A stretch of DNA of 64,000 nucleotides, taken from Mycolicibacterium fortuitum subsp. fortuitum. Lineage in GTDB: Bacteria; Actinomycetota; Actinomycetes; Mycobacteriales; Mycobacteriaceae. The notes beneath the pieces are model-generated. The model did not search any database and was not told where the DNA came from. It saw only the letters and a program-made list of their open reading frames with translations. Shown here one piece after another: positions 1 to 64,000 of this stretch. How positions within the stretch are numbered: position 1 is the first letter of the stretch; every line of letters begins with the position of its first letter. Position numbers and translations under genes: made by a program. The DNA is taken from the NCBI RefSeq assembly GCF_022179545.1, contig NZ_AP025518.1, positions 5,208,001 through 5,272,000 on the forward strand. Direction: 5' to 3'.

Positions 1-1
1 C

Positions 2-874
2 TCGTCGTGGGCGGGCAATGAAACGTCGTCCCGCAAACCCGTGGTGAGCAATCCGCCGGTCGGCATGCAGAACCTCGGCGGGCCGTCGGCACCGCCCGGA
101 CCGGTGGGGCCGCCGCAGACCAACTTCGGGCCGCCCCCGTTGCCGCACACGCCGATCCCCAAGAAGGCGAACAACCGGCGCAACCTCATCGTGGCTGTGG
201 CCGCGATCGCCGGCGTGATCCTGCTCGTCGGCGGCATCACGTTCGCTGTCAGCTCCGGGGGCGAAGAGAACCCCACCCCCGGCGACACCACGTCGTCGGC
301 GCCGACAGAACCGTCCGACGAGACGACCTCCACCTCGCCCAAGCCGGCCACACACGCCTTCACCATCGCCGACTACATCAAGCAGAGCGGCATCGTCGAG
401 ACACCGGTCCATCGCGGCGATCCGGGTGCGCCGGTGTTCAACTGGCCCATCCCGCCCGGATGGATCGACGCAGGCACCCGCACGCCGGCCTGGGCCTACT
501 CGGCGATGGTCAACGACCCGGTCAACCCGCCGGATCCGCCGTCGGTCATCTCGTTGATCTCCAAGCTGACCGGCGACGTTGATCCCAACAAGCTGCTCGA
601 ATACGCCCCCAACGAGCTGCAGAACCTCGCGGACTACAAGGGAAGTGGTGACCCGGTCCGCGGGGAAATCAGCGGATTCCCCTCGGTCCACCTCGGCGGC
701 AGCTATGCCAAGGGGGAACAGCGCCGCGCGATCACCCAGACCACTGTGGTGATCCAGGCTCCCGGCGCCGTGTACGTGCTGCAGATCAACGCCGACGCGC
801 TGGAACGCGACAAAGGCGCGCTGACCGACGTCAACAAGGTCATCGAGGCCCAAGCCACCATTGCCCTGCCCTGA
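2..874 (+). CDS. Proline-rich membrane-anchored LpqN/LpqT-like protein, 5' end cut by window edge
   Basis: The frame is open from base 2 through a GTG at 41, so the true start may lie outside the window; from 41 it reads 277 residues. Counting from that GTG, residues 1-45 are rich in Pro and Gly, a single hydrophobic segment lies at about 48-71, and a Ser/Thr/Pro linker follows. The C-terminal domain starts near FTIADYIKQSG and includes GAPVFNWPIPPGW, which resembles the LpqN/LpqT family of mycobacterial exported proteins. The likely topology is cytoplasmic N-terminus with the LpqN-like domain outside, attached by a membrane helix rather than a lipid. The family's role is not settled; links to envelope lipid metabolism have been proposed. 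The fold call rests on pattern resemblance only. Confidence 0.7.
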   Translation, partial: SSWAGNETSSRKPVVSNPPVGMQNLGGPSAPPGPVGPPQTNFGPPPLPHTPIPKKANNRRNLIVAVAAIAGVILLVGGITFAVSSGGEENPTPGDTTSSAPTEPSDETTSTSPKPATHAFTIADYIKQSGIVETPVHRGDPGAPVFNWPIPPGWIDAGTRTPAWAYSAMVNDPVNPPDPPSVISLISKLTGDVDPNKLLEYAPNELQNLADYKGSGDPVRGEISGFPSVHLGGSYAKGEQRRAITQTTVVIQAPGAVYVLQINADALERDKGALTDVNKVIEAQATIALP

Positions 875-911
875 GCGGGAGTTACTTCAGGTACCCAGTA
901 CCCTTGGTACC

Positions 912-1925
912 GTGAATTCGCTCGATTGGCGTAGCCGGCCGGCCACCGTGCACTTCGGCCCCGCATCCTTGCAGTCCAGGGCACTCGGCTGGACCACCGC
1001 GATCTTCGTTCGCCCATTGCTGGGTCTGCTGACCCTGATCGGGCTCGGGGTCAACCGCGTCGCACCGGAACTGCTGCAGCGCGCCCATCTCGACGTCATC
1101 GACCGGCCCCTGCGGGTCATCAAACCGCTGCCAGGCACCGAGGTGACGCCCGTGGCGCTGCCCAACTGCCCGGCCGAATGGGTGATCGCGCCCGAGGCCC
1201 GCGACTCCGACCGGGTGATCGTCTATATGCACGGCTCCGCGCTGGTGACCCTCGGGCTGAACTCACACCGCCGCTTCGTGTCCAAGCTGTCGGCCACCAC
1301 CGGCGCGCGCGTGCTCAACGTCGGCTACCGACTGGCCCCGCAGGCCGACATCGACGACGCCGTCACCGACGGGCTCGACGGCTACCGCCTGGCGCTGTCG
1401 CTCGGGTTCGCCCCCGAAAAGATTGTCCTGGCCGGTGATTCAGCCGGTGGTTTGTTCGCCGCCGACACCGCGCTGGCCACCCGCGACGCCGGGCTGCCGG
1501 TGCCCGCCGGGCAGGTGCTGCTCTCACCGTTGACCTCCTCCGACATGGACCTGAAATACCGTGCGCTGCAGGAGCATCGCGACGTCATGTTCCCGTTCAT
1601 GACCGTGAAGTTCATCTACGACGTGTTCGCCACCGTCAACGGCACCCGGCCCACACCGGTGATGCCGCCCGAGGCGGACCTGCACGGGCTCGGGCCCTTC
1701 CTGCTCCAGGTCGGCACGCACGAGATGCTGCTCAACGACGCCTTCGCCCTTGCCGACAAGCTGCAGGCCGCCGGGGTGCCGGTATGGGTTCAGGTGTGGG
1801 ACAGGGCGATGCACATGTTCCAGCTGAGCTTCGACATCAACCCCGATGCGTGCCGCGCGGTCGAAGAGATCACCTCGTTCATCGCGTACGCGACCACCGA
1901 GGCAGAGGACGAAGTCAGCGCGTAG
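912..1925 (+). CDS. Alpha/beta hydrolase, hormone-sensitive-lipase type (acetyl-hydrolase/esterase)
   Basis: This is a serine esterase of the HSL (GDXG) family. The oxyanion motif HGSAL starts near residue 107, the nucleophile Ser in GDSAGG is near 177, and the likely acid and base are Asp near 277 (LLND) and His near 302 (AMHMF). The reading frame extends back to a TTG at 861, overlapping the upstream gene. I prefer the GTG at 912 because TTG is weak and the protein then begins directly before the conserved region (VNSLDWRSRP); this gives 337 residues. An N-terminal hydrophobic patch (FVRPLLGLLTLIGLG) suggests membrane association, as in many mycobacterial HSL proteins. Substrate is unknown; short- or medium-chain acyl esters are typical of the family. 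Confidence 0.82.
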   Translation: MNSLDWRSRPATVHFGPASLQSRALGWTTAIFVRPLLGLLTLIGLGVNRVAPELLQRAHLDVIDRPLRVIKPLPGTEVTPVALPNCPAEWVIAPEARDSDRVIVYMHGSALVTLGLNSHRRFVSKLSATTGARVLNVGYRLAPQADIDDAVTDGLDGYRLALSLGFAPEKIVLAGDSAGGLFAADTALATRDAGLPVPAGQVLLSPLTSSDMDLKYRALQEHRDVMFPFMTVKFIYDVFATVNGTRPTPVMPPEADLHGLGPFLLQVGTHEMLLNDAFALADKLQAAGVPVWVQVWDRAMHMFQLSFDINPDACRAVEEITSFIAYATTEAEDEVSA

Positions 1926-2230
1926 GCGCTGTCCTTTGCCGCGGCCGGCCTGCGCGCCCGCGCGCCTGCGCCGTTTCCTACTCCTGGGCAGCGGCTCGCG
2001 TAGTTCAGCGACCCCCAAGTAGAAGTCGGCGAGAAGCCGCTCCGGGCCGGCGCCGCCGTTTTCTACCTGCGGGCTGTGCCGCCTGCGTGATCACGACCTC
2101 TAGGTAGAAACCGGTGAACTGAACGGCCGCGTCGACCGTCGATCCACAGCACGCGGTTCATCCCCAACTCCGCCTGAAGCGCACGAGGGCGCCGACGCTT
2201 CGTCGGCCGCGCCGTCGACCATCGATAGCC
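1926..2230. other. Intergenic stretch, no gene recognised
   Basis: About 300 bases between the esterase stop and the next gene. Reading frames here are short and low in quality on both strands, and I see no RNA fold, repeat or strong promoter. It probably holds the promoter of the downstream gene. Confidence 0.5.
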
Positions 2231-3091
2231 ATGAACGCGCCATTCATCGGACCCGAAGCGCTCGCGGCAGGAGTGCTCACCCGCGGACAGCTGCGATGGC
2301 GCTACGCCGCGGCGCATCCGCGTGTATATCTGCCGAAGGACACGGTCCGGACACTGCACGCCAACACCATGGCTGCGTGGCTGTGGACCGGCCGCCGCGG
2401 GATTGTCGCCGGACGAGCCGCCGCAGCACTGCACGGCGCGCAGTGGGTCCGCGACGATGCCCCGGTGGAACTCATTACCGAGCACGGTCGTCGCCGGCCC
2501 GGGGTGATCGTGCGGGAGGAACGCATCCGGCCCGATGAGGTCTGCCAGATCGGCGACTTCAACGTCACCACTCCATTGCGCACGGCGCTCGACCTGGCCA
2601 GATTCCTTCCCCGTGACGACGCGGTAGCCCACCTCGACGCGCTGGCCATCGCGACAGGCATAGACGCCGAACAAGTGCTCGAGCTCGCTGCGCGCTATCG
2701 CGGACTACGTGGAATTCGAAGCGCCCGAATTGCACTCGACCTGATGGACGCCGGTGGGCAGTCACCGCGGGAGACCTGGCTGCGGCTACTGCTCATCGAC
2801 GCAGGCTTCCGCCGCCCACGCACGCAGATCCAGGTGAGCGACGGCTTCAACGAGGCCTTCATCGACATGGGGTATGACGACGTCAAGGTGGGCCTGGACT
2901 ACGAAGGAAGGCACCATGCCAGGGATCGACCGCGGTATGTGCATGACATCGGCCGCAGCGCACTCATCGAATGTGAAGGCTGGATCGACATCCGAGTCGT
3001 CGCCGAACACAGCAAGGCGTACATCCTGCACCGAGTCCGAGAGGCGTTCGCTCGCCGCGGTGCTTCACCATTTCCTGCACCAGGGTCGTGA
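2231..3091 (+). CDS. AbiEi-like / Vsr-like (DUF559-type) two-domain protein
   Basis: A 286-residue protein of a type common in actinobacteria. The N-terminal half (about 1-140) has the pattern of AbiEi-family antitoxin proteins: RGQLRWRYA, a VYLP turn, AAWLWTGRRGIVAGRAAAALHG, and VTTPLRTALDLARF. The C-terminal half resembles the Vsr/DUF559 endonuclease-like fold: ETWLRLLLIDAGF, then a candidate acidic residue in AFIDMGY and the strand GLDYEGRHH. Function is not established. Family resemblance suggests a DNA-binding regulator joined to a nuclease-like domain, but no partner toxin gene is next to it. It converges on purH. The ATG start is the first in the frame. Confidence 0.6.
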   Translation: MNAPFIGPEALAAGVLTRGQLRWRYAAAHPRVYLPKDTVRTLHANTMAAWLWTGRRGIVAGRAAAALHGAQWVRDDAPVELITEHGRRRPGVIVREERIRPDEVCQIGDFNVTTPLRTALDLARFLPRDDAVAHLDALAIATGIDAEQVLELAARYRGLRGIRSARIALDLMDAGGQSPRETWLRLLLIDAGFRRPRTQIQVSDGFNEAFIDMGYDDVKVGLDYEGRHHARDRPRYVHDIGRSALIECEGWIDIRVVAEHSKAYILHRVREAFARRGASPFPAPGS

Positions 3092-3137
3092 CGCCACGAC
3101 GATCACAGCCCAAGCGCAGGAAACGGCGCATCCAGAC

Positions 3138-4700
3138 CTAGTGTGCGAAATGCCTTGCACCGGTGAGGTACAGCGTGATGCCGGCAGCCTCGGCGGCTGC
3201 GGTCACCTCGGCGTCACGCACTGACCCGCCGGGATGCACGATGGCCTTCACACCGGCATTGGTCAGCGTCTCCAAGCCGTCCGGGAACGGGAAGAACGCA
3301 TCAGAGGCGGCGACCGCACCGACCACCCGATCCCCGGCCCGCTGCACGGCCAGCCCGGCCGCGTCGACGCGATTGACCTGTCCCATACCGACACCCACGG
3401 TGGCGCCGTCCTTGACCACGACGATCGCATTGGACTTCACCGCCCGGCAGGCCCGCCAGGCAAACACCAACTCGCCGAGAGTCTGCGGGTCCGCCGGCTC
3501 ACCGGTGGCCAGGGTCCAGTTGGCCGGGTCATCGCCCGGCGCGTCGAGTGCGTCGCGCTGCTGCAGGAGCACCCCACCACTGATCTGGCGGAGCTCGATG
3601 CCACCGACCAGCGGCTCGGAGGCCACCAGGATGCGGATGTTCTTCTTGCGGGCCAGGATTTCGACGGCACCGGCCTCGTAGGCCGGGGCGATGATCACCT
3701 CGGTGAAGATGTCGGCGACGGTCTCGGCCATCTCGACACTGACCTCGGTGTTGGAGGCGATGACGCCGCCGAACGCACTGAGCGGATCACACTCGTGAGC
3801 CTTGCGGTGCGCATCGGCCACAGACTCCGATGAGATGGCGATGCCACAAGGGTTGGCGTGCTTGATGATCGCCACACAGATCTCTTCGTGGTCGAACGCC
3901 GCCCGCCAGGCCGCATCGGCATCGGTGTAGTTGTTGTAGGACATCTCCTTGCCGTGCAGCTGCTCAGCCTGGGCCAGTCCGGGCCACGCCGAGTCGTCGC
4001 GATACACCGCGGCCTGTTGATGCGGGTTCTCGCCATAGCGCAGCACCGCGTTGCGATGCCAGGTGCCGCCGAACCACTGCGGCAGCTTCTGGGCGGGCTC
4101 TTCCGGCGCCAGCGTCGACCCCATCCAGCTCGCCACCGCCACGTCGTACTCGGCGGTGTGCCGGAACGCCAACGAGGCCAGGATCTTCCGCTCGGCCAGC
4201 GTGAAGCCGCCGGCGCGTACCGCGGCCAGCACGCCGTCATAGCCGAGCGGGTCGACCACGACAGCCACACTCGGATGGTTCTTGGCGGCCGCACGCACCA
4301 TCGACGGCCCGCCGATGTCGATCTGCTCGACACATTCGTCCACCGACGCCCCGGACTCGACGGTCTCGGAGAACGGGTACAGGTTCACCACCACGAGCTC
4401 GAACGCCTCGACCTCGAGCTCGGCCAGCGCCGCAACATGCTCGGGCTTGCGGGTGTCGGCCAGCAGGCCGGCGTGCACACGCGGGTGCAGGGTCTTGACC
4501 CGGCCGTCGAGCACCTCGGGAAAGCCCGTCACATCCTCGACGGGAGTGACCGGAACACCGGCAGCGGCAATGGTTTTGGCGGTCGAGCCGGTCGAGACGA
4601 TAGCCACGCCCGCCTCGTGCAGGCCGCGGGCCAGATCGGCCAGACCGGTCTTGTCATAGACACTGATCAGCGCCCGCCGGATCGGTTTCTTCTCGCTCAC
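3138..4700 (-). CDS. purH: Bifunctional AICAR transformylase / IMP cyclohydrolase
   Basis: Catalyses the last two steps of de novo purine synthesis: formylation of AICAR with 10-formyl-tetrahydrofolate, then ring closure to IMP. The 520-residue length fits the family. The N-terminal MGS-like cyclohydrolase domain (about 1-150) has [31 protein letters not shown] and [15 protein letters not shown]. The transformylase domain contains KHANPCG with its catalytic Lys-His. The start is GTG with GAGGA seven bases upstream. It lies 10 bases after purN, so the two form an operon feeding the same pathway. Confidence 0.97.
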
Positions 4701-4710
4701 GCTGTCATCC

Positions 4711-5343
4711 TCAACATCCGATGGTTGCCTTTCGTCCAGTCCAGGTCACGCCGCGGGTTGCCAGCGCGGCCAGCACATCCACCAGCAGTCGACGTTCGAC
4801 CACCTTGATGCGCTCATGCAACGTCTCTTCGCTGTCATCATCGAGCACCTCGACAGCCTGCTGGGCCAGAATCGGCCCGGTATCCATCCCCGAGTCCACG
4901 AGGTGCACCGTGCAGCCCGTCACCCGCACGCCGTATGCCAACGCCTCCGGTACCGCATGGGCCCCGGGAAACGCGGGCAACAAGGCCGGATGGGTGTTCA
5001 CGACGCGGCCTGGGAACCGGGAAAGAAACTGGCCGCCCAGAATTTTCATGAAACCGGCCGAGACCACCAGATCGGGTCGGTGTTCGGCAGTGGCCTCGGT
5101 AAGCGCCGTATCCCAGGCACTGCGGTCCGCGTAATCGCCGAGCCGCACGGTGTAGGACGGCACCCCCGCGGCTGCGGCGATGTCCACTGCGGCGCATCTG
5201 CGGTCGGTGCCGACTGCGACCACGCGCGCGGGATAGTCGTCGACGGCGGCGGCCAGTAGCGAAGCGAGCAACGATCCTGTCCCCGAAGCCAGCACTACCA
5301 GCCGCGCCGGTGCACTCGGAGGCACTTGTAGCGGTTGCTGCAC
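4711..5343 (-). CDS. purN: Phosphoribosylglycinamide formyltransferase
   Basis: Transfers a formyl group from 10-formyl-tetrahydrofolate to GAR in de novo purine synthesis (cytosolic). The 210 residues show the expected folds: an N-terminal phosphate-binding segment [13 protein letters not shown], the catalytic stretch [16 protein letters not shown] with the conserved Asn and His, and [13 protein letters not shown] with the conserved Asp. The start is GTG, nine bases after the stop of the perM homologue, and purH follows within 10 bases. The three genes are therefore probably cotranscribed. Confidence 0.95.
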
Positions 5344-5352
5344 GCGAGCAGC

Positions 5353-6855
5353 CTAGTCGCCCGTGCGGCGCGGCTGATCGCCGGTCGCGGGGTCATCGGG
5401 GATGTCGTCGACGATGAAGTGGTCCTCGGGATCGTCCTCGAGGTCCTCGTAACGCCGAGGACGGGGTTCAACGACGGCTTCCTGCACGTCGTCGTACTCG
5501 ACATACCCGTCGACGTACTCGTCAGGAGCGGCTTCGCGGACCTCCGGCTCGTCCACCGACGGCTCGTCCGCCGACCACGACACCAGCGGCTCGTCAGGTT
5601 CGAGCTCGGGTTCAGGGTCCGGTTCCTCGTATTGGATGGTGCTCTCGACGACATCGTCGTCGACTTCGTCGGGGGACTCGGGTTGCGGGGGCGCCGGCTC
5701 AGGCTGGGGCGGGGCCACGGGTCGTGGCCTGCGGGTCAGGCCGCCGGACATCGCCACCGTCAGCCCGCCGATCCCGACGAACCACAGGAACACCGCAGGT
5801 CCGAAGGTCGACTGATCCACCCCGACGGAGCCGAAATTGCCCAGGCGGCCGCCACCGGCGTAACCGGCCAAGGCCATCGTCACCGCGGCCAACACCGACG
5901 CCGTCAGCAACTTGGCGGTGGCCGGCCCGAGCGGGAGCGGGCGTCGTGCACACTGCTGCCCGACCGCTACCGCGGAGGCTGCGCCCACGATCAACAGCGC
6001 CACCCAGATCGGGCCCAGTGGCGGTGTAGGCACTGCCGCCAGTACCGGCACAGCCGGGATGTCGCCGCCGAACACCGTGAAGGAGCTGAAGGCTGCCAAT
6101 CCGACATGCGCACTGGAACCCACCGCGATGGCCGAGGCGCCCACGATCACGTTGGGGATGTAGAGGATCGACAACAGGGTCAGGCTGAGCTGGCCGAACA
6201 GACTGTCGGTGATGGCGAAAAGATCGTGCATCGTGCCCCAGTGCACCACCAGGGACACGGCGGTGACCGCACCGGAGAGTCCGAACAGGGCGAGCACACC
6301 GGCGACGGCGGCCCGGATCGCGTCGGGCAGCCAGCCCGGCAGCGGCAGGGTGTCCAGCGTGCGGCGACCGACCTTCGAACCGACGCCGATCAGCGCGCCG
6401 ATCACGTGGACCACCAGCACGCTGCAGAAGGCCCGCAGGGCATTCGGGGTTTGGAGTTCGCCGATCACGGAGGCGGCATCATGGATGACGGCCAAGAGGA
6501 TGGCCGCGACGAGAATGGGCCCGCCGAGCGCCGAGGCGACGACCCAACGGGTGACCAACCAGGAGGAATTGGGGGCGGTCGCGGCGGCTGTCGTGCGCGC
6601 CGTGCCCCAGATCATGGCCAGCACCGGCAGCAGCGGCATCACACCGAGCTCACGGCCACCGATGGACACCGGCACCTGGTGTACGCCCAGCCACATGCTG
6701 GCGATCGCACCGAACGCGCCCGTCATGTCGCTGTTGGCAATCAGCAGCTGCAACAGCACCACTGCGGCGATGACCACCAGCGCGACAATGGACGGCCCGA
6801 ACGCGACCCGGAGCAACTCACGTGCCTGGCGGGTGCCGACTGGCCGGTTACTCAC
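5353..6855 (-). CDS. perM: DUF6350 multi-pass membrane protein, PerM homologue (cell division)
   Basis: An integral membrane protein of about 500 residues, with many hydrophobic segments in the first 380 residues and a long acidic cytoplasmic-type tail rich in Glu, Asp and Pro. Position before purN-purH and composition match Rv0955 (PerM), which was described in M. tuberculosis as supporting chronic-phase survival and stabilising the divisome protein FtsB. The frame extends to 6903, but that would run through the hairpin at 6878-6912. The GTG at 6855 has GAGGAG about 11-12 bases upstream, so I chose it (500 residues). The role here is inferred from the family and gene order. Confidence 0.85.
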
Positions 6856-6877
6856 TTGGTGGGCTGCTCCTCGCAAT

Positions 6878-6912
6878 GATCGGCGCGTGCGCGGGAAGCG
6901 CACGCGCCGATC
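6878..6912. terminator. Perfect 15-bp hairpin between the DUF5336 gene and perM
   Basis: Arms GATCGGCGCGTGCGC (6878-6892) and GCGCACGCGCCGATC (6898-6912) pair perfectly around a five-base loop, GGGAA. It begins three bases after the DUF5336 stop codon and ends before the perM start, in the transcribed direction. There is no U-run, which is common in mycobacterial terminators. It may terminate, attenuate or stabilise the upstream message. Confidence 0.65.
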
Positions 6913-6915
6913 AGC

Positions 6916-7770
6916 TTACGACGGCGCAGGGCCAGATTGCTGTGAAGGCGGCTGCTGTGCCGGGCCGCCGGACGGCGCCGACGAGCCGGACTGCTGCGGC
7001 TGACCGTAGGTGGGGTAGCCGGTCGGGGGCGTGGGCGGACCGCTCGGCTGCTGACCTTGCTGCCCCTGCGGGCCCTGCGGGGACTGCACCGGGTAACCAC
7101 CGGTGTTCGGACCGCTGGAGTAGCCGCCGTACTGCGACGGGTAGCCGGGCTGCTGCGGCTGGGCCTGCTGGTAGGGCTGACCGCCGTGCTGCGGCTGGTG
7201 CTGCTGGCCGTAGTACTGCGACGGGCCACCGTACTGGCCATACTGCGGCTGCTGATCGAACTGCGGCTTGGGAGCCGGAGGCGTGATGATGCCCGCATGG
7301 AAGAGCAGCGCGGCGATCGCGGCGCCCGCCTGGATCAGGGTGAGGACGAGCAGCACCCAGATCGTCCAGTCGGCGCCGCCGCCCGCGGCCACCGAGACGG
7401 AGATGGCGAGCAGCAGGCCCAGCGTGGCCAGGACCGCGGCAGGCGCCACACGGTTCTTCTGTTTCGGCAGCACACTGACACCCGCCACGAGCCCGGCCAC
7501 CAGCGGAACCGCGATGATCAGCGAACCGATCACCGCCTGGATCTCGAAAGCGAAGCTGACGAAGTAGATGAGCAGGCCCACACCTGCGACCACTGCCAGC
7601 AGGATCTCGGGCAGCTTGTTCTCGCCGGGCACCACATTGACCGCGACCGGCGCTGCCGGCGCCGCGGGTGTCTGAGCGGGAACAGCCTTCGCGAACTGCT
7701 GGGTGGCATCAAACTGCGAACCCGACTGCGGGGTCGGCGGGTATCCGGGATTACTGGGCGGGTAGGTCAT
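6916..7770 (-). CDS. DUF5336 membrane protein, 34 kDa antigenic protein homologue (Rv0954-like)
   Basis: 284 residues: a Pro/Gln-rich N-terminus of about 50 residues, four predicted membrane segments (about 53-160: LPEILLAVVAGVGLLIYFVS, then VIGSLIIAVPLVAGLVAG and others), and a long Gln/Gly/Tyr/Pro-rich C-terminus with repeated QQ, YGQ and GGP units. This layout fits the mycobacterial 34 kDa antigen family. Rv0954 has been reported in association with the mycobacterial division complex, and the gene is adjacent to perM, so a role in division or envelope growth is plausible. The start ATG has AGGAG six bases or so upstream. A strong hairpin follows the stop codon. Confidence 0.85.
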   Translation of the reverse strand: MTYPPSNPGYPPTPQSGSQFDATQQFAKAVPAQTPAAPAAPVAVNVVPGENKLPEILLAVVAGVGLLIYFVSFAFEIQAVIGSLIIAVPLVAGLVAGVSVLPKQKNRVAPAAVLATLGLLLAISVSVAAGGGADWTIWVLLVLTLIQAGAAIAALLFHAGIITPPAPKPQFDQQPQYGQYGGPSQYYGQQHQPQHGGQPYQQAQPQQPGYPSQYGGYSSGPNTGGYPVQSPQGPQGQQGQQPSGPPTPPTGYPTYGQPQQSGSSAPSGGPAQQPPSQQSGPAPS

Positions 7771-7904
7771 GACCTCTCCTGTGCTATCAAGCTTCGCGAC
7801 GTGTGTTCACGCAGGCATGAATACCGACCACGTGAGCGATTCGAGCTTCCACGCTAGCGCACCCGGCTGGGTGCCGGGCGCGCGTGCGGGGTGTCAGCGC
7901 GGTC

Positions 7905-9035
7905 TCAAGCTGATACCAGGACGGGTGCGTCGACGGAATCCGTTTCCGCTGCTTCGATCTCGCGAACCAGCGGCAAAACCTTGGCGCCGAAGTACTCGAT
8001 TTCTTCTTGGAAATGCAGGAATCCGCCGAGGATGAGGTCCACGCCGCGTTTGCGGTAGGCGGCGATGCGTTCGGCGATCTGCTCGGGCGTGCCGATCAGC
8101 TGGGTGCGGAAGCCGTCGTTGTACTGCACCAGATCTTCGAAACTTGAATCGGCCCACATGCCCTTCTTGTCGCCCGTGGAGTTGCCCGCCTGCTGCACCG
8201 CGCTGTGGAAGCCTTCGACAGCGGGCTTGTTGGCCTTGGCGATGATCTCTTTGAGGACTTCTTTCGCCTCCGTCTCTGAGTCGCGGGCGATGATGAATCC
8301 GTTGAGGCCGAACTTCACCTCTCTGTCGGCGTTGCGGGCATGATCGCGTACCTCGACTACCTGTTCGGTCAGCCCTTCGAAGTCTTTGCCGTTGGAGAAG
8401 TACCAGTCGGCGTAGCGGCCGCCGTTGCGTCGGGCCGCGGTGGAGTTGCCGCCCTGAAACAGCTCGGGGTTGGGACGATCGGGGGTGTTCAGCGGCTTGG
8501 GTTTGAGGGTGAAATCGTGGATTCGATAGAAGTCGCCGCGGAAATCCACGTCGTCCTCGGTCCAGATCTTGCGCAGCACCTGCAGGAACTCCGCGCTGCG
8601 ACGGTAGCGCTCGTCGTGTTCGAGCCATGGTTCACCCAAGTGGGTGAACTCGTCTTTGAACCAGCCCGAGACGACATTGACGGCGAAGCGGCCATTGCTG
8701 AGGTGGTCGGCGGTGGCACCGAGCTTGGCCAGCACTGCCGGCTGCCACAGCCCCGGATGAACCGCGGCGATTACTTTGAGTCTCTGCGTGGCCAGCAACA
8801 GGGCAAGGCTGAAACTGGTGGATTCATGCTGGTACTCGGCGCCATAACTGGCCTCGTAGCGAACCTGCGACAAGGCATATTCGAAACCGTTGTTCTCCGC
8901 GGTCTGCGCGAGCTTCTTGTTGTACTCGTAGTTCCAGTCGGTGCGCTGCTCGATATCGCTGGTGACCAGGCCGCCGCTGACGTTGGGCACCCAGTAGGCG
9001 AACTTGACGTGGTCGGCGATGCGTTCAGTCGTCAT
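7905..9035 (-). CDS. sfnG: FMN-dependent dimethylsulfone monooxygenase, SfnG-like
   Basis: A luciferase-like monooxygenase of 376 residues. The sequence from KFAYWVPNVSGGLVTSD, with NYEYNKKLAQTAENNGFEYA and NVVSGWFKDEFTHLG, closely follows SfnG. SfnG uses FMNH2 and O2 to convert dimethylsulfone to methanesulfinate, giving access to sulfur. The frame extends back to 9167, overlapping the divergent gene's start; the ATG at 9035 directly precedes the conserved region and was chosen. The divergent region holds a KstR-type box and a second palindrome. No flavin reductase is adjacent, so FMNH2 must come from elsewhere. A related alkanesulfonate monooxygenase is the alternative reading. Confidence 0.85.
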   Translation of the reverse strand: MTTERIADHVKFAYWVPNVSGGLVTSDIEQRTDWNYEYNKKLAQTAENNGFEYALSQVRYEASYGAEYQHESTSFSLALLLATQRLKVIAAVHPGLWQPAVLAKLGATADHLSNGRFAVNVVSGWFKDEFTHLGEPWLEHDERYRRSAEFLQVLRKIWTEDDVDFRGDFYRIHDFTLKPKPLNTPDRPNPELFQGGNSTAARRNGGRYADWYFSNGKDFEGLTEQVVEVRDHARNADREVKFGLNGFIIARDSETEAKEVLKEIIAKANKPAVEGFHSAVQQAGNSTGDKKGMWADSSFEDLVQYNDGFRTQLIGTPEQIAERIAAYRKRGVDLILGGFLHFQEEIEYFGAKVLPLVREIEAAETDSVDAPVLVSA

Positions 9036-9117
9036 GCCGGTGATCCCAGCAAACCGCGGCGGACCCGTCGCGGGTATCGCTCGCGATGAACTTTTCTCGC
9101 CGCCGACACAACTAACG

Positions 9118-9130
9118 AGACGGACCGTCT
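9118..9130. promoter_or_regulatory. Palindrome AGACGGACCGTCT, candidate TetR-type operator
   Basis: A perfect 6-1-6 inverted repeat in the divergent region between the sfnG-like gene and the LLM oxidoreductase gene, 83 bases upstream of the sfnG-like start. Its size and symmetry suit a dimeric repressor, but the regulator is not identifiable from sequence. Confidence 0.4.
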
Positions 9131-9142
9131 TGCGACTGAGAC

Positions 9143-9156
9143 TGAAACACGTTCTA
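9143..9156. promoter_or_regulatory. KstR-type operator TGAAACACGTTCTA
   Basis: Matches every fixed position of the published KstR consensus TnnAACnnGTTnnA and reads as a match on both strands. It ends nine bases before the ATG of the LLM oxidoreductase gene, so it would overlap the promoter of a leaderless or very short-leader transcript. KstR is the TetR-family repressor of mycobacterial sterol catabolism genes. The motif is short, so chance occurrence is possible, but the placement is what an operator would have. Confidence 0.55.
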
Positions 9157-9165
9157 ATTCTGGTC

Positions 9166-10014
9166 ATGGACTATGGGCTCGTTCTCTTCACCAGTGACCG
9201 CGGCATCGCCCCGGCCAAGGCCGCCAAACTCGCCGACGATCACGGCTTCACGACGTTCTACGTCCCCGAGCACACCCACATCCCGATCAAGCGCGAGGCC
9301 GCTCACCCCACCACCGGTGACGAGTCCCTGCCCGACGACCGCTACATGCGCACCCTCGATCCGTGGGTGTCGCTGGGTACCGCCTGCGCGGTGACGTCGC
9401 GGGTCCGGCTGTCGACGGCCGTCGCACTGCCCGTCGAGCACGACCCGATCACGCTGGCCAAATCCATCGCCACCCTCGACCACCTGTCGGGTGGACGCGT
9501 ATCGCTGGGTGTCGGGTTCGGTTGGAACACCGATGAACTCGCCGACCACAACGTTCCCCCGGGCCGGCGCCGCACCATGCTGCGCGAGTACCTGGAAGCC
9601 ATGCGCGCGCTGTGGACCGAGGAAGAAGCCTCCTACGAAGGCGAATTCGTGAACTTCGGACCGTCGTGGGCCTGGCCCAAGCCGGTGCAGTCGCACATCC
9701 CCGTGCTGGTCGGTGCGGCCGGCACCGAGAAGAACTTCAAGTGGATCGCCAAGTCGGCCGACGGCTGGATCACCACGCCGCGCGACTTCAACATCGACGA
9801 GCCGGTCAAGTTGCTGCAGGACACCTGGGCCGCCGCCGGACGTTCCGGTGCACCGCAGATCGTGGCGCTGGACTTCAAGCCGGACCCCGAAAAGCTCGCC
9901 CACTGGCGTGAGTTGGGCGTCACCGAGGTGCTGTTCGGCCTGCCCGACAAATCCGAGGCCGAGGTGTCGGCATACGTCGAGCGGCTCGCGGGCAAGCTGG
10001 CCACGCTGGTCTAG
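9166..10014 (+). CDS. LLM-class F420-dependent oxidoreductase (Rv0953c-like)
   Basis: A luciferase-like TIM-barrel protein of 282 residues, with VPEHTHIP, LSTAVALPVEHDPITLAKSI and GGRVSLGVGFGWNTDEL typical of the F420-dependent LLM subfamily. It sits where Rv0953c does relative to perM and sucCD in M. tuberculosis. Substrate is unknown. The frame extends back to 9004 across the divergent promoter; the ATG at 9166 begins MDYGLVLFTSD, the normal N-terminus of the family. A KstR-type box ends nine bases upstream, which suggests a lipid- or sterol-linked role. A perfect 20-bp hairpin follows the stop. Confidence 0.85.
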   Translation: MDYGLVLFTSDRGIAPAKAAKLADDHGFTTFYVPEHTHIPIKREAAHPTTGDESLPDDRYMRTLDPWVSLGTACAVTSRVRLSTAVALPVEHDPITLAKSIATLDHLSGGRVSLGVGFGWNTDELADHNVPPGRRRTMLREYLEAMRALWTEEEASYEGEFVNFGPSWAWPKPVQSHIPVLVGAAGTEKNFKWIAKSADGWITTPRDFNIDEPVKLLQDTWAAAGRSGAPQIVALDFKPDPEKLAHWRELGVTEVLFGLPDKSEAEVSAYVERLAGKLATLV

Positions 10015-10043
10015 TTGCCGGTGGCTTGCGGCGGTTTACGCGC

Positions 10044-10100
10044 CGAGATCAACGCCATGGTCGCAAAAGTTCGGTTTCGACGACCATGGCGTTGATCTCG
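10044..10100. terminator. Perfect 20-bp inverted repeat between convergent genes
   Basis: Bases 10044-10063 and 10081-10100 are exact reverse complements, with a 17-base loop. It lies between the LLM oxidoreductase stop (10014) and the thiolase-like stop (10108), so it can act on both converging transcripts. Such a long perfect stem could also be a dispersed palindromic repeat; no second copy is evident in this window. Confidence 0.75.
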
Positions 10101-10107
10101 TTGATGG

Positions 10108-11634
10108 CTATGCCAGCGTCGCGGTGTTTCGCTTCTCGCCGGAAGTCACGACGATCGATGCGCCCAGCGGCTCCCCATCGGTGAGCAACCCCAGCAGCGC
10201 CTCGTCCGTGGTCGTGGCCAGGAAGCGGCCGCCGTCGGAATCCAGCCGGCCGATGATGATGCCGGTGCGCGGCGTCCAGTCGTAGCGGACGGTGTAGGTC
10301 TCGATGGTGGCCGGACCGTCGGCCTTTTCCGTGATGGCGACCCGCTGTTGCGCATTGAACTCGTCCTGCAGTGCCGCGCTGCCGTCGGCCACCCAGTCGG
10401 CGGGCCCGGTCGAGTAGATGCCGACCGAATACTTGCTCGCGATACCACCGTTGCCGCCGACCAGTGCGAATTGACCTGGCTTGTCCCGCATTTCATTGAC
10501 AGCCTCGGCGATGCCGTGCATCGAGTAGTTGTTGCCCGGGCCGCCGAAGAAGGGCAGACCACCGGTCAGCGTGAGACCACGCTCGTCGTCGGGCGCCAGT
10601 CCGGTGCCGTCACAGATGTTGAACACCGGGAACGGGAAGCAGCTGTACAGGTCGAACGCCGCGATGTCGTCGAGGGTGATACCCGCGACGCGCAGGGCTT
10701 CGTTCACCGCGATCACCGCGGCTTCGCTGTAGCCCAGCTCAGCGCGCTCCAGCAGCTTGATCTCCTTCATGTCGGCATGCCCGCGCAGGTAAACCCACTT
10801 CTCCTCGGGCACACCGAGTTTGCGGGCGGATTCGACCGACATCAGCAATACCGCGGCACCCTGATTGACCTGATCGCGCGCCACCATCAACCGCGGGTAC
10901 GGGTCGCAGATCATCCGGTTGCTCTCGGTGACGGTGGCCAGCTCCTGCGCCGAACGCTCCACCGGGGACGACGAATACGGGTTCTTGGCGGCCACTTTGG
11001 AGAACGGCGCGAACAACTCGGCCATCGCCTGCCGGTAATCACTCACCGACAGCCCGAGCCTCGCCCGGCGTGCGTTCTCCAGCAGGCCGTATTGCACCGG
11101 AGCGCCGATCAGCCCGTGCTTGACCGTGTACTCGTCGAAGATGCCGTCGTACCCGTAGCCACGGTCCTCCAGCTGTCCCTCGATGGTCTCGGAATGGTCC
11201 GGCTTGTCGTCGCGCTTGGAGAAATACCGCAGCGTCGAGGTGTTCTCCGAGCCGAACAGCAGCACCACATCAGTCTCGCCGGCTGCGATGGCGGCCGAGA
11301 ATTCGGTGACGAGGTGCTGAGGGCTCTGGCCGCCGATCACCTCGAGGATGGCGCGGGCCGGCTCGGCGCCGACATTGCGCGCGACTGAACGCGGGTAGTT
11401 GTTGGATACGCCCAGCGTCGCGGACTGCGGGCCCGAGATCTCGAACTGCCGCGTGCCCGCCACAGTGTCGATGGCGTGCGCCACGGCGGCGATATCAGCG
11501 CCGGTATCGCGCAAGGCTGCCCTGGCAGCCTCGGTGGCCAGCTCGACCGAGGACATCCCGCGGTAGCCGTCGAGGTCGATGCGTTCGGTGAACTGCCCGA
11601 CGCCGACGATGACAGGGGTGCGCGGATCGACCAT
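10108..11634 (-). CDS. Thiolase-like acetyl-CoA acetyltransferase family protein
   Basis: 508 residues with a thiolase fold in the SCP-x/non-decarboxylating branch. The N-terminus (TPVIVGVGQFTERID, SSVELATEAARAALRDTG), the LFGSENTST segment, DLYSCFPFPVFNICDGTG and the GNGGIASKYSVGIYS stretch fit proteins annotated as acetyl-CoA acetyltransferase. A C-terminal region of about 90 residues has an OB-like pattern. The canonical nucleophilic Cys of degradative thiolases is not evident at its usual place, so the catalytic activity is uncertain and a sterol/fatty-acid accessory role is possible. The ATG has AAGGAG six bases upstream. Confidence 0.75.
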   Translation of the reverse strand: MVDPRTPVIVGVGQFTERIDLDGYRGMSSVELATEAARAALRDTGADIAAVAHAIDTVAGTRQFEISGPQSATLGVSNNYPRSVARNVGAEPARAILEVIGGQSPQHLVTEFSAAIAAGETDVVLLFGSENTSTLRYFSKRDDKPDHSETIEGQLEDRGYGYDGIFDEYTVKHGLIGAPVQYGLLENARRARLGLSVSDYRQAMAELFAPFSKVAAKNPYSSSPVERSAQELATVTESNRMICDPYPRLMVARDQVNQGAAVLLMSVESARKLGVPEEKWVYLRGHADMKEIKLLERAELGYSEAAVIAVNEALRVAGITLDDIAAFDLYSCFPFPVFNICDGTGLAPDDERGLTLTGGLPFFGGPGNNYSMHGIAEAVNEMRDKPGQFALVGGNGGIASKYSVGIYSTGPADWVADGSAALQDEFNAQQRVAITEKADGPATIETYTVRYDWTPRTGIIIGRLDSDGGRFLATTTDEALLGLLTDGEPLGASIVVTSGEKRNTATLA

Positions 11635-11737
11635 GACAATCTCCTTGACAGCTGTTAATTCGTGAGGCTAACCGATTGCTGTCTGGAGAGTGAAATCGGT
11701 GCATATCGACCGTCATCAGCCGCATTACCGTTGATGG

Positions 11738-11824
11738 GTGACGCAGCCACTGAGAGTTGATACCGCAGCGCTTCGGAGCGCTGCCCGAGAACTGGCCGGG
11801 CTGAGCGACGAACTGGACCATTGA
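11738..11824 (+). pseudogene. 28-codon ORF, possible remnant of an ESX-associated (EspC-like) protein
   Basis: GTG to TGA frame encoding MTQPLRVDTAALRSAARELA and eight further residues. The start resembles the N-termini of small WXG/EspC-like mycobacterial proteins of about 100 residues, so this may be a truncated leftover or a genuine short peptide. It ends ten bases before the next gene. Evidence is composition and pattern only. Confidence 0.3.
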
Positions 11825-11833
11825 CTCACAATC

Positions 11834-12352
11834 ATGAGTAGAGTGCACCTACCGCGTCGGGTCCTCGCTGTCTCCGCAATGGTCGCAGCCCTCACGGTTG
11901 GCCCTGCAATGCCATCGGCGGAGGCACAGCCACCTGGATTTCCTGATCTCAATGCGTTTACAGAAGCACCGGCCAACCTCGACTTCTCGCGCCCAGACCG
12001 TTGGGCCAACGGATATGCATTTTTTCGCACGCCCGACGGTCTAAGTTGCATGATCGGTGGCGTCCGACGGTGCAGTGGACCTATACCCGGCCTGCCCGTG
12101 GAATACGGCGAATGCGCCGTCGTTCTGCAGACCCACGAAGAGACCAGTCGCTCAGCCCCTTTTAGATTCGAGAAGTCAGCCGAAGGGTGCCTGTCACCCG
12201 CCGACGATCTTCTCAACATCGGTCAGAAGCTAACTCTCACAGCAGACCACACCACCACGTGCGTGGTCGGCGAGGACCGACTAACCGCGTGCATCGACGG
12301 CGACGGAAAGCATGGTTTCGTGCTGCAACCGTCGGGCAGCTGGGTGTTCTGA
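11834..12352 (+). CDS. Secreted six-cysteine protein with C-terminal HGFVLQPSGSW motif (copy 1)
   Basis: 172 residues with a Sec-type signal peptide (RRVLAVSAMVAALTVGPAMP, likely cut after AEA near residue 31). The mature part starts PPGFPDLNAF and carries six Cys in the same order as in two other proteins of this window (12352-12837 and 54242-54736): L-x-C, C-S-G, a mid Cys, G-C, TTC-V-V and ACID, ending HGFVLQPSGSWVF. Three disulfides are likely outside the cell. No family name is known to me and no function can be assigned. Its stop codon overlaps the start of copy 2 (TGATG), so the two are translationally coupled. Confidence 0.75.
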   Translation: MSRVHLPRRVLAVSAMVAALTVGPAMPSAEAQPPGFPDLNAFTEAPANLDFSRPDRWANGYAFFRTPDGLSCMIGGVRRCSGPIPGLPVEYGECAVVLQTHEETSRSAPFRFEKSAEGCLSPADDLLNIGQKLTLTADHTTTCVVGEDRLTACIDGDGKHGFVLQPSGSWVF

Positions 12353-12837
12353 TGCGGCTGGCGCGGTGCTTGGCCACCATATTTCTCGGGCTTACGGCAT
12401 GTTCATCAACACCGGAGTTGCCCGCTCCGCCAGAGGGTTTCCCCGACCTGAACGGATTCACGGCCGTAGACCCCGCTGATTTCAGGTTGGGCGGAAGAGC
12501 ATTTGTCAGTCCAGAGCAGATCCACTGCGTGCTCGACAACGGACCGCGAAAGACGGTCGTCTGTGGTGGCAACATCGAGGGTGTCCCCGACTCGGTAGGC
12601 GGCGCCGGCTGCCCAAGGGTGAGCAAGCCCGAGAATGGGCCAGACGAAGCGCCGTACACCATGTCCCGATCCCAGGGTGCATGTACATCCGCGAGGTTTA
12701 AACCCATCTCCACCGGAAAGAAACTCGTTGGCGACAACAGCACCTGCGTCGTCGGCAAGAAGAACCTGGTGGCCTGTATCGACGCCGACCACAAGCACGG
12801 TTTCGTCTTACAACCCTCTGGCAGCTGGACGTTCTGA
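12352..12837 (+). CDS. Lipoprotein member of the six-cysteine HGFVLQPSGSW family (copy 2)
   Basis: 161 residues starting at the ATG that overlaps the stop of copy 1. The N-terminus has a lipobox, LTAC at residues 14-17, so unlike copy 1 this member should be lipid-anchored. The mature region begins with PEGFPDLNGFTAVDPADF and ends STCVVGKKNLVACID...HGFVLQPSGSWTF, with all six family cysteines kept. Copies 1 and 2 look like a tandem duplication in which one product is released and the other tethered. The last 30 bases overlap the convergent MpaB-type gene. Confidence 0.75.
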   Translation: MRLARCLATIFLGLTACSSTPELPAPPEGFPDLNGFTAVDPADFRLGGRAFVSPEQIHCVLDNGPRKTVVCGGNIEGVPDSVGGAGCPRVSKPENGPDEAPYTMSRSQGACTSARFKPISTGKKLVGDNSTCVVGKKNLVACIDADHKHGFVLQPSGSWTF

Positions 12838-13767
12838 CAGGTTGTAGGCGAACGAACTCTGCTGACGCAGCTTCATCTTCTCAAGGCACTCATGGTGTTT
12901 GCGCGCGTGATAAGCCAGCGGGAAGTAGGTGAGCCGGTCGGGCAGGATCCGGTAGGCGGCGCGGATCACGGCATAGATGCGCTGAAGTTGACGCTCCTCG
13001 GCCTCGCTCCACGTGACACCCAGCTTGGCCCGCAACCGGGGATCGAGCAGCCCGACCACCGACAGATAGTTGAACCGCAGTGCGGGTCGTAGGACCCGAC
13101 GAACCAAGGGATGCAACAGCTTCGGCACTGACGGCGGGAGCGCGACATTACCGGTCTGCATCTCATCGATCAGCTGTAAGGCCTGGGGCGTACCTTCCAC
13201 CTTGTCGATCATGGCCTCGTAGTACTCGGTCATCTCGGCGCGCGTCGACGGATAGCCGTTCATCGGCACGTGCAGCAGGCGCGCGAGCCGGCGGTTGTCC
13301 CGCAGTAGCTCGTCCTTCTCAGCGTCGGTGAAGTCGCGTCCGATCAGCAGCTTGCCGCCGCCTTCGGCGTTGACGATGTAGCCGGTGGCGATCACCCATT
13401 GATATGCCTCGGGATTGAGCGCACTGATCTGCTTTCCGGTCTCGGCGCTCTTCATCGTGATCGGCTGGTGCAGTGCGCGCACCCGGTTTCCCTCGGCGAC
13501 AGCCTCGGTGCCGCCGTAGGTCCAGCGCAGCACCGAGTCGACGCTGCGAATTGCTCGTCCGCCCGGATCCCCGTGGAACGCAGCCGAATAGCGGCCGGTG
13601 ATCTCGGCGATGACGGGGTGCATCGCCTGCATCATGAACGCCGCCCCGTCGACGATCAGGAAGGTCCACCTGCCGGTGTGCTCACCGGTCAGGGAGTCGA
13701 GCGGAACCAGTTCGATGTCGTCCGATTCTTCGATGGCCGGCATTGAGACGTCCGATGTAGCGGTCAT
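12808..13767 (-). CDS. Oxygenase MpaB family protein (DUF2236)
   Basis: 319 residues of the DUF2236 / MpaB-rubber-oxygenase catalytic domain family, which are heme-binding oxygenases where characterised. Seen features: FLIVDGAAFMMQAMHPVIAE, the segment EGNRVRALHQPI, and DPEAYQWVIATG-like region (here NPEAYQWVIATGYIV) with the conserved His/Arg pattern. The substrate is unknown. The frame runs back to 14007 through the divergent TetR gene; the ATG at 13767 has a near-perfect ribosome site AAGGAGGTG six bases upstream. Its divergent TetR neighbour probably regulates it. The 3' end overlaps the convergent lipoprotein gene by 30 bases. Confidence 0.85.
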   Translation of the reverse strand: MTATSDVSMPAIEESDDIELVPLDSLTGEHTGRWTFLIVDGAAFMMQAMHPVIAEITGRYSAAFHGDPGGRAIRSVDSVLRWTYGGTEAVAEGNRVRALHQPITMKSAETGKQISALNPEAYQWVIATGYIVNAEGGGKLLIGRDFTDAEKDELLRDNRRLARLLHVPMNGYPSTRAEMTEYYEAMIDKVEGTPQALQLIDEMQTGNVALPPSVPKLLHPLVRRVLRPALRFNYLSVVGLLDPRLRAKLGVTWSEAEERQLQRIYAVIRAAYRILPDRLTYFPLAYHARKHHECLEKMKLRQQSSFAYNLSERPAARGL

Positions 13768-13803
13768 GTAGCGCACCTCCTTGAGCGTGACGCGACGGTA
13801 ATC

Positions 13804-13817
13804 TGACCAAAAGGTCG
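13804..13817. promoter_or_regulatory. Candidate operator TGACCAAAAGGTCG between mpaB-like and tetR genes
   Basis: An inverted repeat GACC-AAAA-GGTC in the 82-base divergent region. It is a plausible site for the adjacent TetR protein to control both its own gene and the oxygenase gene. The half-sites are short, so support is moderate at best. Confidence 0.35.
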
Positions 13818-13849
13818 CATTCAAGTCGTATTTGAGTTCGGGGGCTGAC

Positions 13850-14473
13850 ATGGAAAACCGCACGTCAACCCAGCGCAAGATCCCCCAGCAGGAGCGTTCT
13901 CGTGAGATGGTCGCAAAAATCATTGCGACTGCGGTGAAGATGCTGAAGAAGACCGATCCCGAGCAGATCACCACCAACGCCATTGCCGCCCGGGCCGGGG
14001 TCAGCAAGGGATCGGTCTACCAGTACTTCGCCAACAAGGAGGAGCTGATCCATGCCGCGATCGAGCAGCTGGCCGCCGAGCAGGCACCGTTGATCGAGGA
14101 CATGCTTCGCTCCGTCACCATGGAACAGCCGCAGGAGGCCATGCAGGCGTCGATCGACATCCTGATCGATTTCACGATCGCCAACCGGAAGTTGATCCGC
14201 TATGTCGCAGACCGGCCCGACTATGCCCGCACGCTGGAAAACGCCTCTGGCCTGAACGCGACGCTGCTGGCGTTGACCACGCTGCACATGGCGCACTACC
14301 GGGACCAGTACCGCCACGAGCTGAGCCCGCGGGCGTTGGCGTGGTTGTTCTTCAACATGGCCGTGGCCACCACCACCCGCTATATCGAAAGCGACGACCC
14401 GATCCAGCTCGACGAGCTGCGCAGCGGATTGAAGTTCGCCTCGGCCGGACTGCTGGCGGCCGGGCGACAGTAG
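13850..14473 (+). CDS. TetR/AcrR family transcriptional regulator
   Basis: 207 residues. The N-terminal HTH (about 10-60) has the TetR pattern: TTNAIAARAGVSKGSVYQYFANKEELIHAAI. The C-terminal domain (LIDFTIANRKLIRYV, LAWLFFNMAVATTTRYI) is a ligand-binding and dimerisation type. The frame extends to a TTG at 13832; the ATG at 13850 is preferred. It is divergent from the MpaB-type oxygenase gene, which is the likely target. An IS30 element begins about 60 bases downstream of its stop. Confidence 0.88.
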   Translation: MENRTSTQRKIPQQERSREMVAKIIATAVKMLKKTDPEQITTNAIAARAGVSKGSVYQYFANKEELIHAAIEQLAAEQAPLIEDMLRSVTMEQPQEAMQASIDILIDFTIANRKLIRYVADRPDYARTLENASGLNATLLALTTLHMAHYRDQYRHELSPRALAWLFFNMAVATTTRYIESDDPIQLDELRSGLKFASAGLLAAGRQ

Positions 14474-14534
14474 CCCGGGGTTCAGCGCCGCCGGTTTCTA
14501 CGCCACGGTCGCCGTCGGCGAGGCGGATTCATAC

Positions 14535-15768
14535 GGTCACTGCAACATCCACTGGTTTGGGAGGTTGCGGTGTTTGATCGTTCGATGCGTCGGGTGTTGT
14601 TTGACCTGGTGTGTGACGGTGTCGCGATGCGTGATGCCGAGCGTCGGGTCGGTGTGTCCAACGGTGCTGGACGGTACTGGTGGTATCAGGCTGGCGGCAT
14701 GACTCTGCTCAAAGGAAGCAAGGGCACTCGCGGTATCGCCTGCCCGGGAGAGCGGACCCGCGAGGGCGGCCCGGGCCACCGGATCAGCTACGACGAACGC
14801 GTGACGATTATGCGGGGCCTGGATCGTGGCCTCAGCCACGCCCAGATCGGGCAGCAATTGGGCCGCGACCGCACCGTCATCTGGCGCGAAGTGCAACGTA
14901 ACCGCAACGCCGACGGGGACTACCACGCCGGGATGGCCCATGCCCGAGCCTGTCAGAAAGCCAAGCGGCCCAAAGCGTTCAAGCTCAACAACACCGGATT
15001 GTGCGCGGCCATCGAAGGGTGGATGGACGATGGGTGGAGCCCGAAGCTGATCGCTGACATGTTGGCCCGCGCTCACCCTGATGACAGGCTGGGCAGGGTG
15101 AGCCACGAAACCATCTACAAGTGCCTCTACGTGCAAGGCCGTGGCCAGCTGCGCGCCGATCTGAACAAGTGCCTGTCGACCAAACGCACCGCCCGTAAAC
15201 CCCGTGGCAGCGAGCGCCGCGGCAGATTCAGCGACGTGATCACCATCAGCCAGCGCCCCGCCACGGTTGAGGACCGTGCCGTGCCCGGGCACTGGGAGGG
15301 AGATCTGATCGTGGGCACCGCCTCTGGTAGCGCGATCGGGACCCTGGTCGAGCGCAGCACCCGATTCACCATCTTGTTGCACCTGCCCAACGATCACACC
15401 GCGGATTCGGTGGCCAAGGCGATGATCGCGGCGATGAATGAGTTACCAGCGCATCTGCGGCGCAGCCTCACCTGGGATCGCGGCTCGGAGATGGCCGGCT
15501 GGTGTGACATCAGCATGGCCCTGCAGGCTCCGGTCTACTTCTGCGATCCGCATTCACCCTGGCAGCGGGGCAGCAACGAGAACACCAACAGGCTGCTGCG
15601 GTTCTGGTTCGAAAAAGGCACCGACCTCAGCCGCTACACCAAGGCCGACCTCAAATCCGTCCAGGACAAGCTCAACACCCGACCCCGGCCCACCCTGGAC
15701 TACGACACCCCCGCCCAACGCCTCGCCGCCCTCATCAACCAAGCCGCATAGCCGATGTTGCGCTAACC
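14535..15768 (+). mobile_element. IS30-family insertion sequence
   Basis: Contains one IS30-type transposase gene. Imperfect terminal inverted repeats: left GGTCACTGCAACATC (14535-14549) against the reverse complement of 15754-15768, GGTTAGCGCAACATC (12 of 15 matching). The two bases flanking each side are AC, consistent with the 2-3 bp target duplication of this family, though two bases can match by chance. It separates a TetR gene from the promoter region of the next TetR/peptidase operon. Confidence 0.7.
14570..15751 (+). CDS. IS30-family transposase
   Basis: 393 residues, full length for the family and uninterrupted. An N-terminal HTH region (ISYDERVTIMRGLDRGLSHA, IGQQLGRDRTVIWREV) precedes the integrase core. 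The DDE triad is visible: Asp near 243 in HWEGDLIVG, Asp near 301 in LTWDRGSE, and Glu near 335 in GSNENTNRLLRFW. The GTG start has GGGAGG five bases upstream. The element looks intact and possibly active. Confidence 0.92.
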   Translation: MFDRSMRRVLFDLVCDGVAMRDAERRVGVSNGAGRYWWYQAGGMTLLKGSKGTRGIACPGERTREGGPGHRISYDERVTIMRGLDRGLSHAQIGQQLGRDRTVIWREVQRNRNADGDYHAGMAHARACQKAKRPKAFKLNNTGLCAAIEGWMDDGWSPKLIADMLARAHPDDRLGRVSHETIYKCLYVQGRGQLRADLNKCLSTKRTARKPRGSERRGRFSDVITISQRPATVEDRAVPGHWEGDLIVGTASGSAIGTLVERSTRFTILLHLPNDHTADSVAKAMIAAMNELPAHLRRSLTWDRGSEMAGWCDISMALQAPVYFCDPHSPWQRGSNENTNRLLRFWFEKGTDLSRYTKADLKSVQDKLNTRPRPTLDYDTPAQRLAALINQAA

Positions 15769-15838
15769 ACTTGACTTTGAGCGAATCAGCGCAACCCAGA
15801 GGTAAAAAGCGGCGCCAACCAGCACACCTTGACCTCGC

Positions 15839-15877
15839 TGTCACTTAGTGACACATTGGGGCTGTCACTAAGTGACA
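15839..15877. promoter_or_regulatory. Two tandem palindromic operators TGTCACTTAGTGACA / TGTCACTAAGTGACA
   Basis: Two perfect 7-1-7 palindromes at 15839-15853 and 15863-15877, identical except that the central base is inverted, with a 24-base repeat distance. They lie just upstream of the ribosome site of a TetR gene, and a TTGACC (15829-15834) in a possible -35 position precedes the first. This is the layout of an autoregulated TetR operon. Confidence 0.75.
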
Positions 15878-15896
15878 AGTTCTGGAGGTGAGCAGC

Positions 15897-16514
15897 GTGG
15901 GCGAAAAACAGGAACAAGCCCGCCTCGAGGTGTCACGACACGCCTGCAAGTTGTTCTGGGAACGTGGTGTCGCCGGTACCAGCGGTGACGACATCGCTGC
16001 TGCGGCAGGGCTCTCGACACGGACGATCTGGCGATACTTCCGCGCCAAGGAGAGCTGCGTCGAACCGGTACTGGCCAAATCCGCCGACCGGTTCATCGCC
16101 ATCTTGAACCGCTGGCCACATGACCTGTCATTGGCTGAACATCTTGCCGCCGACGGAATTTCACATCCGATGTCGCCTCAAGACGTCGAGGACGAGATCA
16201 GCGCGATGCGGATCGCCACCATGACACCGTCCGAGCCTGCCCTGCGTACGTCGTACCTGATGGTGCATGACCGGATGGAGCAGGGCTTCATCCCGGTGAT
16301 CGCAGACCGGTTGGGACTGCTCAAAGATGACCTCACCGTCCGACTGTGTGCCGCGGCCGTCACCGGCGCCTTCCGCGTCGTCGACGAAGACGTCAGCACG
16401 GCGGTGATCGTCGAGGGCAAGAAAGTCACTGAAGAGCAGGCGCTCTCGCTGATCGACCGCGCAATCCGCGATGCCACCAACGGGCGGCTCGGCGGTCCCG
16501 CCAAACCCCGATAG
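15897..16514 (+). CDS. TetR/AcrR family transcriptional regulator
   Basis: 205 residues from the GTG at 15897, which has GGAGGTG six bases upstream; the earlier in-frame GTG at 15888 falls inside that ribosome site. The HTH reads GVAGTSGDDIAAAAGLSTRTIWRYFRAKESCVEPVL. The C-terminal ligand domain is not diagnostic. Two identical palindromes lie within 60 bases upstream, so it most likely represses its own operon. The S9 peptidase gene starts seven bases after its stop, making that the likely controlled function. Confidence 0.9.
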   Translation: MGEKQEQARLEVSRHACKLFWERGVAGTSGDDIAAAAGLSTRTIWRYFRAKESCVEPVLAKSADRFIAILNRWPHDLSLAEHLAADGISHPMSPQDVEDEISAMRIATMTPSEPALRTSYLMVHDRMEQGFIPVIADRLGLLKDDLTVRLCAAAVTGAFRVVDEDVSTAVIVEGKKVTEEQALSLIDRAIRDATNGRLGGPAKPR

Positions 16515-16521
16515 GAGCAAA

Positions 16522-18390
16522 ATGGCACTGCCCGAACTCATCTCGGTAGAGGAATTCTTCAGTCCGCCCGAACGTACCGCCGCCAGGATCTCACCGGACG
16601 GAACCAAGATCGCCTACCTGGCGCCGTGGAAGAACCGCCTCAACGTCTGGATCCAGCATCTCGATGACGATGCACCGCCACGCTGCGTCACCGCAGACGA
16701 CACCCGCAGTGTCTACCTCTATTACTGGACCGACGACCCCCGATGGCTGCTCTATATGCAGGACACCGGCGGTGACGAGAACTGGCATATCTTCCGCGTC
16801 GATCTGGACAACCCCGAGGCTCCCGCTGTCGACCTCACTCCGTTCCCCGGCGCCAGAGTCGAACTCGACCTGCCCAAGGGCCGCCCCGGCAAGGCCGTCG
16901 TGCAGATCAACAACCGCAACCCGGAACTGTTCGACGTCTACGAACTCGACATCGCCACCGGCGAACTCACCCTGCTCGCCGAGAATCCGGGCAACGTATT
17001 CAGCTGGCTGTCCAGCAAAACCGGTGAGCTGTTCAGCTCGACACAGACAGTCGACGGCGATGTCGAACTGTCGCAATGGGTTCCGGGGACCAGATCGTTG
17101 CGGACCATCACCACCTTCGACGGGACCGACTATCCGCTCGGCATCCACCCGATCACCGTCACCCCAGACGGCACCGGTATCTGGCTGGGTGCCAACACCG
17201 GCACCGACCGCACGCGCCTGGTCCGCATCGACGTCGGCACCGGTGCCGAGACCGAGGTGGACAGCCACCCGGCCTACGATCTGGCAGCGCAGATGGTGCT
17301 GCCGTCACCACTGATCCTCAGCGAACGCACGGGCGAACTGATCGGCGCCCGCTACTACGGGGAACGCCAGGTGATTCATGCGCTCGATCCCAATTTCGCT
17401 GCGGTACTGGAGAATCTGACCAAACTGTCCGACGGAGACCTCGGCGGCATCTCTTCCGATGACAGCGGGCGGCGTTGGGTAGTCAACTTCACCCATGACC
17501 GCGCCCCGTGGGCCACGTACCTCTATGACCACGACACCGGCGAGAGCAAGCTGCTGTTCCGGCCGTATCCGAATCTGAATTCAGATTCATTAGCGCCGAT
17601 GACCCCGGTGACCATCACCGCACGCGACGGACTGGAGCTGCACTCGTATCTGACCCTGCCCGTCGGGATCGAGCCGACCGATCTACCCATGGTGCTGCTG
17701 GTGCACGGCGGCCCGTGGTCGCGGGATTGCTGGGGCTTTCAGCCCGACGTGCAGATGCTGGCCAACCGGGGATATGCGGTGCTGCAGGTCAACTTTCGCG
17801 GCTCTACCGGTTACGGCAAGGCCTTCACGAAGGCCGCGATCGGTGAGTTCGCCGGCAAGATGCACGACGACCTGATCGATGCGGTGGACTGGGCCGTCAA
17901 GCAGGGGTACGCCGACCGCGACAAGGTGGCGATCTTCGGTGGCTCCTACGGGGGCTACGCCGCCCTGGTCGGCGTGACCTTCACCCCGGACGTCTTCGCC
18001 GCGGCCATCGACTATGTCGGAATCTCCAGCCTGGCCAACTTCATGCGTACGTTGCCGACGGTGGCGCGGCCGTTCCTGGCCAATAACTGGCACCGCTACG
18101 TCGGCGATCCGAGCGACCCGGCGCAGGAGGCCGACATGCTGGCCCGCTCCCCCATCACGAAGGTCGATCAGATCCGCACCCCGCTGCTGGTCATCCAGGG
18201 CGCCAACGATTCTCGCGTGGTTCAGGCCGAGTCCGACAATCTCGTCGAAGCGCTACGCAACCGCGGTGTCGAGGTCGAGTACATGGTCAAGGCGGACGAG
18301 GGCCACGGATTCCTCAACCCCGACAACCAGATCGACATGTACCACGCGGTCGAGCGGTTCCTCGCCGAGCATTTGGGCGGGCGCCTCTAA
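16522..18390 (+). CDS. S9 family peptidase (prolyl oligopeptidase type)
   Basis: 622 residues. An N-terminal beta-propeller-like region (about 1-360, with repeated DGTKIAYL / YYWTDDPRWLLYM type blades) is followed by an alpha/beta-hydrolase domain. The catalytic Ser sits near 474 in GGSYGGYAAL, Asp near 562 in NDSRV, and His near 593 in GHGFLNP. No signal peptide is seen, so the enzyme should be cytosolic and act on small peptides or acylated peptides. The ATG follows AGGAG by four bases and lies seven bases after the TetR stop. A strong terminator follows. Confidence 0.92.
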   Translation: MALPELISVEEFFSPPERTAARISPDGTKIAYLAPWKNRLNVWIQHLDDDAPPRCVTADDTRSVYLYYWTDDPRWLLYMQDTGGDENWHIFRVDLDNPEAPAVDLTPFPGARVELDLPKGRPGKAVVQINNRNPELFDVYELDIATGELTLLAENPGNVFSWLSSKTGELFSSTQTVDGDVELSQWVPGTRSLRTITTFDGTDYPLGIHPITVTPDGTGIWLGANTGTDRTRLVRIDVGTGAETEVDSHPAYDLAAQMVLPSPLILSERTGELIGARYYGERQVIHALDPNFAAVLENLTKLSDGDLGGISSDDSGRRWVVNFTHDRAPWATYLYDHDTGESKLLFRPYPNLNSDSLAPMTPVTITARDGLELHSYLTLPVGIEPTDLPMVLLVHGGPWSRDCWGFQPDVQMLANRGYAVLQVNFRGSTGYGKAFTKAAIGEFAGKMHDDLIDAVDWAVKQGYADRDKVAIFGGSYGGYAALVGVTFTPDVFAAAIDYVGISSLANFMRTLPTVARPFLANNWHRYVGDPSDPAQEADMLARSPITKVDQIRTPLLVIQGANDSRVVQAESDNLVEALRNRGVEVEYMVKADEGHGFLNPDNQIDMYHAVERFLAEHLGGRL

Positions 18391-18402
18391 CGGCCACCAG
18401 AC

Positions 18403-18442
18403 GCGAAACCCCCCTATTCCACGGGAAATAGGGGGGTTTCGC
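18403..18442. terminator. Rho-independent-type hairpin, 16-bp stem
   Basis: GCGAAACCCCCCTATT (18403-18418) pairs perfectly with 18427-18442 around an eight-base loop. It starts 12 bases after the S9 peptidase stop and lies before the convergent sucD end, so it can serve both transcripts. The right arm ends GGGGGGTTTCGC with only a short T-run. A second small stem CCCGC-TT-GCGGG (18454-18465) follows. Confidence 0.85.
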
Positions 18443-18484
18443 TGGGGGTACCTCCCGCTTGCGGGGGACTGCTCGCGAGGGGAA

Positions 18485-19384
18485 TCAGCCCTCGAGGATC
18501 GCCCGGGCCAGTGCGGCGGTCTCGGACGGCGTCTTGCCGACCTTCACACCGGCGGCCTCGAGGGCTTCCTTCTTGGCCGCGGCGGTGCCCGACGAGCCCG
18601 ACACGATGGCGCCGGCGTGGCCCATGGTCTTGCCCTCCGGAGCGGTGAAGCCCGCGACGTAGCCGACGACCGGCTTGCTGACATTGGCCTTGATGTAGTC
18701 GGCAGCACGCTCTTCGGCGTCGCCACCGATCTCACCGATCATCACGATGACCTTGGTCTCGGGATCCTTCTCGAACGCCTCGATGGCGTCGATGTGGGTG
18801 GTGCCGATGACCGGGTCGCCGCCGATGCCGATGGCGGTCGAGAAGCCGAAATCGCGCAGCTCGTACATCATCTGGTAGGTCAGCGTGCCCGACTTCGACA
18901 CCAGACCGATCGGGCCCTTGCCGGTGATGTTGTTCGGCGTGATGCCGACCAGCGACTCACCGGGGGTGATGATGCCCGGGCAGTTGGGGCCGATGATGCG
19001 GGTCTTCTGACCCTTGTCGACGTTGTAGGCCCAGGCATAAGCGCTGTCCTGCACCGGGATTCCCTCGGTGATGACCACCAGCAGCGGGATCTCGGCGTCG
19101 ATGGCCTCGATGATGGCGTCCTTGGAGAAGGCCGGCGGCACGAAGGCGATCGACACGTCGGCGCCGGTCTCCTTCATGGCCTCGGCCACCGAGCCGAACA
19201 CCGGCAGCTCGATGTCGTTCCCATCCTTGTCCTTGTGGCTGACCTTGGTGCCGGCCTTGCGCGCATTGACGCCGCCGACGACCTGGGTGCCGGCCTTGAG
19301 CATCAGCGCGGTGTGCTTGGTGCCCTCACCGCCGGTGATGCCCTGGACGATGACCTTGGAGTCCTTGTTCAGAAAAATCGACAT
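18485..19384 (-). CDS. sucD: Succinyl-CoA synthetase (succinate-CoA ligase) alpha subunit
   Basis: Forms, with SucC, the TCA-cycle enzyme interconverting succinyl-CoA and succinate with nucleotide triphosphate synthesis. 299 residues, usual length. CoA-binding Rossmann-type N-terminus ([15 protein letters not shown]), [12 protein letters not shown], and the phosphorylated His in [13 protein letters not shown]. It follows sucC by 12 bases on the same strand. Confidence 0.97.
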
Positions 19385-19396
19385 TTGAAGTGTCCC

Positions 19397-20560
19397 TTAC
19401 TTATTCGCCAGCTCGGCGGCCTTGTCGGCACCGGCGTCCATGGTCTCGGCCTGGATCACCAGGGGGTGGTTGGCCTCGGCCAGGATGCGGCGGCCCTCTT
19501 CGACGTTGTTGCCGTCCAGGCGGACGACCAGCGGCTTGTTGGCCTCGTCACCGAGGATCTGCAGCGCCTTGACGATGCCGTTGGCGACGGCGTCACACGC
19601 GGTGATGCCACCGAACACGTTGACGAACACGCTCTTGACCTGGCTGTCGTTCAGGATGACGTCCAGACCGTTGGCCATCACCTCGGCCGAAGCGCCACCG
19701 CCGATGTCGAGGAAGTTGGCCGGCTTCACACCGCCGTGCTTCTCACCGGCGTAGGCGACCACGTCCAGCGTCGACATGACCAGACCGGCACCGTTACCGA
19801 TGATGCCGACTGCGCCGTCCAGCTTGACGTAGTTGAGGTCGTTTTCCTTGGCCTTGAGCTCGAGCGGATCGGTCGCGTCCTTGTCCTCGAACTCGGCGTG
19901 GCCGGGCTGACGGAAGTCGGCGTTGGCGTCGAGGGTGACCTTGCCGTCCAGCGCCAGGATCTGATCGTCGGGCGTGCGCACCAGCGGGTTGACCTCGACC
20001 AGGGTGGCGTCCTCCTTGACGAACACCTCCCACAGCTTCTGGATGGTCACCGCAGCGGCGTCGAGAACCTCGGCGGGCAGGTGGCCCTTCTCGGCGATCT
20101 CGCGCGCGAAGGCCAGGTCGACACCCTTGACGGCGTCGACGGGAACCTTGGCCAGCCGCTCGGGCTTGGTCGCGGCGACTTCCTCGATCTCCATGCCGCC
20201 CTCAACCGAGCACATGGCGAGGTAGGTGCGGTTGGCCCGATCGAGCAGGAAGGAGATGTAGTACTCCTCGGCGATGTCGCTCGCCTCGGCCACCAGCAAC
20301 TTTTTGACGACGTGACCCTTGATGTCGAGACCGAGGATGTTCTGCGCGTGGGTAAGGGCGTCCTCGGGGGTCGCTGCGTACTTCACTCCACCGGCCTTGC
20401 CGCGGCCGCCGACCTTCACCTGCGCCTTGATCATCACAGGCTTGCCGATTTCGGTGGCGATCGCCTTGGCGTCCTCTGCCGAGTCGGTCACGCGGCCCGG
20501 TGTCGTGGGGACGTTGTGCTTGGCGAACAGCTCTTTCGCCTGATATTCGAAGAGATCCAT
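19397..20560 (-). CDS. sucC: Succinyl-CoA synthetase (succinate-CoA ligase) beta subunit
   Basis: 387 residues. The ATP-grasp nucleotide-binding domain spans about 1-235 ([15 protein letters not shown] start, [16 protein letters not shown]), and the C-terminal CoA-ligase domain has [13 protein letters not shown] and [17 protein letters not shown]. The frame extends to 20671, but the ATG at 20560 starts the conserved N-terminus. First gene of the sucC-sucD operon. Two Crp-like sites lie 126-166 bases upstream of the start codon in the divergent region. Confidence 0.97.
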
Positions 20561-20684
20561 GTGCTTCCTAGATAGGCGTTGTCTGTCTGCGTTGACTTGA
20601 AACTGCCCGGTCCATACCTCGTGTGGCGGGCCCGCTGGCACTTTATCCACCGGCGAGTGATGGATTAGCATCGCCTCCGGCTCA

Positions 20685-20726
20685 TGTGGTAGATCTCACC
20701 GCCCATGGGAGGTGATACGGATCACA
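20685..20726. promoter_or_regulatory. Two tandem Crp/GlxR-like sites in the sucC / M23 peptidase divergent region
   Basis: The cAMP-receptor consensus is TGTGA-N6-TCACA. TGTGGTAGATCTCACC (20685-20700) matches 8 of 10 fixed bases and GGTGATACGGATCACA (20711-20726) matches 9 of 10; the second is a perfect GTGA-N6-TCAC palindrome. Their centres are 26 bases apart. A further inverted repeat ATTCCG-AAG-CGGAAT overlaps at 20726-20740. Either divergent gene could be the target. Confidence 0.5.
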
Positions 20727-20832
20727 TTCCGAAGCGGAATAGACCCATAAGTTGCCACCATCATTGGGATTTGGTTAACGTGCCTCTGGTCCAGATAACG
20801 TTCGGGTCACGACGAAGAAGGATTCTCGAGTC

Positions 20833-21900
20833 TTGCCGCAGCATCGTTCGTCCGCAGCTCCGCGAGGGGTGCCGACGGACGCGCGCCGCCGCAGGCGACC
20901 GGTTTCGCCTGTTGAGCCGGACGCCGCCGAGGTCACGGACGTCATCCCGTTCAGCGCCTTCGAAGAGTTCGACGAACGTTCTGACGATCACGAATCCAGC
21001 GTCATCTATGCCCCGGAACTCGACGATCTAAACGACACCGACGATCTTGTGCCCGTTCGGCTGGCCGTGCCGTCCCGTTTCCGCCCTGAGGCCGGCAGTG
21101 AGCGCAGCTCCCGTTACGCGTACCGGGACAGCCACACCGACGTGAGCGACGGCATCGCCGCCACTGACGTGATCAACATGTCCGGCCGCCGCGGCGCCCA
21201 CCGCAAGGAGCACGCCGGGGCCGTCAAGAGCCGCCTGATGATCGCCGCCATGGCCGCGGGCGCCACCGCCGCCGGCGCCTACTCGCTGGGCAATCCCACC
21301 GAGACCAACGCCGACGACACGATCCTGGCTTCCGAGGGCACCCACATCGAAGGCGCTTCCGTCACCGGCTCGGTGGACGGCATGCAGATCGTCTCGGTGT
21401 CCTCGACTGCCGATACCTCGGTGCACGCCGAAGAGATCACCAAGGCCGCCGCCTTCGCCCAGGAGCGTGCCGAGCGCGAAGCCCGGCTGTCGCGACCGCT
21501 GTTCGTCATGCCCACCAAGGGCTACGTCTGGACGTCGAACTTCGGCTACCGCTGGGGCGTCCTGCACGCAGGCATCGACCTCGCGAGCCCGATCGGCACC
21601 CCGATCGTGGCCGTCTCCGACGGTGTCGTGATCGCCTCGGGCCCGACCGCGGGTTATGGCGCCTGGGTCAAGCTGCGGCACGCTGACGGCACCGTCACGC
21701 TCTACGGTCACATCAACACCTGGCTCGTCAACGTGGGTGACCGTGTGATGGCCGGCGATCAGATCGCCACCGTCGGAAACCGGGGTTACTCCACCGGCCC
21801 CCACCTGCATTTCGAGGTGCTGCAGAACGGCACCAGCCGCATCGACCCTGTGCCGTGGCTGTCCAAGCGCGGGCTCAGCGTCGGCAGCTATGTTGGCTGA
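20833..21900 (+). CDS. M23 family peptidase, membrane-anchored (Rv0950c-like)
   Basis: 355 residues from a TTG start with AAGGA about 12 bases upstream; no better start exists before the conserved acidic N-terminal part (EVTDVIPFSAFEEFDE). A membrane segment lies at about 135-155 (LMIAAMAAGATAAGAYSLG). The C-terminal LytM/peptidase M23 domain (about 230-345) keeps the zinc ligands in HAGIDLASPIGTP and GPHLHFEV. The predicted role is cleavage of peptidoglycan cross-bridges outside the membrane, or activation of other hydrolases. It is divergent from sucC, and the next gene starts directly after its stop. Confidence 0.88.
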   Translation: MPQHRSSAAPRGVPTDARRRRRPVSPVEPDAAEVTDVIPFSAFEEFDERSDDHESSVIYAPELDDLNDTDDLVPVRLAVPSRFRPEAGSERSSRYAYRDSHTDVSDGIAATDVINMSGRRGAHRKEHAGAVKSRLMIAAMAAGATAAGAYSLGNPTETNADDTILASEGTHIEGASVTGSVDGMQIVSVSSTADTSVHAEEITKAAAFAQERAEREARLSRPLFVMPTKGYVWTSNFGYRWGVLHAGIDLASPIGTPIVAVSDGVVIASGPTAGYGAWVKLRHADGTVTLYGHINTWLVNVGDRVMAGDQIATVGNRGYSTGPHLHFEVLQNGTSRIDPVPWLSKRGLSVGSYVG

Positions 21901-22593
21901 GTGAGCGACGACGGTCAGTTACCAGCCGATCACCCCGACGAGGACGACGCCCGCACCCGCATCATCCGGCGCCAGCCGCAGGACCCGATTTCCCGTCCCG
22001 AACCGGCCGTCGAGGAACCCCACACAAGCATCATCCGGCGTCACCCCACAGGCGCCATGCCCAGCGCTGGTCACGCGGAGCCTCAGACCAGCCTGATGTC
22101 GGGCCTGGCCGGCAGCTCGGCCGACGAGCCGCAGACCGGCCTTATCGGCCGCGCGGACGACGACGCCGGCACGAGTTACGTCCCTCGCGCCCGGCCGGTG
22201 ATCATCCCCCGCACCTCAGGCAGCACCAACCCGCGCACGGCGATCGTGGCGGCCACGCTGGCCATCCTGAGCGGTTGGGCCACCGGCGTCATCGCCACGG
22301 ATCTGATCGCGGGCTGGTGGCGTACCGACCGATTGTTCTGCGTGGCCATCGGATTCCTGGCCGCGATCTCGGCCGCAGCAACCATCGGAGGGCTCATCGC
22401 AATGTTGCTGCGGCGCCGCATGGGTCGGCTGCTCGTAATTGTCGGTGCCGTCATCGGCCTGCTGATTTTCGCGAGTCTCTTCATCGCCGGCGCCCGATTG
22501 CATCCGGTCGTCTACGCCATGCCGGCCCTGCCGCTGACCGCCATCGTGTTCACCGTGCTGCCCTCGACCGGACGCTGGTGCGCGAGCCGATAG
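21901..22593 (+). CDS. Membrane protein with repeated T-x-I-I-R-R motifs in its cytoplasmic tail
   Basis: 230 residues beginning at a GTG directly after the M23 peptidase stop, so cotranscribed. The first 105 residues are polar and contain spaced short repeats: TRIIRRQP, TSIIRRHP, TSLMSGLA, TGLIGRAD and TSYVPRAR. Four hydrophobic segments follow (for example AIVAATLAILSGWATGVIAT and LLVIVGAVIGLLIFASLFIA). Repeated Thr followed by hydrophobic residues and Arg could be phosphorylation or FHA-docking sites, but this is inference. The function is unknown; linkage to the M23 peptidase suggests envelope growth. Confidence 0.75.
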   Translation: MSDDGQLPADHPDEDDARTRIIRRQPQDPISRPEPAVEEPHTSIIRRHPTGAMPSAGHAEPQTSLMSGLAGSSADEPQTGLIGRADDDAGTSYVPRARPVIIPRTSGSTNPRTAIVAATLAILSGWATGVIATDLIAGWWRTDRLFCVAIGFLAAISAAATIGGLIAMLLRRRMGRLLVIVGAVIGLLIFASLFIAGARLHPVVYAMPALPLTAIVFTVLPSTGRWCASR

Positions 22594-22603
22594 GCACGAA
22601 ACC

Positions 22604-23806
22604 CTAGAACTTGACCGGCATCCGCGCCCAGCCGCGAACGCTGGAAGTGTGAGCGCGAAAAGCGTTGGTGTAATCGACTTCCCAGTCCGTCCACCGCTTG
22701 AGCACCTCCTCGAAGGCCACTCGGGCCTCCAGCCTGGCCAGCGCCGATCCGAGGCAGAAGTGCAGGCCCTGACCGAAGCTCAGGTGGCTGCCCGTGCGGT
22801 GGATGTCGAAGCGGTCAGGCTCGGTGAACTTCGACTCGTCGCGGTTGGCCGACCCGTTGAGCAGCAGCATGTAGGAGCCCTCGGGGACAGCCTGCCCGTA
22901 GTGCTCGACGTCCTGCGCGACATACCGGGCCTGCACCGGTGACGGCGGTTCGAAACGCAATGTCTCCTCTACCGCCTTCGGGATCAGGCCAGGGTCGGCG
23001 ACGAGTTCGCGACGTTGGTCCGGATGCTCTCCGAGCAACTGCCCCATGAAACCGATGAGCCGAGCGGTGGTTTCATTGCCGGCACCGGCAATCATCGCGG
23101 TGTAGGCCAACACCTCGGTGCGGGTCAGTGGCCGGGTGGTGCCGTCGGCCTCCTCGATGTGCGCGGTGAGCAGATCGGTCATCAGATCGTCGGAAGGATG
23201 TGACGCCCGCCAATCGATGTATTCGGCGAACATCGCGATGGCGTCGGCGAAGATCATCGGGCTGACCCCGTCGGCACTGGCATCGGCCGAAGCCGCCGTG
23301 ATGGTCTTGTCGTTGCGGTCCCGGATGCTCTGCTGCTCTTCTTCGGGGATGCCCAGCAGATAGCCGATGGTCCGCATCGGCATGAATGCACCGAGGTCGG
23401 CGACGAAGTCCAGGCCGTCCTGTCCGAGAAGGGGATCCAGCGCCTTCGCGCAGAAGTCACGCACGAGATCCTCGACGGCGAGCATGCGGCGCGGGGTAAA
23501 GACCCGTGACAACAGCCGACGGTGCAGATCGTGCAGTGGCGGGTCCTCGAAAAGCAGGATTCCCGGAGGTACCTCGATTCCGCTGAAAAGAATGTCGGCC
23601 GTGGTGCCCCGCCCCGACCGGTAGGCCTGCCAGTTGGGCAGTTCCCTTGCCACGTCGTCCCACCGGCTCAGGGCGTAGAAGTTGTATTTCTCGTTGTAGT
23701 AAAGCGGTGCCTCGCTGCGCATCCGCTTCCAGACCGGGTACGGGTCGTCGTCGATGTCGTAGTCGAACGGGTCGTAGTAGAGCTCCACAGCCTGCTGCGT
23801 CGTCAC
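22604..23806 (-). CDS. Cytochrome P450
   Basis: 400 residues from a GTG with GGGGAAG about six bases upstream; the frame extends to 23881 but the upstream part is not P450-like. Key elements: I-helix oxygen site AGAGNETT, K-helix ETLRFEPP with the E-x-x-R pair, and the heme loop FGQGLHFCLG with the Cys ligand near residue 351. It should be a soluble class I enzyme that needs ferredoxin and reductase. The substrate and CYP family cannot be stated from motifs. The divergent operon encodes a ferredoxin, but of the two-cluster AprB type, not an obvious P450 partner. Confidence 0.92.
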   Translation of the reverse strand: MTTQQAVELYYDPFDYDIDDDPYPVWKRMRSEAPLYYNEKYNFYALSRWDDVARELPNWQAYRSGRGTTADILFSGIEVPPGILLFEDPPLHDLHRRLLSRVFTPRRMLAVEDLVRDFCAKALDPLLGQDGLDFVADLGAFMPMRTIGYLLGIPEEEQQSIRDRNDKTITAASADASADGVSPMIFADAIAMFAEYIDWRASHPSDDLMTDLLTAHIEEADGTTRPLTRTEVLAYTAMIAGAGNETTARLIGFMGQLLGEHPDQRRELVADPGLIPKAVEETLRFEPPSPVQARYVAQDVEHYGQAVPEGSYMLLLNGSANRDESKFTEPDRFDIHRTGSHLSFGQGLHFCLGSALARLEARVAFEEVLKRWTDWEVDYTNAFRAHTSSVRGWARMPVKF

Positions 23807-24001
23807 CGATCCGCTTCCCCATTTCACTGGTACCAAATAGTTGTTCCACCGTACTGTGCGGCTCGCGGGCCGGTCAATCACGGGCTCACAGCATTCTTCC
23901 AGTCACCCTGAGCCAAACGGTCGACCCGAAATCAGTGCCGGGCGTCTACTGAGGCGCATTCGCGTGCGCTCGTACGCATTGACCTCCGGAGGCCCGCTCC
24001 C

Positions 24002-24961
24002 ATGTTCAACCGCCTGTTGCGCACCGCCTTTGCGCTCACCCTCATCAGCGCCGCGATCTCCTGCAGCAGCAATGACAGCAAGGCCGACGGCTACCTGCTC
24101 CGCATCGGCGCCACCTCGGTGACCGGGACTCCGGCGGGCTCGCTGGGCTGGGGCGACAAGCAGGGCATCCTGGCCGAGCAGCTGAAGTCCGCCGGGGTCG
24201 GCAAGATCGAGTACTCGTTCTTCCAGTCCGGCAGCGATGTCGCCTCAGCCCTTTTCGCCGGCGCCATCGACGTCGCCGCCATCGGCGACAACCCCGCACT
24301 ACGGGCCCGCAGTCGCGATCCGAAAGTAGTCCTGCTGTCGTTGGATTCGATAAACGGCGACGCCTGGCTGGTCGGCGCAAAGGGCGGGCCCACCGAGATC
24401 AAGGGTCTGGTCGGCAAGGACATCACCGCTCCGCAGGGCACCATCCGCGACCGCGCTGCCCGTCAGCTCATCGACGCCGCCGGATTGACCGGCCAGATCC
24501 ACGTGCGCGACGTGCCGACGCCCGAGTCCATCGCCGGGCTGAGTTCGGGCAAGATCGACGCGGCCATCCTGACCGGAGCCAGCGCGGCGGAGCTGCAGTC
24601 CAAGGGCTTTCCGATCATCGACAGCCTGTCACGTCACGGCTTCGGCAGCACCGGTACCAACATCGCGCTGCGCTCGTTCACCGACGCCCACCCGGAGTTC
24701 GTCGGCGCCTGGCAGCAGGCGGTCACAACCGTGAACCGTGATATCACCGAGAACTTCGACGCTTATCTCTCCTGGGTCGCGCAAACCGACAACACCGACC
24801 TGGAGTTCGTCCAGAAGTCGACGCGGCCAGAGGAATTCAACACCGAACCGTTCCCGCAGGCCGGACTCGACCAACTCGACGCCGCGTACAAATTCCTCAA
24901 CGCCGACGGATCGTTCGACCACGAGTACTCCGTCCGGGAGTGGGCCGGAGCCAAGTCATGA
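24002..24961 (+). CDS. ABC transporter substrate-binding lipoprotein, sulfonate/taurine (SsuA) type
   Basis: 319 residues with a signal peptide and probable lipobox (LISAAISC near residue 21). The mature part shows the SsuA/TauA pattern: LRIGATSVTGTP, GDVASALFAGAIDVAAIGDNPAL-like segment (here SGSDVASALFAGAIDVAAIG), and LVGKDITAPQGTIRDRAARQ. This class binds sulfonates, sulfate esters or nitrate-like ligands in the periplasm. The ATG has GGAGG about nine bases upstream. It is the first gene of a five-gene operon, with ATGA coupling to the permease gene. The exact ligand is not known. Confidence 0.85.
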   Translation: MFNRLLRTAFALTLISAAISCSSNDSKADGYLLRIGATSVTGTPAGSLGWGDKQGILAEQLKSAGVGKIEYSFFQSGSDVASALFAGAIDVAAIGDNPALRARSRDPKVVLLSLDSINGDAWLVGAKGGPTEIKGLVGKDITAPQGTIRDRAARQLIDAAGLTGQIHVRDVPTPESIAGLSSGKIDAAILTGASAAELQSKGFPIIDSLSRHGFGSTGTNIALRSFTDAHPEFVGAWQQAVTTVNRDITENFDAYLSWVAQTDNTDLEFVQKSTRPEEFNTEPFPQAGLDQLDAAYKFLNADGSFDHEYSVREWAGAKS

Positions 24962-25824
24962 CCACGGCAACCGCTGTGCGGTCGCTGACCGCCGGCCCGG
25001 AACTCGTCGAGGTCGTGGGAGGTCGCACCCGGCGAAAAGGATTGTGGGACCGCCTCCCCCGACCGTTGCGGCGACTTATGAGCCCCGCACTGATCCTCGC
25101 GATCTGGACAGTCGGTTCTACCACCGGGCTTCTCAACACCGATCTGTTCCCGCCTCCGGACCAGGTGGCGGCCACCGCTTGGCGGCTCCTGTCCGATGGC
25201 CAACTTGCCACACACGTCGGCGCCTCGGCGGTCCGGGTGCTCACCGGCACGGTGCTGGGCATTGTCATCGGCGTGGTACTCGCGGTGCTGGCGGGGCTGA
25301 CCCGCACCGGCGAGGACCTGCTCGACTGGACCATGCAGATCCTCAAGGCGGTCCCGAATTTCGCGCTGACCCCGCTGCTGATCATCTGGATGGGCATCGG
25401 TGAGGGGCCGAAGATCGTGTTGATCACCACCGGCGTGGCGATCGCCATCTACATCAACACCTATTCCGGGATCCGTGCTGTGGACCGCCAACTCGTCGAA
25501 ATGGCCCAGACTCTTGAGGCGCCGCGCCACACGTTGATCACCCAGGTGATCCTGCCCGGGGCCATGCCGAATTTTCTCGTGGGTTTGCGCCTAGGACTGT
25601 CCAGCGCATGGCTGAGCCTGATCTTCGCCGAGATGATCAACACCACCCAGGGCATCGGATACCTGATGTCGCGGGCCCAGACCAACCTGCAGTTCGACGT
25701 GTCACTGCTGGTGATCGTGATCTACGCGGTGGCAGGCCTGCTGTCCTACACGCTGGTACGGGTGTTGGAGCGGGCATTGCTGTCCTGGCGCAACGGTTTC
25801 GAGGGTCTCGGAGCGCCGGCATGA
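24958..25824 (+). CDS. ABC transporter permease, sulfonate type (SsuC-like)
   Basis: 288 residues starting at the ATG in an ATGA overlap with the binding-protein gene. About six membrane segments and a BPD_transp_1 pattern, with the ATPase-contacting EAA loop in VEMAQTLEAPRHTLITQVILPGAMP. It forms the channel for the substrate delivered by the upstream lipoprotein. Its own stop overlaps the ATPase start (ATGA). Confidence 0.9.
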   Translation: MTTATAVRSLTAGPELVEVVGGRTRRKGLWDRLPRPLRRLMSPALILAIWTVGSTTGLLNTDLFPPPDQVAATAWRLLSDGQLATHVGASAVRVLTGTVLGIVIGVVLAVLAGLTRTGEDLLDWTMQILKAVPNFALTPLLIIWMGIGEGPKIVLITTGVAIAIYINTYSGIRAVDRQLVEMAQTLEAPRHTLITQVILPGAMPNFLVGLRLGLSSAWLSLIFAEMINTTQGIGYLMSRAQTNLQFDVSLLVIVIYAVAGLLSYTLVRVLERALLSWRNGFEGLGAPA

Positions 25825-26558
25825 GTTCGCCCGTCGTCGAGGTCCGTGGTCTGCGGCGGGCTTTCGGCGATCAGCAGGTGCTCGGGGATCTCGAATTGCA
25901 GATCGCCGACGGCGAATTCGTCGCGATGCTGGGCCGGTCGGGTTCCGGCAAGAGCACCTTGCTGCGCGTGCTGGCCGGTCTCGATGATCAGGTCACCGGA
26001 TCGGTGCGCGTGCCCCGTTCCCGCGCGGTGGTGTTCCAGAACCCACGTCTTCTGCCGTGGCGACGAGCGCTGGCCAACGTGACCTTTGCCCTGCCCGACG
26101 CGGGCCCCGACGCGCCCAGCCGCACTGCACGCGGGCACGCCGCGCTGCAGGAAGTGGGTCTGGCAGAGAAGACTAGGGCTTGGCCTCTGTCACTCTCCGG
26201 CGGTGAGGCGCAAAGGGTTTCACTGGCCCGCGCCCTGGTCCGTGAGCCCGACCTGTTGCTGCTCGACGAGCCGTTCGGTGCACTCGACGCGCTGACCCGG
26301 CTGAAGATGTACGGGCTGCTGCACGATCTGTGGGCGCGCAGACACATGGCCGTTCTGCACGTCACCCACGACGTCGACGAGGCGATCCTGCTGGCCGACC
26401 GGGTGGTAGTGCTCTCCGGTGGGAAGGTTTCGCTCGATGTCCGCGTCGAACTGCCTTTCCCCCGCACCCGCAGCGACGATGGCTTCGACGATCTGCGCCG
26501 TGCACTGCTCGAGGAACTCGGCGTCAGAGAGGAGGTAGGGCATGACCGTTCCCGCTGA
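25821..26558 (+). CDS. ABC transporter ATP-binding protein, sulfonate type (SsuB-like)
   Basis: 245 residues from the ATG in the ATGA overlap with the permease. Walker A GRSGSGKST, Q-loop VFQNPRLLPW, signature LSGGEAQRVSLARAL, Walker B LLLLDEPFGALD and the H-loop His in HVTHDVDEA are all present. Energises uptake by the two upstream proteins. The next gene starts 17 bases before its stop, so expression of transporter and flavoprotein is coupled. Confidence 0.93.
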   Translation: MSSPVVEVRGLRRAFGDQQVLGDLELQIADGEFVAMLGRSGSGKSTLLRVLAGLDDQVTGSVRVPRSRAVVFQNPRLLPWRRALANVTFALPDAGPDAPSRTARGHAALQEVGLAEKTRAWPLSLSGGEAQRVSLARALVREPDLLLLDEPFGALDALTRLKMYGLLHDLWARRHMAVLHVTHDVDEAILLADRVVVLSGGKVSLDVRVELPFPRTRSDDGFDDLRRALLEELGVREEVGHDRSR

Positions 26559-28128
26559 GACGCTCAGCACCGGGGTCCTGGTGATCGGCGGAGGCCCCGC
26601 GGCGACCTGGGCGGCCATCTCGGCCGCCGAGTCCGGAGTCCGGGTCATCCTGGTGGACAAGGGCTACTGCGGCACCAGCGGTGCGACTGCCGCCGGCGGC
26701 AACAATCTGTGGGCGATCGGGCCAGGCCCACGGCGCGAGGATTCGGTACGCGAACGCGAACTGGCGGCCGGCCGGATCACGGACTCCGAGTGGATGTTCC
26801 GGGTACTGCATACCTCGTGGGACCGGCTCGAACAGCTCTCCGAGTGGGGCTACCCCTTCCCCATTGGAGCCGACGGCCGCGAGATGCGCAGCAGCCTGCA
26901 GGGCCCGGAGTACATGCGTCGCATGCGGCGCAAGGCCCAGCGCAGTGGTGTGCTGATCCTCGATCACCACCCCGCACTGGAGCTGACCGCCGACCGCGAC
27001 GGAGTGGTCACCGGGGCCACCGGCATCGCCCGTCAAGACGGCGGGCGACCGTGGCAGATCACCGCGGGCGCCGTCGTGCTGGCCACCGGCGGAACCGCGT
27101 TCCTGTCCGGCACCTTCGGCACCAACGTCGATACCGGTGAAGGTCTGCTCATGGCGGCCGAACACGGTGCGCATCTGTCGGGAATGGAGTTCTGCACCGC
27201 CTACGCGCTGGCGCCCGAGTGGGGCGTGCACACCAAAGGCCGCATGCTGCAGTGGGGCAGCTTCTATGACGAGCACGGCCGGCCGTTCACCACCCAGCGT
27301 GGGCTGAGTGGACGCCAGGATGCGCAGCGGGCGCTGACCCGCGGCGAGCGGGTGTTCACCCGGTTGGACCGCGCCCCCGAACACATCCGTCAGACCATGC
27401 GCGATGCCCAGCCGAACTACTTCCTGCCGCTGGACAAGGCCGGTATCGACCCGTTCACCACCGCCTACCCGGTCCGGATGGTCTACGAGGGATCGGTGCG
27501 CGGTACCGGCGGCCTGCGGCTGATCGGTCCCGATTGCGCGACAACAGTTCCCGGACTGTATGCGGCAGGTGACGCAGCGACCCGCGAACTCATCACCGGC
27601 TCGCTGTCGGGTGGCGGCAGCCGAAACGGCTCGTGGGCGATCGCCTCGGGCACCTTCGCCGGCCGGGGTGCGGCGGAGTTCAGCCGCACCCGACGGGTCC
27701 CCGCGGCGTCGGCGGCGCCGACTCCCCGGCTGTCACGTGCCGGCGCTCCGACGGTGGAGGAAGTGGTGGGCGTGGTCCAGTCCCACACCTTGCCGCCACA
27801 GCGCAGCTTTCTGAAATCAGCTGAGCGGCTTCGCGAATCGGCTGAAGCTCTGGAAGCGGTGTGGCGTGACATCGCCGACGGCCTGGCCCCGGTCCCGGCG
27901 CGCGAGGTCTACAAGCAACGTCAGGCGGTGGCCATGGTCGCCGCGGCGCGCTGGATCACCGCCGCATCGCTGGCCCGGCCGGAGACGCGCGGCCTGCACC
28001 GGCGCGAAGATCTGCCCGAAACAGATCACCGGTTCGAGCACCGCATCCTGGTCGGCGGCCTCGACAAGGTCTGGACTGCACCCGATCCCGTTGCTCCACA
28101 GCTCATCTCCTCGGAGGCGGTGGCGTGA
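26542..28128 (+). CDS. FAD-dependent oxidoreductase, AprA / fumarate-reductase flavoprotein type
   Basis: 528 residues. The FAD-binding Rossmann motif is VLVIGGGPAATWAAISAAE with GTSGATAAGGNNLWA following, typical of the succinate dehydrogenase / fumarate reductase / APS reductase alpha-subunit superfamily. A second FAD contact is GLYAAGDAATRELITGSLSGGG near residues 340-360. It overlaps the ABC ATPase by 17 bases, and the ferredoxin gene begins in a GTGA overlap at its end. This arrangement of flavoprotein and two-cluster ferredoxin parallels AprA-AprB. Together with the sulfonate-type transporter it suggests redox processing of an imported sulfur compound; the reaction is not known. Confidence 0.8.
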   Translation: MTVPAETLSTGVLVIGGGPAATWAAISAAESGVRVILVDKGYCGTSGATAAGGNNLWAIGPGPRREDSVRERELAAGRITDSEWMFRVLHTSWDRLEQLSEWGYPFPIGADGREMRSSLQGPEYMRRMRRKAQRSGVLILDHHPALELTADRDGVVTGATGIARQDGGRPWQITAGAVVLATGGTAFLSGTFGTNVDTGEGLLMAAEHGAHLSGMEFCTAYALAPEWGVHTKGRMLQWGSFYDEHGRPFTTQRGLSGRQDAQRALTRGERVFTRLDRAPEHIRQTMRDAQPNYFLPLDKAGIDPFTTAYPVRMVYEGSVRGTGGLRLIGPDCATTVPGLYAAGDAATRELITGSLSGGGSRNGSWAIASGTFAGRGAAEFSRTRRVPAASAAPTPRLSRAGAPTVEEVVGVVQSHTLPPQRSFLKSAERLRESAEALEAVWRDIADGLAPVPAREVYKQRQAVAMVAAARWITAASLARPETRGLHRREDLPETDHRFEHRILVGGLDKVWTAPDPVAPQLISSEAVA

Positions 28129-28535
28129 TCGAGATCGTCAGCGCGGCCGCTTGCGTCAAGTGCGACGTCTGCGTCAAGGTCTGTCCCACTGATGTCTTCG
28201 ACCGCGGCGTCGACGGAGTGCCCGTCATCGCCCGCCAATCCGACTGCCAGACCTGCTTCATGTGCGAGGCCTACTGCCCCACCGATGCGCTCTACGTTTC
28301 GCCGGTGTCCGTTCCCGTTGGCGTCGGCAGCCCGCATGCGTCCGAGGAAGCGGTGCGCAGTTCGGGTCTGCTGGGTGGGTACCGCGAGATGGTCGGCTGG
28401 GGTCGGGGCCGCACGCCGGGATCTCGTTTGGACCAGAATCCCGTGCTGACCTCGATTCCCCCTTTGGCCGAGCCGCGCCTGGGCACTCCAGCCCCGCTGG
28501 CCGACGGGCCCTGGAATCATCAGGGGCATGCCTGA
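28125..28535 (+). CDS. Two-cluster [4Fe-4S] ferredoxin, AprB-like, partner of the flavoprotein
   Basis: 136 residues. Two complete C-x2-C-x2-C-x3-C-P motifs: Cys 10, 13, 16, 20 (CVKCDVCVKVCP) and Cys 41, 44, 47, 51 (CQTCFMCEAYCP). A long C-terminal tail (GYREMVGWGRGR and beyond) extends past the clusters, as in AprB-like subunits, and may wrap around the flavoprotein. The GTG start overlaps the flavoprotein stop (GTGA), supporting a fixed complex. The role is electron transfer to or from the FAD subunit. Confidence 0.88.
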   Translation: MIEIVSAAACVKCDVCVKVCPTDVFDRGVDGVPVIARQSDCQTCFMCEAYCPTDALYVSPVSVPVGVGSPHASEEAVRSSGLLGGYREMVGWGRGRTPGSRLDQNPVLTSIPPLAEPRLGTPAPLADGPWNHQGHA

Positions 28536-28602
28536 CCGAAAATTGGTGCACCGATGCCCGTCCGAGCACTGTTAAGTTTTGCTCTGACGGTGAGGAGGGG
28601 CC

Positions 28603-29034
28603 ATGTACGCGGAGTCCGAGCAAGCCGGCCGCGGCGCCGCGATGACGACCGTCGTGTTGAGCTTCATCTGTGCGGGGTTCGGCTACTTCGCCTTGATGGT
28701 CATCGTGGGGACCGGCGTGCTGGTGGGGCTGTTCGGGCCCGCCGACGTGGATCGCTCAGAGTTCCGTATTCCGCTACTCGGGTACACGGCCGTCGCGACG
28801 GCCCTTGCCGTGGCGTTCACGGTGGGTGCGATGAAGTTGTTGCGGCACAACCCCAGCGGACGCACCATCGTCATCGTCAGCAGCGCGCTGTACGCGGCAG
28901 TGGCGGTCGTCGAGTTTTTCGTCGAGGGGCCACAAGACGTGGTGTCCAACGTGCTGTCCGCGGTGCCGGTGTTGACCCTCATATTCGCCTTGACGCCCGG
29001 AACCAAGCAGTGGTGCAAACCTCAGAGCTTCTGA
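28603..29034 (+). CDS. Small four-helix membrane protein, function unknown
   Basis: 143 residues with four hydrophobic stretches (TVVLSFICAGFGYFALMVIV, LLGYTAVATALAVAFTVGAM, TIVIVSSALYAAVAVVEFFV, VLSAVPVLTLIFAL). The ATG has GAGGAGG about four bases upstream. I do not recognise a family. Its 3' end overlaps the convergent pcrA gene by 13 bases. Confidence 0.7.
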   Translation: MYAESEQAGRGAAMTTVVLSFICAGFGYFALMVIVGTGVLVGLFGPADVDRSEFRIPLLGYTAVATALAVAFTVGAMKLLRHNPSGRTIVIVSSALYAAVAVVEFFVEGPQDVVSNVLSAVPVLTLIFALTPGTKQWCKPQSF

Positions 29035-31349
29035 ATCGGAGCGTGATTGTGCATGAGTTTGACACGGCCGGCACTGCCGAAGTCGATCAGTGACATCGCC
29101 GTTTCACCCATACCGGAGACCTCCTCGACCCGGCCCAGCCCGTACTTGTCGTGGGTGACGCGGTCGCCCGGCTCCAGGGTGATCACCGGACGGTTGCGCG
29201 CCGCTGCCGGCCGGGACGGCGACGGACGCGGGCTGCCGTAGCGGCCGGCGTTTCCGACGGGCGCACTCAGTGAGGACGCCGGCTGCTCGACGCGACGCCA
29301 GTTGATCAGTTCCTCCGGAATCTCGCGCAGGAACCGAGATTCCGGGTTGAGCATGGGCTGCCCCCATGACGACCGCACCTTGGCCCGCGACAGGTACAGC
29401 CGCTTGCGGGCGCGGGTGATGCCGACGTAGGCCAGCCGGCGTTCCTCGGACAACTCGTTGGGATCGCCCAATGCCCGCATGTGCGGGAACATGCCGTCCT
29501 CCCAGCCGGTGACGAACACCGCGGGAAACTCCAGCCCTTTCGCGGTGTGCAGCGTCATCATCGTGACCACGCCCGCACCGTCTTCGGGGATCTCGTCGGC
29601 GTCAGCCACCAGCGACACCCGTTCCAGGAACTGTGCCAGCACCCCGGTGTCGGGGATGTCCTCGTCGACCGGCTCGCCCTCGCCCTGTTCGGCCAGCGCC
29701 CGGGCGTTTGCCAGGTCGGTGCTGAATTCGTGTGCGACGCTGACTAATTCGTTGAGGTTGTCCAACCGGGCCAGGTCCTGCGGGTCACTGGAGGCTTCCA
29801 GCTCACGGCGGTAGCCGGTGCGCTCCAGCACGGCCTCCACCAAATCCCCCAGTTCGTCGTCGAGCTTGGCGCGCAGCGAGTCCAGCATCTCGACGAAGCT
29901 CGCGATGGCCTTCTCCGAGCGGGAGTTCAGCATGGGCACTCGGCCCTCGGCGGCGGCCTGCAACGCATCGTTGAAGTTGGCACCGGTGTTCTCGGCGTAC
30001 ACCGCCACACAGGCCTCGGCGCGGTCACCGATGCCACGGCGCGGGGTGTTGAGGATGCGGCGCATGCTCACCGAATCACCCGGATTATCCAGCACCCGTA
30101 GGTAGGCCACGATGTCGCGGATCTCGCGGCGTTCATAGAAGCGCACACCGCCGACGACCTTGTACGGGATGCCGGCACGGATGAACACCTCCTCCAGCGC
30201 GCGCGAGGAGTTGTTGGTGCGGTAGAACACCGCGACATCACCGTATTTGAGGCCCTCGCTGTCGGCGAGCGCGTCGATCTCCTCGGCTACGAAGCGGGCC
30301 TCGTCATGCTCGTTGTCGGCCACATAGCCGACGATCAGCTCGCCCTCGCCCTCTTCGGTCCACAGCCGCTTCTCGCGGCGGCCCGTGTTGCGGGCGATCA
30401 CCGAGTTGGCCGCGTTCAGGATGGTCTGGGTGGAGCGGTAGTTCTGCTCCAAAAGGATCGTCGTCGCGTCCGGATAGTCGCGCTCGAAATCCTCGATGTT
30501 GCGGATCGTCGCACCGCGGAACGCGTAGATGGACTGATCCGCATCGCCCACCACGCACAGCTCCGACGGGCCCACCCCGTCGTTCTCGTCGAGGTGATGG
30601 CCCACCAACTCCCGCACCAACACGTACTGCGCGTGGTTGGTGTCCTGGTACTCGTCGACCAGGATGTGGCGGAACCGGCGCCGGTAGTACTGGGCGATCT
30701 GCGGGAACGCCTGCAGGATGCCGACCGTCTCACCGATCAGGTCGTCGAAGTCGAGCGCGTTGGCCGCGCGCAGCCGGCGCTGGTACTCGCCGTAGACCTG
30801 GGCGATGACGCCGGCCATCTCTTCGGCGGCCTCCGACGCCTCGGCCGCGGCCTGCTCGGGGCCGATCAGCTCGTTCTTGAGGTTGGAGATGCCGTTGGCC
30901 AGCAGGCGCGGCGAATATCGCTTGGTGTCCAACCCCATGTCCTTGCCGATCATCATCAGCAGGCGCCGGGAATCGTCCGAGTCATAGATCGAGAAATTGG
31001 AGTTCAGCCCGGGCAGCAGCGAAGCCTGGTTACGCAGGATCCGCACGCAGGTGGAGTGGAACGTCGACACCCACATGTTGCGGGCCCGCGGGCCGACCAG
31101 GCCCACCACCCGCTCCCGCATCTCGGCGGCGGCCTTGTTGGTGAACGTGATGGCCAGGATCTGCCCGACACCCACCTCGCGGGCGGCCAGCAGATAAGCG
31201 ATGCGCCTGGTCAGCACCGCCGTCTTACCCGAACCCGCGCCCGCGACGATCAGCAGCGGCGAACCTTCGTGCAGCACAGCCTGGCGCTGCTGAGGGTTCA
31301 GGCCGTCAAGGAGTTGGTCGATTTCGGAGGCGACGGAGGAAGTGGTCAT
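29022..31349 (-). CDS. pcrA: ATP-dependent DNA helicase PcrA/UvrD1
   Basis: 775 residues, superfamily 1A 3'-5' helicase used in nucleotide excision repair and replication-fork maintenance. Motifs: Walker A GAGSGKTAVLTRR, motif II DEYQDTNHAQY, motif III GDADQSIYAFRGA, motif IV LEQNYRST, motif VI VGITRARKRLYLSRA. The C-terminal tail (GDRVTHDKYGLGRVEEVSGM) has the RNA-polymerase-binding Tudor-like pattern known from PcrA. In mycobacteria this protein (UvrD1) is stimulated by Ku. It is divergent from chorismate mutase, as in M. tuberculosis. Confidence 0.96.
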   Translation of the reverse strand: MTTSSVASEIDQLLDGLNPQQRQAVLHEGSPLLIVAGAGSGKTAVLTRRIAYLLAAREVGVGQILAITFTNKAAAEMRERVVGLVGPRARNMWVSTFHSTCVRILRNQASLLPGLNSNFSIYDSDDSRRLLMMIGKDMGLDTKRYSPRLLANGISNLKNELIGPEQAAAEASEAAEEMAGVIAQVYGEYQRRLRAANALDFDDLIGETVGILQAFPQIAQYYRRRFRHILVDEYQDTNHAQYVLVRELVGHHLDENDGVGPSELCVVGDADQSIYAFRGATIRNIEDFERDYPDATTILLEQNYRSTQTILNAANSVIARNTGRREKRLWTEEGEGELIVGYVADNEHDEARFVAEEIDALADSEGLKYGDVAVFYRTNNSSRALEEVFIRAGIPYKVVGGVRFYERREIRDIVAYLRVLDNPGDSVSMRRILNTPRRGIGDRAEACVAVYAENTGANFNDALQAAAEGRVPMLNSRSEKAIASFVEMLDSLRAKLDDELGDLVEAVLERTGYRRELEASSDPQDLARLDNLNELVSVAHEFSTDLANARALAEQGEGEPVDEDIPDTGVLAQFLERVSLVADADEIPEDGAGVVTMMTLHTAKGLEFPAVFVTGWEDGMFPHMRALGDPNELSEERRLAYVGITRARKRLYLSRAKVRSSWGQPMLNPESRFLREIPEELINWRRVEQPASSLSAPVGNAGRYGSPRPSPSRPAAARNRPVITLEPGDRVTHDKYGLGRVEEVSGMGETAMSLIDFGSAGRVKLMHNHAPIQKL

Positions 31350-31662
31350 CTTGCGTTCAAACTTACCGCTGAGCGGGGACAGTTTTGCGCTGGCACGGAC
31401 CGACTGGGACGATCAGGCTGTGCCTGAGATCGATGACCTGCGCCGGGAGATAGACGAGCTCGACGCCACCATCCTTGCCGCGGTTCAGCGCCGCGCCGAG
31501 GTTTCCAAGATGATCGGCAAAGCCCGGATGGCCTCCGGCGGCACCCGCCTGGTACACAGCCGCGAGATGCAGGTCATCGAGCGCTACAGCGTGCTGGGCC
31601 CCGAGGGTAAAGACCTGGCCATCCTGCTGCTGCAACTCGGCCGCGGCCGCCTGGGGCACTAG
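31342..31662 (+). CDS. Chorismate mutase (AroQ class, intracellular)
   Basis: Converts chorismate to prephenate for Phe and Tyr synthesis. The core VPEIDDLRREIDELDATILA, RRAEVSKMIGKARMASGG, RLVHSREMQVIERYSVLG, ending GRGRLGH, closely follows the M. tuberculosis Rv0948c enzyme. That enzyme is activated by complex formation with DAHP synthase through its C-terminus. The start is uncertain: GTG 31342 overlaps the pcrA start head to head, TTG 31351 is next, and GTG 31420 would give 80 residues but remove the pre-VPEI segment that aligns with the known protein. Confidence 0.9.
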   Translation: MVILRSNLPLSGDSFALARTDWDDQAVPEIDDLRREIDELDATILAAVQRRAEVSKMIGKARMASGGTRLVHSREMQVIERYSVLGPEGKDLAILLLQLGRGRLGH

Positions 31663-31745
31663 GCGCCTCCGCCTGGCAAATTGCTGTAAAGACCCTGCGT
31701 CGTCCGCCCCGATAATTGGTGGGTGACAAACCGCAGGTGGTACCG

Positions 31746-32969
31746 GTGAGCGTGCTCGAGGCGTTTCTGACGACGTACGAGACTGCACGGTCGAACTTCG
31801 GCGGCGACACACTTCTGCAGCCCGGGACACCCTTGTTCGAGAGCAGCGCAGCCGTCGGTGCCGTCGCGAGCGACATGGCACGGTCCATCCCCGGTGACAC
31901 ATGGACAGGTACCGCCTCCGATGCGTACGCGGAGGCCAACAACGAAAACACCACGAAGATGAGGGCATTCGCCGCCCTCGATAAGCGTCTTGGCTCCCAG
32001 ATCGACGCAGCTGCCTATTCTGTCAGCCGAGGACGCCAGGACCTCGTCACGGTCCATGACCAGGTGATCAGCTTGGCCGACTCCGTGCCACCAGGTCCGC
32101 TTCGTGAGGTGATGCTGATGCCGATCGTCGCCGCCGGCATGGGCCAGATCGGCGACATCGTCAGTCGCACCGCGGCTGACCTCTCGGACATCAGCAAGGA
32201 CATCACCGAAATCGCCGACGAGTATCAGAAGCTCGCAGGGGACCAGGGATTCGGGACATGCGACGAGGACCCCCGCGAAAAACTCGACGATATCCTGCGC
32301 GAATATCAGGTCGAAGAGGATTGGAAGCCGATGCCGACGGGACTTCTCGATCTGATCAGGAAGTTCGGAGACAGGGGAAAAGATATCGCGGGGCATGCCG
32401 ACCTCACTGCAGGCGAATACGCACTGGTTGCGGAGTTGGGCGCGACGCAAGGCCCCATGGCGGTCTGGGATTTCTTCGACATCAAGAGCGCTGCAGAAGA
32501 AGAAGCGATCAACAGGTTTCCGCCTCCCGCGCCTCTAGCCACCAGTGACAATCGCACCGATGCGTTCCGGCACACCTACTGGAATGCCCTGATGACGCAG
32601 CGGTTCGGTGAGGAGTGGACCCGCCAGTTCGCCACCGCTCATGAGCGCCGGCCAGGCGAACCGGCACCACGCGAGGCGATGGATCTGTACAACAACGAGA
32701 TCGGCCGCCAGATCGGGATGACACACCCCAATGCGTCGACAGAGGAACTCGCCGACCTCGTCGGATCCGCCGTACGAAACGGTGACACGGTGATCGTCAG
32801 CATGGACGGCCGCGGCCTGGAATGGAGCAGCAACACCCAAGCCCTGCCGATGGGTGCGCACGGGGGCAACCCCGACGCACCAGCCGACGGCGGTCCACCG
32901 GTCAAGCTCCCGCCCGGCCACCCCACGCCCTACCCCACCGAGGGACGAACCCCAGGAATACCGGCATGA
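31746..32969 (+). CDS. EspA/EspE-like ESX-associated protein with C-terminal DUF6973-like domain
   Basis: 407 residues from the GTG at 31746, which has AGGTGG five bases upstream; in-frame starts at 31716, 31719 and 31737 are possible. The N-terminal part (about 1-175) has the EspA/EspE-type pattern PGTPLFESSAAVG, a WXG-type turn in PGDTWTGTASDAYAE near residue 52, then long helices. No exact YxxxD/E export signal follows the turn (it reads YAEAN). The C-terminal domain (about 255-350) has NRTDAFRHTYWNALM, an AHE, and MDLYNNEIGRQIG, resembling DUF6973. No signal peptide is present, so type VII export is the natural route. An effector or toxin role is inference. Confidence 0.7.
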   Translation: MSVLEAFLTTYETARSNFGGDTLLQPGTPLFESSAAVGAVASDMARSIPGDTWTGTASDAYAEANNENTTKMRAFAALDKRLGSQIDAAAYSVSRGRQDLVTVHDQVISLADSVPPGPLREVMLMPIVAAGMGQIGDIVSRTAADLSDISKDITEIADEYQKLAGDQGFGTCDEDPREKLDDILREYQVEEDWKPMPTGLLDLIRKFGDRGKDIAGHADLTAGEYALVAELGATQGPMAVWDFFDIKSAAEEEAINRFPPPAPLATSDNRTDAFRHTYWNALMTQRFGEEWTRQFATAHERRPGEPAPREAMDLYNNEIGRQIGMTHPNASTEELADLVGSAVRNGDTVIVSMDGRGLEWSSNTQALPMGAHGGNPDAPADGGPPVKLPPGHPTPYPTEGRTPGIPA

Positions 32970-33889
32970 CGCGAGCGAAAGGCGGCATCGCTCTCCTTGT
33001 CGCCGGTCTGCTCAGTGGATGCTTCTTCGGACCGACTAACCAGGACGTCAGGGAAAGCGTCGCCGCGATGCCAGGTGTCAGCTTCGCCCGTATTCCCACA
33101 CAGGAGACAGGCGTCCTCTCGAGCGTCGACATGCCGCAGCTCAACGTGACAATGTCCACCGCGACCCCCCAGCAGATCCGCGCGGTCGTCGATCTGCTGA
33201 AGCACGACCCGCATGAGGATCTGGAAACCGTCCACATAACTGTGTCGGATTCTCCGATGATCAACGCCAGTCGCAGGATCGCCGACATCGATACCGATCA
33301 ATTCGTCGACGACGCCGAGCGCCTGCGTCGACTCGGCCCGGCACTCGATCCGCCCGCACGCATCAGATGGACCCGCGACGATGTTCCGGACGGGGCCTTG
33401 GTCTTGTACACATCCGAAGAATCACCCGAACCGCCAATCGCCCCGACACTCGCCACGATTCGGGGCGCCCTGGGCGACGTCGGCCTGGTCGAGATAATCC
33501 CGGGCAAACCGAACCTCGTCCAGGATTGGAAGATCCACCCACCGTTCTCAGCCGATCAGCTACAACGCGTCAATTCTCGACTCGAATCACTACCGGTAGA
33601 CATCTCCGCCGTCACCGTCGCCTCCGGTGTGATTACCGATCTCGCCGTCTCCCTGCGCCCGGGACAGTCCCCGGAAACCCAACTGGGCGAGGTCGTCGCC
33701 GCACTCGGCGCCGGGCCCGATTCACCGGTCATGTTGAGTTGGGGGAGCCGGAATCTCCCGCGACCCGAAGGTACGGTGCATGTGGGTGGCTGTGGGTATC
33801 CGGACCCACCTCGGGTAGACAGCCTGCCGAACGAACACAAGACCCTCCAGCAACGCCTCCGCGAGCAGTTCGACACCTGCCCCCGCTAG
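32966..33889 (+). CDS. Lipoprotein coupled to the EspA-like/DUF6973 gene
   Basis: 307 residues from the ATG in an ATGA overlap with the upstream stop, so production is tied to the ESX-like protein. Signal peptide with lipobox LLSGC (Cys near residue 19). The mature part has no motif I recognise; its repeating beta/alpha pattern (segments such as LNVTMSTATPQQIRAVVDLL and TIRGALGDVGLVEII) suggests several similar small domains. As an outward-facing lipid-anchored protein with a gene tightly linked to a putative exported effector, it could be an immunity or delivery partner, but nothing in the sequence proves this. Confidence 0.75.
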   Translation: MTRAKGGIALLVAGLLSGCFFGPTNQDVRESVAAMPGVSFARIPTQETGVLSSVDMPQLNVTMSTATPQQIRAVVDLLKHDPHEDLETVHITVSDSPMINASRRIADIDTDQFVDDAERLRRLGPALDPPARIRWTRDDVPDGALVLYTSEESPEPPIAPTLATIRGALGDVGLVEIIPGKPNLVQDWKIHPPFSADQLQRVNSRLESLPVDISAVTVASGVITDLAVSLRPGQSPETQLGEVVAALGAGPDSPVMLSWGSRNLPRPEGTVHVGGCGYPDPPRVDSLPNEHKTLQQRLREQFDTCPR

Positions 33890-33894
33890 ATCGA

Positions 33895-35928
33895 CTAGCG
33901 GCCTGCCGGTTTGACCGGTGTCTTCAGCGAGTCGAGCAACCACGGCGTCAGCCACTGCACGGCCTCTGAGGTCGGGTGCACACCGTCGCTGCGCATCCGC
34001 ACGCCGTCGATCTTCGCGGTGTACTTGCCGTCGGGGTTGAGCTTGGCGTTGAAATCCAGCACCGACACGTTCGGCCGGTGCGCGACCACATCGCGGAGCA
34101 TGGTGTTCCAGGCCTGCACGCGACCGGGTTGGTCCTCGGGATACAAGGTGCCGTCCGACCGCTCGCCGCGCCGGTTGTACGGCGCCGTGGTCACCACGAC
34201 CCGGGCCCCGGTCGAGCTGAGAATGTCCAGCGCTCGCTGCAGCTCACCTTTGAGGTACGCGTCGTAAGCGTCGTTGCCGATGTGGGTCCACCGCCCGCGC
34301 CAGGTGCGGTCGACAACTTCCCAGCGGCCGATCATCAGCAAGACGGTCTGGGGGCGGTCGTGAGCGATCCGCTGGGCCCAGCGCTCCGGCCAGGAATCAC
34401 ACTCCGGCTTTTGATTGAGCGTCTCGCCGGCCGACCGGTACGGCCCGCCCCGGGCGACGCCGCAGCCGATCGTCGTGTAGTCGCTGAAGTGGAAACCCGG
34501 GGTGGCGGGCAGATACCGCATCAACGTCCAGGCCACCGAGTCGCCGAACACCGCGACCGTCTGGGTGCCGGGCGGCAGCGCCGGCGGTGGTCCGACCGGA
34601 ACGGCGCGTTCAGCGCCCACATCCTGCTCGGATGCGGCGGCGGCCAGCACGTCGGGCCCGGCCGGGCGCGTCGGGACGCTCACCGGCACGACCGTCATCG
34701 TCACCACCGCGGCGGTGGCCACCGTCGCGGCAGCCAGCCGCAGCATCGGGACGTGTTGCGGGCGCCAGTGCCTGATCGGCTGCTCGATCGCCCACCACGA
34801 CACCCACGACACCGCGATCGTCACCGCACACCGCAACGCCAGCAGCGACCAGCCGGACAGTCCTGTGCGCTCCCCGTTGAGGATCAGGAAGATCGGCCAG
34901 TGCCACAGATAGACGCCATAGGAGATGACGCCGAGGGTGACCAGGGGCGACCAGGCCAGGGCCCGCGCCACGTAACCCTCCTGGTCCAGCGCGACCGGCG
35001 CGACGACGAGCACAGCACCCGCGGCCACCACGATCAGCAGCCCGCGGTGGAATTCGTCGGCGCTGCCGGTCGCCAGGTGCGCGGCCAGGGCCAGTACGAC
35101 GATGCCGACCACCGGCAGGGTCCACGCCACCCAGCGCCGCCACCGGGTCCGGATCAGCGTGCCCGACACCGTGAGCGCCGACCAGTCACGCACCAGCAGC
35201 GCCGCAGCCGCCGCGCCGATCAGCAGGGCCTGCGCGCGGGTATCGGTGCCGAAGTACACGCGGTTGAGCTCACCGGCATCGCCGGACAACCAGATCGCCG
35301 CTGCCGCCGAGCCGGCCATGCCGAGGACGGCGAGCAGGAAGACCACGGCGCGGGTCGCGCCAATCAAATGGGGGTGCGGACGGTCCGTCGTGAAACGACG
35401 TACCAACAGCGCCGCGGCCAGTACGAGCAGCGGCCACAGCAGGTAGTACTGCTCTTCGACGGCCAGCGACCAGGTGTGCTGTAGCGGCGAGGGCGTGGCG
35501 CCCTGGCTGAAGTAGTCGGTGTCGGCCGCGACGAACACCCAGTTGGCCATCCAGAAGAACGCGCCGACTGCATCCTCCCGCAGCGAGGCCACGGCCTCGG
35601 ACGGGAACAGTGGGCGGGCGATCACGACCGCCAAGGTCATCAACACCATCGCCGGCAGCAGGCGCTTGGCCCGTCGGATCCAGAATCCTTTGAGATCGAT
35701 GCGCTCGGTGCGGCGGAACTCGTCGAGCAACAGCGAGGTGATCAGGAATCCGCTGAGCACAAAGAAGACGTCGACGCCGATGAAACCTCCGGCCACACCC
35801 GGCACTCCGCCGTGACCGGCCAGCACCAGGGCCACCGCGATCGCGCGGATTCCGTCGAGTGCCGGGATGTCACGCCGGATGGAGGCACGCCGACGCCGAC
35901 TGGCAGCACGGACTGGCGCCGCAGTCAC
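33895..35928 (-). CDS. Acyltransferase 3 family protein with C-terminal SGNH domain (OafA type)
   Basis: 677 residues, start GTG with GGGAGGG about six bases upstream. The N-terminal half is an acyltransferase-3 membrane domain with about ten helices: IPALDGIRAIAVALVLAGHG, GVDVFFVLSGFLIT, FWIRRAKRLLPAM and SLAVEEQYYLLWPLL. The C-terminal part (about 450-677) is an SGNH hydrolase-like domain with block I GDSVAW and the catalytic Asp-His in DGVHPT. Such fusions O-acylate envelope glycans, moving an acyl group from the membrane domain to an external acceptor. It is convergent with the lipoprotein gene. The acceptor is unknown. Confidence 0.88.
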   Translation of the reverse strand: MTAAPVRAASRRRRASIRRDIPALDGIRAIAVALVLAGHGGVPGVAGGFIGVDVFFVLSGFLITSLLLDEFRRTERIDLKGFWIRRAKRLLPAMVLMTLAVVIARPLFPSEAVASLREDAVGAFFWMANWVFVAADTDYFSQGATPSPLQHTWSLAVEEQYYLLWPLLVLAAALLVRRFTTDRPHPHLIGATRAVVFLLAVLGMAGSAAAAIWLSGDAGELNRVYFGTDTRAQALLIGAAAAALLVRDWSALTVSGTLIRTRWRRWVAWTLPVVGIVVLALAAHLATGSADEFHRGLLIVVAAGAVLVVAPVALDQEGYVARALAWSPLVTLGVISYGVYLWHWPIFLILNGERTGLSGWSLLALRCAVTIAVSWVSWWAIEQPIRHWRPQHVPMLRLAAATVATAAVVTMTVVPVSVPTRPAGPDVLAAAASEQDVGAERAVPVGPPPALPPGTQTVAVFGDSVAWTLMRYLPATPGFHFSDYTTIGCGVARGGPYRSAGETLNQKPECDSWPERWAQRIAHDRPQTVLLMIGRWEVVDRTWRGRWTHIGNDAYDAYLKGELQRALDILSSTGARVVVTTAPYNRRGERSDGTLYPEDQPGRVQAWNTMLRDVVAHRPNVSVLDFNAKLNPDGKYTAKIDGVRMRSDGVHPTSEAVQWLTPWLLDSLKTPVKPAGR

Positions 35929-36008
35929 GTCATGCCCTCCCGTCTTGGCGTCCGAGCCCCAGAGTTTAGGGGGGAAGGGGCGCCGAACCGGGAAGGCGCG
36001 ACGAGGCG

Positions 36009-37457
36009 CTAAGGGGTTAGCGCAATATATTTCGTGTCGAGGTATTCCTCGATGCCTTCGGAGCCGCCTTCACGGCCGAAGCCTGACTCCTTGATGCCGC
36101 CGAACGGGGCAGCCGCATCCGAGATCACACCGCGGTTGATGCCGACCATCCCGGACTCGATGTTCTCGGCGACCCGCAACGCCCGGTCCAGTGACTGCGT
36201 GTAAACGTAAGCCGCCAAGCCGTATTCGGTGTCGTTGGCGGCGGCCACCCCCTCGTCCTCCGTGTCGAAACCGGTGATCGGGGCGACCGGGCCGAACACC
36301 TCCTCCTTGAGGATCCGGGCATCGGCGGGCACATCGGCCAGCACCGTGGCCGGGTAGAAGTTGCCGGGACCGCCGGGGGCGACGCCGCCGACGGCGACCG
36401 TCGCACCTTTCGACACCGCGTCGGAGACGAGTTCAGTGACGGTGGCGACCTGCTTGGAGTTGATCAGGGGACCCAACGTGGACGACGGGTCGATGCCCTT
36501 GCCGAGGGTGAACTCGCTCATCCGTTTGACGAGCTTCTCGGTGAACTCCTCGCGCACTGAGTTGGCGACGTGGAAACGGTTGGCCGCGGTGCACGCCTCG
36601 CCGCCGTTGCGCATCTTGGCCAGGATCGCGCCGTCCACCGCGGCGTCCACGTCGGCATCGTCGAACACGATGAACGGGGCGTTGCCGCCCAACTCCATCG
36701 ACGTGCGCAGCAGCTTGTCGGCAGATTGCTTGACCAACGCCTTGCCCACCCCGGTGGAGCCGGTGAAGGTCAGTTTGCGCAACCGGCCATCGTCGATCAG
36801 TGCGGCACTGACCGGGCCCGGGTTGCTGGTCGGCAGCACCGACAGCACCCCCTTGGGCAGGCCGGCCTCGTCCATCAGCTTGGCCAGCAGCAGCATGGTC
36901 AGCGGGGTTTCCTGGGCGGGTTTGACGATCATGGTGCAGCCCGCGGCGAAGGCCGGCCCCATTTTTCGAGTGCCCATGGCCAGCGGGAAGTTCCACGGCG
37001 TGATGGCGTAGCACGGGCCGACGGCCTGCTTGGTGACCAGAATCCGCCCGGTGCCGGCAGGCGCCGGCGTGTAACGGCCGGCGATGCGCACGGCCTCCTC
37101 GGAGAACCAGCGGAAGAACTCGGCGCCGTAGGTCACCTCGCCCTTGCTCTCGGCGAGCACCTTGCCCATCTCCAGGGTCATCAGTGCGGCGATGTCGTCG
37201 GCGCGTTCGGTGATCTTCTCGAACACCGAACGCAGGATCTCGCCGCGCTTGCGCGGTGCGGTTGCGGCCCACTCGGCCTGCACGGCACAGGCGGCGTCCA
37301 GCGCGGCGACGGCATCATCGGCGGTCGCGTCGGCCACGGTGGCCAACACCTGATCGTCGCTGGGATCCAGCACATTGAACGTCGATGCGGCCTGGCGTTC
37401 CTCACCACCGATCCACAGACCCGTGGGAACGGATGAAATCAAGTCTTCAATGGCCAT
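36009..37457 (-). CDS. gabD: NAD(P)-dependent succinate-semialdehyde dehydrogenase family aldehyde dehydrogenase
   Basis: 482 residues of the aldehyde dehydrogenase superfamily. Visible: [20 protein letters not shown], the cofactor segment [13 protein letters not shown], the general base in [16 protein letters not shown], and the nucleophilic Cys in [13 protein letters not shown]. The overall pattern is that of the GabD-type enzymes that oxidise succinic semialdehyde to succinate, feeding the TCA cycle. Assignment to GabD rather than another semialdehyde dehydrogenase is by family resemblance. It is divergent from pgi with a 50-base gap. Confidence 0.85.
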
Positions 37458-37507
37458 ACATCCATCATGTACACCTTCGCTCCCAACCCCGCATTAAGGT
37501 CGACAGA

Positions 37508-39157
37508 ATGAGTGCTGACATCACCGCAACCCCCGCATGGCAGGCATTGTCGAAGCACTATGACGAGATCCGTGATCTCCACCTGACGGAACTTTTCGCC
37601 GAGGACCCGGCGCGCGGAACCGAACTGGTGTTGACCGTCGGCGATCTCTACGTCGACTACAGCAAGCACCGCGTCACCCGGCGCACGCTGGAACTGTTGG
37701 TCGACCTCGCGCGTGCTGCGGGGCTGGAGGCCCGCCGCGACGCGATGTTCGCCGGTGAGCACATCAACACCTCCGAGGACCGCGCCGTGCTGCACACCGC
37801 GCTGCGGTTACCTGCCGACGCCACGTTGACCGTCGACGGCCAGAACGTGGTGGCCGATGTCCACGAAGTACTCGACCGGATGGGCGCATTCACCGACCGG
37901 CTGCGCAGCGGCGAGTGGACGGGCGCCACCGGCGAGCGCATCAAGACGGTGGTCAACATCGGCATCGGCGGCTCCGACCTGGGCCCGGTGATGGTGTACG
38001 ACGCGTTGCGGCATTACGCGGACGCCGGCATCAGCGCCCGCTTCGTGTCGAACGTCGACCCCGCCGACCTGGTTGCCACCCTGGCCGATTTGGACCCGGC
38101 CACAACGCTTTTCATCGTCGCGTCCAAGACATTTTCCACACTGGAGACCCTGACCAACGCTACCGCCGCCCGCCGCTGGCTGGTCGATGCCCTCGGCGAC
38201 GACGCGGTGGCCAAACATTTCGTTGCCGTGTCCACCAACGCCAAGCTGGTGCAGGAGTTCGGCATCGACACCGACAACATGTTCGGGTTCTGGGATTGGG
38301 TCGGTGGCCGGTACTCGGTGGATTCGGCGATCGGGCTGTCCGTGATGGCTGTGATCAGCCGTGAACGGTTCGCCGAGTTTCTCGCCGGGTTCCATCTGGT
38401 CGACGAACACTTCCGCACGGCGCCGTTGTCGGAGAACGCTCCGGCTCTACTCGGCCTGATCGGCCTGTGGTACTCGAATTTCTTTGGCGCACAGTCTCGT
38501 GCGGTGCTGCCCTACTCCAACGACCTGTCCAGGTTCGCTGCGTATCTGCAGCAGTTGACCATGGAGTCCAACGGCAAGTCGGTCCGCGCCGACGGCAGCG
38601 CCGTCACTACCGACACCGGGGAGATCTTCTGGGGCGAGCCAGGAACCAATGGCCAGCACGCCTTCTATCAGCTGCTGCACCAGGGCACCCGGTTGGTGCC
38701 GGCCGACTTCATCGGGTTCTCGCAGCCCACCGATGATCTGCCCACGGCTGACGGCACCGGCAGCATGCACGACCTGCTGATGAGCAATTTCTTCGCGCAA
38801 ACCCAGGTGCTCGCTTTCGGCAAGACCGCCGAGGCCATTGCGGCAGAGGGGACGTCCGCGGCCGTGGTACCGCACAAGGTGATGCCCGGAAACCGACCGA
38901 CGACGTCAATCTTGGCAACCAAGTTGACGCCGTCGGTCGTCGGCCAGCTCATCGCCCTCTATGAACACCAGGTGTTCACCGAAGGAGTGGTGTGGGGGAT
39001 CGACTCCTTCGATCAGTGGGGCGTCGAGCTGGGCAAGACCCAGGCCAAGGCGCTGCTTCCGGTGATCACCGAATCGGAGTCACCGGCCGCGCAGTCGGAC
39101 TCGTCCACTGATGCGCTGGTGCGCCGGTATCGAGTGGAGCGCGGGCGCTCGGCCTAG
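37508..39157 (+). CDS. pgi: Glucose-6-phosphate isomerase
   Basis: 549 residues; interconverts glucose-6-phosphate and fructose-6-phosphate in glycolysis and gluconeogenesis. Signature stretches: [36 protein letters not shown] and [17 protein letters not shown]. The frame extends to 37385 over the divergent gene's start; the ATG at 37508 begins [14 protein letters not shown], the normal N-terminus. It follows the M. tuberculosis order relative to chorismate mutase and pcrA. Confidence 0.97.
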
Positions 39158-39166
39158 CGGTCGGAT

Positions 39167-39583
39167 CTAGCCCACTCCCGGGACCGAGGCACAGCCGACG
39201 TTGGGGATACACCCGCTGGCTCCACCCGGCCCGGCAGTGCCGCCAGGTCCACCGGGAATTTGGCCCGTGGCACCGCCGGGACCAGCCGTCCCGCCCGGCC
39301 CACCGGGAATCTCGCCCGTCGCGCCGCCAGGACCGGCAGCGCCGCCGGGACCGCCCGGGATCACGCCGCTGGCACCACCGGGGCCCGCCGTCCCGCCGGG
39401 GCCGCCGGGGATCTGACCGGTGGCGCCGCCGGGTCCGGCAGTGCCGAGGTCGGCGCAGGCCGTGCCGTCCGCGTTCGTGCACGGCGGCGCCGGAGGCGGG
39501 TCGGCCACGGCCAGCGGAGCAAAGGCGACAGCTCCGGCCGCAGCGCCTGCAAAGAACATCGAGGCAATCACTTTTGAGGTCAT
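39167..39583 (-). CDS. Secreted Gly/Pro repeat protein (collagen-like)
   Basis: 138 residues with a Sec signal peptide (VIASMFFAGAAAGAVAFAPL, likely cut after VADP/AVA near residue 27) and the mature region consisting mostly of four and a half near-perfect 17-residue repeats, TAGPGGATGQIPGGPGG. Two Cys precede the repeats (CTNADGTAC) and two follow (GCIPNVGC), so the repeat block may be closed by disulfides. It is not a strict G-x-y collagen repeat. Function unknown; a surface or adhesive role is possible. Convergent with pgi. Confidence 0.75.
   Translation of the reverse strand: MTSKVIASMFFAGAAAGAVAFAPLAVADPPPAPPCTNADGTACADLGTAGPGGATGQIPGGPGGTAGPGGASGVIPGGPGGAAGPGGATGEIPGGPGGTAGPGGATGQIPGGPGGTAGPGGASGCIPNVGCASVPGVG
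39203..39442. repeat. Tandem 51-bp repeat inside the Gly/Pro-rich protein gene
   Basis: About 4.7 units of 51 bp, each coding for 17 residues, differing at few positions (Q, V, E or C before IP; T or A at the unit start). Copy number is expected to vary by slippage between strains. Confidence 0.8.
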
Positions 39584-39703
39584 GACGGTGGTCTACCCAC
39601 GTTCATCGGGGCCTGAAACACGGCCGTGATCCGAGTAACGCGAGCCTGAGCGTGCGCGTCGGCCAGCGGTAACCCCCACCTGCTGACTTCCCGCAAATAT
39701 ATG

Positions 39704-39720
39704 TATGTGCTATGCACATA
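39704..39720. promoter_or_regulatory. Palindromic operator TATGTGC-TAT-GCACATA before the MarR gene
   Basis: A perfect 7-3-7 inverted repeat ending two bases before the GTG start of the MarR gene, embedded in an AT-rich run (CCGCAAATATATG) unlike the surrounding GC-rich DNA. The TATATG just upstream could be a -10 element, which would put transcription start at or near the start codon. This is the typical layout of MarR self-repression. Confidence 0.65.
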
Positions 39721-39722
39721 TA

Positions 39723-40181
39723 GTGTCCCGCTACAGCCAACTCGATGAGCTTCTGGTGCGCATCCACATCGTCCGGCAGCGCCCGGGTTGGCGGCGCCGG
39801 CTGATCGACGCATCGGGCAGTGTCCCGTCCTTGTCGACGCTGCGGGTGTTGCGCGCTGTCGAGCAGCGGGAGAAGGCCGGGCTGAGCACTTCGGTCGGCG
39901 AGGTCGCCGAATACATGGCCGTCGAGCACTCCACCGCCAGTCGCACAGTGGCCAACGTCGTCTCCGCCGGGCTACTCACCAAGACCCACGACGTCGAGGA
40001 TCAGCGCCGGTGTGTGCTCACACTCACCGATGCAGGCCGCATGGCCTTGGCCGATGTCACCGAACGGCGGCGGGAAATGGTCGCCGAGACGGTGGCCGAC
40101 TGGCCGGAGTCCGACGTCGACAAACTCGTCGATCTGCTGGAGCAGCTGGTCACCGATTTCGAACGGGGAATCGGCTCATGA
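39723..40181 (+). CDS. MarR family transcriptional regulator
   Basis: 152 residues from GTG 39723; the longer frame from ATG 39705 would place its first codons inside the palindromic operator, so the shorter start is preferred and may be leaderless. Winged-helix pattern: SLSTLRVLRAVEQREKAGLS, VGEVAEYMAVEHSTASRTV, the wing VEDQRRCVLTLTDAGR. Coupled by ATGA overlap to an MFS exporter gene, which it most likely regulates in response to the exporter's substrate. Confidence 0.9.
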   Translation: MSRYSQLDELLVRIHIVRQRPGWRRRLIDASGSVPSLSTLRVLRAVEQREKAGLSTSVGEVAEYMAVEHSTASRTVANVVSAGLLTKTHDVEDQRRCVLTLTDAGRMALADVTERRREMVAETVADWPESDVDKLVDLLEQLVTDFERGIGS

Positions 40182-41428
40182 CAGCCCAGGCCTCTGCCCG
40201 TCCGCAGCCCCGGGGCGCCCTGCGGCTGATGTTCGACCCGGTCTTCGGCGCCCTGTTCTGGGGCAAGATGTTCTCGGTCGTCGCGGTGTGGACACACGGC
40301 ATCGTCGCGGCCATCGTGATCTTCGACGCCACCGGTTCTGCGGTGATGGTGGGCCTGGTCGGCGTCGCCCAATTCCTGCCCCAGCTGATCCTCAGCCCCA
40401 CCAGCGGCAAGTGGGCCGACATCGGCAACCCGGCCCGCCAGATCCTGTGGGGCCGGGTGCTGTGCATCATCGGCTCCGGATCGACCGCGCTGTGGCTGGC
40501 CCTGGCTCCCGACCTGCAAGGCACCGCGGCGGCGGTTCCGGTGCTCGTCGGCTCGACCCTGGTCGGCTTCGGGTTCGTCATCGGCGGTCCGGCCATGCAG
40601 TCGGTGGTCCCGAGCCTGATCCGCGACGGCGAGCTGCCGACAGCCATGGCACTCAACAGCATTCCGATGACCATCGGCCGCATCTTGGGCCCGGCCATCG
40701 GCGCCTTCCTGGCCGCACGCCTCGGCGCCGCCCCGGGCTTCGCGATCAGCGCGGGCCTGCACCTGGTGTTCGCCATCTTCCTGCTGCTGGTCACCTTCCC
40801 GCCGCGGCCCGAACGCAGCCCGCACGGCGACTATCGGGTGCGTGCGGCACTGGCGTACGTCTGGCGGGACCGTCCTCTGCTGCTGGCGCTGCTCGCCGTG
40901 ACGACGGTCGGGTTCGCCTCTGATCCCTCGATCACGCTCACCCCGTCCATGGCCAACGATCTCGGCGGCGGCGCCCACCTGGTGGGTGCGCTGTCGGCGG
41001 CGTTCGGCATCGGCGCGGCCGTCGGCATGGTGGCGCTGGCCTCGATGGGTGGATGGCTGGCGGCCGCGCGGGTCTCGGCGATCGGGCTCTGGCTGCTGGT
41101 GGCCGGGTGCGGGCTGCTCGCCATCGGCACGGTCACCGCCCTGGCCCTGGCCGGTTTCGCGGTCGCCGGACTCGGCTTCGGTTGGGCGATGACAGGGCTG
41201 AGCACCGTGGTGCAGGAGCGAGCCCCCGAACAGCTGCGGGGCCGGATCATGGCGCTGTGGCTCGTCGGTTTTCTCGGGTCGCGCCCGTTCGCGGCGGCGT
41301 TGTTGGGCGGCGCTGCCGACGTCTTCAGCGTGCGGGTGGCGTTCGTCATCGCAGGTGCGGTGACACTGGCGGTCGCGCTCGCGGCCCGACCCGCCGCACT
41401 GTCGGAGCCAAACACAGCGGCACTCTGA
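40178..41428 (+). CDS. MFS transporter, efflux type (EntS-like)
   Basis: 416 residues with about 12 membrane helices. Pattern of the MFS_3 / enterobactin-exporter-like group: LFWGKMFSVVAVWTHGIVAA, FLPQLILSPTSGKWAD for the first loop, and RGRIMALWLVGFLGSRPFAA. It starts in the ATGA overlap with the MarR gene, so the two form one regulated unit. The exported compound (drug or siderophore-like) cannot be told. Confidence 0.88.
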   Translation: MTAQASARPQPRGALRLMFDPVFGALFWGKMFSVVAVWTHGIVAAIVIFDATGSAVMVGLVGVAQFLPQLILSPTSGKWADIGNPARQILWGRVLCIIGSGSTALWLALAPDLQGTAAAVPVLVGSTLVGFGFVIGGPAMQSVVPSLIRDGELPTAMALNSIPMTIGRILGPAIGAFLAARLGAAPGFAISAGLHLVFAIFLLLVTFPPRPERSPHGDYRVRAALAYVWRDRPLLLALLAVTTVGFASDPSITLTPSMANDLGGGAHLVGALSAAFGIGAAVGMVALASMGGWLAAARVSAIGLWLLVAGCGLLAIGTVTALALAGFAVAGLGFGWAMTGLSTVVQERAPEQLRGRIMALWLVGFLGSRPFAAALLGGAADVFSVRVAFVIAGAVTLAVALAARPAALSEPNTAAL

Positions 41429-41452
41429 CCGGGTCTCCTATGGTGTCTCTCG

Positions 41453-44400
41453 ATGGCACTGCACCTGCACCGGGCCGAGCGCACCGATCTGCTCGCCGAC
41501 GGGCTGGCAGATCTGCTCTCGCACCCTCCTGTCGACCCGTTCGCCCAGGAACTGGTGCTGGTGCCGGCCAAGGGCGTGGAGCGGTGGCTGAGTCAGCGGC
41601 TGTCGAACCGGTTGGGAATCTGCGCGGCAGTCGAGTTCCGCAACCCGCGTTCTCTGATCGCCGAACTCACCGGGACCGCCGAGGACGACCCGTGGTCAGC
41701 CGATGCGATGGCGTGGCCCCTGCTGGCAGCCATCGACGACAACCTGGATCAGCCTTGGTGCGAGCCGGTGGCCACCCATCTCGGCCACTTCGAGACCGGC
41801 GACGAGTATGAGCTGCGCCAGGGCCGGCGCTATGCGGTGGCCCGCCGGTTGGCCGGGCTGTTCGCCTCGTATGCACGCCAGCGTCCGCAACTGCTGGTCG
41901 ACTGGGCCGGTCTGCCCGGCGACCTGTCGTGGCAGAAACCGTTGTGGCAGGCACTCGTGGAGCGGATCGATGCCGAGCCGCCCCACGTCCGCCACGCGAA
42001 AACCGTTGCCCGGCTGACCGAGTCCCGCACCGATCTGCCCGAGCGGTTGTCCCTGTTCGGTCACACCCGGTTACCGGTCACCGAGATCGAACTGCTCACC
42101 GCGCTGTCCATACATCACGATCTGCACCTGTGGTTGCCGCACCCCAGCGATGACCTGTGGCAGCCACTGGCCGCGCACACCGGCCCGCTCCCCCGCCGCG
42201 AGGACAACAGCCACCGCGATGTGCGCCATCCGCTGCTGGCCACCCTCGGCCGTGACCTGCGGGAGTTGCAGCGCGGCCTGCCGGTTCCGGACACCGACGA
42301 ATATCTCAGCGGCACAGGTTATCCCGACACCCTGCTGGGCTGGCTGCAGTCCGACATCGCCGCCAACGCCGTCCGACCGGCCGGGCGGGTGCCACGGCGT
42401 GAGGACCGCTCGGTGCAGGTGCACAGCTGCCACGGCCCGGCCCGGCAGATCGAGGTACTGCGTGAGGTGCTGCTCGGACTGCTCGCCGACGATCCGACGC
42501 TGGAGCCCCGCGACATCCTGGTGATGTGCCCCGACATCGAGACCTACGCACCGCTGATCACGGCCGGGTTCGGGCTGGGTGAGGTGGTGCCGCGCACGCG
42601 AGGAGCACAGATCAGCATCGGCGCCCATCCGGCACACAAGCTACGGGTCCGGTTGGCCGATCGTGCCCTGGTGCAGACGAATCAACTGTTGTCGGTGGCC
42701 GCGTCGGTGCTGGATCTGGCCGGTGGGCGCGCCACCGCGAGCGAGGTGCTCAACCTCGCCGAATCCGATCCGGTGCGGGCACGGTTCGGGTTCACCGACG
42801 ACGACCTGGAGGCCATCGCCGCCTGGGTGCGTGAGGCCAACATCCGCTGGGGTTTCGATCAGGAGCACCGCAGCCCTTACGGGGTCGAATTCCTGCACAA
42901 CACTTGGCGTTTCGGGATCGACCGGATCCTCGCCGGGGTAGCGATGTCCGACGATTCACACGCCTGGCTGGGCACGACGCTGCCGCTCGACGATGTCAGC
43001 AGCAACCGGGTCGAGCTGGCCGGCCGGTTCGCCGAGTTCGTGGAACAGCTCCGGAGTACTGTTGACCAGCTCAGCGGCGTCCGCCCCCTGCAGGAGTGGT
43101 TGACCGCGCTGGGCAGCGGAATCGAGGCGCTGGCGTATTCCGATGAGGAGTGGCCCGCGGCCCAGGTGCAACGTGAGTTCGCCGAGATCATCGAGGATGC
43201 CGGCGCAGGCGGGACACCGATGCGGCTGAGTGATGTTCGCGCACTGCTCGATCGACATCTGGCCGGGCGGCCGACGCGGGCCAACTTCCGCACCGGCACC
43301 CTGACGGTGTGCACCATGGTGCCGATGCGTTCGGTTCCGCACCGGGTGGTGTGCCTGGTCGGGCTTGACGACGGGGTGTTTCCCCGATTGGGGGCGATCG
43401 ACGGCGACGACGCGCTGGCCCGCGACCCCCGCACGGGTGAGCGTGACATCCGTTCCGAAGACCGCCAGTTGCTGCTCGACGCGATCGGTGCCGCCACCCA
43501 GACGCTCGTGGTCACCTATACCGGCGCCAACGAGTACTCCGGCCAGGCCCGCCCGCCCGCAGTGCCACTCGCCGAACTGCTCGACACGCTCAGGATCACC
43601 GCCGAGCAACCCGTGGACGTGGTGACGATTCATCCCTTGCAGCCCTTCGACATTCGCAACGTCACCCCCGGTGCCCTGTTGCCCGAAGGTCCGTTCACCT
43701 TCGATCCGACTGCCCTCACCGCAGCGCAGGCCAACGCGGGCCGCAGAGCCGAACGCCCCGCGTTCTTCGCCCATCGACTACCGGCACCACCCCTCGGTGA
43801 CGTCGCGTTGGAGGACCTCGTCACGTTCTTCAAAGATCCGGTGAAAGGGTTTTTCCGGGCACTGGATTACACGCTGCCCTGGGATGTGGACGGGGTGTCG
43901 GACGTGATGCCGGTCGAGATCGATGCGCTGGAGGAATGGACCGTCGGCGATCGCATGCTCAGCGACATCCTGCGTGGCATGACCCCGGCTGATGCCCAGC
44001 AGGCCGAGTGGCGCCGCGGCACCCTGCCGCCGGGACAACTGGGCTGGCGTCGTGCGATCGCGCTGCGCGATCAGTGCGCGCTGCTGGCCACCGAGGCCCT
44101 GCGGTACCGGGACACGGACCCGCAGGCGTATGACGTCGACATCGACCTGGGCGGTGGGCGGCGGCTCACGGGCACGATCGCCGAGGTGTTCGGCGACCGG
44201 CTGGTGTCGGTGACCTACTCGAAGCTGGACGGCAAGCACCTGCTGCAATCGTGGATTCCCTTGCTGGCGTTGGCCGCCGGGCATCCCGGACGGGACTGGT
44301 CGGCGGTATGCATCGGGCGGCCACGTCGCGGCGACACACCCCGCGTCGAAGGATTGGGCAGCCCGGACAACCCGGTCGACCTGCTGGCCGATCTGGTGGC

Positions 44401-44665
44401 CATCTACGACGCCGGCCGGCGTGAACCGCTGCCGCTGCCGATCAAGACCTCCTACGCGTGGGCAGCGGCGCGCCACGCGGGCGACGACCCTGAACACGAG
44501 GCCGGATTCCGTTGGCGCAGCGGCAAATTTCCCGGCGAGAACGAGGCACCCGCTCATGTGCGGGCGTGGGGCCGCGGTGCGCCGTTGAGCAGCCTGGTCG
44601 GACTGGGCGAGTATTCCGAGCGGTTGTGGCTACCGCTGCTGCAGGCCGAGAGGTCGGCCAGGTGA
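41453..44665 (+). CDS. recC: Exonuclease V (RecBCD) gamma subunit
   Basis: 1070 residues. The N-terminus LHLHRAERTDLLADGLADLL and VLVPAKGVERWLSQRLSNRLG are typical of RecC, with a catalytically degenerate SF1 helicase fold. In E. coli this subunit splits the DNA strands and recognises Chi; in mycobacteria RecBCD serves mainly single-strand annealing, while AdnAB handles recombination resection. recB begins within its stop (GTGA), so recC-recB-recD is a single operon. Confidence 0.95.
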   Translation: MALHLHRAERTDLLADGLADLLSHPPVDPFAQELVLVPAKGVERWLSQRLSNRLGICAAVEFRNPRSLIAELTGTAEDDPWSADAMAWPLLAAIDDNLDQPWCEPVATHLGHFETGDEYELRQGRRYAVARRLAGLFASYARQRPQLLVDWAGLPGDLSWQKPLWQALVERIDAEPPHVRHAKTVARLTESRTDLPERLSLFGHTRLPVTEIELLTALSIHHDLHLWLPHPSDDLWQPLAAHTGPLPRREDNSHRDVRHPLLATLGRDLRELQRGLPVPDTDEYLSGTGYPDTLLGWLQSDIAANAVRPAGRVPRREDRSVQVHSCHGPARQIEVLREVLLGLLADDPTLEPRDILVMCPDIETYAPLITAGFGLGEVVPRTRGAQISIGAHPAHKLRVRLADRALVQTNQLLSVAASVLDLAGGRATASEVLNLAESDPVRARFGFTDDDLEAIAAWVREANIRWGFDQEHRSPYGVEFLHNTWRFGIDRILAGVAMSDDSHAWLGTTLPLDDVSSNRVELAGRFAEFVEQLRSTVDQLSGVRPLQEWLTALGSGIEALAYSDEEWPAAQVQREFAEIIEDAGAGGTPMRLSDVRALLDRHLAGRPTRANFRTGTLTVCTMVPMRSVPHRVVCLVGLDDGVFPRLGAIDGDDALARDPRTGERDIRSEDRQLLLDAIGAATQTLVVTYTGANEYSGQARPPAVPLAELLDTLRITAEQPVDVVTIHPLQPFDIRNVTPGALLPEGPFTFDPTALTAAQANAGRRAERPAFFAHRLPAPPLGDVALEDLVTFFKDPVKGFFRALDYTLPWDVDGVSDVMPVEIDALEEWTVGDRMLSDILRGMTPADAQQAEWRRGTLPPGQLGWRRAIALRDQCALLATEALRYRDTDPQAYDVDIDLGGGRRLTGTIAEVFGDRLVSVTYSKLDGKHLLQSWIPLLALAAGHPGRDWSAVCIGRPRRGDTPRVEGLGSPDNPVDLLADLVAIYDAGRREPLPLPIKTSYAWAAARHAGDDPEHEAGFRWRSGKFPGENEAPAHVRAWGRGAPLSSLVGLGEYSERLWLPLLQAERSAR

Positions 44666-47600
44666 ACGTTTTCGATCTCCTCGGCCCGCTGCCGCAGACC
44701 AACAGCACCACGGTCCTGGAGGCCAGCGCCGGCACAGGCAAGACCTTCGCGCTGGCCGGTTTGGTGACTCGGTTGGTGGCCGAGGGCGCCGCGACGCTGG
44801 ATCAGATGCTGCTCATCACGTTCGGCCGGGCCGCCAGCCAGGAACTGCGGGAGCGGGTGCGGGCCCAGATCGTCGGGGCCTTGGCAGCTTTGGAGGACCC
44901 GTCACGCGCCGACAACGATCTGTTGCAGTACCTGATCGCCGACGACCAGCTGGTGCGGGGGCAGCGGCTGCGCGACGCCCTGGCCGGTTTCGATGCCGCC
45001 ACGATCGCCACCACACATCAGTTCTGCCAGATCGTGCTGAAATCCCTTGGTGTGGCCGGGGACAGCGATTCCGGTGTGACGCTCGTCGAGAGTCTTGACG
45101 AACTGGTCTGCGAGATCGTCGACGATCTGTATCTGGCGCACTTCGGCGCGCAGCGCGACACTCCGGAGCTGGGATACGCCGAAGCCTTACGACTGGCCCG
45201 CGTCGTGGTGGCCAATCCGGCGACCGAGTTGCGCCCGTTCGATCCCGAACCGGAATCCCCGGCCGGTATTCGTCTGGGCTTCGCCCGGGCTGTGCTGGCG
45301 GAGTTGGAGATTCGCAAGCGGCGTCGCGGCGTGCTTGGCTATGACGATCTGCTGACCCGGTTGGCCGGCGCCCTGGCGGCGGAGAACTCCGCGGCCCGGG
45401 CCCGGATGGCGCAACGCTGGCCGATCGTCATGGTCGACGAATTCCAGGACACCGACCCGGTGCAGTGGCAGGTGATCGAGCGGGCGTTCTCCGGACAGTC
45501 CACCCTGATCCTGATCGGAGACCCCAAGCAGGCGATCTATGCGTTTCGAGGCGGGGACATCGACACCTATCTGCGGGCCGCCGCCACGGCCGGGGACAAG
45601 CAGACGCTGGGCACCAACTGGCGCAGCGACAGCGTGCTGGTGGAGCGGCTGCAGGTGGTGCTGGGCGGCGCCGAACTCGGCGGGCCCGACATCGTGGTGC
45701 ATGACGTGCAGGCCCACCATCAGGGGCATCGACTGGCCGGCGCGCCGCGCAACGATCCGTTCCGGTTGCGTGTGGTCACGCGGAATCGCACCGGCACCCG
45801 GGTGATTCCGATCGCGGACCTGCGCAACCACATCGGCAAGGATCTCGCCGCCGACATCGGCGCCCTGCTGAACAGCGACGCCACCTTCTGTGACAGACCG
45901 CTGCAGGCCGGCGACATCGCGGTGATCGTCGAGACCCACAAGGATGCCCGGGCCTGCCACACCGCACTGCTCGACGCCGGCATCCCCGCCGTCTACACCG
46001 GTGATTCGGACGTGTTCAATTCCGAGGCGGCCGAGGACTGGCTGTATCTGTTGGAAGCCTTCGATCAGCCGTACCGCCCAGGCCTGGTGCGGGCCGCGGC
46101 GGCCACGGTGTTTTTCGGGGAGACGGCGGAAACCCTTGCCGCGGGCGGTGATGCGTTGACCGATCGTATCGCCGATACGCTGCGCACCTGGGCTGGGCAC
46201 GCCCGTGAGCGTGGTGTGGCAGCGATTTTCGAGGCCGCGCAGCTGGCCGGGATGGGCAAGCGCGTGTTGTCCTGGCAGGGCGGGGAACGGTTGATGACCG
46301 ACCTGGCCCACATGACCCAGTTGCTCGGCGACACCGCACACCGGGAGGGGTTCGGGCTGGCCGCCCTGCGGGACTGGCTGCGCACTCAGCGCAGTGAGGG
46401 TGGCGGCGCGTCAGAGCGCAACCGTCGTCTGGACAGCGACGCGGCTGCGGTGCAGATCATGACGGTGTGGGTGAGCAAGGGGCTGCAGTTCCCGATCGTG
46501 TATCTGCCGTTCGCGTTCAATCGGTATGTGCCGGAACCGGATCTGGTCCTGTTCCACGACGAGGGGGTGCGCTGCCTGCAGATCGGCGGACCGGACCCGG
46601 CGGTGACGCGGGCGGGCCGGGCCGAGGCGGCCGCCGACGACAGCCGCCTGACGTACGTGGCGGTGACTCGAGCCCAGTCGCAGGTGGTGGCGTGGTGGGC
46701 ACCGTCCAACGACGAGCCGAACGGCGGCCTGTCGCGGCTGCTGCGGGGCCGGGCGCCCGGGCAGGCCGCGGTGCCCGATCGGTGCGCACCGGCCAGGGTC
46801 TCCGATGACGATGCGCTGGCGCGGCTGCGGGCGTGGGAGGCCGCGGGTGGCCCGGTGTTGGAGGAGTCGGTGATCGGTGCGGTCGAACCGATGCCCGGCC
46901 CGGTGTTGCCGGATGGCCTGGCGGCGCGGCATTTCCACCGTTCCATCGACACTGCATGGCGGCGTACCTCGTACTCGGGGCTGCTGCGGGCGGCCGAGGA
47001 CGGCGAGAACTCCGGGGTCTCCAGTGAGCCGGAGGTCGTCGAGCTCGACGACGAGTCAGCCGATATCCCGGTCCTGGCCCCCGCGCAGGGTGCCGACGTG
47101 CCCTCCCCCATGGCCGCACTGCCGACGGGAGCCGCGTTCGGCTCGCTCGTGCACGCGGTGCTGGAGACCGCTGACCCACTGGCCGTCGATCTGACGGCCG
47201 AACTGCAGGCCGAGGTGCGCAGGCATGCGGCTCGCTGGCCGGTCGAGGTCGAGACCGACGAGCTGGCCGCCGCGCTGCTGCCGATGCACGACACCCCGCT
47301 GGGCCCGTTGGCGCCGGGGTTGACACTGCGCCAGATCGGGCTGGCAGACCGGCTGTGTGAGTTGGACTTCGAATTCCCGATGGCCGGCGGGGATCTGCGT
47401 GGCGGTGAGTTCGCTCGCTTGTCCGACGTGGGGACCCTGCTCGCCGAGCATCTGCCCGCTGACGATCCGCTGGCCGTCTATGCCGAGCGGCTGTCTTCCG
47501 GGCTGCTGGGTCGCCAGCCGCTACGCGGCTATCTGTCCGGTTCGGTGGATGTGGTGCTGCGGATCGGGCAGCGTTTCGTGATCGTCGACTACAAGACCAA

Positions 47601-47916
47601 CTGGCTGGGCACCGGCGACGCGACGCTCACCGCGGCCGATTACGGACGGGCCAGGATGGTCGAGGCCATGCTGCACTCCGACTACCCGTTGCAGGCCTTG
47701 CTGTACAGCGTTGTGCTGCACAGGTTCCTGACCTGGCGACTGCCCGGCTACGACCCGGTGACCCATCTGGGCGGGGTGATGTACCTGTTCGTCCGCGGAA
47801 TGTGCGGGGCACAGACACCCGTTGTCGACGGACATCCGGCCGGGGTGTTCAGCTGGGAGCCGCCCGCCGCATTGGTCATCGCGATGTCGGAGCTGCTGGA
47901 CAAGGGGGCTCGGTGA
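44662..47916 (+). CDS. recB: Exonuclease V (RecBCD) beta subunit, helicase-nuclease
   Basis: 1084 residues from the GTG overlapping the recC stop. Walker A ASAGTGKTF near residue 21, motif II VDEFQDTDPVQW, GDPKQAIYAFRGGD, and the C-terminal nuclease core with Asp in YLSGSVDVVLRIG and the catalytic DYKTNW near 975. A 3'-5' motor plus nuclease of the complex. Its stop overlaps the recD start by one base. Confidence 0.96.
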   Translation: MNVFDLLGPLPQTNSTTVLEASAGTGKTFALAGLVTRLVAEGAATLDQMLLITFGRAASQELRERVRAQIVGALAALEDPSRADNDLLQYLIADDQLVRGQRLRDALAGFDAATIATTHQFCQIVLKSLGVAGDSDSGVTLVESLDELVCEIVDDLYLAHFGAQRDTPELGYAEALRLARVVVANPATELRPFDPEPESPAGIRLGFARAVLAELEIRKRRRGVLGYDDLLTRLAGALAAENSAARARMAQRWPIVMVDEFQDTDPVQWQVIERAFSGQSTLILIGDPKQAIYAFRGGDIDTYLRAAATAGDKQTLGTNWRSDSVLVERLQVVLGGAELGGPDIVVHDVQAHHQGHRLAGAPRNDPFRLRVVTRNRTGTRVIPIADLRNHIGKDLAADIGALLNSDATFCDRPLQAGDIAVIVETHKDARACHTALLDAGIPAVYTGDSDVFNSEAAEDWLYLLEAFDQPYRPGLVRAAAATVFFGETAETLAAGGDALTDRIADTLRTWAGHARERGVAAIFEAAQLAGMGKRVLSWQGGERLMTDLAHMTQLLGDTAHREGFGLAALRDWLRTQRSEGGGASERNRRLDSDAAAVQIMTVWVSKGLQFPIVYLPFAFNRYVPEPDLVLFHDEGVRCLQIGGPDPAVTRAGRAEAAADDSRLTYVAVTRAQSQVVAWWAPSNDEPNGGLSRLLRGRAPGQAAVPDRCAPARVSDDDALARLRAWEAAGGPVLEESVIGAVEPMPGPVLPDGLAARHFHRSIDTAWRRTSYSGLLRAAEDGENSGVSSEPEVVELDDESADIPVLAPAQGADVPSPMAALPTGAAFGSLVHAVLETADPLAVDLTAELQAEVRRHAARWPVEVETDELAAALLPMHDTPLGPLAPGLTLRQIGLADRLCELDFEFPMAGGDLRGGEFARLSDVGTLLAEHLPADDPLAVYAERLSSGLLGRQPLRGYLSGSVDVVLRIGQRFVIVDYKTNWLGTGDATLTAADYGRARMVEAMLHSDYPLQALLYSVVLHRFLTWRLPGYDPVTHLGGVMYLFVRGMCGAQTPVVDGHPAGVFSWEPPAALVIAMSELLDKGAR

Positions 47917-49565
47917 TGTTGGACGCGTTCGCCGAGATCCTGGAGCCCGCCGATGTCCAAGTGGCCCAACGGTTGAGCACCCTGTCCGGGACCACCGACG
48001 CATCGGTCACTCTGGCCCTGGCGTTGGCGGTGCGGGCCCTGCGCGGCGGTTCGGTGTGTGTAGATCTGCGGTCCGTGGCAGAGCAGACCCAGCTGCCCGA
48101 GCTGCCATGGCCCGCCGTCGATCAGTGGCTGGCGGCCGTGGCGGCCAGCCCATTGCTGGGCACTCCCCCGGTACTGCGACTATTCGGCGATCTGCTGTAC
48201 CTCGACCGGTACTGGTTGGAGGAACAGCAGGTGTGCGACGACGTGCTGACGCTGGTCGCCACCAAACCGGGTGGCTCGATCCCGGACGTGACCCGGCTGT
48301 TCCCACCGGGTTTCGAAGAACAGCGGGCAGCTGCGAAGGTGGCGTTGTCGCAGGGCCTCACAGTGCTCACGGGCGGTCCGGGCACCGGCAAGACGACCAC
48401 GGTGGCGCGCCTGTTGGCGCTGCTGGCCGAACAGGCCGCGCTGGCCGGTCACCCGCCACTGCGTATCGCGCTTGCCGCACCCACCGGCAAGGCCGCCGCC
48501 CGCCTGCAGGAGGCGGTGCAGCTGGAGGTGGACCGGCTCGACGCGGTGGACCGTGACCGGATCTCCGGCCTGCAGGCCACCACGTTGCACCGGCTTCTGG
48601 GGTCACGCCCGGACACGTCGTCCCGGTTCCGGCATCATCGGGGGAATCGTCTGCCGCACGACGTGATCGTCGTCGACGAGACGTCGATGGTGTCGCTGAC
48701 CATGATGGCCCGATTGTTGGAGGCGGTGCGGCCGCAAACCCGCCTGCTGCTCGTCGGCGATCCCGATCAGCTCGCCTCGGTGGAAGCCGGTGCCGTGTTG
48801 GCCGATCTGGTCGACGGGCTGGGATCACGTGGGGTCGCGGCGCTGCAAACCTCGCACCGGTTCGGCGAGTCGATCGGTGCGCTGGCCTCAGCAATCCGGG
48901 CCGGGGACGTCTCCGGTGCGGTCGAGGTACTGGCGGCCGGCGGTGAGCACGTCGAGTGGGTGTCCTCGCAGGCCGATGAGCGACTGCGGGAAGTGCTTGT
49001 GCCGCATGCTCTTGCGCTGCGCCAGGCGGCGGTCCTGGGGGATGCCGGTACGGCACTTGACATTCTCGACGAGCACCGGTTGTTGTGTGCGCATCGGAGC
49101 GGTCCGTTCGGTGTCGCGCAGTGGAACCGTCAAGTGCAGCGTTGGCTGGCCGAGGCGACCGGAGAACCGACCTGGGCAACGTGGTACGTCGGACGGCCCA
49201 TTCTGGTGACCGCCAACGATTATGGGCTCAAGCTCTACAACGGCGATACCGGCGTCACCGTCGCTACCCCGGACGGGCTGCGTGCCGTGGTGGGTGGTTC
49301 GGGAACGTTCGCGACGGGCCGGCTCACCGAGGTGGAGACCATGCACGCCATGACGATCCACAAGTCTCAGGGCAGCCAGGCTGACGAGGTGACCGTGCTG
49401 CTACCACCCGAGGAATCGCGCTTGTTGACGCGTGAGTTGTTCTACACCGCGGTCACCCGGGCCAAGACGCGCGTTCGCGTCGTCGGGTCCGAAGCGGAGA
49501 TCCGCGCAGCTATCGCCCGGCAGGCAGTCCGTGCGACCGGCCTGCGAAAGCGGCTGAAGCTCTAA
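47916..49565 (+). CDS. recD: Exonuclease V (RecBCD) alpha subunit, 5'-3' helicase
   Basis: 549 residues from the ATG in a TGATG overlap with recB. Walker A GGPGTGKTTT near residue 153, Walker B VVDETSMV, motif III GDPDQLASVEAG, and the C-terminal MTIHKSQGSQADEV. The N-terminal ~110 residues form the RecB-interacting domain. The stop codon overlaps that of the convergent small membrane gene. Confidence 0.96.
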   Translation: MLDAFAEILEPADVQVAQRLSTLSGTTDASVTLALALAVRALRGGSVCVDLRSVAEQTQLPELPWPAVDQWLAAVAASPLLGTPPVLRLFGDLLYLDRYWLEEQQVCDDVLTLVATKPGGSIPDVTRLFPPGFEEQRAAAKVALSQGLTVLTGGPGTGKTTTVARLLALLAEQAALAGHPPLRIALAAPTGKAAARLQEAVQLEVDRLDAVDRDRISGLQATTLHRLLGSRPDTSSRFRHHRGNRLPHDVIVVDETSMVSLTMMARLLEAVRPQTRLLLVGDPDQLASVEAGAVLADLVDGLGSRGVAALQTSHRFGESIGALASAIRAGDVSGAVEVLAAGGEHVEWVSSQADERLREVLVPHALALRQAAVLGDAGTALDILDEHRLLCAHRSGPFGVAQWNRQVQRWLAEATGEPTWATWYVGRPILVTANDYGLKLYNGDTGVTVATPDGLRAVVGGSGTFATGRLTEVETMHAMTIHKSQGSQADEVTVLLPPEESRLLTRELFYTAVTRAKTRVRVVGSEAEIRAAIARQAVRATGLRKRLKL

Positions 49566-49711
49566 ACAGCGCGTCCGGCGAAAAATGCACCGGAGACGAG
49601 GCCGATCACGATTGCCAGGGTAGGTAAGCCCATCGCCACAGCCGTCACCACGCCGGCGACCGCGCCGATGCCAAGCACCAGCAGAAGTACGCCCACAAAT
49701 GCACCGACCAT
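49562..49711 (-). CDS. Small hydrophobic protein, 49 residues
   Basis: Starts at an ATG with AGGAAAGG about eight bases upstream; the longer frame to 49783 lacks this. Nearly the whole protein is hydrophobic and Gly-rich (VGVLLLVLGIGAVAGVVTAV, LAIVIGLVSGAFFAG), forming two membrane helices. Function unknown. Tail-to-tail overlap with recD of four bases (CTAA). Confidence 0.55.
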   Translation of the reverse strand: MVGAFVGVLLLVLGIGAVAGVVTAVAMGLPTLAIVIGLVSGAFFAGRAV

Positions 49712-49871
49712 TGCACGCCCTTTCCTATGACAGCGATCACAATGTACATCGTCCGTGCGCTGAATCACATACAGATGAGGCACTAATTCGGTTAACGATT
49801 TCGCGGCAAAATGTATAGCTGAGCTTGGTATATGTCTTGTTCAGCACATCTCAGCGAACTTCGAAGTGACG

Positions 49872-50351
49872 CTAGCCGGCGCCTGAGACGCTCAACGCCC
49901 AGAACACCAGCGCGTTGAGCGCCAGGAACGCCAGCAACGAGGCGGCGAAGGCAGGCCCCCACTTGTTCCTGGGTGCCGCGAACGGCAACACCAGGGCCCA
50001 GAAGAGACTCACCGGCACGGAGATGAGGACGCCGAAGACGATCCCGTAGCCGTGCGGGTCGGTGGCCGGATTCGTGTCGAAGGCCGAGCCCAACATCACG
50101 TAGACCACCAGCGCCCAGAACACCACGGCGCCGCCGCCGACGAGTCCCACGACGCAGCGGATGGCCAAGATGGCTTGGTAGTGCCGATCGGCCACCGAAG
50201 GTGCCGGGACGTACGCCTGCGGCAGGTACGCCTGGGGTCCGTACCGGTCGACCCACTCGTGGGGGTATTCCTCTGGCGGCGTTTCCTCCACAGCACCCCC
50301 CGGTTCGGCTTCCTCACCAGGATAGAACCGCCACCTCAGATCGGCTGACAC
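49872..50351 (-). CDS. Small membrane protein with Pro/Tyr-rich N-terminus, unknown function
   Basis: 159 residues: a polar acidic N-terminus with tyrosine/proline pairs (GPQAYLPQAYVPAPS) and three hydrophobic segments (LAIRCVVGLVGGGAVVFWAL, YGIVFGVLISVPVSLFWALV, FAASLLAFLALNALVFWALS). No family recognised. Lies 12 bases after the secreted hydrolase gene on the same strand, so it may be cotranscribed. Confidence 0.65.
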   Translation of the reverse strand: MSADLRWRFYPGEEAEPGGAVEETPPEEYPHEWVDRYGPQAYLPQAYVPAPSVADRHYQAILAIRCVVGLVGGGAVVFWALVVYVMLGSAFDTNPATDPHGYGIVFGVLISVPVSLFWALVLPFAAPRNKWGPAFAASLLAFLALNALVFWALSVSGAG

Positions 50352-50363
50352 CGATTTGGACCG

Positions 50364-52079
50364 TCAGACGGTCAGCAATACGGACTGTCCGGCCAACGGT
50401 TCGTACACCGCGAACTGGAACAGGGCATCGAGGAGCGGTTGCACCAGGCCGTCCCACGGCGTGGCTTGCACCGGGTCGGTCGAGGTGAACGGAAGCACCA
50501 CTGCAGTGGCAGTGCCCGATGAGGTGGGAATCTCGATGCTCTCCTGCGGCGCACCGTGCACACCGCTGTCGGTGCCGTGATACATGTCGTTGATCCAGCC
50601 GGCCGAAATCGTCTTGACCGCATCGACATTCTGCGGCTGGGAGAATCCAGCGATGAGGTACTCGGCGAATTGCAGAATCGGGTTGGCGCCCTGCAGTCCG
50701 TCGATGTGACGCCCACCGACCAGCATTACGCCGTTGAACTCGCCGGGCCGTGCGGTCTGCAGCTCCTGGCCCACCGTCCCGTTGCGATTCCAGACGTATG
50801 GCTCGGACGAAATGAGTAGCACAGGACGGTAATTGGCGCCCGTGAGGTGTTCGAGCGCCTCGGGCATGTCGTTGTGGGTGTCGACCGCGTCGAGCAGGAC
50901 CACCCCGGCCAGGTCATCGACGGCGCCGTTGTCGACCATGCGGCCGGCGGCACCGGTGACCAGCATGCCGCCCAGAGAATGGCCGACCAGGACGAATTTG
51001 GTGGGCAGGGTGACAGGGTGCCCCGCCGCTGCGCTGGCGCTCGCGGTCAGTTCGGGCCGGCCGTCGGCGAACAGGTCGGCCACGGACTGCTGCATCGGTT
51101 CACCGCCGATCCACTCGCCACGGGTGTCGAACAGGTTGGACGACAGGGTGGGGACGACGACGATGCTGTTTGTCTCCTCCGCCAGATACGCCGCGGTATA
51201 GCTGTACATGGGACCGGTGGCCATGAATCCGTGCTGTAGGTAGATCACGCCGCCGGCGGAGTCCGGGTCTTCGGGGAAGTACCAATCGGCTCGCACGGTC
51301 TGATTGGTGCCCGGCATCTCCAGTGTTGAGGTGCGGACCGTGACGTTGCTGCCCGGCGGGAGGACGGGCGGACCCGAAAACACTTGCAGTGCAGCGCCGA
51401 CCACGTTGAATACCAACGAGCCGACGATGTTGACCAGCGGCGCCGACCGGGGCGCGGCGACCGGTGGGGTCATCGCGGCGATCGGCTTGACAACCCGACG
51501 GTCCTGACCCGAAACCGGATTCGCGATCCTGTCGGCGATATCGGTCAGCACGGCGCGACCCTCGGTCGTGACACGGCCGACGACCTCGCTGAGGGCTGTG
51601 GGCACCTCCGCCTCGACCGGGCGCGCGTCGACGAAGCCGGGCGCCTTGTCGGCCACGACGGCAGCAGCGACACGCGTCTCGGTTCGAGGGGGCGCGCCAC
51701 GCCTCACCGTGAGTTTGCGATGCGGAAGTGATTGTGAGGACTTCAGGTTCGGCTTGCGTTCGGCGACAACCGTCAGCGCGGCGCGGGCCTGAGCGGTGAT
51801 TCGGTCGGCGATGTCGCGCACCGAGGGAGGCGTCGGCAGCGTTTTCGGCAGTGAGAGTTGCGGGCGCTTGTCCTTGCGCGGACCGGGCCGCGTGCTTCCG
51901 TCACGGTGTTTCTTCGGTGTGCCAGAGTCGTTGGCGGACTGAGTGGTTGACTTGTCGCGGCCGGGGTCGGCATGGGCGGTCGTGACCGTCCCGCCGATCA
52001 GCCCGATCCACAGAGCGGTCAGCAACACGCCCCATCCAGCCGCCATGAACACATGAATTGCCCGCCCCGGTTTGATCAC
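50364..52079 (-). CDS. Secreted alpha/beta hydrolase with long low-complexity N-terminal region
   Basis: 571 residues. A signal-peptide-like segment (VFMAAGWGVLLTALWIGLIG, with AHA cut site near 37) is followed by about 200 residues rich in Lys, Arg, Pro and Ala, then a hydrolase domain. That domain has the oxyanion-type YLQHGFMATGP, the nucleophile in VLVGHSLGGMLVTG, and LLDAVDTHND. The architecture resembles exported mycobacterial lipase/cutinase-like hydrolases with basic N-terminal extensions. The substrate is unknown. It is divergent from a TetR gene, its probable regulator. Confidence 0.8.
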   Translation of the reverse strand: MIKPGRAIHVFMAAGWGVLLTALWIGLIGGTVTTAHADPGRDKSTTQSANDSGTPKKHRDGSTRPGPRKDKRPQLSLPKTLPTPPSVRDIADRITAQARAALTVVAERKPNLKSSQSLPHRKLTVRRGAPPRTETRVAAAVVADKAPGFVDARPVEAEVPTALSEVVGRVTTEGRAVLTDIADRIANPVSGQDRRVVKPIAAMTPPVAAPRSAPLVNIVGSLVFNVVGAALQVFSGPPVLPPGSNVTVRTSTLEMPGTNQTVRADWYFPEDPDSAGGVIYLQHGFMATGPMYSYTAAYLAEETNSIVVVPTLSSNLFDTRGEWIGGEPMQQSVADLFADGRPELTASASAAAGHPVTLPTKFVLVGHSLGGMLVTGAAGRMVDNGAVDDLAGVVLLDAVDTHNDMPEALEHLTGANYRPVLLISSEPYVWNRNGTVGQELQTARPGEFNGVMLVGGRHIDGLQGANPILQFAEYLIAGFSQPQNVDAVKTISAGWINDMYHGTDSGVHGAPQESIEIPTSSGTATAVVLPFTSTDPVQATPWDGLVQPLLDALFQFAVYEPLAGQSVLLTV

Positions 52080-52211
52080 GAAGGCACGCTAACCGGCACC
52101 TCAGACCATCCGCAGGAAAATGAACAAATCAAGCACAATGTTTCTTTAACGAGGCTGTGCGACCCGTCGGGCATACTGAAACCCCATTACGTCGCCGAGC
52201 AGGGAAGTCGA

Positions 52212-52868
52212 TTGTCAGCACCGCAACGTCGCCCCCGGGGTCGACCCGTAGGCGGCGGTAATACCGCCGAGCAGGCGCGCGAGGTGTTGATGGATGCCGC
52301 CGAGCACCTGTTCGTCACCCGCGGGTACCGGGCGTCGACCATGGAAGTCATCGCCCACGAGGCCGGATATTCACGCACGGCGATCTACCGCCAGTTCGCC
52401 AACCGCGATGAGCTGATCGCCGCCATGGTGCAGCGCACCACCCAGCGGCACATGGCGTCGATCATCCCTCGGATACCCGAGGGCGCCGGGCCGGTCGACT
52501 TTCTGGTCGAGAGTCTGGTGATCGTCGCGACCGAACTGGTGTCGGACCCGTTGCTCAACACGATCGCCGACCAGACCCCGGAGGGCACGATCGCCTCGTT
52601 GATCGCGACCGACTCCGAGCTGACCGATCTGGTGACCACCACGATCAAGGCGATGATCGCCGAGGACGCCCGCCAGTTCCGGCCCGGTCTCGACCCACAT
52701 GACCTGGCGCAGTTCATCATCGCGACCGCACTGGGCTTCCTGGTGAAGACCGTCCCCGACATCACCGACCCCGACGTGGCGCGGCGCTACATCCAGACGT
52801 TCGTCCTGCCTGCGATCGTGCACGAGCCGCCCGCGCCACAGCGGGTGTTCCCCGGCGGATCCGGATAA
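52212..52868 (+). CDS. TetR/AcrR family transcriptional regulator
   Basis: 218 residues from a TTG at 52212 with AGGGAAG about four bases upstream; the frame runs further back to 51972 but that part overlaps the divergent hydrolase. HTH: STMEVIAHEAGYSRTAIYRQFANRDELIAAM. The C-terminal part (SDPLLNTIADQTPEGTIASL, FIIATALGFLVKT) is a TetR ligand domain. The 130-base divergent region is AT-rich and likely carries both promoters. It converges on the beta-propeller protein gene. Confidence 0.87.
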   Translation: MSAPQRRPRGRPVGGGNTAEQAREVLMDAAEHLFVTRGYRASTMEVIAHEAGYSRTAIYRQFANRDELIAAMVQRTTQRHMASIIPRIPEGAGPVDFLVESLVIVATELVSDPLLNTIADQTPEGTIASLIATDSELTDLVTTTIKAMIAEDARQFRPGLDPHDLAQFIIATALGFLVKTVPDITDPDVARRYIQTFVLPAIVHEPPAPQRVFPGGSG

Positions 52869-52874
52869 CCCCGG

Positions 52875-54239
52875 CTACTGCGCCCGCAGTCCCACCAGTT
52901 CGGTCGAGTTCCGGGCGATCAGCGACGTCCCGACCTGTTCCACCACGCCCCGATGATTCGGAGCCGGCATCCGCCACAACCGTTGGCAGGTCGACAGATC
53001 CGTGGCGACGATGTCGTCGACCGACCCGTGATACTCAATGCTGAGAACGATGTCGCCGTCGGATCCCGCGTAGTGGGTGAAATCGACCTGACACCGGGCG
53101 CCCGGGCTGCCGGAGTCCAGGTTCCATTGCTGCCAGGTTTCGTTTTCCCAGCCTTCCTCACCCTGCCGCACATACAGGTCGTTGCCGATCACCCGGAACT
53201 TGGCCTCCCGGTAATCGACTGCGGCGCCGGGGTATTCGAAGACCTGCCGCCCCTCGCGGGAGTACACCCGGACCACCGAACGGTCGAACACGATCGGCAC
53301 CGTCGTGGCGTTCAGCAGGTTGTAACCCTTGAGCTCGTGCTGTGCCTGCAGCTCGCCGACCGTGTCATAGAACAGCACACCGGCCACGTCGTGCGCCTCG
53401 TACTGATAGGCGAACCCGCCGGGATAGACGGCGGCTCGTCGCAGCGTCGTGCCCGGCGGCGGTGCCGGGGTCAGCTCAGTGCCGTCGATCAGCGAGAACA
53501 CCCGGTACGTCGGGTCGTCCGGGGTCGGGATCTGTGTCGCGAGGGTCAGCGGCGCGTCGTCGGACACGGTCAGAGCCGGCACCTCGAGCTGCCCGCTGCC
53601 CGGGACGAACCACGTGCGCTCACCGGTGGCCCCGACTCCGTAGACACCGGTGCCAGACACGGTGGCCACCAGCCGGGTCTGCCCCAGTGGATTTCCGATC
53701 ACCTCGACAACGGGCTGGGTGTCGTAACCATTGATACGCAAGTCGGTTTCGCCCGAGTGGGTAACCTGTCCGCGCGCCAGGTCGAGCACCCAGAGCCGGC
53801 GCGGTTCGCCGCGGGCGGAGTCCTCGTCGGTCAGGCACACCGCGGTCTGTTCGCCGTTCAGGTGGCAATTCCCGTCGAACCGGACGTGTAGGCCCTCCAA
53901 CATGATCGGGTCGAACAGTCTCGCGCCCGTGCGTAGGTCGATGCCGTACACCCAGCCGCGGTATCCGTCCCCGCAAGACAGGTCGCAGTCGGCGAGGAAG
54001 TAGGCACGCTCACCGACGCTGCCGAACGGCTTGCCCACCGGAATCCCGTCGGCCAGCCCGATGTCGGCCGGTGTCACCCGCCACGCCTGCGCCGGTGGTT
54101 TCTGCAGCGAGAAGCCGATGAGCTGCGCCGTCGGCGCAGGCATCTCGGGGCCGTGACGGCGCACCCACAACACCGCGGCGGTCGCCGCCACCGCAACCAC
54201 GGCGGCCGCCGCGAGCGCGGTGAGGACACCTCGGCGCAT
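52875..54239 (-). CDS. Membrane-anchored beta-propeller (PQQ-like) protein
   Basis: 454 residues from the ATG at 54239; the frame extends to 54305 but that would overlap the upstream gene. One N-terminal helix (LTALAAAAVVAVAATAAVLW) anchors a large extracytoplasmic domain of repeated strands with the WxxDLxxG type pattern (RGWVYGIDLRTGARLF, RLWVLDLARGQ), suggesting a beta-propeller. It starts two bases after the stop of the six-cysteine protein gene, so both are made together. No enzyme motif seen; a scaffold or binding role is likely. Confidence 0.65.
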   Translation of the reverse strand: MRRGVLTALAAAAVVAVAATAAVLWVRRHGPEMPAPTAQLIGFSLQKPPAQAWRVTPADIGLADGIPVGKPFGSVGERAYFLADCDLSCGDGYRGWVYGIDLRTGARLFDPIMLEGLHVRFDGNCHLNGEQTAVCLTDEDSARGEPRRLWVLDLARGQVTHSGETDLRINGYDTQPVVEVIGNPLGQTRLVATVSGTGVYGVGATGERTWFVPGSGQLEVPALTVSDDAPLTLATQIPTPDDPTYRVFSLIDGTELTPAPPPGTTLRRAAVYPGGFAYQYEAHDVAGVLFYDTVGELQAQHELKGYNLLNATTVPIVFDRSVVRVYSREGRQVFEYPGAAVDYREAKFRVIGNDLYVRQGEEGWENETWQQWNLDSGSPGARCQVDFTHYAGSDGDIVLSIEYHGSVDDIVATDLSTCQRLWRMPAPNHRGVVEQVGTSLIARNSTELVGLRAQ

Positions 54240-54241
54240 CG

Positions 54242-54736
54242 CTAGAAAACCCAGCTGCCCGAAGGCTGCACGACGAAGCCGTGGTTGACGATCGGGTCGA
54301 TGCAAGCGACCCCGTCATCGGTCACCGCGCAGGTGGTGTTGACGGCGGTGAGCTTGTGGCCTGGGGCCAGCCTCGGATATCCGGCCGGCGGCGGACAGGG
54401 CCCGCGGCCGCGGACGAAGGATGAGCTGACTCCGTCGCACGACGCTTCCAGCTCGCTCTGCGGCGCCTCGGCGGGCATGCCGACGATGGTTCCGCTGCAT
54501 CCGGCGACGACGTGGTCGTTGCGGTCTGGGCGGTACTCCCACATACAGGTCAGGGTCGAGGTGGTGAAGCCGACCCTGGAGGCCTTCAGGCCGTGCTGGA
54601 CATACGGCGCGGGATCGACCGCGGAGAACGCGTCGAGGTCAGGGAATCCGGGCGGTGCCGCATCGCCGGTCGGGGCCGTCGCAACGGCAAGCACGATCGC
54701 TGTCCAGAAGGCCGACACCACGGATGCACGACGCAC
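54242..54736 (-). CDS. Secreted six-cysteine protein with C-terminal HGFVVQPSGSW motif (copy 3)
   Basis: 164 residues from a GTG, possibly leaderless: a TAGCAT -10-like hexamer lies about 11 bases upstream. Signal peptide (VSAFWTAIVLAVATAPTGDA), then PPGFPDLDAFSAVDPAPY, six cysteines in the same order as the copies at 11834 and 12352, and the shared ending GVACID...HGFVVQPSGSWVF. It is located over 40 kb from the other two and paired with a beta-propeller protein instead. Function unknown; disulfide-stabilised and exported. Confidence 0.75.
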   Translation of the reverse strand: MRRASVVSAFWTAIVLAVATAPTGDAAPPGFPDLDAFSAVDPAPYVQHGLKASRVGFTTSTLTCMWEYRPDRNDHVVAGCSGTIVGMPAEAPQSELEASCDGVSSSFVRGRGPCPPPAGYPRLAPGHKLTAVNTTCAVTDDGVACIDPIVNHGFVVQPSGSWVF

Positions 54737-54780
54737 CGTCCAATGCTAAGTGCCGTCCGACGGCGCGTTCAGCGGCAAAG

Positions 54781-56037
54781 TCAGCGCAGGGCGCTGCCCT
54801 TGACCCACTCGGACCACGGCACGGACCAGTCGCCGTTGTTGGTCGGCTTGAGCGGGTCACCGCCGGTGTTGCGAATCTCGACGATGTCTCCGGGCACCGA
54901 GAAGTTGTAGAACCATTCGGCGTTCTCGCCGCTGAGGTTCAGGCAGCCGTGGCTGACGTTCTCCTTGCCCTGAGCCCAGATCGTCGAGTTGAGCTGGTGC
55001 AGGTAGATGCCGTCGATGCTGATGCGCGTGGCCCACGGGATGGTCGTCTTGTAGCCGAGCCGCGAATTCACGGGCAGGCCGTAGGTCGACGAGTCCATGA
55101 CCACGGGGTTGGCCTTGTCCATCACGGTGTAGATGCCGCGAGGCGTCCAGAAGCTCATCGTGGTGCCGCCGACGGTCTCGGTGCCGCCCATGCCCATCGA
55201 GGTGGGCATGGTTCGCACCAGCTTGCCGTTGTCGTAGACCCTGACCTGTTTGTCGGTGTCGTCGGCGATGGTGACGTGCGAGGCGCCGATGGTGAACGAG
55301 ACCTTCTCGTCCTGCGCACCGTATAGGTCGTCGCCGAGCTTGGCGCCGTAGATGCCGGCGTCGACGGTGACCTTGGTACCCGGTGCGTAGTACTTCTCCG
55401 GACGCCAGTGTGCGGTCTGGTCGTCAATCCAGTTCCACGAGCCGACCGCCTTGGGCTCGGTGATGACCTTCATCCGGTTTTCGGCGCTGGCCTTATCGGT
55501 GATCGGCTCATCGAAGCGGGCGACGATCACCATGCCGACGCCGTAGGTGGCACCGTCCTGTAGCGGGGCGTAGTTCGTACCGTTGAGGTAGACCCGGGCC
55601 TGGTAGCCCGGGGTCACCGTGGAGAAGCTGATGGTTTTGCGAGTCGGCATTCCGCCGGGTCCGCGCGCGTCGACCTTCAGCGTGTAGGTGCGGCCGTAGC
55701 CGAGTGTGGTGGTCGGCTTCCAGGTCCTGGCGTCGGGCGTCAGGATGCCGGGGATCTCCTTGCCGGCGTCGTTGGTCATCGTCACGCGTGCCACGGTGCC
55801 GGTGTCGGCGGTGACCATGACGCGGGCCAGCGGGTCGACTTCGGCGTCGGCCTTGGGCGTGATGGTCAGCTTGGCCGGCTCGGTTGGTGACGGCTGCGGG
55901 GCGCCCTGAGGTGCAGCAGCCAACGTCTGGCAATGCTCGGCGCAGTCCGGCAGGGCCGAAACAACGACACCACCTGAGATGGCCAGCACGGCAAGTGCGA
56001 CCGCCAGGTAGGCACGACGAACAGACGTCAAAGTCAC
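54781..56037 (-). CDS. L,D-transpeptidase with Ig-like domains
   Basis: 418 residues. A signal/anchor (YLAVALAVLAISGGVVVSA) is followed by Cys residues (CAEHC), two Ig-like beta domains (about 55-270), and a YkuD catalytic domain whose motif is NVSHGCLNLSGENAEWFY with the nucleophilic Cys near 366; a preceding His is in GIYLHQLNS. Such enzymes form 3-3 peptidoglycan cross-links, major in mycobacteria, and are targets of carbapenems. The layout is close to LdtMt2/LdtMt5, but which of the Ldt paralogues it is cannot be told here. Confidence 0.92.
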   Translation of the reverse strand: MTLTSVRRAYLAVALAVLAISGGVVVSALPDCAEHCQTLAAAPQGAPQPSPTEPAKLTITPKADAEVDPLARVMVTADTGTVARVTMTNDAGKEIPGILTPDARTWKPTTTLGYGRTYTLKVDARGPGGMPTRKTISFSTVTPGYQARVYLNGTNYAPLQDGATYGVGMVIVARFDEPITDKASAENRMKVITEPKAVGSWNWIDDQTAHWRPEKYYAPGTKVTVDAGIYGAKLGDDLYGAQDEKVSFTIGASHVTIADDTDKQVRVYDNGKLVRTMPTSMGMGGTETVGGTTMSFWTPRGIYTVMDKANPVVMDSSTYGLPVNSRLGYKTTIPWATRISIDGIYLHQLNSTIWAQGKENVSHGCLNLSGENAEWFYNFSVPGDIVEIRNTGGDPLKPTNNGDWSVPWSEWVKGSALR

Positions 56038-56161
56038 TCCAATGTGGTTCGGCGAGGGCCTGATTGATCAGGGCGTGATCAGTGACTCAATCGTAGCCGG
56101 GCCGCTTCGGCTCCGACGCAACGCCCAGGGCATGCGGGCGAGTCGAGGGGGCGTCGGTGCC

Positions 56162-56695
56162 TCAGTTGACGGCGCGCTCCAGGTACTCCATCGCCGCGTC
56201 GGGTTCCTCGGCGACGAAGACCAGTTCATCCAGCGGCACGGGCAGGAACCCGTCCTGCTCCATCCGCCGCAACTGGATCACCAGACCGTCGTAGAAGCCC
56301 GCGGTGTTCAGCAGCACGACCGGCTTGTCGTGGCGACGATGCTTGCGCAGTTCCAGGATCTCAGTGGCTTCATCGAGGGTGCCGAGGCCACCGGGCATCA
56401 CCATCAGAGCATCGGAGCGCTCCAACAGCACTGCCTTGCGTTCGGAGAGATCGGCGGTGATCACCATCTCGTCGGCTCCCGCCCTGGCCTGCTGGCGCAG
56501 GAACTCCACCGAGATCCCGACCAGCCGGCCGCCACTGGCCTGCACCTCGTCGGCCACCACCTTCATCAGGCCCTTGTCGGACCCGCCCCAGACGAGGGTG
56601 TGTCCACCCTTGCCGAGGAGTTCGGCGAAGGCGCGCGCCGGTTCGGTGTAGCGCTCGTCGAGGTCGGCGGCGGAGAGGAAGACGCAGATGTTCAT
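56162..56695 (-). CDS. LOG family protein (TIGR00730; cytokinin riboside 5'-monophosphate phosphoribohydrolase-like)
   Basis: 177 residues, Rossmann-like. The family motif PGGLGTLDE is present, with HTLVWGGSDKGLMKVVADEV and LELRKHRRHDKPVVLLN. Members cleave ribose 5-phosphate from cytokinin nucleotides or related purine nucleotides; in M. tuberculosis the homologue Rv1205 makes cytokinins. Divergent from the next gene with a 63-base gap. Confidence 0.88.
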   Translation of the reverse strand: MNICVFLSAADLDERYTEPARAFAELLGKGGHTLVWGGSDKGLMKVVADEVQASGGRLVGISVEFLRQQARAGADEMVITADLSERKAVLLERSDALMVMPGGLGTLDEATEILELRKHRRHDKPVVLLNTAGFYDGLVIQLRRMEQDGFLPVPLDELVFVAEEPDAAMEYLERAVN

Positions 56696-56758
56696 GGGGC
56701 ACTTTCGGCGGCAGGTCGATGCGGACGCTTGTCTCTACCGTGGCATAGCGTGGCCGCC

Positions 56759-57532
56759 ATGGTTGACGCGGCTGAGCCGCTGTCGACGATCCTGGCCGAG
56801 CACGGGCCGCTGGGCGAGGACGAGATCAAACGGCGATTGCGCGGCGGCGGTGTCGCGGACCCGGATGCCGTCGTCTACGACGCCCTTCACATGCTGAACA
56901 GTCCGGCGGGTCAGTTGACCGATGACCGGTGGGTGTGGCTGCCGACACTGCTGGGCGGCCGGGTGTTCACGCATCGGCTCGAGGCGCCCGAGGTCGCCCA
57001 CGACATGCTCACGGTGCTGCCGGATCTCGGCGCGCTCACCGATCTCTTCGAGCACGAGCCCTACCATCGCTTCGCTGACGGTGCACCGGTGACCGTATTG
57101 ATGGTCGACTACGACGACGAACTGCTCGAGGGTGATGAGTTGCGCGTGGAAACCAACAGCGAAAATCGAATGGACAGTGCGCTTTCCACGCTGAAACGAC
57201 TGGATCCCGGCGTGGAGATCCTCGATGACACGCGCGAGCCGGTGGGTGACGTGCGCGATTTGTCCGACCGGTTTCCGGGTGACGACACGGATGCGCTCGA
57301 CCCCGACGATCCCGAGGTCGCCGCCGCCCTCGACGAGTACGTCCGTGAGTACGAAACCCACTGGCTCGATCAACCGATCCCGGCCCTCGATGGCTACACA
57401 CCGCGGCAGGCCGCCGACGATCCAACCCGCCGCGGCGACCTGATCAAGCTTCTCGACAGCTTCCCGGCCGGAGTCGGCGCCCGGGGCGCAATGGACGTCG
57501 ACCGGCTGCGTGCTGCGCTCGGTTTAATGTAA
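56759..57532 (+). CDS. Conserved hypothetical protein with C-terminal PIPALDGYTPRQAADDP motif
   Basis: 257 residues from the ATG at 56759; an in-frame GTG at 56750 is an alternative. The frame runs far back to 56042 but that is only a shadow of the LOG gene. N-terminal part (ILAEHGPLGEDEIKRRLRGG) looks like a winged-helix-type start. A middle acidic region is followed by WLDQPIPALDGYTPRQAADD with PTRRGDLIKLLDS, a tail motif I have seen at the ends of several unrelated bacterial protein families. Function unknown. The toxin-antitoxin pair follows. Confidence 0.7.
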   Translation: MVDAAEPLSTILAEHGPLGEDEIKRRLRGGGVADPDAVVYDALHMLNSPAGQLTDDRWVWLPTLLGGRVFTHRLEAPEVAHDMLTVLPDLGALTDLFEHEPYHRFADGAPVTVLMVDYDDELLEGDELRVETNSENRMDSALSTLKRLDPGVEILDDTREPVGDVRDLSDRFPGDDTDALDPDDPEVAAALDEYVREYETHWLDQPIPALDGYTPRQAADDPTRRGDLIKLLDSFPAGVGARGAMDVDRLRAALGLM

Positions 57533-57540
57533 GACCAGAA

Positions 57541-57559
57541 TGGTATCACATTGGTATCA
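57541..57559. repeat. Direct repeat TGGTATCA-N3-TGGTATCA, likely toxin-antitoxin operator
   Basis: Two exact eight-base copies at 57541-57548 and 57552-57559 with an 11-base period, directly upstream of the ribbon-helix-helix antitoxin gene. Direct repeats at one helical turn are what such antitoxins bind, so this is the probable autoregulatory site. Confidence 0.6.
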
Positions 57560-57566
57560 TCGCGTC

Positions 57567-57773
57567 ATGGGCATGACTCTGCGCACCAGTGACGAGCAGA
57601 CCGAGGCTCTGCGTCGGCAGGCCGCCGCCGAAGGGCGGTCGATGCAGGCTGTCGCGCTGTCGGCGATCGATGAGTACATCGCCCGTCGCACGCATCAATC
57701 CAAGGTGCAATCAGTTCTGCAGCGCGTGGTCGCCGAGGAGGCCGGGGTTCTGGAGCGACTGAAGGACGCATGA
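57567..57773 (+). CDS. Ribbon-helix-helix antitoxin
   Basis: 68 residues from ATG 57567; a second Met follows at 57573. The RHH pattern MTLRTSDEQTEALRRQAAAE with GRSMQAVALSAIDEYI, then a charged C-terminal helix that would bind the toxin. It lies seven bases after the direct repeats and may be leaderless, as no ribosome site is evident. Its stop overlaps the toxin start by ATGA. Confidence 0.82.
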   Translation: MGMTLRTSDEQTEALRRQAAAEGRSMQAVALSAIDEYIARRTHQSKVQSVLQRVVAEEAGVLERLKDA

Positions 57774-58153
57774 TCGAGTACCTGGATCTCGATGACCTCT
57801 TGGAAGTTGCACGCCACGCTATCGGAGCCGACGTGAAAGTCGGGGACTACGGATTGCTCGAATCGGCGCTGGCGCGACCGCGGGCATCGGTGTTCGGTGA
57901 TGACGCTTACCCCGACCTGCATCTCAAGGCCGCGGCCCTGCTGCATTCCCTGGCCCGCAACCACGCACTTGTCGACGGGAACAAACGGCTGGCGTGGACG
58001 AGCTGCCTGACCTTTCTCGGCATCAACGGGCAGCGGATCGCGGCGTCCGAAGACGACCGCTTCGATTTCGTGATCCGGGTCGCCACCGGCGCCGAATCCG
58101 ACCTCGAGGACATCGCCGCGCAGCTTCGCGCATGGAGCGACCCGTCGGAGTAG
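57770..58153 (+). CDS. doc: Fic/Doc (death-on-curing) family toxin
   Basis: 127 residues. The Fic motif reads HALVDGNKRLAWTS (near residues 64-77), matching the Doc form H-x-F-x-D-A/G-N-K-R. Doc inactivates elongation factor Tu by phosphorylation, stopping translation. Coupled by ATGA to the RHH antitoxin. No truncation is seen, so the pair appears intact. Confidence 0.88.
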   Translation: MIEYLDLDDLLEVARHAIGADVKVGDYGLLESALARPRASVFGDDAYPDLHLKAAALLHSLARNHALVDGNKRLAWTSCLTFLGINGQRIAASEDDRFDFVIRVATGAESDLEDIAAQLRAWSDPSE

Positions 58154-58214
58154 CGGGCATCGACGTCCTCGATTACGGGTTTGCCCCCAAACCGCCATAC
58201 CATCGCTAGTCGAG

Positions 58215-59849
58215 ATGACCGAAAAAGCCCTCGAAGATGCCCTGGCGACCCCGCCCTCCAACACCGCCCAAGCTGCCAAGATCGCCGCCGAGGCCGCCCG
58301 TCGCCGCACCTTCGCGGTCATCAGCCACCCCGACGCCGGTAAGTCCACGCTGACCGAGGCGCTGGCACTGCATGCCCGGGTGATCAACGAGGCGGGCGCG
58401 ATCCACGGCAAGGCGGGCCGCAAGTCGACGGTGTCGGACTGGATGGAGATGGAGAAGGCGCGCGGCATCTCGATCACCTCCACCGCGCTGCAGTTCCCGT
58501 ACCGCGACTGCGTCATCAACCTGCTCGACACCCCCGGCCACGCCGACTTCTCGGAAGACACCTACCGGGTGCTGACGGCCGTGGACTGCGCGGTGATGCT
58601 CATCGACGCCGCCAAGGGCCTCGAGCCGCAGACCCTGAAGCTTTTCCAGGTGTGTAAGCACCGGGGCATCCCGATCATCACGGTGATCAACAAGTGGGAC
58701 CGTCCGGGCCGGCACGCCCTGGAGTTGATGGACGAGATCCACGAGCGGATCGGCTTGCGCACCACGCCCCTGACGTGGCCGGTGGGTATCGCGGGTGACT
58801 TCAAGGGTGTGATGGACCGTCGGGCCGAGAAGTTCATCCGGTTCACCCGCACCGCGGGCGGCGCCACCGCGGCCCCCGAAGAGCACATCGCCGCCGCCGA
58901 CGCGCACGCCGCTGCCGGCGACGACTGGGACACCGCGGTCGAGGAATCCGAGCTGCTCTCTGCCGACGGGTCGGACTACGACCGCGAAACCTTCCTGTCC
59001 GGCGAGTCCTCCCCGGTGCTGTTCACCTCCGCCGCGTTGAACTTCGGTGTCAACCAGCTGCTCGACGTGCTGGTCGAGCTGGCCCCGTCGCCCAGTGGGT
59101 CGGTCGATGTCGACGGCAACCGCCGGACGGTGGATTCACCGTTCAGCGCGTTCGTGTTCAAGGTGCAGGCCGGCATGGACACCTCGCATCGCGATCGCAT
59201 CGCCTACGCGCGCGTCGTCTCGGGCACGTTCGAACGCGGCGACGTCCTGACCCACGCCGCCACCGGTAAGCCGTTCGTCACCAAGTACGCGCAGTCGGTG
59301 TTCGGGCAGCAGCGCTCGACGCTCGACGACGCGTGGCCCGGCGACGTGATCGGGTTGGCGAACGCGGCGGTGCTGCGCCCCGGCGACACCCTGTACCGGG
59401 ACATCCCGGTGGTCTATCCGCCGATCCCCAGCTTCTCCCCCGAACACTTCGCGGTGGCCCGCGGCACCGACCCGAGCAAGCACAAGCAGTTCCGCAAGGG
59501 CATCGAGCAGCTCGAGCAGGAAGGCGTCGTGCAGGTCCTGCGGTCCGACAAGCGCGGCGAGCAGGCCCCGGTGTTCGCCGCGGTCGGCCCGATGCAGTTC
59601 GAGGTGGCCGCCCACCGGATGGCCACCGAGCTCAGTGCGCCGATCTCCCTGGAGAACCTGCCGTATCAGGTGGCGCGGGTGGTCTCTCCCGAAGACGCCG
59701 AATTCGTCAACAAGCAGGTGTCGTGCGAAGTGCTGACGCGCACCGACGGGGTCATGCTGGTGCTGTTCTCGACACCGTGGCGGCTGGAGGGTTTCCAGCG
59801 CGACAACCCCAATATCAAGCTGGGGTCTTTGGTGGCTGCGGAAGGCTAA
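58215..59849 (+). CDS. prfC: Peptide chain release factor 3
   Basis: 544 residues, a GTPase that recycles RF1 and RF2 from the ribosome. P-loop SHPDAGKSTLTEAL near residue 37, G2/G3 region RGISITSTALQF with DTPGHADFSEDTYR, and NKWDRPGRH. The C-terminal domains (FERGDVLTHAATGKPF, GPMQFEVAAHRM) follow RF3. Its TAA stop lies inside the six-base target duplication of the IS481 element that follows, so the insertion left the reading frame intact. Confidence 0.95.
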   Translation: MTEKALEDALATPPSNTAQAAKIAAEAARRRTFAVISHPDAGKSTLTEALALHARVINEAGAIHGKAGRKSTVSDWMEMEKARGISITSTALQFPYRDCVINLLDTPGHADFSEDTYRVLTAVDCAVMLIDAAKGLEPQTLKLFQVCKHRGIPIITVINKWDRPGRHALELMDEIHERIGLRTTPLTWPVGIAGDFKGVMDRRAEKFIRFTRTAGGATAAPEEHIAAADAHAAAGDDWDTAVEESELLSADGSDYDRETFLSGESSPVLFTSAALNFGVNQLLDVLVELAPSPSGSVDVDGNRRTVDSPFSAFVFKVQAGMDTSHRDRIAYARVVSGTFERGDVLTHAATGKPFVTKYAQSVFGQQRSTLDDAWPGDVIGLANAAVLRPGDTLYRDIPVVYPPIPSFSPEHFAVARGTDPSKHKQFRKGIEQLEQEGVVQVLRSDKRGEQAPVFAAVGPMQFEVAAHRMATELSAPISLENLPYQVARVVSPEDAEFVNKQVSCEVLTRTDGVMLVLFSTPWRLEGFQRDNPNIKLGSLVAAEG

Positions 59850-59850
59850 C

Positions 59851-60936
59851 TGTACTGACCACGGACGTTAGGGACGGCGTGGCGTGGTGACATGACGAAG
59901 ACCTCCGAGTGAAGTGCGAGCTGTCGAGGAACGCACCAACTCACTTCGGAGGTCTTCGTGTCCCACCGTAATGCCCCGTTGTCAGAAACCGGTCGTCTGC
60001 GCCTAGCCCGATGCGTCGTGGAGGACGGCTGGACGCTACGACGTGCTGCTGAGCGATTCCAGGTCGCGGTGACCACAGCAGCACGCTGGGCCGGCCGCTA
60101 CCGCGAGCTCGGCAGGGCCGGAATGGTCGATCGCAGCTCACGACCGCACCACAGCCCCAACCGGACACCCACACGAACCGAACGTCGAATCATCAAAGTC
60201 CGGGTCCTGCGCCGGTGGGGGCCAGCCCGCATCGGTTATCTGCTCGGTCTGCATCCCTCCACCGTCCATCGCGTTCTGACCCGTTACGGCCTGGCCAAAC
60301 TGCGCTGGCTCGACCGACCCACCGGCCTGGTCGTACGCCGGATGGAGCCCGCACAGTGCGGCGAACTGGTCCACGTCGACGTGAAGAAACTGGGCAAGAT
60401 CCCCGACGGTGGAGGTTGGCGATTACTGGGCCGTGCCACGGGCAGACGCCATTCCCAAGCCCACCAATCGGTACGCAACACCTCGCGACATCCTGCGATC
60501 GGCTACCACTTCCTGCACACCGCCATCGACGGCCACTCACGACTGGCCTACAGCGAGATACTCGCCGACGAACGCAAGGACACCGCCGCAGCATTCTGGT
60601 CGCGGGCACACGCATGGTTCACCGAATACGGGATCACCGTTCGAAAAGTATTGACTGACAACGGTTCCTGTTACCGTTCCCATGCCTTCAAAGAAGCACT
60701 CGGGCAGATTGAACACCGCCGCACCCGGCCGTATCGGCCGCAGACCAACGGCAAGGTCGAACGGTTCCACCGCACCTTGGCCGATGAATGGGCCTACGCC
60801 CGGCTCTACACCAGCGACACCGAACGCTGCGCCGAATACCCCCTGTGGCTACACACCTACAATCACCACCGCGGCCACACCGCACTCGGCGGCCAACCAC
60901 CCGCCACCCGCGTACCTAACCTTTCAGGTCAGTACA
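59851..60936 (+). mobile_element. IS481-family insertion sequence with 6-bp target duplication GCTAAC
   Basis: 1086 bp. The ends are TGTACTGACC (59851-59860) and GGTCAGTACA (60927-60936), perfect 10-bp inverted repeats with extended partial homology (GTTAGG near each end), and the TGT...ACA termini of the family. GCTAAC flanks both sides (59845-59850 and 60937-60942). Transposition thus placed the element exactly at the prfC stop codon, in the same orientation as prfC. Confidence 0.93.
59895..59959 (+). promoter_or_regulatory. Hairpin sequestering the transposase ribosome site and start codon
   Basis: ACGAAGACCTCCGA (59895-59908) pairs perfectly with TCGGAGGTCTTCGT (59946-59959) and continues for four more pairs across a single bulge. 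The right arm contains the ribosome site GGAGG (59948-59952) and the first two bases of the GTG start. Readthrough transcripts would fold this stem and hide the start, whereas transcripts initiated inside the stem would not. Confidence 0.8.
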
Positions 60937-60941
60937 GCTAA
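59958..60941 (+). CDS. IS481-family transposase
   Basis: 327 residues from GTG 59958 with GGAGG five bases upstream. N-terminal HTH (TLRRAAERFQVAVTTAARW, YLLGLHPSTVHRVL) and integrase core. Acidic triad: Asp near 139 in VHVDVKKLG, Asp near 233 in VLTDNGS, Glu near 266 in GKVERFHRTL. The final Ser codon and the TAA stop (60936-60941) are completed by the target-site duplication: the element itself ends within the codon before the stop. Uninterrupted, so possibly functional. Confidence 0.93.
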   Translation: MSHRNAPLSETGRLRLARCVVEDGWTLRRAAERFQVAVTTAARWAGRYRELGRAGMVDRSSRPHHSPNRTPTRTERRIIKVRVLRRWGPARIGYLLGLHPSTVHRVLTRYGLAKLRWLDRPTGLVVRRMEPAQCGELVHVDVKKLGKIPDGGGWRLLGRATGRRHSQAHQSVRNTSRHPAIGYHFLHTAIDGHSRLAYSEILADERKDTAAAFWSRAHAWFTEYGITVRKVLTDNGSCYRSHAFKEALGQIEHRRTRPYRPQTNGKVERFHRTLADEWAYARLYTSDTERCAEYPLWLHTYNHHRGHTALGGQPPATRVPNLSGQYS

Positions 60942-60984
60942 CCGGCGCGCAGCCACTTGTGTCTTTACCGAGCTGCGGTGGCCG

Positions 60985-61689
60985 TCACGGCGCGCCGGGT
61001 TCGGGCGGCAGCACCTGGAATCCGTCCAGGAGAGTTTTAGCGTCGTGCTGATAGGTCGGGTTATCCGGGTCAGTTGTCTGCACGGTGGCTGTGACCAAGT
61101 ACTGGTGGCCGCCGACGATGGTAGGCACCGACAAAATGGTCACCTCACGACTGTTCGCGCCTGGGCCGGTCGGAGCAGCCGTGAAGGTGATGGTCTCGGC
61201 GGGCAGCCCGCAGACCGTCGCCGGTTCGGATGCGAGGTTCTGCGCCCCCGCCAACTTCACGAGATTGGCGTGTTGTTGCGTGAAAATGGTCTGAACATCA
61301 GCCTTGGGGGTGTCCTCAAGCGCAACCACGATATTGGGTGCGAACTGGTTGGCCACCAGATCGCTGTTTGCGAGGACGAACCGGATAACCTCGCTGTCGA
61401 GTTTGGTGCTGCGGTCCCAGCCCTCTGTTTGGGGGATTCGCAGTCGCGGCTCAGCGGCGCCTCGTGCCGGTACGTCGAGCAACTGCCCGTCGAAGTGCGC
61501 GCAGGCGTTCGGATCTCCCATGGAGTCGGCCACCGGAGTGGTCGGTGCCGCCCTCGGGCTCGGCACGTGGTCTTTGATGATGTCCTCGAACGACTCTTGC
61601 TTCTCGTTGCTGCACGCCGACAGCGACGCGATGACAGCGAGCAGTGCCGCGGCGCCACGTGCAGATCGGTGTGCCATCTCCATGACCAT
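60985..61689 (-). CDS. LpqN/LpqT-like lipoprotein
   Basis: 234 residues. Signal peptide with lipobox LSAC (Cys near residue 26). The mature part contains PRLRIPQTEGWDRSTKLDSEVIRF, PNIVVALEDTPKAD and TVCGLPAETITFTAAPTG, in keeping with the LpqN/LpqT mycobacterial lipoprotein group. GAGGGGAG lies about nine bases before the first ATG; two more in-frame Met codons follow at once. It was probably convergent with prfC directly before the IS481 insertion. Confidence 0.78.
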   Translation of the reverse strand: MVMEMAHRSARGAAALLAVIASLSACSNEKQESFEDIIKDHVPSPRAAPTTPVADSMGDPNACAHFDGQLLDVPARGAAEPRLRIPQTEGWDRSTKLDSEVIRFVLANSDLVANQFAPNIVVALEDTPKADVQTIFTQQHANLVKLAGAQNLASEPATVCGLPAETITFTAAPTGPGANSREVTILSVPTIVGGHQYLVTATVQTTDPDNPTYQHDAKTLLDGFQVLPPEPGAP

Positions 61690-61820
61690 TTAGTCCACTC
61701 CCCTCGCCGCCCCGTCAAGGTTCGGCCGGTCCGTTGCTGCCGTCCTACTGGAACCCTAACGGCCGGCTACCCATGGCCACGACGGAAAAGTTCCTGACGG
61801 CGGCTCGCCGGCGGTACCCG

Positions 61821-62906
61821 TCATCCCCACCAGAACGAGGCGGCGATGATGCAGTACAACGCGATCAGCGCCGCGCCTTCCAGCCAGGTCGACTCGCCGT
61901 CGAAGGCAATGATCGCGGCCAGCACAACGGCGACCAACAGCGCGACGATCAGCATCGGACCGAACACCAGGGTCAGTGAGGCGAGTCCGAATATCTGGCT
62001 CACCAGCACAAGCACCGGCGCCAACACCAGAGCGATCTGGATGGGGCTGTTGAGGATGATCGAGAAGGCGTACTCCGACTGATTCTTGGCCGCCAGCTGC
62101 ACACCGACGACGTTCTCCACGGCGTTACCCGCGATCGCGACGATCACCAGACCGGCGAACGCCTGGGATATGTGCAACGAGTCCATCGCCGGTTCCAGTG
62201 CCGCCACAAACCAATCGGAGACGAACGCCGCCAATCCACCTGCGACAGCGAGCATTCCGATCGCCAGGCCCACCGGCCAACGCGGCTGCTCCTTGTGCGG
62301 CTGCGCCACCTGCGCACCAGCCTCGGTCTTGTCGCGCCGCAGCGAATACGGCAGCGACAATCCGAACAGCACCAGCAGCACCACCGACACGATCATCGAG
62401 AAGGACACTTCGTGTTCGGAGGCAGGCGCGTGCACCTCGTGCGCGATCGACGGGATGGCCATGGCCGTCACCGAAAGCACCATCAGCACCAGAATGGTTC
62501 GGACCTGGGCGGAGCCGAGTTTCTGCGGGCCGTGCTTCAATCCACCGACCAGGAAGGCCAGCCCCAACACCAGCAGCAGGTTGGCCAGGATGGAACCCAC
62601 GAGCGCGGCGCGCACCACATCGACCAGCCCGGCCTTGAGCGCGAAGATGCAGATGAACAGCTCCGGCAGGTTGCCCAGCGCGGATTGCAGCACCCCGGTC
62701 GCCCCGGGGCCGAACCGGTCTCCCAGTTGGTCGACCGCCAAGCCGACCAATGATGCCAATACGGTGACCGCCAATGCGCTGACGACGAAGCCGACCAGGT
62801 GCGGCCAGCCACCGTAGTGAGACAGCCCCGCCACCACACAGATGGCGAGGCCACCGAAGATCAACAGCTTGTCGGACCGGATCAACACCGCCGTCATGCG
62901 CGTCAT
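61821..62906 (-). CDS. Calcium/cation:proton exchanger (CaCA family, ChaA-like)
   Basis: 361 residues with about 11 membrane helices. Both alpha repeats are recognisable: GNLPELFICIFALKAGLVD with GSILANLLLVLGLAFLVGG, and AGNAVENVVGVQLAAKNQ with the conserved Glu, plus the final NSPIQIALVLAPVLVL. Members expel Ca2+ or Na+ in exchange for H+. Two closely spaced Met starts exist; AAGGTGAG upstream fits either poorly. Confidence 0.9.
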   Translation of the reverse strand: MTRMTAVLIRSDKLLIFGGLAICVVAGLSHYGGWPHLVGFVVSALAVTVLASLVGLAVDQLGDRFGPGATGVLQSALGNLPELFICIFALKAGLVDVVRAALVGSILANLLLVLGLAFLVGGLKHGPQKLGSAQVRTILVLMVLSVTAMAIPSIAHEVHAPASEHEVSFSMIVSVVLLVLFGLSLPYSLRRDKTEAGAQVAQPHKEQPRWPVGLAIGMLAVAGGLAAFVSDWFVAALEPAMDSLHISQAFAGLVIVAIAGNAVENVVGVQLAAKNQSEYAFSIILNSPIQIALVLAPVLVLVSQIFGLASLTLVFGPMLIVALLVAVVLAAIIAFDGESTWLEGAALIALYCIIAASFWWG

Positions 62907-62943
62907 CTTCTCACCTTGACCCGCTCGACGGCGGGAACCAGCG

Positions 62944-64000
62944 CTATCCCTTCAGGGCCTCCGCCGCCGGACCGAGGTCGAGGAACACCGTCTCGCCGTT
63001 GGCGTCGTCGAGCCCGTCATTGTCGGTGACCACGTACAGGTTCTGGTTGCCGGCGATCGCGAAGCCTTCGACCTTCTCCTGCACATAGCCGTTCGTGGCC
63101 TGCAGGTCGGGTACCAGGTTGCGGGCCAATGTCTTCGGCAGAACTGTCGGCTTGTCGGCCGCCGACGTCACACCTGGGGCGTCGGGAATGGCCGCCCGGT
63201 ACAGCGCCTTGATCCGCGCATCGGGTCCGTTGAGCTTGTCGCGCTCGAGGTGCAGCAATTCGCCGTTGAGGACGGCGATTTCGGAGATGCCGATCCAATC
63301 GTCCTTGGTATCGGCGGACTCCAACTGGTAGCCGAACCATTCCCACTTGTCGGTGTAGCGCCCGATGCGGACCACACCCGGCGGGTCGGACTTGAGCTCG
63401 CGCTGCAGCGCCACCCAGACGGCGTCACCCTCGACGGCGACTCCTTCGAGACCTTGGCTACCGAGCTGCGCGGCAATCTCTTTGGGTAGCGGCACCCGCT
63501 TCTCGATGTGACCGTCGGCGGCGACGTAGACCAGCTGGTTGCCGGGCCCATCCTCGCCTTCAACCGCGAGCACGAATCCGCCGTCGGGTCGGGCCGATAC
63601 GCCCTCAGTGTCGAGGGTGACGGGCTTGCCATCTTCGGTGACCGGCGATGCCGTGTCGATCAGGGCGGGCTTCTGTGCCACGTCGATGCCGAGGATGCGG
63701 GCCGGGCCGTAGGCACTGTCGGTGGCGGTGTAGAGCCGGTTGCCGTCGTGCGGGTCAGCCGACAATGCGCCGAGGGCGCCCCATCCGATCGGGGCAGCGT
63801 CGACGTCGCCGGACACGATCGACGGAAAGTCCGGTTTGCCTTCGGCTTTGAAAGCATCGCCATAGCCGTAGAGGGTGACCGAGGCCCTCACTCTGGCTTC
63901 GGCATCGTCAGCTTCGGAAGAGATCGCCAGCAGATTGCGCGACGGGATCGGCAGGACACCCTCCGGACCTGGCGTGGTCGGAAGGATCTGCCGAAACACC
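62944..64000 (-). CDS. Phytase-like / esterase-like protein, 5' end cut by window edge
   Basis: At least 351 residues; the frame is open to the last base, so the N-terminus (probably with a signal peptide) lies outside. It shows the esterase-like-activity-of-phytase pattern: repeated blades with DTEGVSARPDGGFVLAVEGED, QGLEGVAVEGDAVWVALQRE, and KVEGFAIAGNQNLYVVTDND. Likely a secreted beta-propeller hydrolase acting on phosphate esters; the activity in mycobacteria is not established. Confidence 0.82.
   Translation of the reverse strand, partial: VFRQILPTTPGPEGVLPIPSRNLLAISSEADDAEARVRASVTLYGYGDAFKAEGKPDFPSIVSGDVDAAPIGWGALGALSADPHDGNRLYTATDSAYGPARILGIDVAQKPALIDTASPVTEDGKPVTLDTEGVSARPDGGFVLAVEGEDGPGNQLVYVAADGHIEKRVPLPKEIAAQLGSQGLEGVAVEGDAVWVALQRELKSDPPGVVRIGRYTDKWEWFGYQLESADTKDDWIGISEIAVLNGELLHLERDKLNGPDARIKALYRAAIPDAPGVTSAADKPTVLPKTLARNLVPDLQATNGYVQEKVEGFAIAGNQNLYVVTDNDGLDDANGETVFLDLGPAAEALKG

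What the first reader, a model, noticed from the sequence alone, without database searches (positions are those of the whole stretch)
24002..28535. Operon of a sulfonate-type ABC transporter with an AprA-like flavoprotein and AprB-like two-cluster ferredoxin
Seen: five genes on one strand, each junction overlapping (ATGA, ATGA, a 17-base overlap, GTGA). They encode a complete SsuA-SsuC-SsuB type importer, a fumarate-reductase/APS-reductase-alpha-like FAD protein, and a 136-residue protein with two C-x2-C-x2-C-x3-C-P clusters and a long C-terminal tail. Known: AprAB and SDH/fumarate reductase flavoproteins act with iron-sulfur partners; SsuABC imports organosulfonates. Inference: the operon imports a sulfur compound and processes it by a redox step different from the usual FMNH2 monooxygenase route. 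An SfnG-like sulfone monooxygenase lies about 15 kb away. I know of no described function for this combination in mycobacteria.
Basis: partly seen in the sequence, partly recalled or inferred. Interest (0 to 1): 0.78.

Follow-up and report, generated by a model that had tools for sequence, protein, structure and literature searches.

The report
Mycobacterial AsfAB operon with own importer
A mycobacterium carries a five-gene operon that pairs a sulfonate-type importer with relatives of AsfA/AsfB, a flavoprotein and ferredoxin already described in other bacteria for taking sulfur from aromatic sulfonates, so the genes are real and conserved but largely of a known kind.

Summary
The five-gene observation is correct: SsuA-, SsuC- and SsuB-like importer genes, a complex II/AprA-fold flavoprotein and a two-cluster ferredoxin, all junctions overlapping. 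The claim that no function is known does not hold for the pair: it is AsfA/AsfB, described for aromatic-sulfonate desulfurization in Pseudomonas putida S-313 (review PMC4267179) and named in Cupriavidus metallidurans (PMC2864759). AsfA is 49% identical to the CH34 copy over 513 columns, AsfB 46% over 112.

The five-gene unit is conserved in close relatives (26 of 27 with all importer types, 26 of 27 with AsfB; both misses are contig ends). The window's AsfA lies in a clade apart from the named AsfA. Its loci almost never carry a linked FMNH2-type monooxygenase (1 of 27), unlike other AsfAB genes (27 of 53). All 32 AsfA-positive genomes examined in the genus hold an SsuD-like protein, against 108 of 166 AsfA-negative, but none of the 32 passes the SsuD cut-off.

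Best reading: sulfur scavenging from an organosulfonate, with AsfAB as redox module. AprAB-type chemistry is not supported. Whether AsfA passes electrons or itself acts on the sulfonate remains open.

The parts
24002..24961 (+). SsuA/NMT1-like substrate-binding protein (319 aa), possibly a lipoprotein
   Evidence: PF09084 27.9 bits; TIGR01728 SsuA family 76.7 bits, below its cut-off 163.5; a lipobox-like Cys near residue 21 read by eye, not tested
24958..25824 (+). SsuC-like ABC permease (288 aa)
   Evidence: PF00528 101 bits; best curated model SsuC 205.9 bits, cut-off 347
25821..26558 (+). SsuB-like ABC ATPase (245 aa)
   Evidence: PF00005 94.2 bits; best curated model aliphatic-sulfonate ATPase 229.3 bits, cut-off 395
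26542..28128 (+). AsfA-like flavoprotein (528 aa), complex II/AprA fold
28125..28535 (+). AsfB-like 2[4Fe-4S] ferredoxin with a conserved G-x-Y-R-x3-G-W tail motif (136 aa)
   Evidence: 46% identical (52/112) to the CH34 AsfB; invariant Cys and G84, Y86, R87, G91, W92 in 17 rows

Best explanation
It is a sulfur-scavenging Asf operon. The SsuA-like protein captures an organosulfonate (aromatic or otherwise poor for plain SsuD: inferred from AsfA genetics elsewhere), SsuC/SsuB import it, and AsfA with AsfB carry out a redox step needed for desulfonation. Sulfite is probably released with the help of an FMNH2-dependent SsuD-like monooxygenase encoded elsewhere (2,597,379-2,598,458 of this genome) and then assimilated. 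Shown here: the genes, their linkage, the homology to AsfA/AsfB, the predicted complex II-type fold and the co-occurrence with SsuD-like genes. Inferred: substrate class, electron flow, dependence on the SsuD-like protein, regulation by sulfur.
For: AsfA and AsfB 49% and 46% identical to the CH34 pair; the held record of CH34 chromosome 2 has one AsfA match and the genome paper names AsfA/AsfB Rmet_4334/5 on that replicon. The review says an asfA transposon mutant of P. putida S-313 lost aromatic but not aliphatic sulfonate use, and that the asf cluster holds a binding protein, an ABC transporter, reductase/ferredoxin and a LysR regulator. Five-gene unit conserved: 26 of 27 and 26 of 27. SsuD-like match (TIGR03565, E<=1e-115) in 32 of 32 AsfA-positive against 108 of 166 AsfA-negative genus genomes, Fisher p 8e-6. 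In one of 27 type-1 loci an SsuD-like and an NtaA/DmoA-type monooxygenase lie a few kb upstream. All 8 non-actinobacterial genomes among the 27 AsfA-positive genomes pass the SsuD cut-off.
Against: The window's AsfA is in a clade apart from the named AsfA, and no tested member of that clade was found. No LysR gene in the operon or the six genes around it. The importer misses curated sulfonate cut-offs. Only 1 of 27 type-1 loci has a luciferase-like monooxygenase within 6 kb. The SsuD co-occurrence is confounded by phylogeny and genome size and was not corrected; only 2 of 198 genus genomes pass the SsuD cut-off and neither has AsfA; the own-genome SsuD-like protein scores 440 of 518 bits. AsfA has the fold of enzymes that act on a small substrate at the flavin, which fits poorly with a mere electron carrier.
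Confidence: 0.6

Rival explanations
1. AsfAB is itself the desulfonating enzyme: AsfB feeds electrons to the AsfA flavin, which acts directly on the imported sulfonate without an oxygenase.
For: Predicted complex II/AprA fold over the whole length; residues invariant in 36 aligned AsfA rows, such as QGPEY 120-124, Y221, T231-K232, E316 and R320, differ from FrdA, whose His355 and Arg390 positions fall on E316 and a glycine (alignment read by eye, residue roles recalled); 15 of 53 non-type-1 AsfAB genes have all three importer types but no luciferase-like, TauD or P450 hit within 6 kb, and 26 of 27 type-1 loci have no luciferase-like hit there; AsfAB-SBP-AsfAB tandems in Actinomadura and Paenibacillus.
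Against: 27 of 53 other AsfAB genes lie by luciferase-like monooxygenases; 32 of 32 AsfA-positive genus genomes have an SsuD-like protein. The review treats asf as complementing ssu in P. putida.
Confidence: 0.2
2. The operon imports and transforms a non-sulfonate compound (to my knowledge the transporter family also carries nitrate, taurine and thiamine precursors); AsfAB is a general reductase.
For: Importer proteins miss curated sulfonate cut-offs. In two other genera of the family the sister AsfAB sits by an alpha/beta hydrolase, 6 loci by homology, 3 of them checked by Pfam, with no luciferase-like hit within 6 kb. In Paracoccus and Shinella it sits by a binding protein, two permeases and an ATPase, with no monooxygenase annotated in the stretch shown.
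Against: Many AsfAB loci carry SsuD- or NtaA-type monooxygenases, an SsuA-family protein above cut-off (L053) or SfnB-type genes.
Confidence: 0.15
3. AprAB-like chemistry: interconversion of sulfite and adenylylsulfate.
For: Same fold superfamily and a ferredoxin partner; methanogen PAPS reductase matches on both subunits (alpha 74 bits, beta 44 bits).
Against: APS reductase alpha model scores 45 of a 557-bit cut-off; the fold match to AprA is weaker than to FrdA or L-aspartate oxidase; no AprB chain among the 60 of 137 AsfB matches shown.
Confidence: 0.05

Closest known systems
AsfA/AsfB of the asf cluster (P. putida S-313 asfRABC; C. metallidurans Rmet_4334/5)
   Same: Homologous flavoprotein and ferredoxin over nearly full length, adjacent genes; linked to a binding protein and ABC transporter according to the review
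   Different: Separate clade; no LysR regulator in or beside the operon; importer genes directly upstream with overlapping junctions
SsuABC/TauABC importers
   Same: Type of the three proteins; best curated models are SsuC, sulfonate ATPase and SsuA family
   Different: All below curated cut-offs; no SsuD or SsuE in the operon
Complex II family flavoproteins: FrdA, SdhA, L-aspartate oxidase, AprA, methanogen PAPS reductase
   Different: About 20% identity; FrdA active-site His and Arg positions not kept, FAD-linking His aligned with a serine (read by eye, roles recalled)
Second AsfAB type in mycobacteria, near luciferase-like monooxygenases
   Same: AsfAB pair, in part with an ABC importer nearby
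   Different: 45-50% identical; 12 of 12 loci examined (of 13 copies listed) have a luciferase-like hit within 6 kb, type 1 only 1 of 27

Membership tests
AsfA/AsfB | AsfA-homologous flavoprotein over full length | tested here: met
   49% over 513 columns to the CH34 AsfA
AsfA/AsfB | AsfB-type dicluster ferredoxin encoded directly downstream | tested here: met
   GTGA junction; 46% over 112 columns; 67 of 71 AsfA copies, the window among them, had AsfB adjacent
AsfA/AsfB | Linked binding protein and ABC transporter | tested here: met
   24002-26558; feature as stated in the review
Full asfRABC cluster | LysR-type regulator AsfR in the cluster | tested here: not met
   No LysR domain in the five genes or in six neighbours between 20833 and 31662. 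So the pair is filed as AsfA/AsfB, not the whole as an asfRABC cluster. In the CH34 locus three non-Asf ORFs tested were not LysR either; its AsfR is known only from the paper
AsfA/AsfB | Same clade as a named AsfA | tested here: not met
   Quick ML tree, 62 rows: window in a 27-row clade, CH34 AsfA among the other 35; SH-aLRT 95, midpoint root, long branches. P. putida S-313 AsfA itself was not in hand, so the clade of the experimentally tested protein is unknown here. Clade position lowers the transfer of function, not the homology
AsfA/AsfB | Required for aromatic sulfonate use, active under sulfate limitation | not testable with these tools
   Needs mutants and expression data
AprAB (APS reductase) | Passes the curated AprA model | tested here: not met
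   NF005331 45.4 of 557 bits
AprAB (APS reductase) | Complex II-type flavoprotein fold | tested here: met
SsuABC sulfonate importer | Passes curated SsuA/SsuB/SsuC models | tested here: not met
   76.7 of 163.5, 229.3 of 395, 205.9 of 347 bits
SsuD FMNH2 route | SsuD in the operon | tested here: not met
   None of the five genes; an SsuD-like protein elsewhere, 440 of 518 bits

The most novel reading that the evidence does not exclude
The AsfAB clade of the window is a self-sufficient, flavin-dependent desulfonating enzyme of the complex II family with its own importer, acting at an active site unlike FrdA or AprA; AsfA's stated role as an electron-transfer reductase would then be wrong, at least for this clade.
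Probability: 0.2. Interest if true: 0.72.

Novelty: new member of a known kind. Interest (0 to 1): 0.36.

Why it matters
asfA is used as a marker gene for aromatic-sulfonate mobilisation in soil, yet in the passages I read its chemistry is stated only as electron transfer during oxygenation. The survey shows that AsfAB is common among relatives of the window (84 of 301 genomes of its family), occurs in two kinds in mycobacteria, and in one kind travels with an importer but without a linked oxygenase. A protein named from M. smegmatis is 81% identical (its strain and neighbourhood were not examined), so the open question of what AsfAB does could be tested in a tractable host.

Tried and rejected
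AprB-like origin of the ferredoxin: the AsfB profile finds polyferredoxins and other diclusters first, with the PAPS reductase beta subunit seventh; no AprB chain is among the 60 of 137 matches shown. The AsfB model was poor (pLDDT 59), so no fold search was run on it. No model of the AsfA-AsfB complex was made: the tool folds one chain.

P450 as partner: the divergent P450 beside the window operon is found in 10 of 27 type-1 relatives only, so I do not count it as part of the unit. RNA elements: no Rfam family in the window at gathering threshold. AsfB in phage records: no match.

Literature: searches showed no paper on AsfAB in mycobacteria in the listings, which were capped. The library lacks most subscription papers, and the original 1999 paper was not searched for by name, so absence in print is not shown. 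Passages seen of PMC4267179, PMC2864759 and PMC9694294 (12 of 21 places, its one mention of 'mycobacter' not among those I noted); all others only as listings, including PMC8727900 on Mycolicibacterium, which mentions ssuABC and was not read. An anaerobe test (AsfA in strict anaerobes would argue against an oxygenase role) was considered but not done.

Rows dropped: the tree left out 17 locus ids (near-identical or partial). The short loci L001-L003 and L042-L052 were not in that count. Three AsfA copies without AsfB (L066, L100, L101) are outside the 53. The 27 type-1 relatives include several strains of one species. One search aligned 36 hand-picked rows. Neighbours were found by tblastn with chosen reference proteins, so a miss is not proof of absence. 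The Fisher test used hand counts that later confirmed; its rows are not independent.
Full report
What is there. They are an NMT1/SsuA-like binding protein, an SsuC-like permease, an SsuB-like ATPase, an FAD_binding_2 flavoprotein and a 4Fe-4S dicluster protein. By NCBI's curated models the importer is nearest to sulfonate transporters, but all three proteins fall below the cut-offs. The genome is one contig of 6,406,072 bases with the window at 5,208,001-5,272,000; the nearest named AsfA relatives are from Mycolicibacterium peregrinum, septicum and senegalense.

The pair is AsfA/AsfB. The recollection of asfAB as an aromatic desulfonation gene pair was mine; I then tested it. A search of papers found a review (passages read, PMC4267179) that describes the asf cluster of Pseudomonas putida S-313: a binding protein, an ABC transporter, a reductase/ferredoxin system and a LysR regulator, with an asfA transposon mutant that lost aromatic but kept aliphatic sulfonate use. 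The genome paper of Cupriavidus metallidurans CH34 names AsfA/AsfB as Rmet_4334/5 and places asfRAB on its second chromosome (PMC2864759, passages). The held record of that replicon has a single place matching the window flavoprotein; its annotation is not in the collection, so the identity with Rmet_4334 rests on uniqueness. Direct comparison gives 250/513 identities for AsfA and 52/112 for AsfB. So the statement that no function is described for this combination does not hold at the level of the pair, and the published cluster also carries a transporter. The P. putida protein itself was not in hand.

Conservation. A first scan found AsfB directly beside AsfA in 67 of 71 AsfA copies. A fuller count used 27 close relatives (76-93% identical, 'type 1'): all three importer types lie within 6 kb in 26 of 27, and AsfB in 26 of 27; the two misses, L023 and L016, are cut by contig ends. 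Of 57 other matching rows, 54 had AsfB; counting the split L082 gene once gives 53 genes. Of these, 43 have a binding protein, 44 at least one ABC component and 36 all three types within 6 kb. Three AsfA copies without AsfB (L066, L100, L101) were set aside.

Distribution. Within the genus, 32 of 198 genomes have AsfA at E<=1e-60: by identity 21 hold type 1 and 12 a second type at 47-50%, one genome having both (my tally from that listing). In the family 84 of 301 genomes match, and in an even draw of the phylum 4 of 396. Plasmid records with a match number 60; the taxonomy lines I opened cover Alpha- and Betaproteobacteria, Actinomycetota, Bacillota and Cyanobacteriota.

Clade. A quick maximum-likelihood tree of 62 rows puts the window in a set of 27 rows, including the second copies of Actinomadura and two Rhodococcus proteins (P0115, P0116), apart from the 35 rows that hold the Cupriavidus AsfA and the second mycobacterial type (SH-aLRT 95; midpoint root; several long branches). 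Every row of the 27 with a known source is actinobacterial; three (P0090, P0103, P0119) come from sources without an organism name. The named function is therefore carried over across a deep split inside the family.

Linked monooxygenases. Twelve of twelve second-type mycobacterial loci examined (of 13 copies listed) have a luciferase-like hit within 6 kb; four of these proteins were checked by Pfam and are Bac_luciferase, and one (L053) is of the NtaA/DmoA kind by NCBIfam, as are those beside AsfAB in Nostoc and Sphingobium. Over all non-type-1 genes the figure is 27 of 53; for type 1 it is 1 of 27, or 1 of 23 with full flanks. The exception, L070/L085, has an SsuD-like and an NtaA/DmoA-type gene a few kb upstream. 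As background, this genome has 68 matches to the luciferase-like family, so such a neighbour within 6 kb on either side is not rare by chance, roughly one in seven.

SsuD elsewhere in the genome. An SsuD-like match (E<=1e-115) is present in all 32 AsfA-positive genus genomes and in 108 of 166 AsfA-negative ones (Fisher p 8e-6). Shared ancestry and genome size are not corrected for. Against it: only 2 of 198 genus genomes pass the curated SsuD cut-off, and neither has AsfA. Among 27 AsfA-positive genomes of wider origin, 8 pass the cut-off, and these are the eight non-actinobacterial ones.

Against a simple oxygenase partnership: 15 of the 53 genes lie in loci with all three importer types and no luciferase-like, TauD or P450 hit within 6 kb. 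Paracoccus and Shinella show plain AsfA-AsfB-SBP-permease-permease-ATPase runs, and Haematobacter the same run next to a P450 system. Paenibacillus and Actinomadura show two AsfAB pairs around one binding protein.

Regulation. No LysR domain was found in the five genes or the six neighbours tested between 20833 and 31662, so the AsfR of the published cluster has no counterpart beside this operon.

Reading. The most likely function is sulfur scavenging from an organosulfonate, with AsfAB as the redox module and an SsuD-like monooxygenase encoded elsewhere. The main uncertainty is whether AsfA passes electrons or acts on the sulfonate itself; the bold form of the latter is given as the novel case. 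The finding is real and conserved, but it belongs to a described kind; hence moderate interest.

Noticed in passing
window 1-15782; genome 5058885-5223782: Direct tandem duplication with an 81.8-kb period: window 1-15782 is 99.987% identical to 5126183-5141963, the other stretches compared are 100%, and a 1261-base segment recurs at 5058885, 5140703 and 5222522; it holds a transposase ORF (window 14570-15751, HTH_38 plus rve; IS30-like to my knowledge). Either a real IS-bounded duplication or an assembly artefact; the SfnG gene lies inside it and so occurs twice.
   Followed up: partly
window 7905-9167: SfnG dimethylsulfone monooxygenase, 637.5 bits against cut-off 383, next to another luciferase-like oxidoreductase at 9004-10014.
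   Followed up: partly
L031, L033, L040; L077: Two AsfAB pairs flanking one substrate-binding protein in Actinomadura and in Paenibacillus cellulositrophicus; in Actinomadura (L031, L033 tested) the two pairs belong to different AsfA clades.
   Followed up: partly
L086, L092, L093, L094, L096, L097: In two other genera of the family a sister AsfAB pair lies next to an Abhydrolase_3-type protein, in three of the six also near a separate NMT1-type importer; substrate unknown.
   Followed up: partly
window 22604-23881: Cytochrome P450 divergent from the operon; a P450 hit lies within 6 kb of AsfA in 10 of 27 type-1 relatives.
   Followed up: partly
genome 6406072 bases: 68 luciferase-like (PF00296) matches in this genome; related mycobacteria also hold dozens of such genes by the SsuD model (32-51 matches in those).
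   Followed up: no
L066, L100, L101: AsfA-like flavoproteins (41-47%) without a recognisable AsfB nearby; possibly another subfamily.
   Followed up: no
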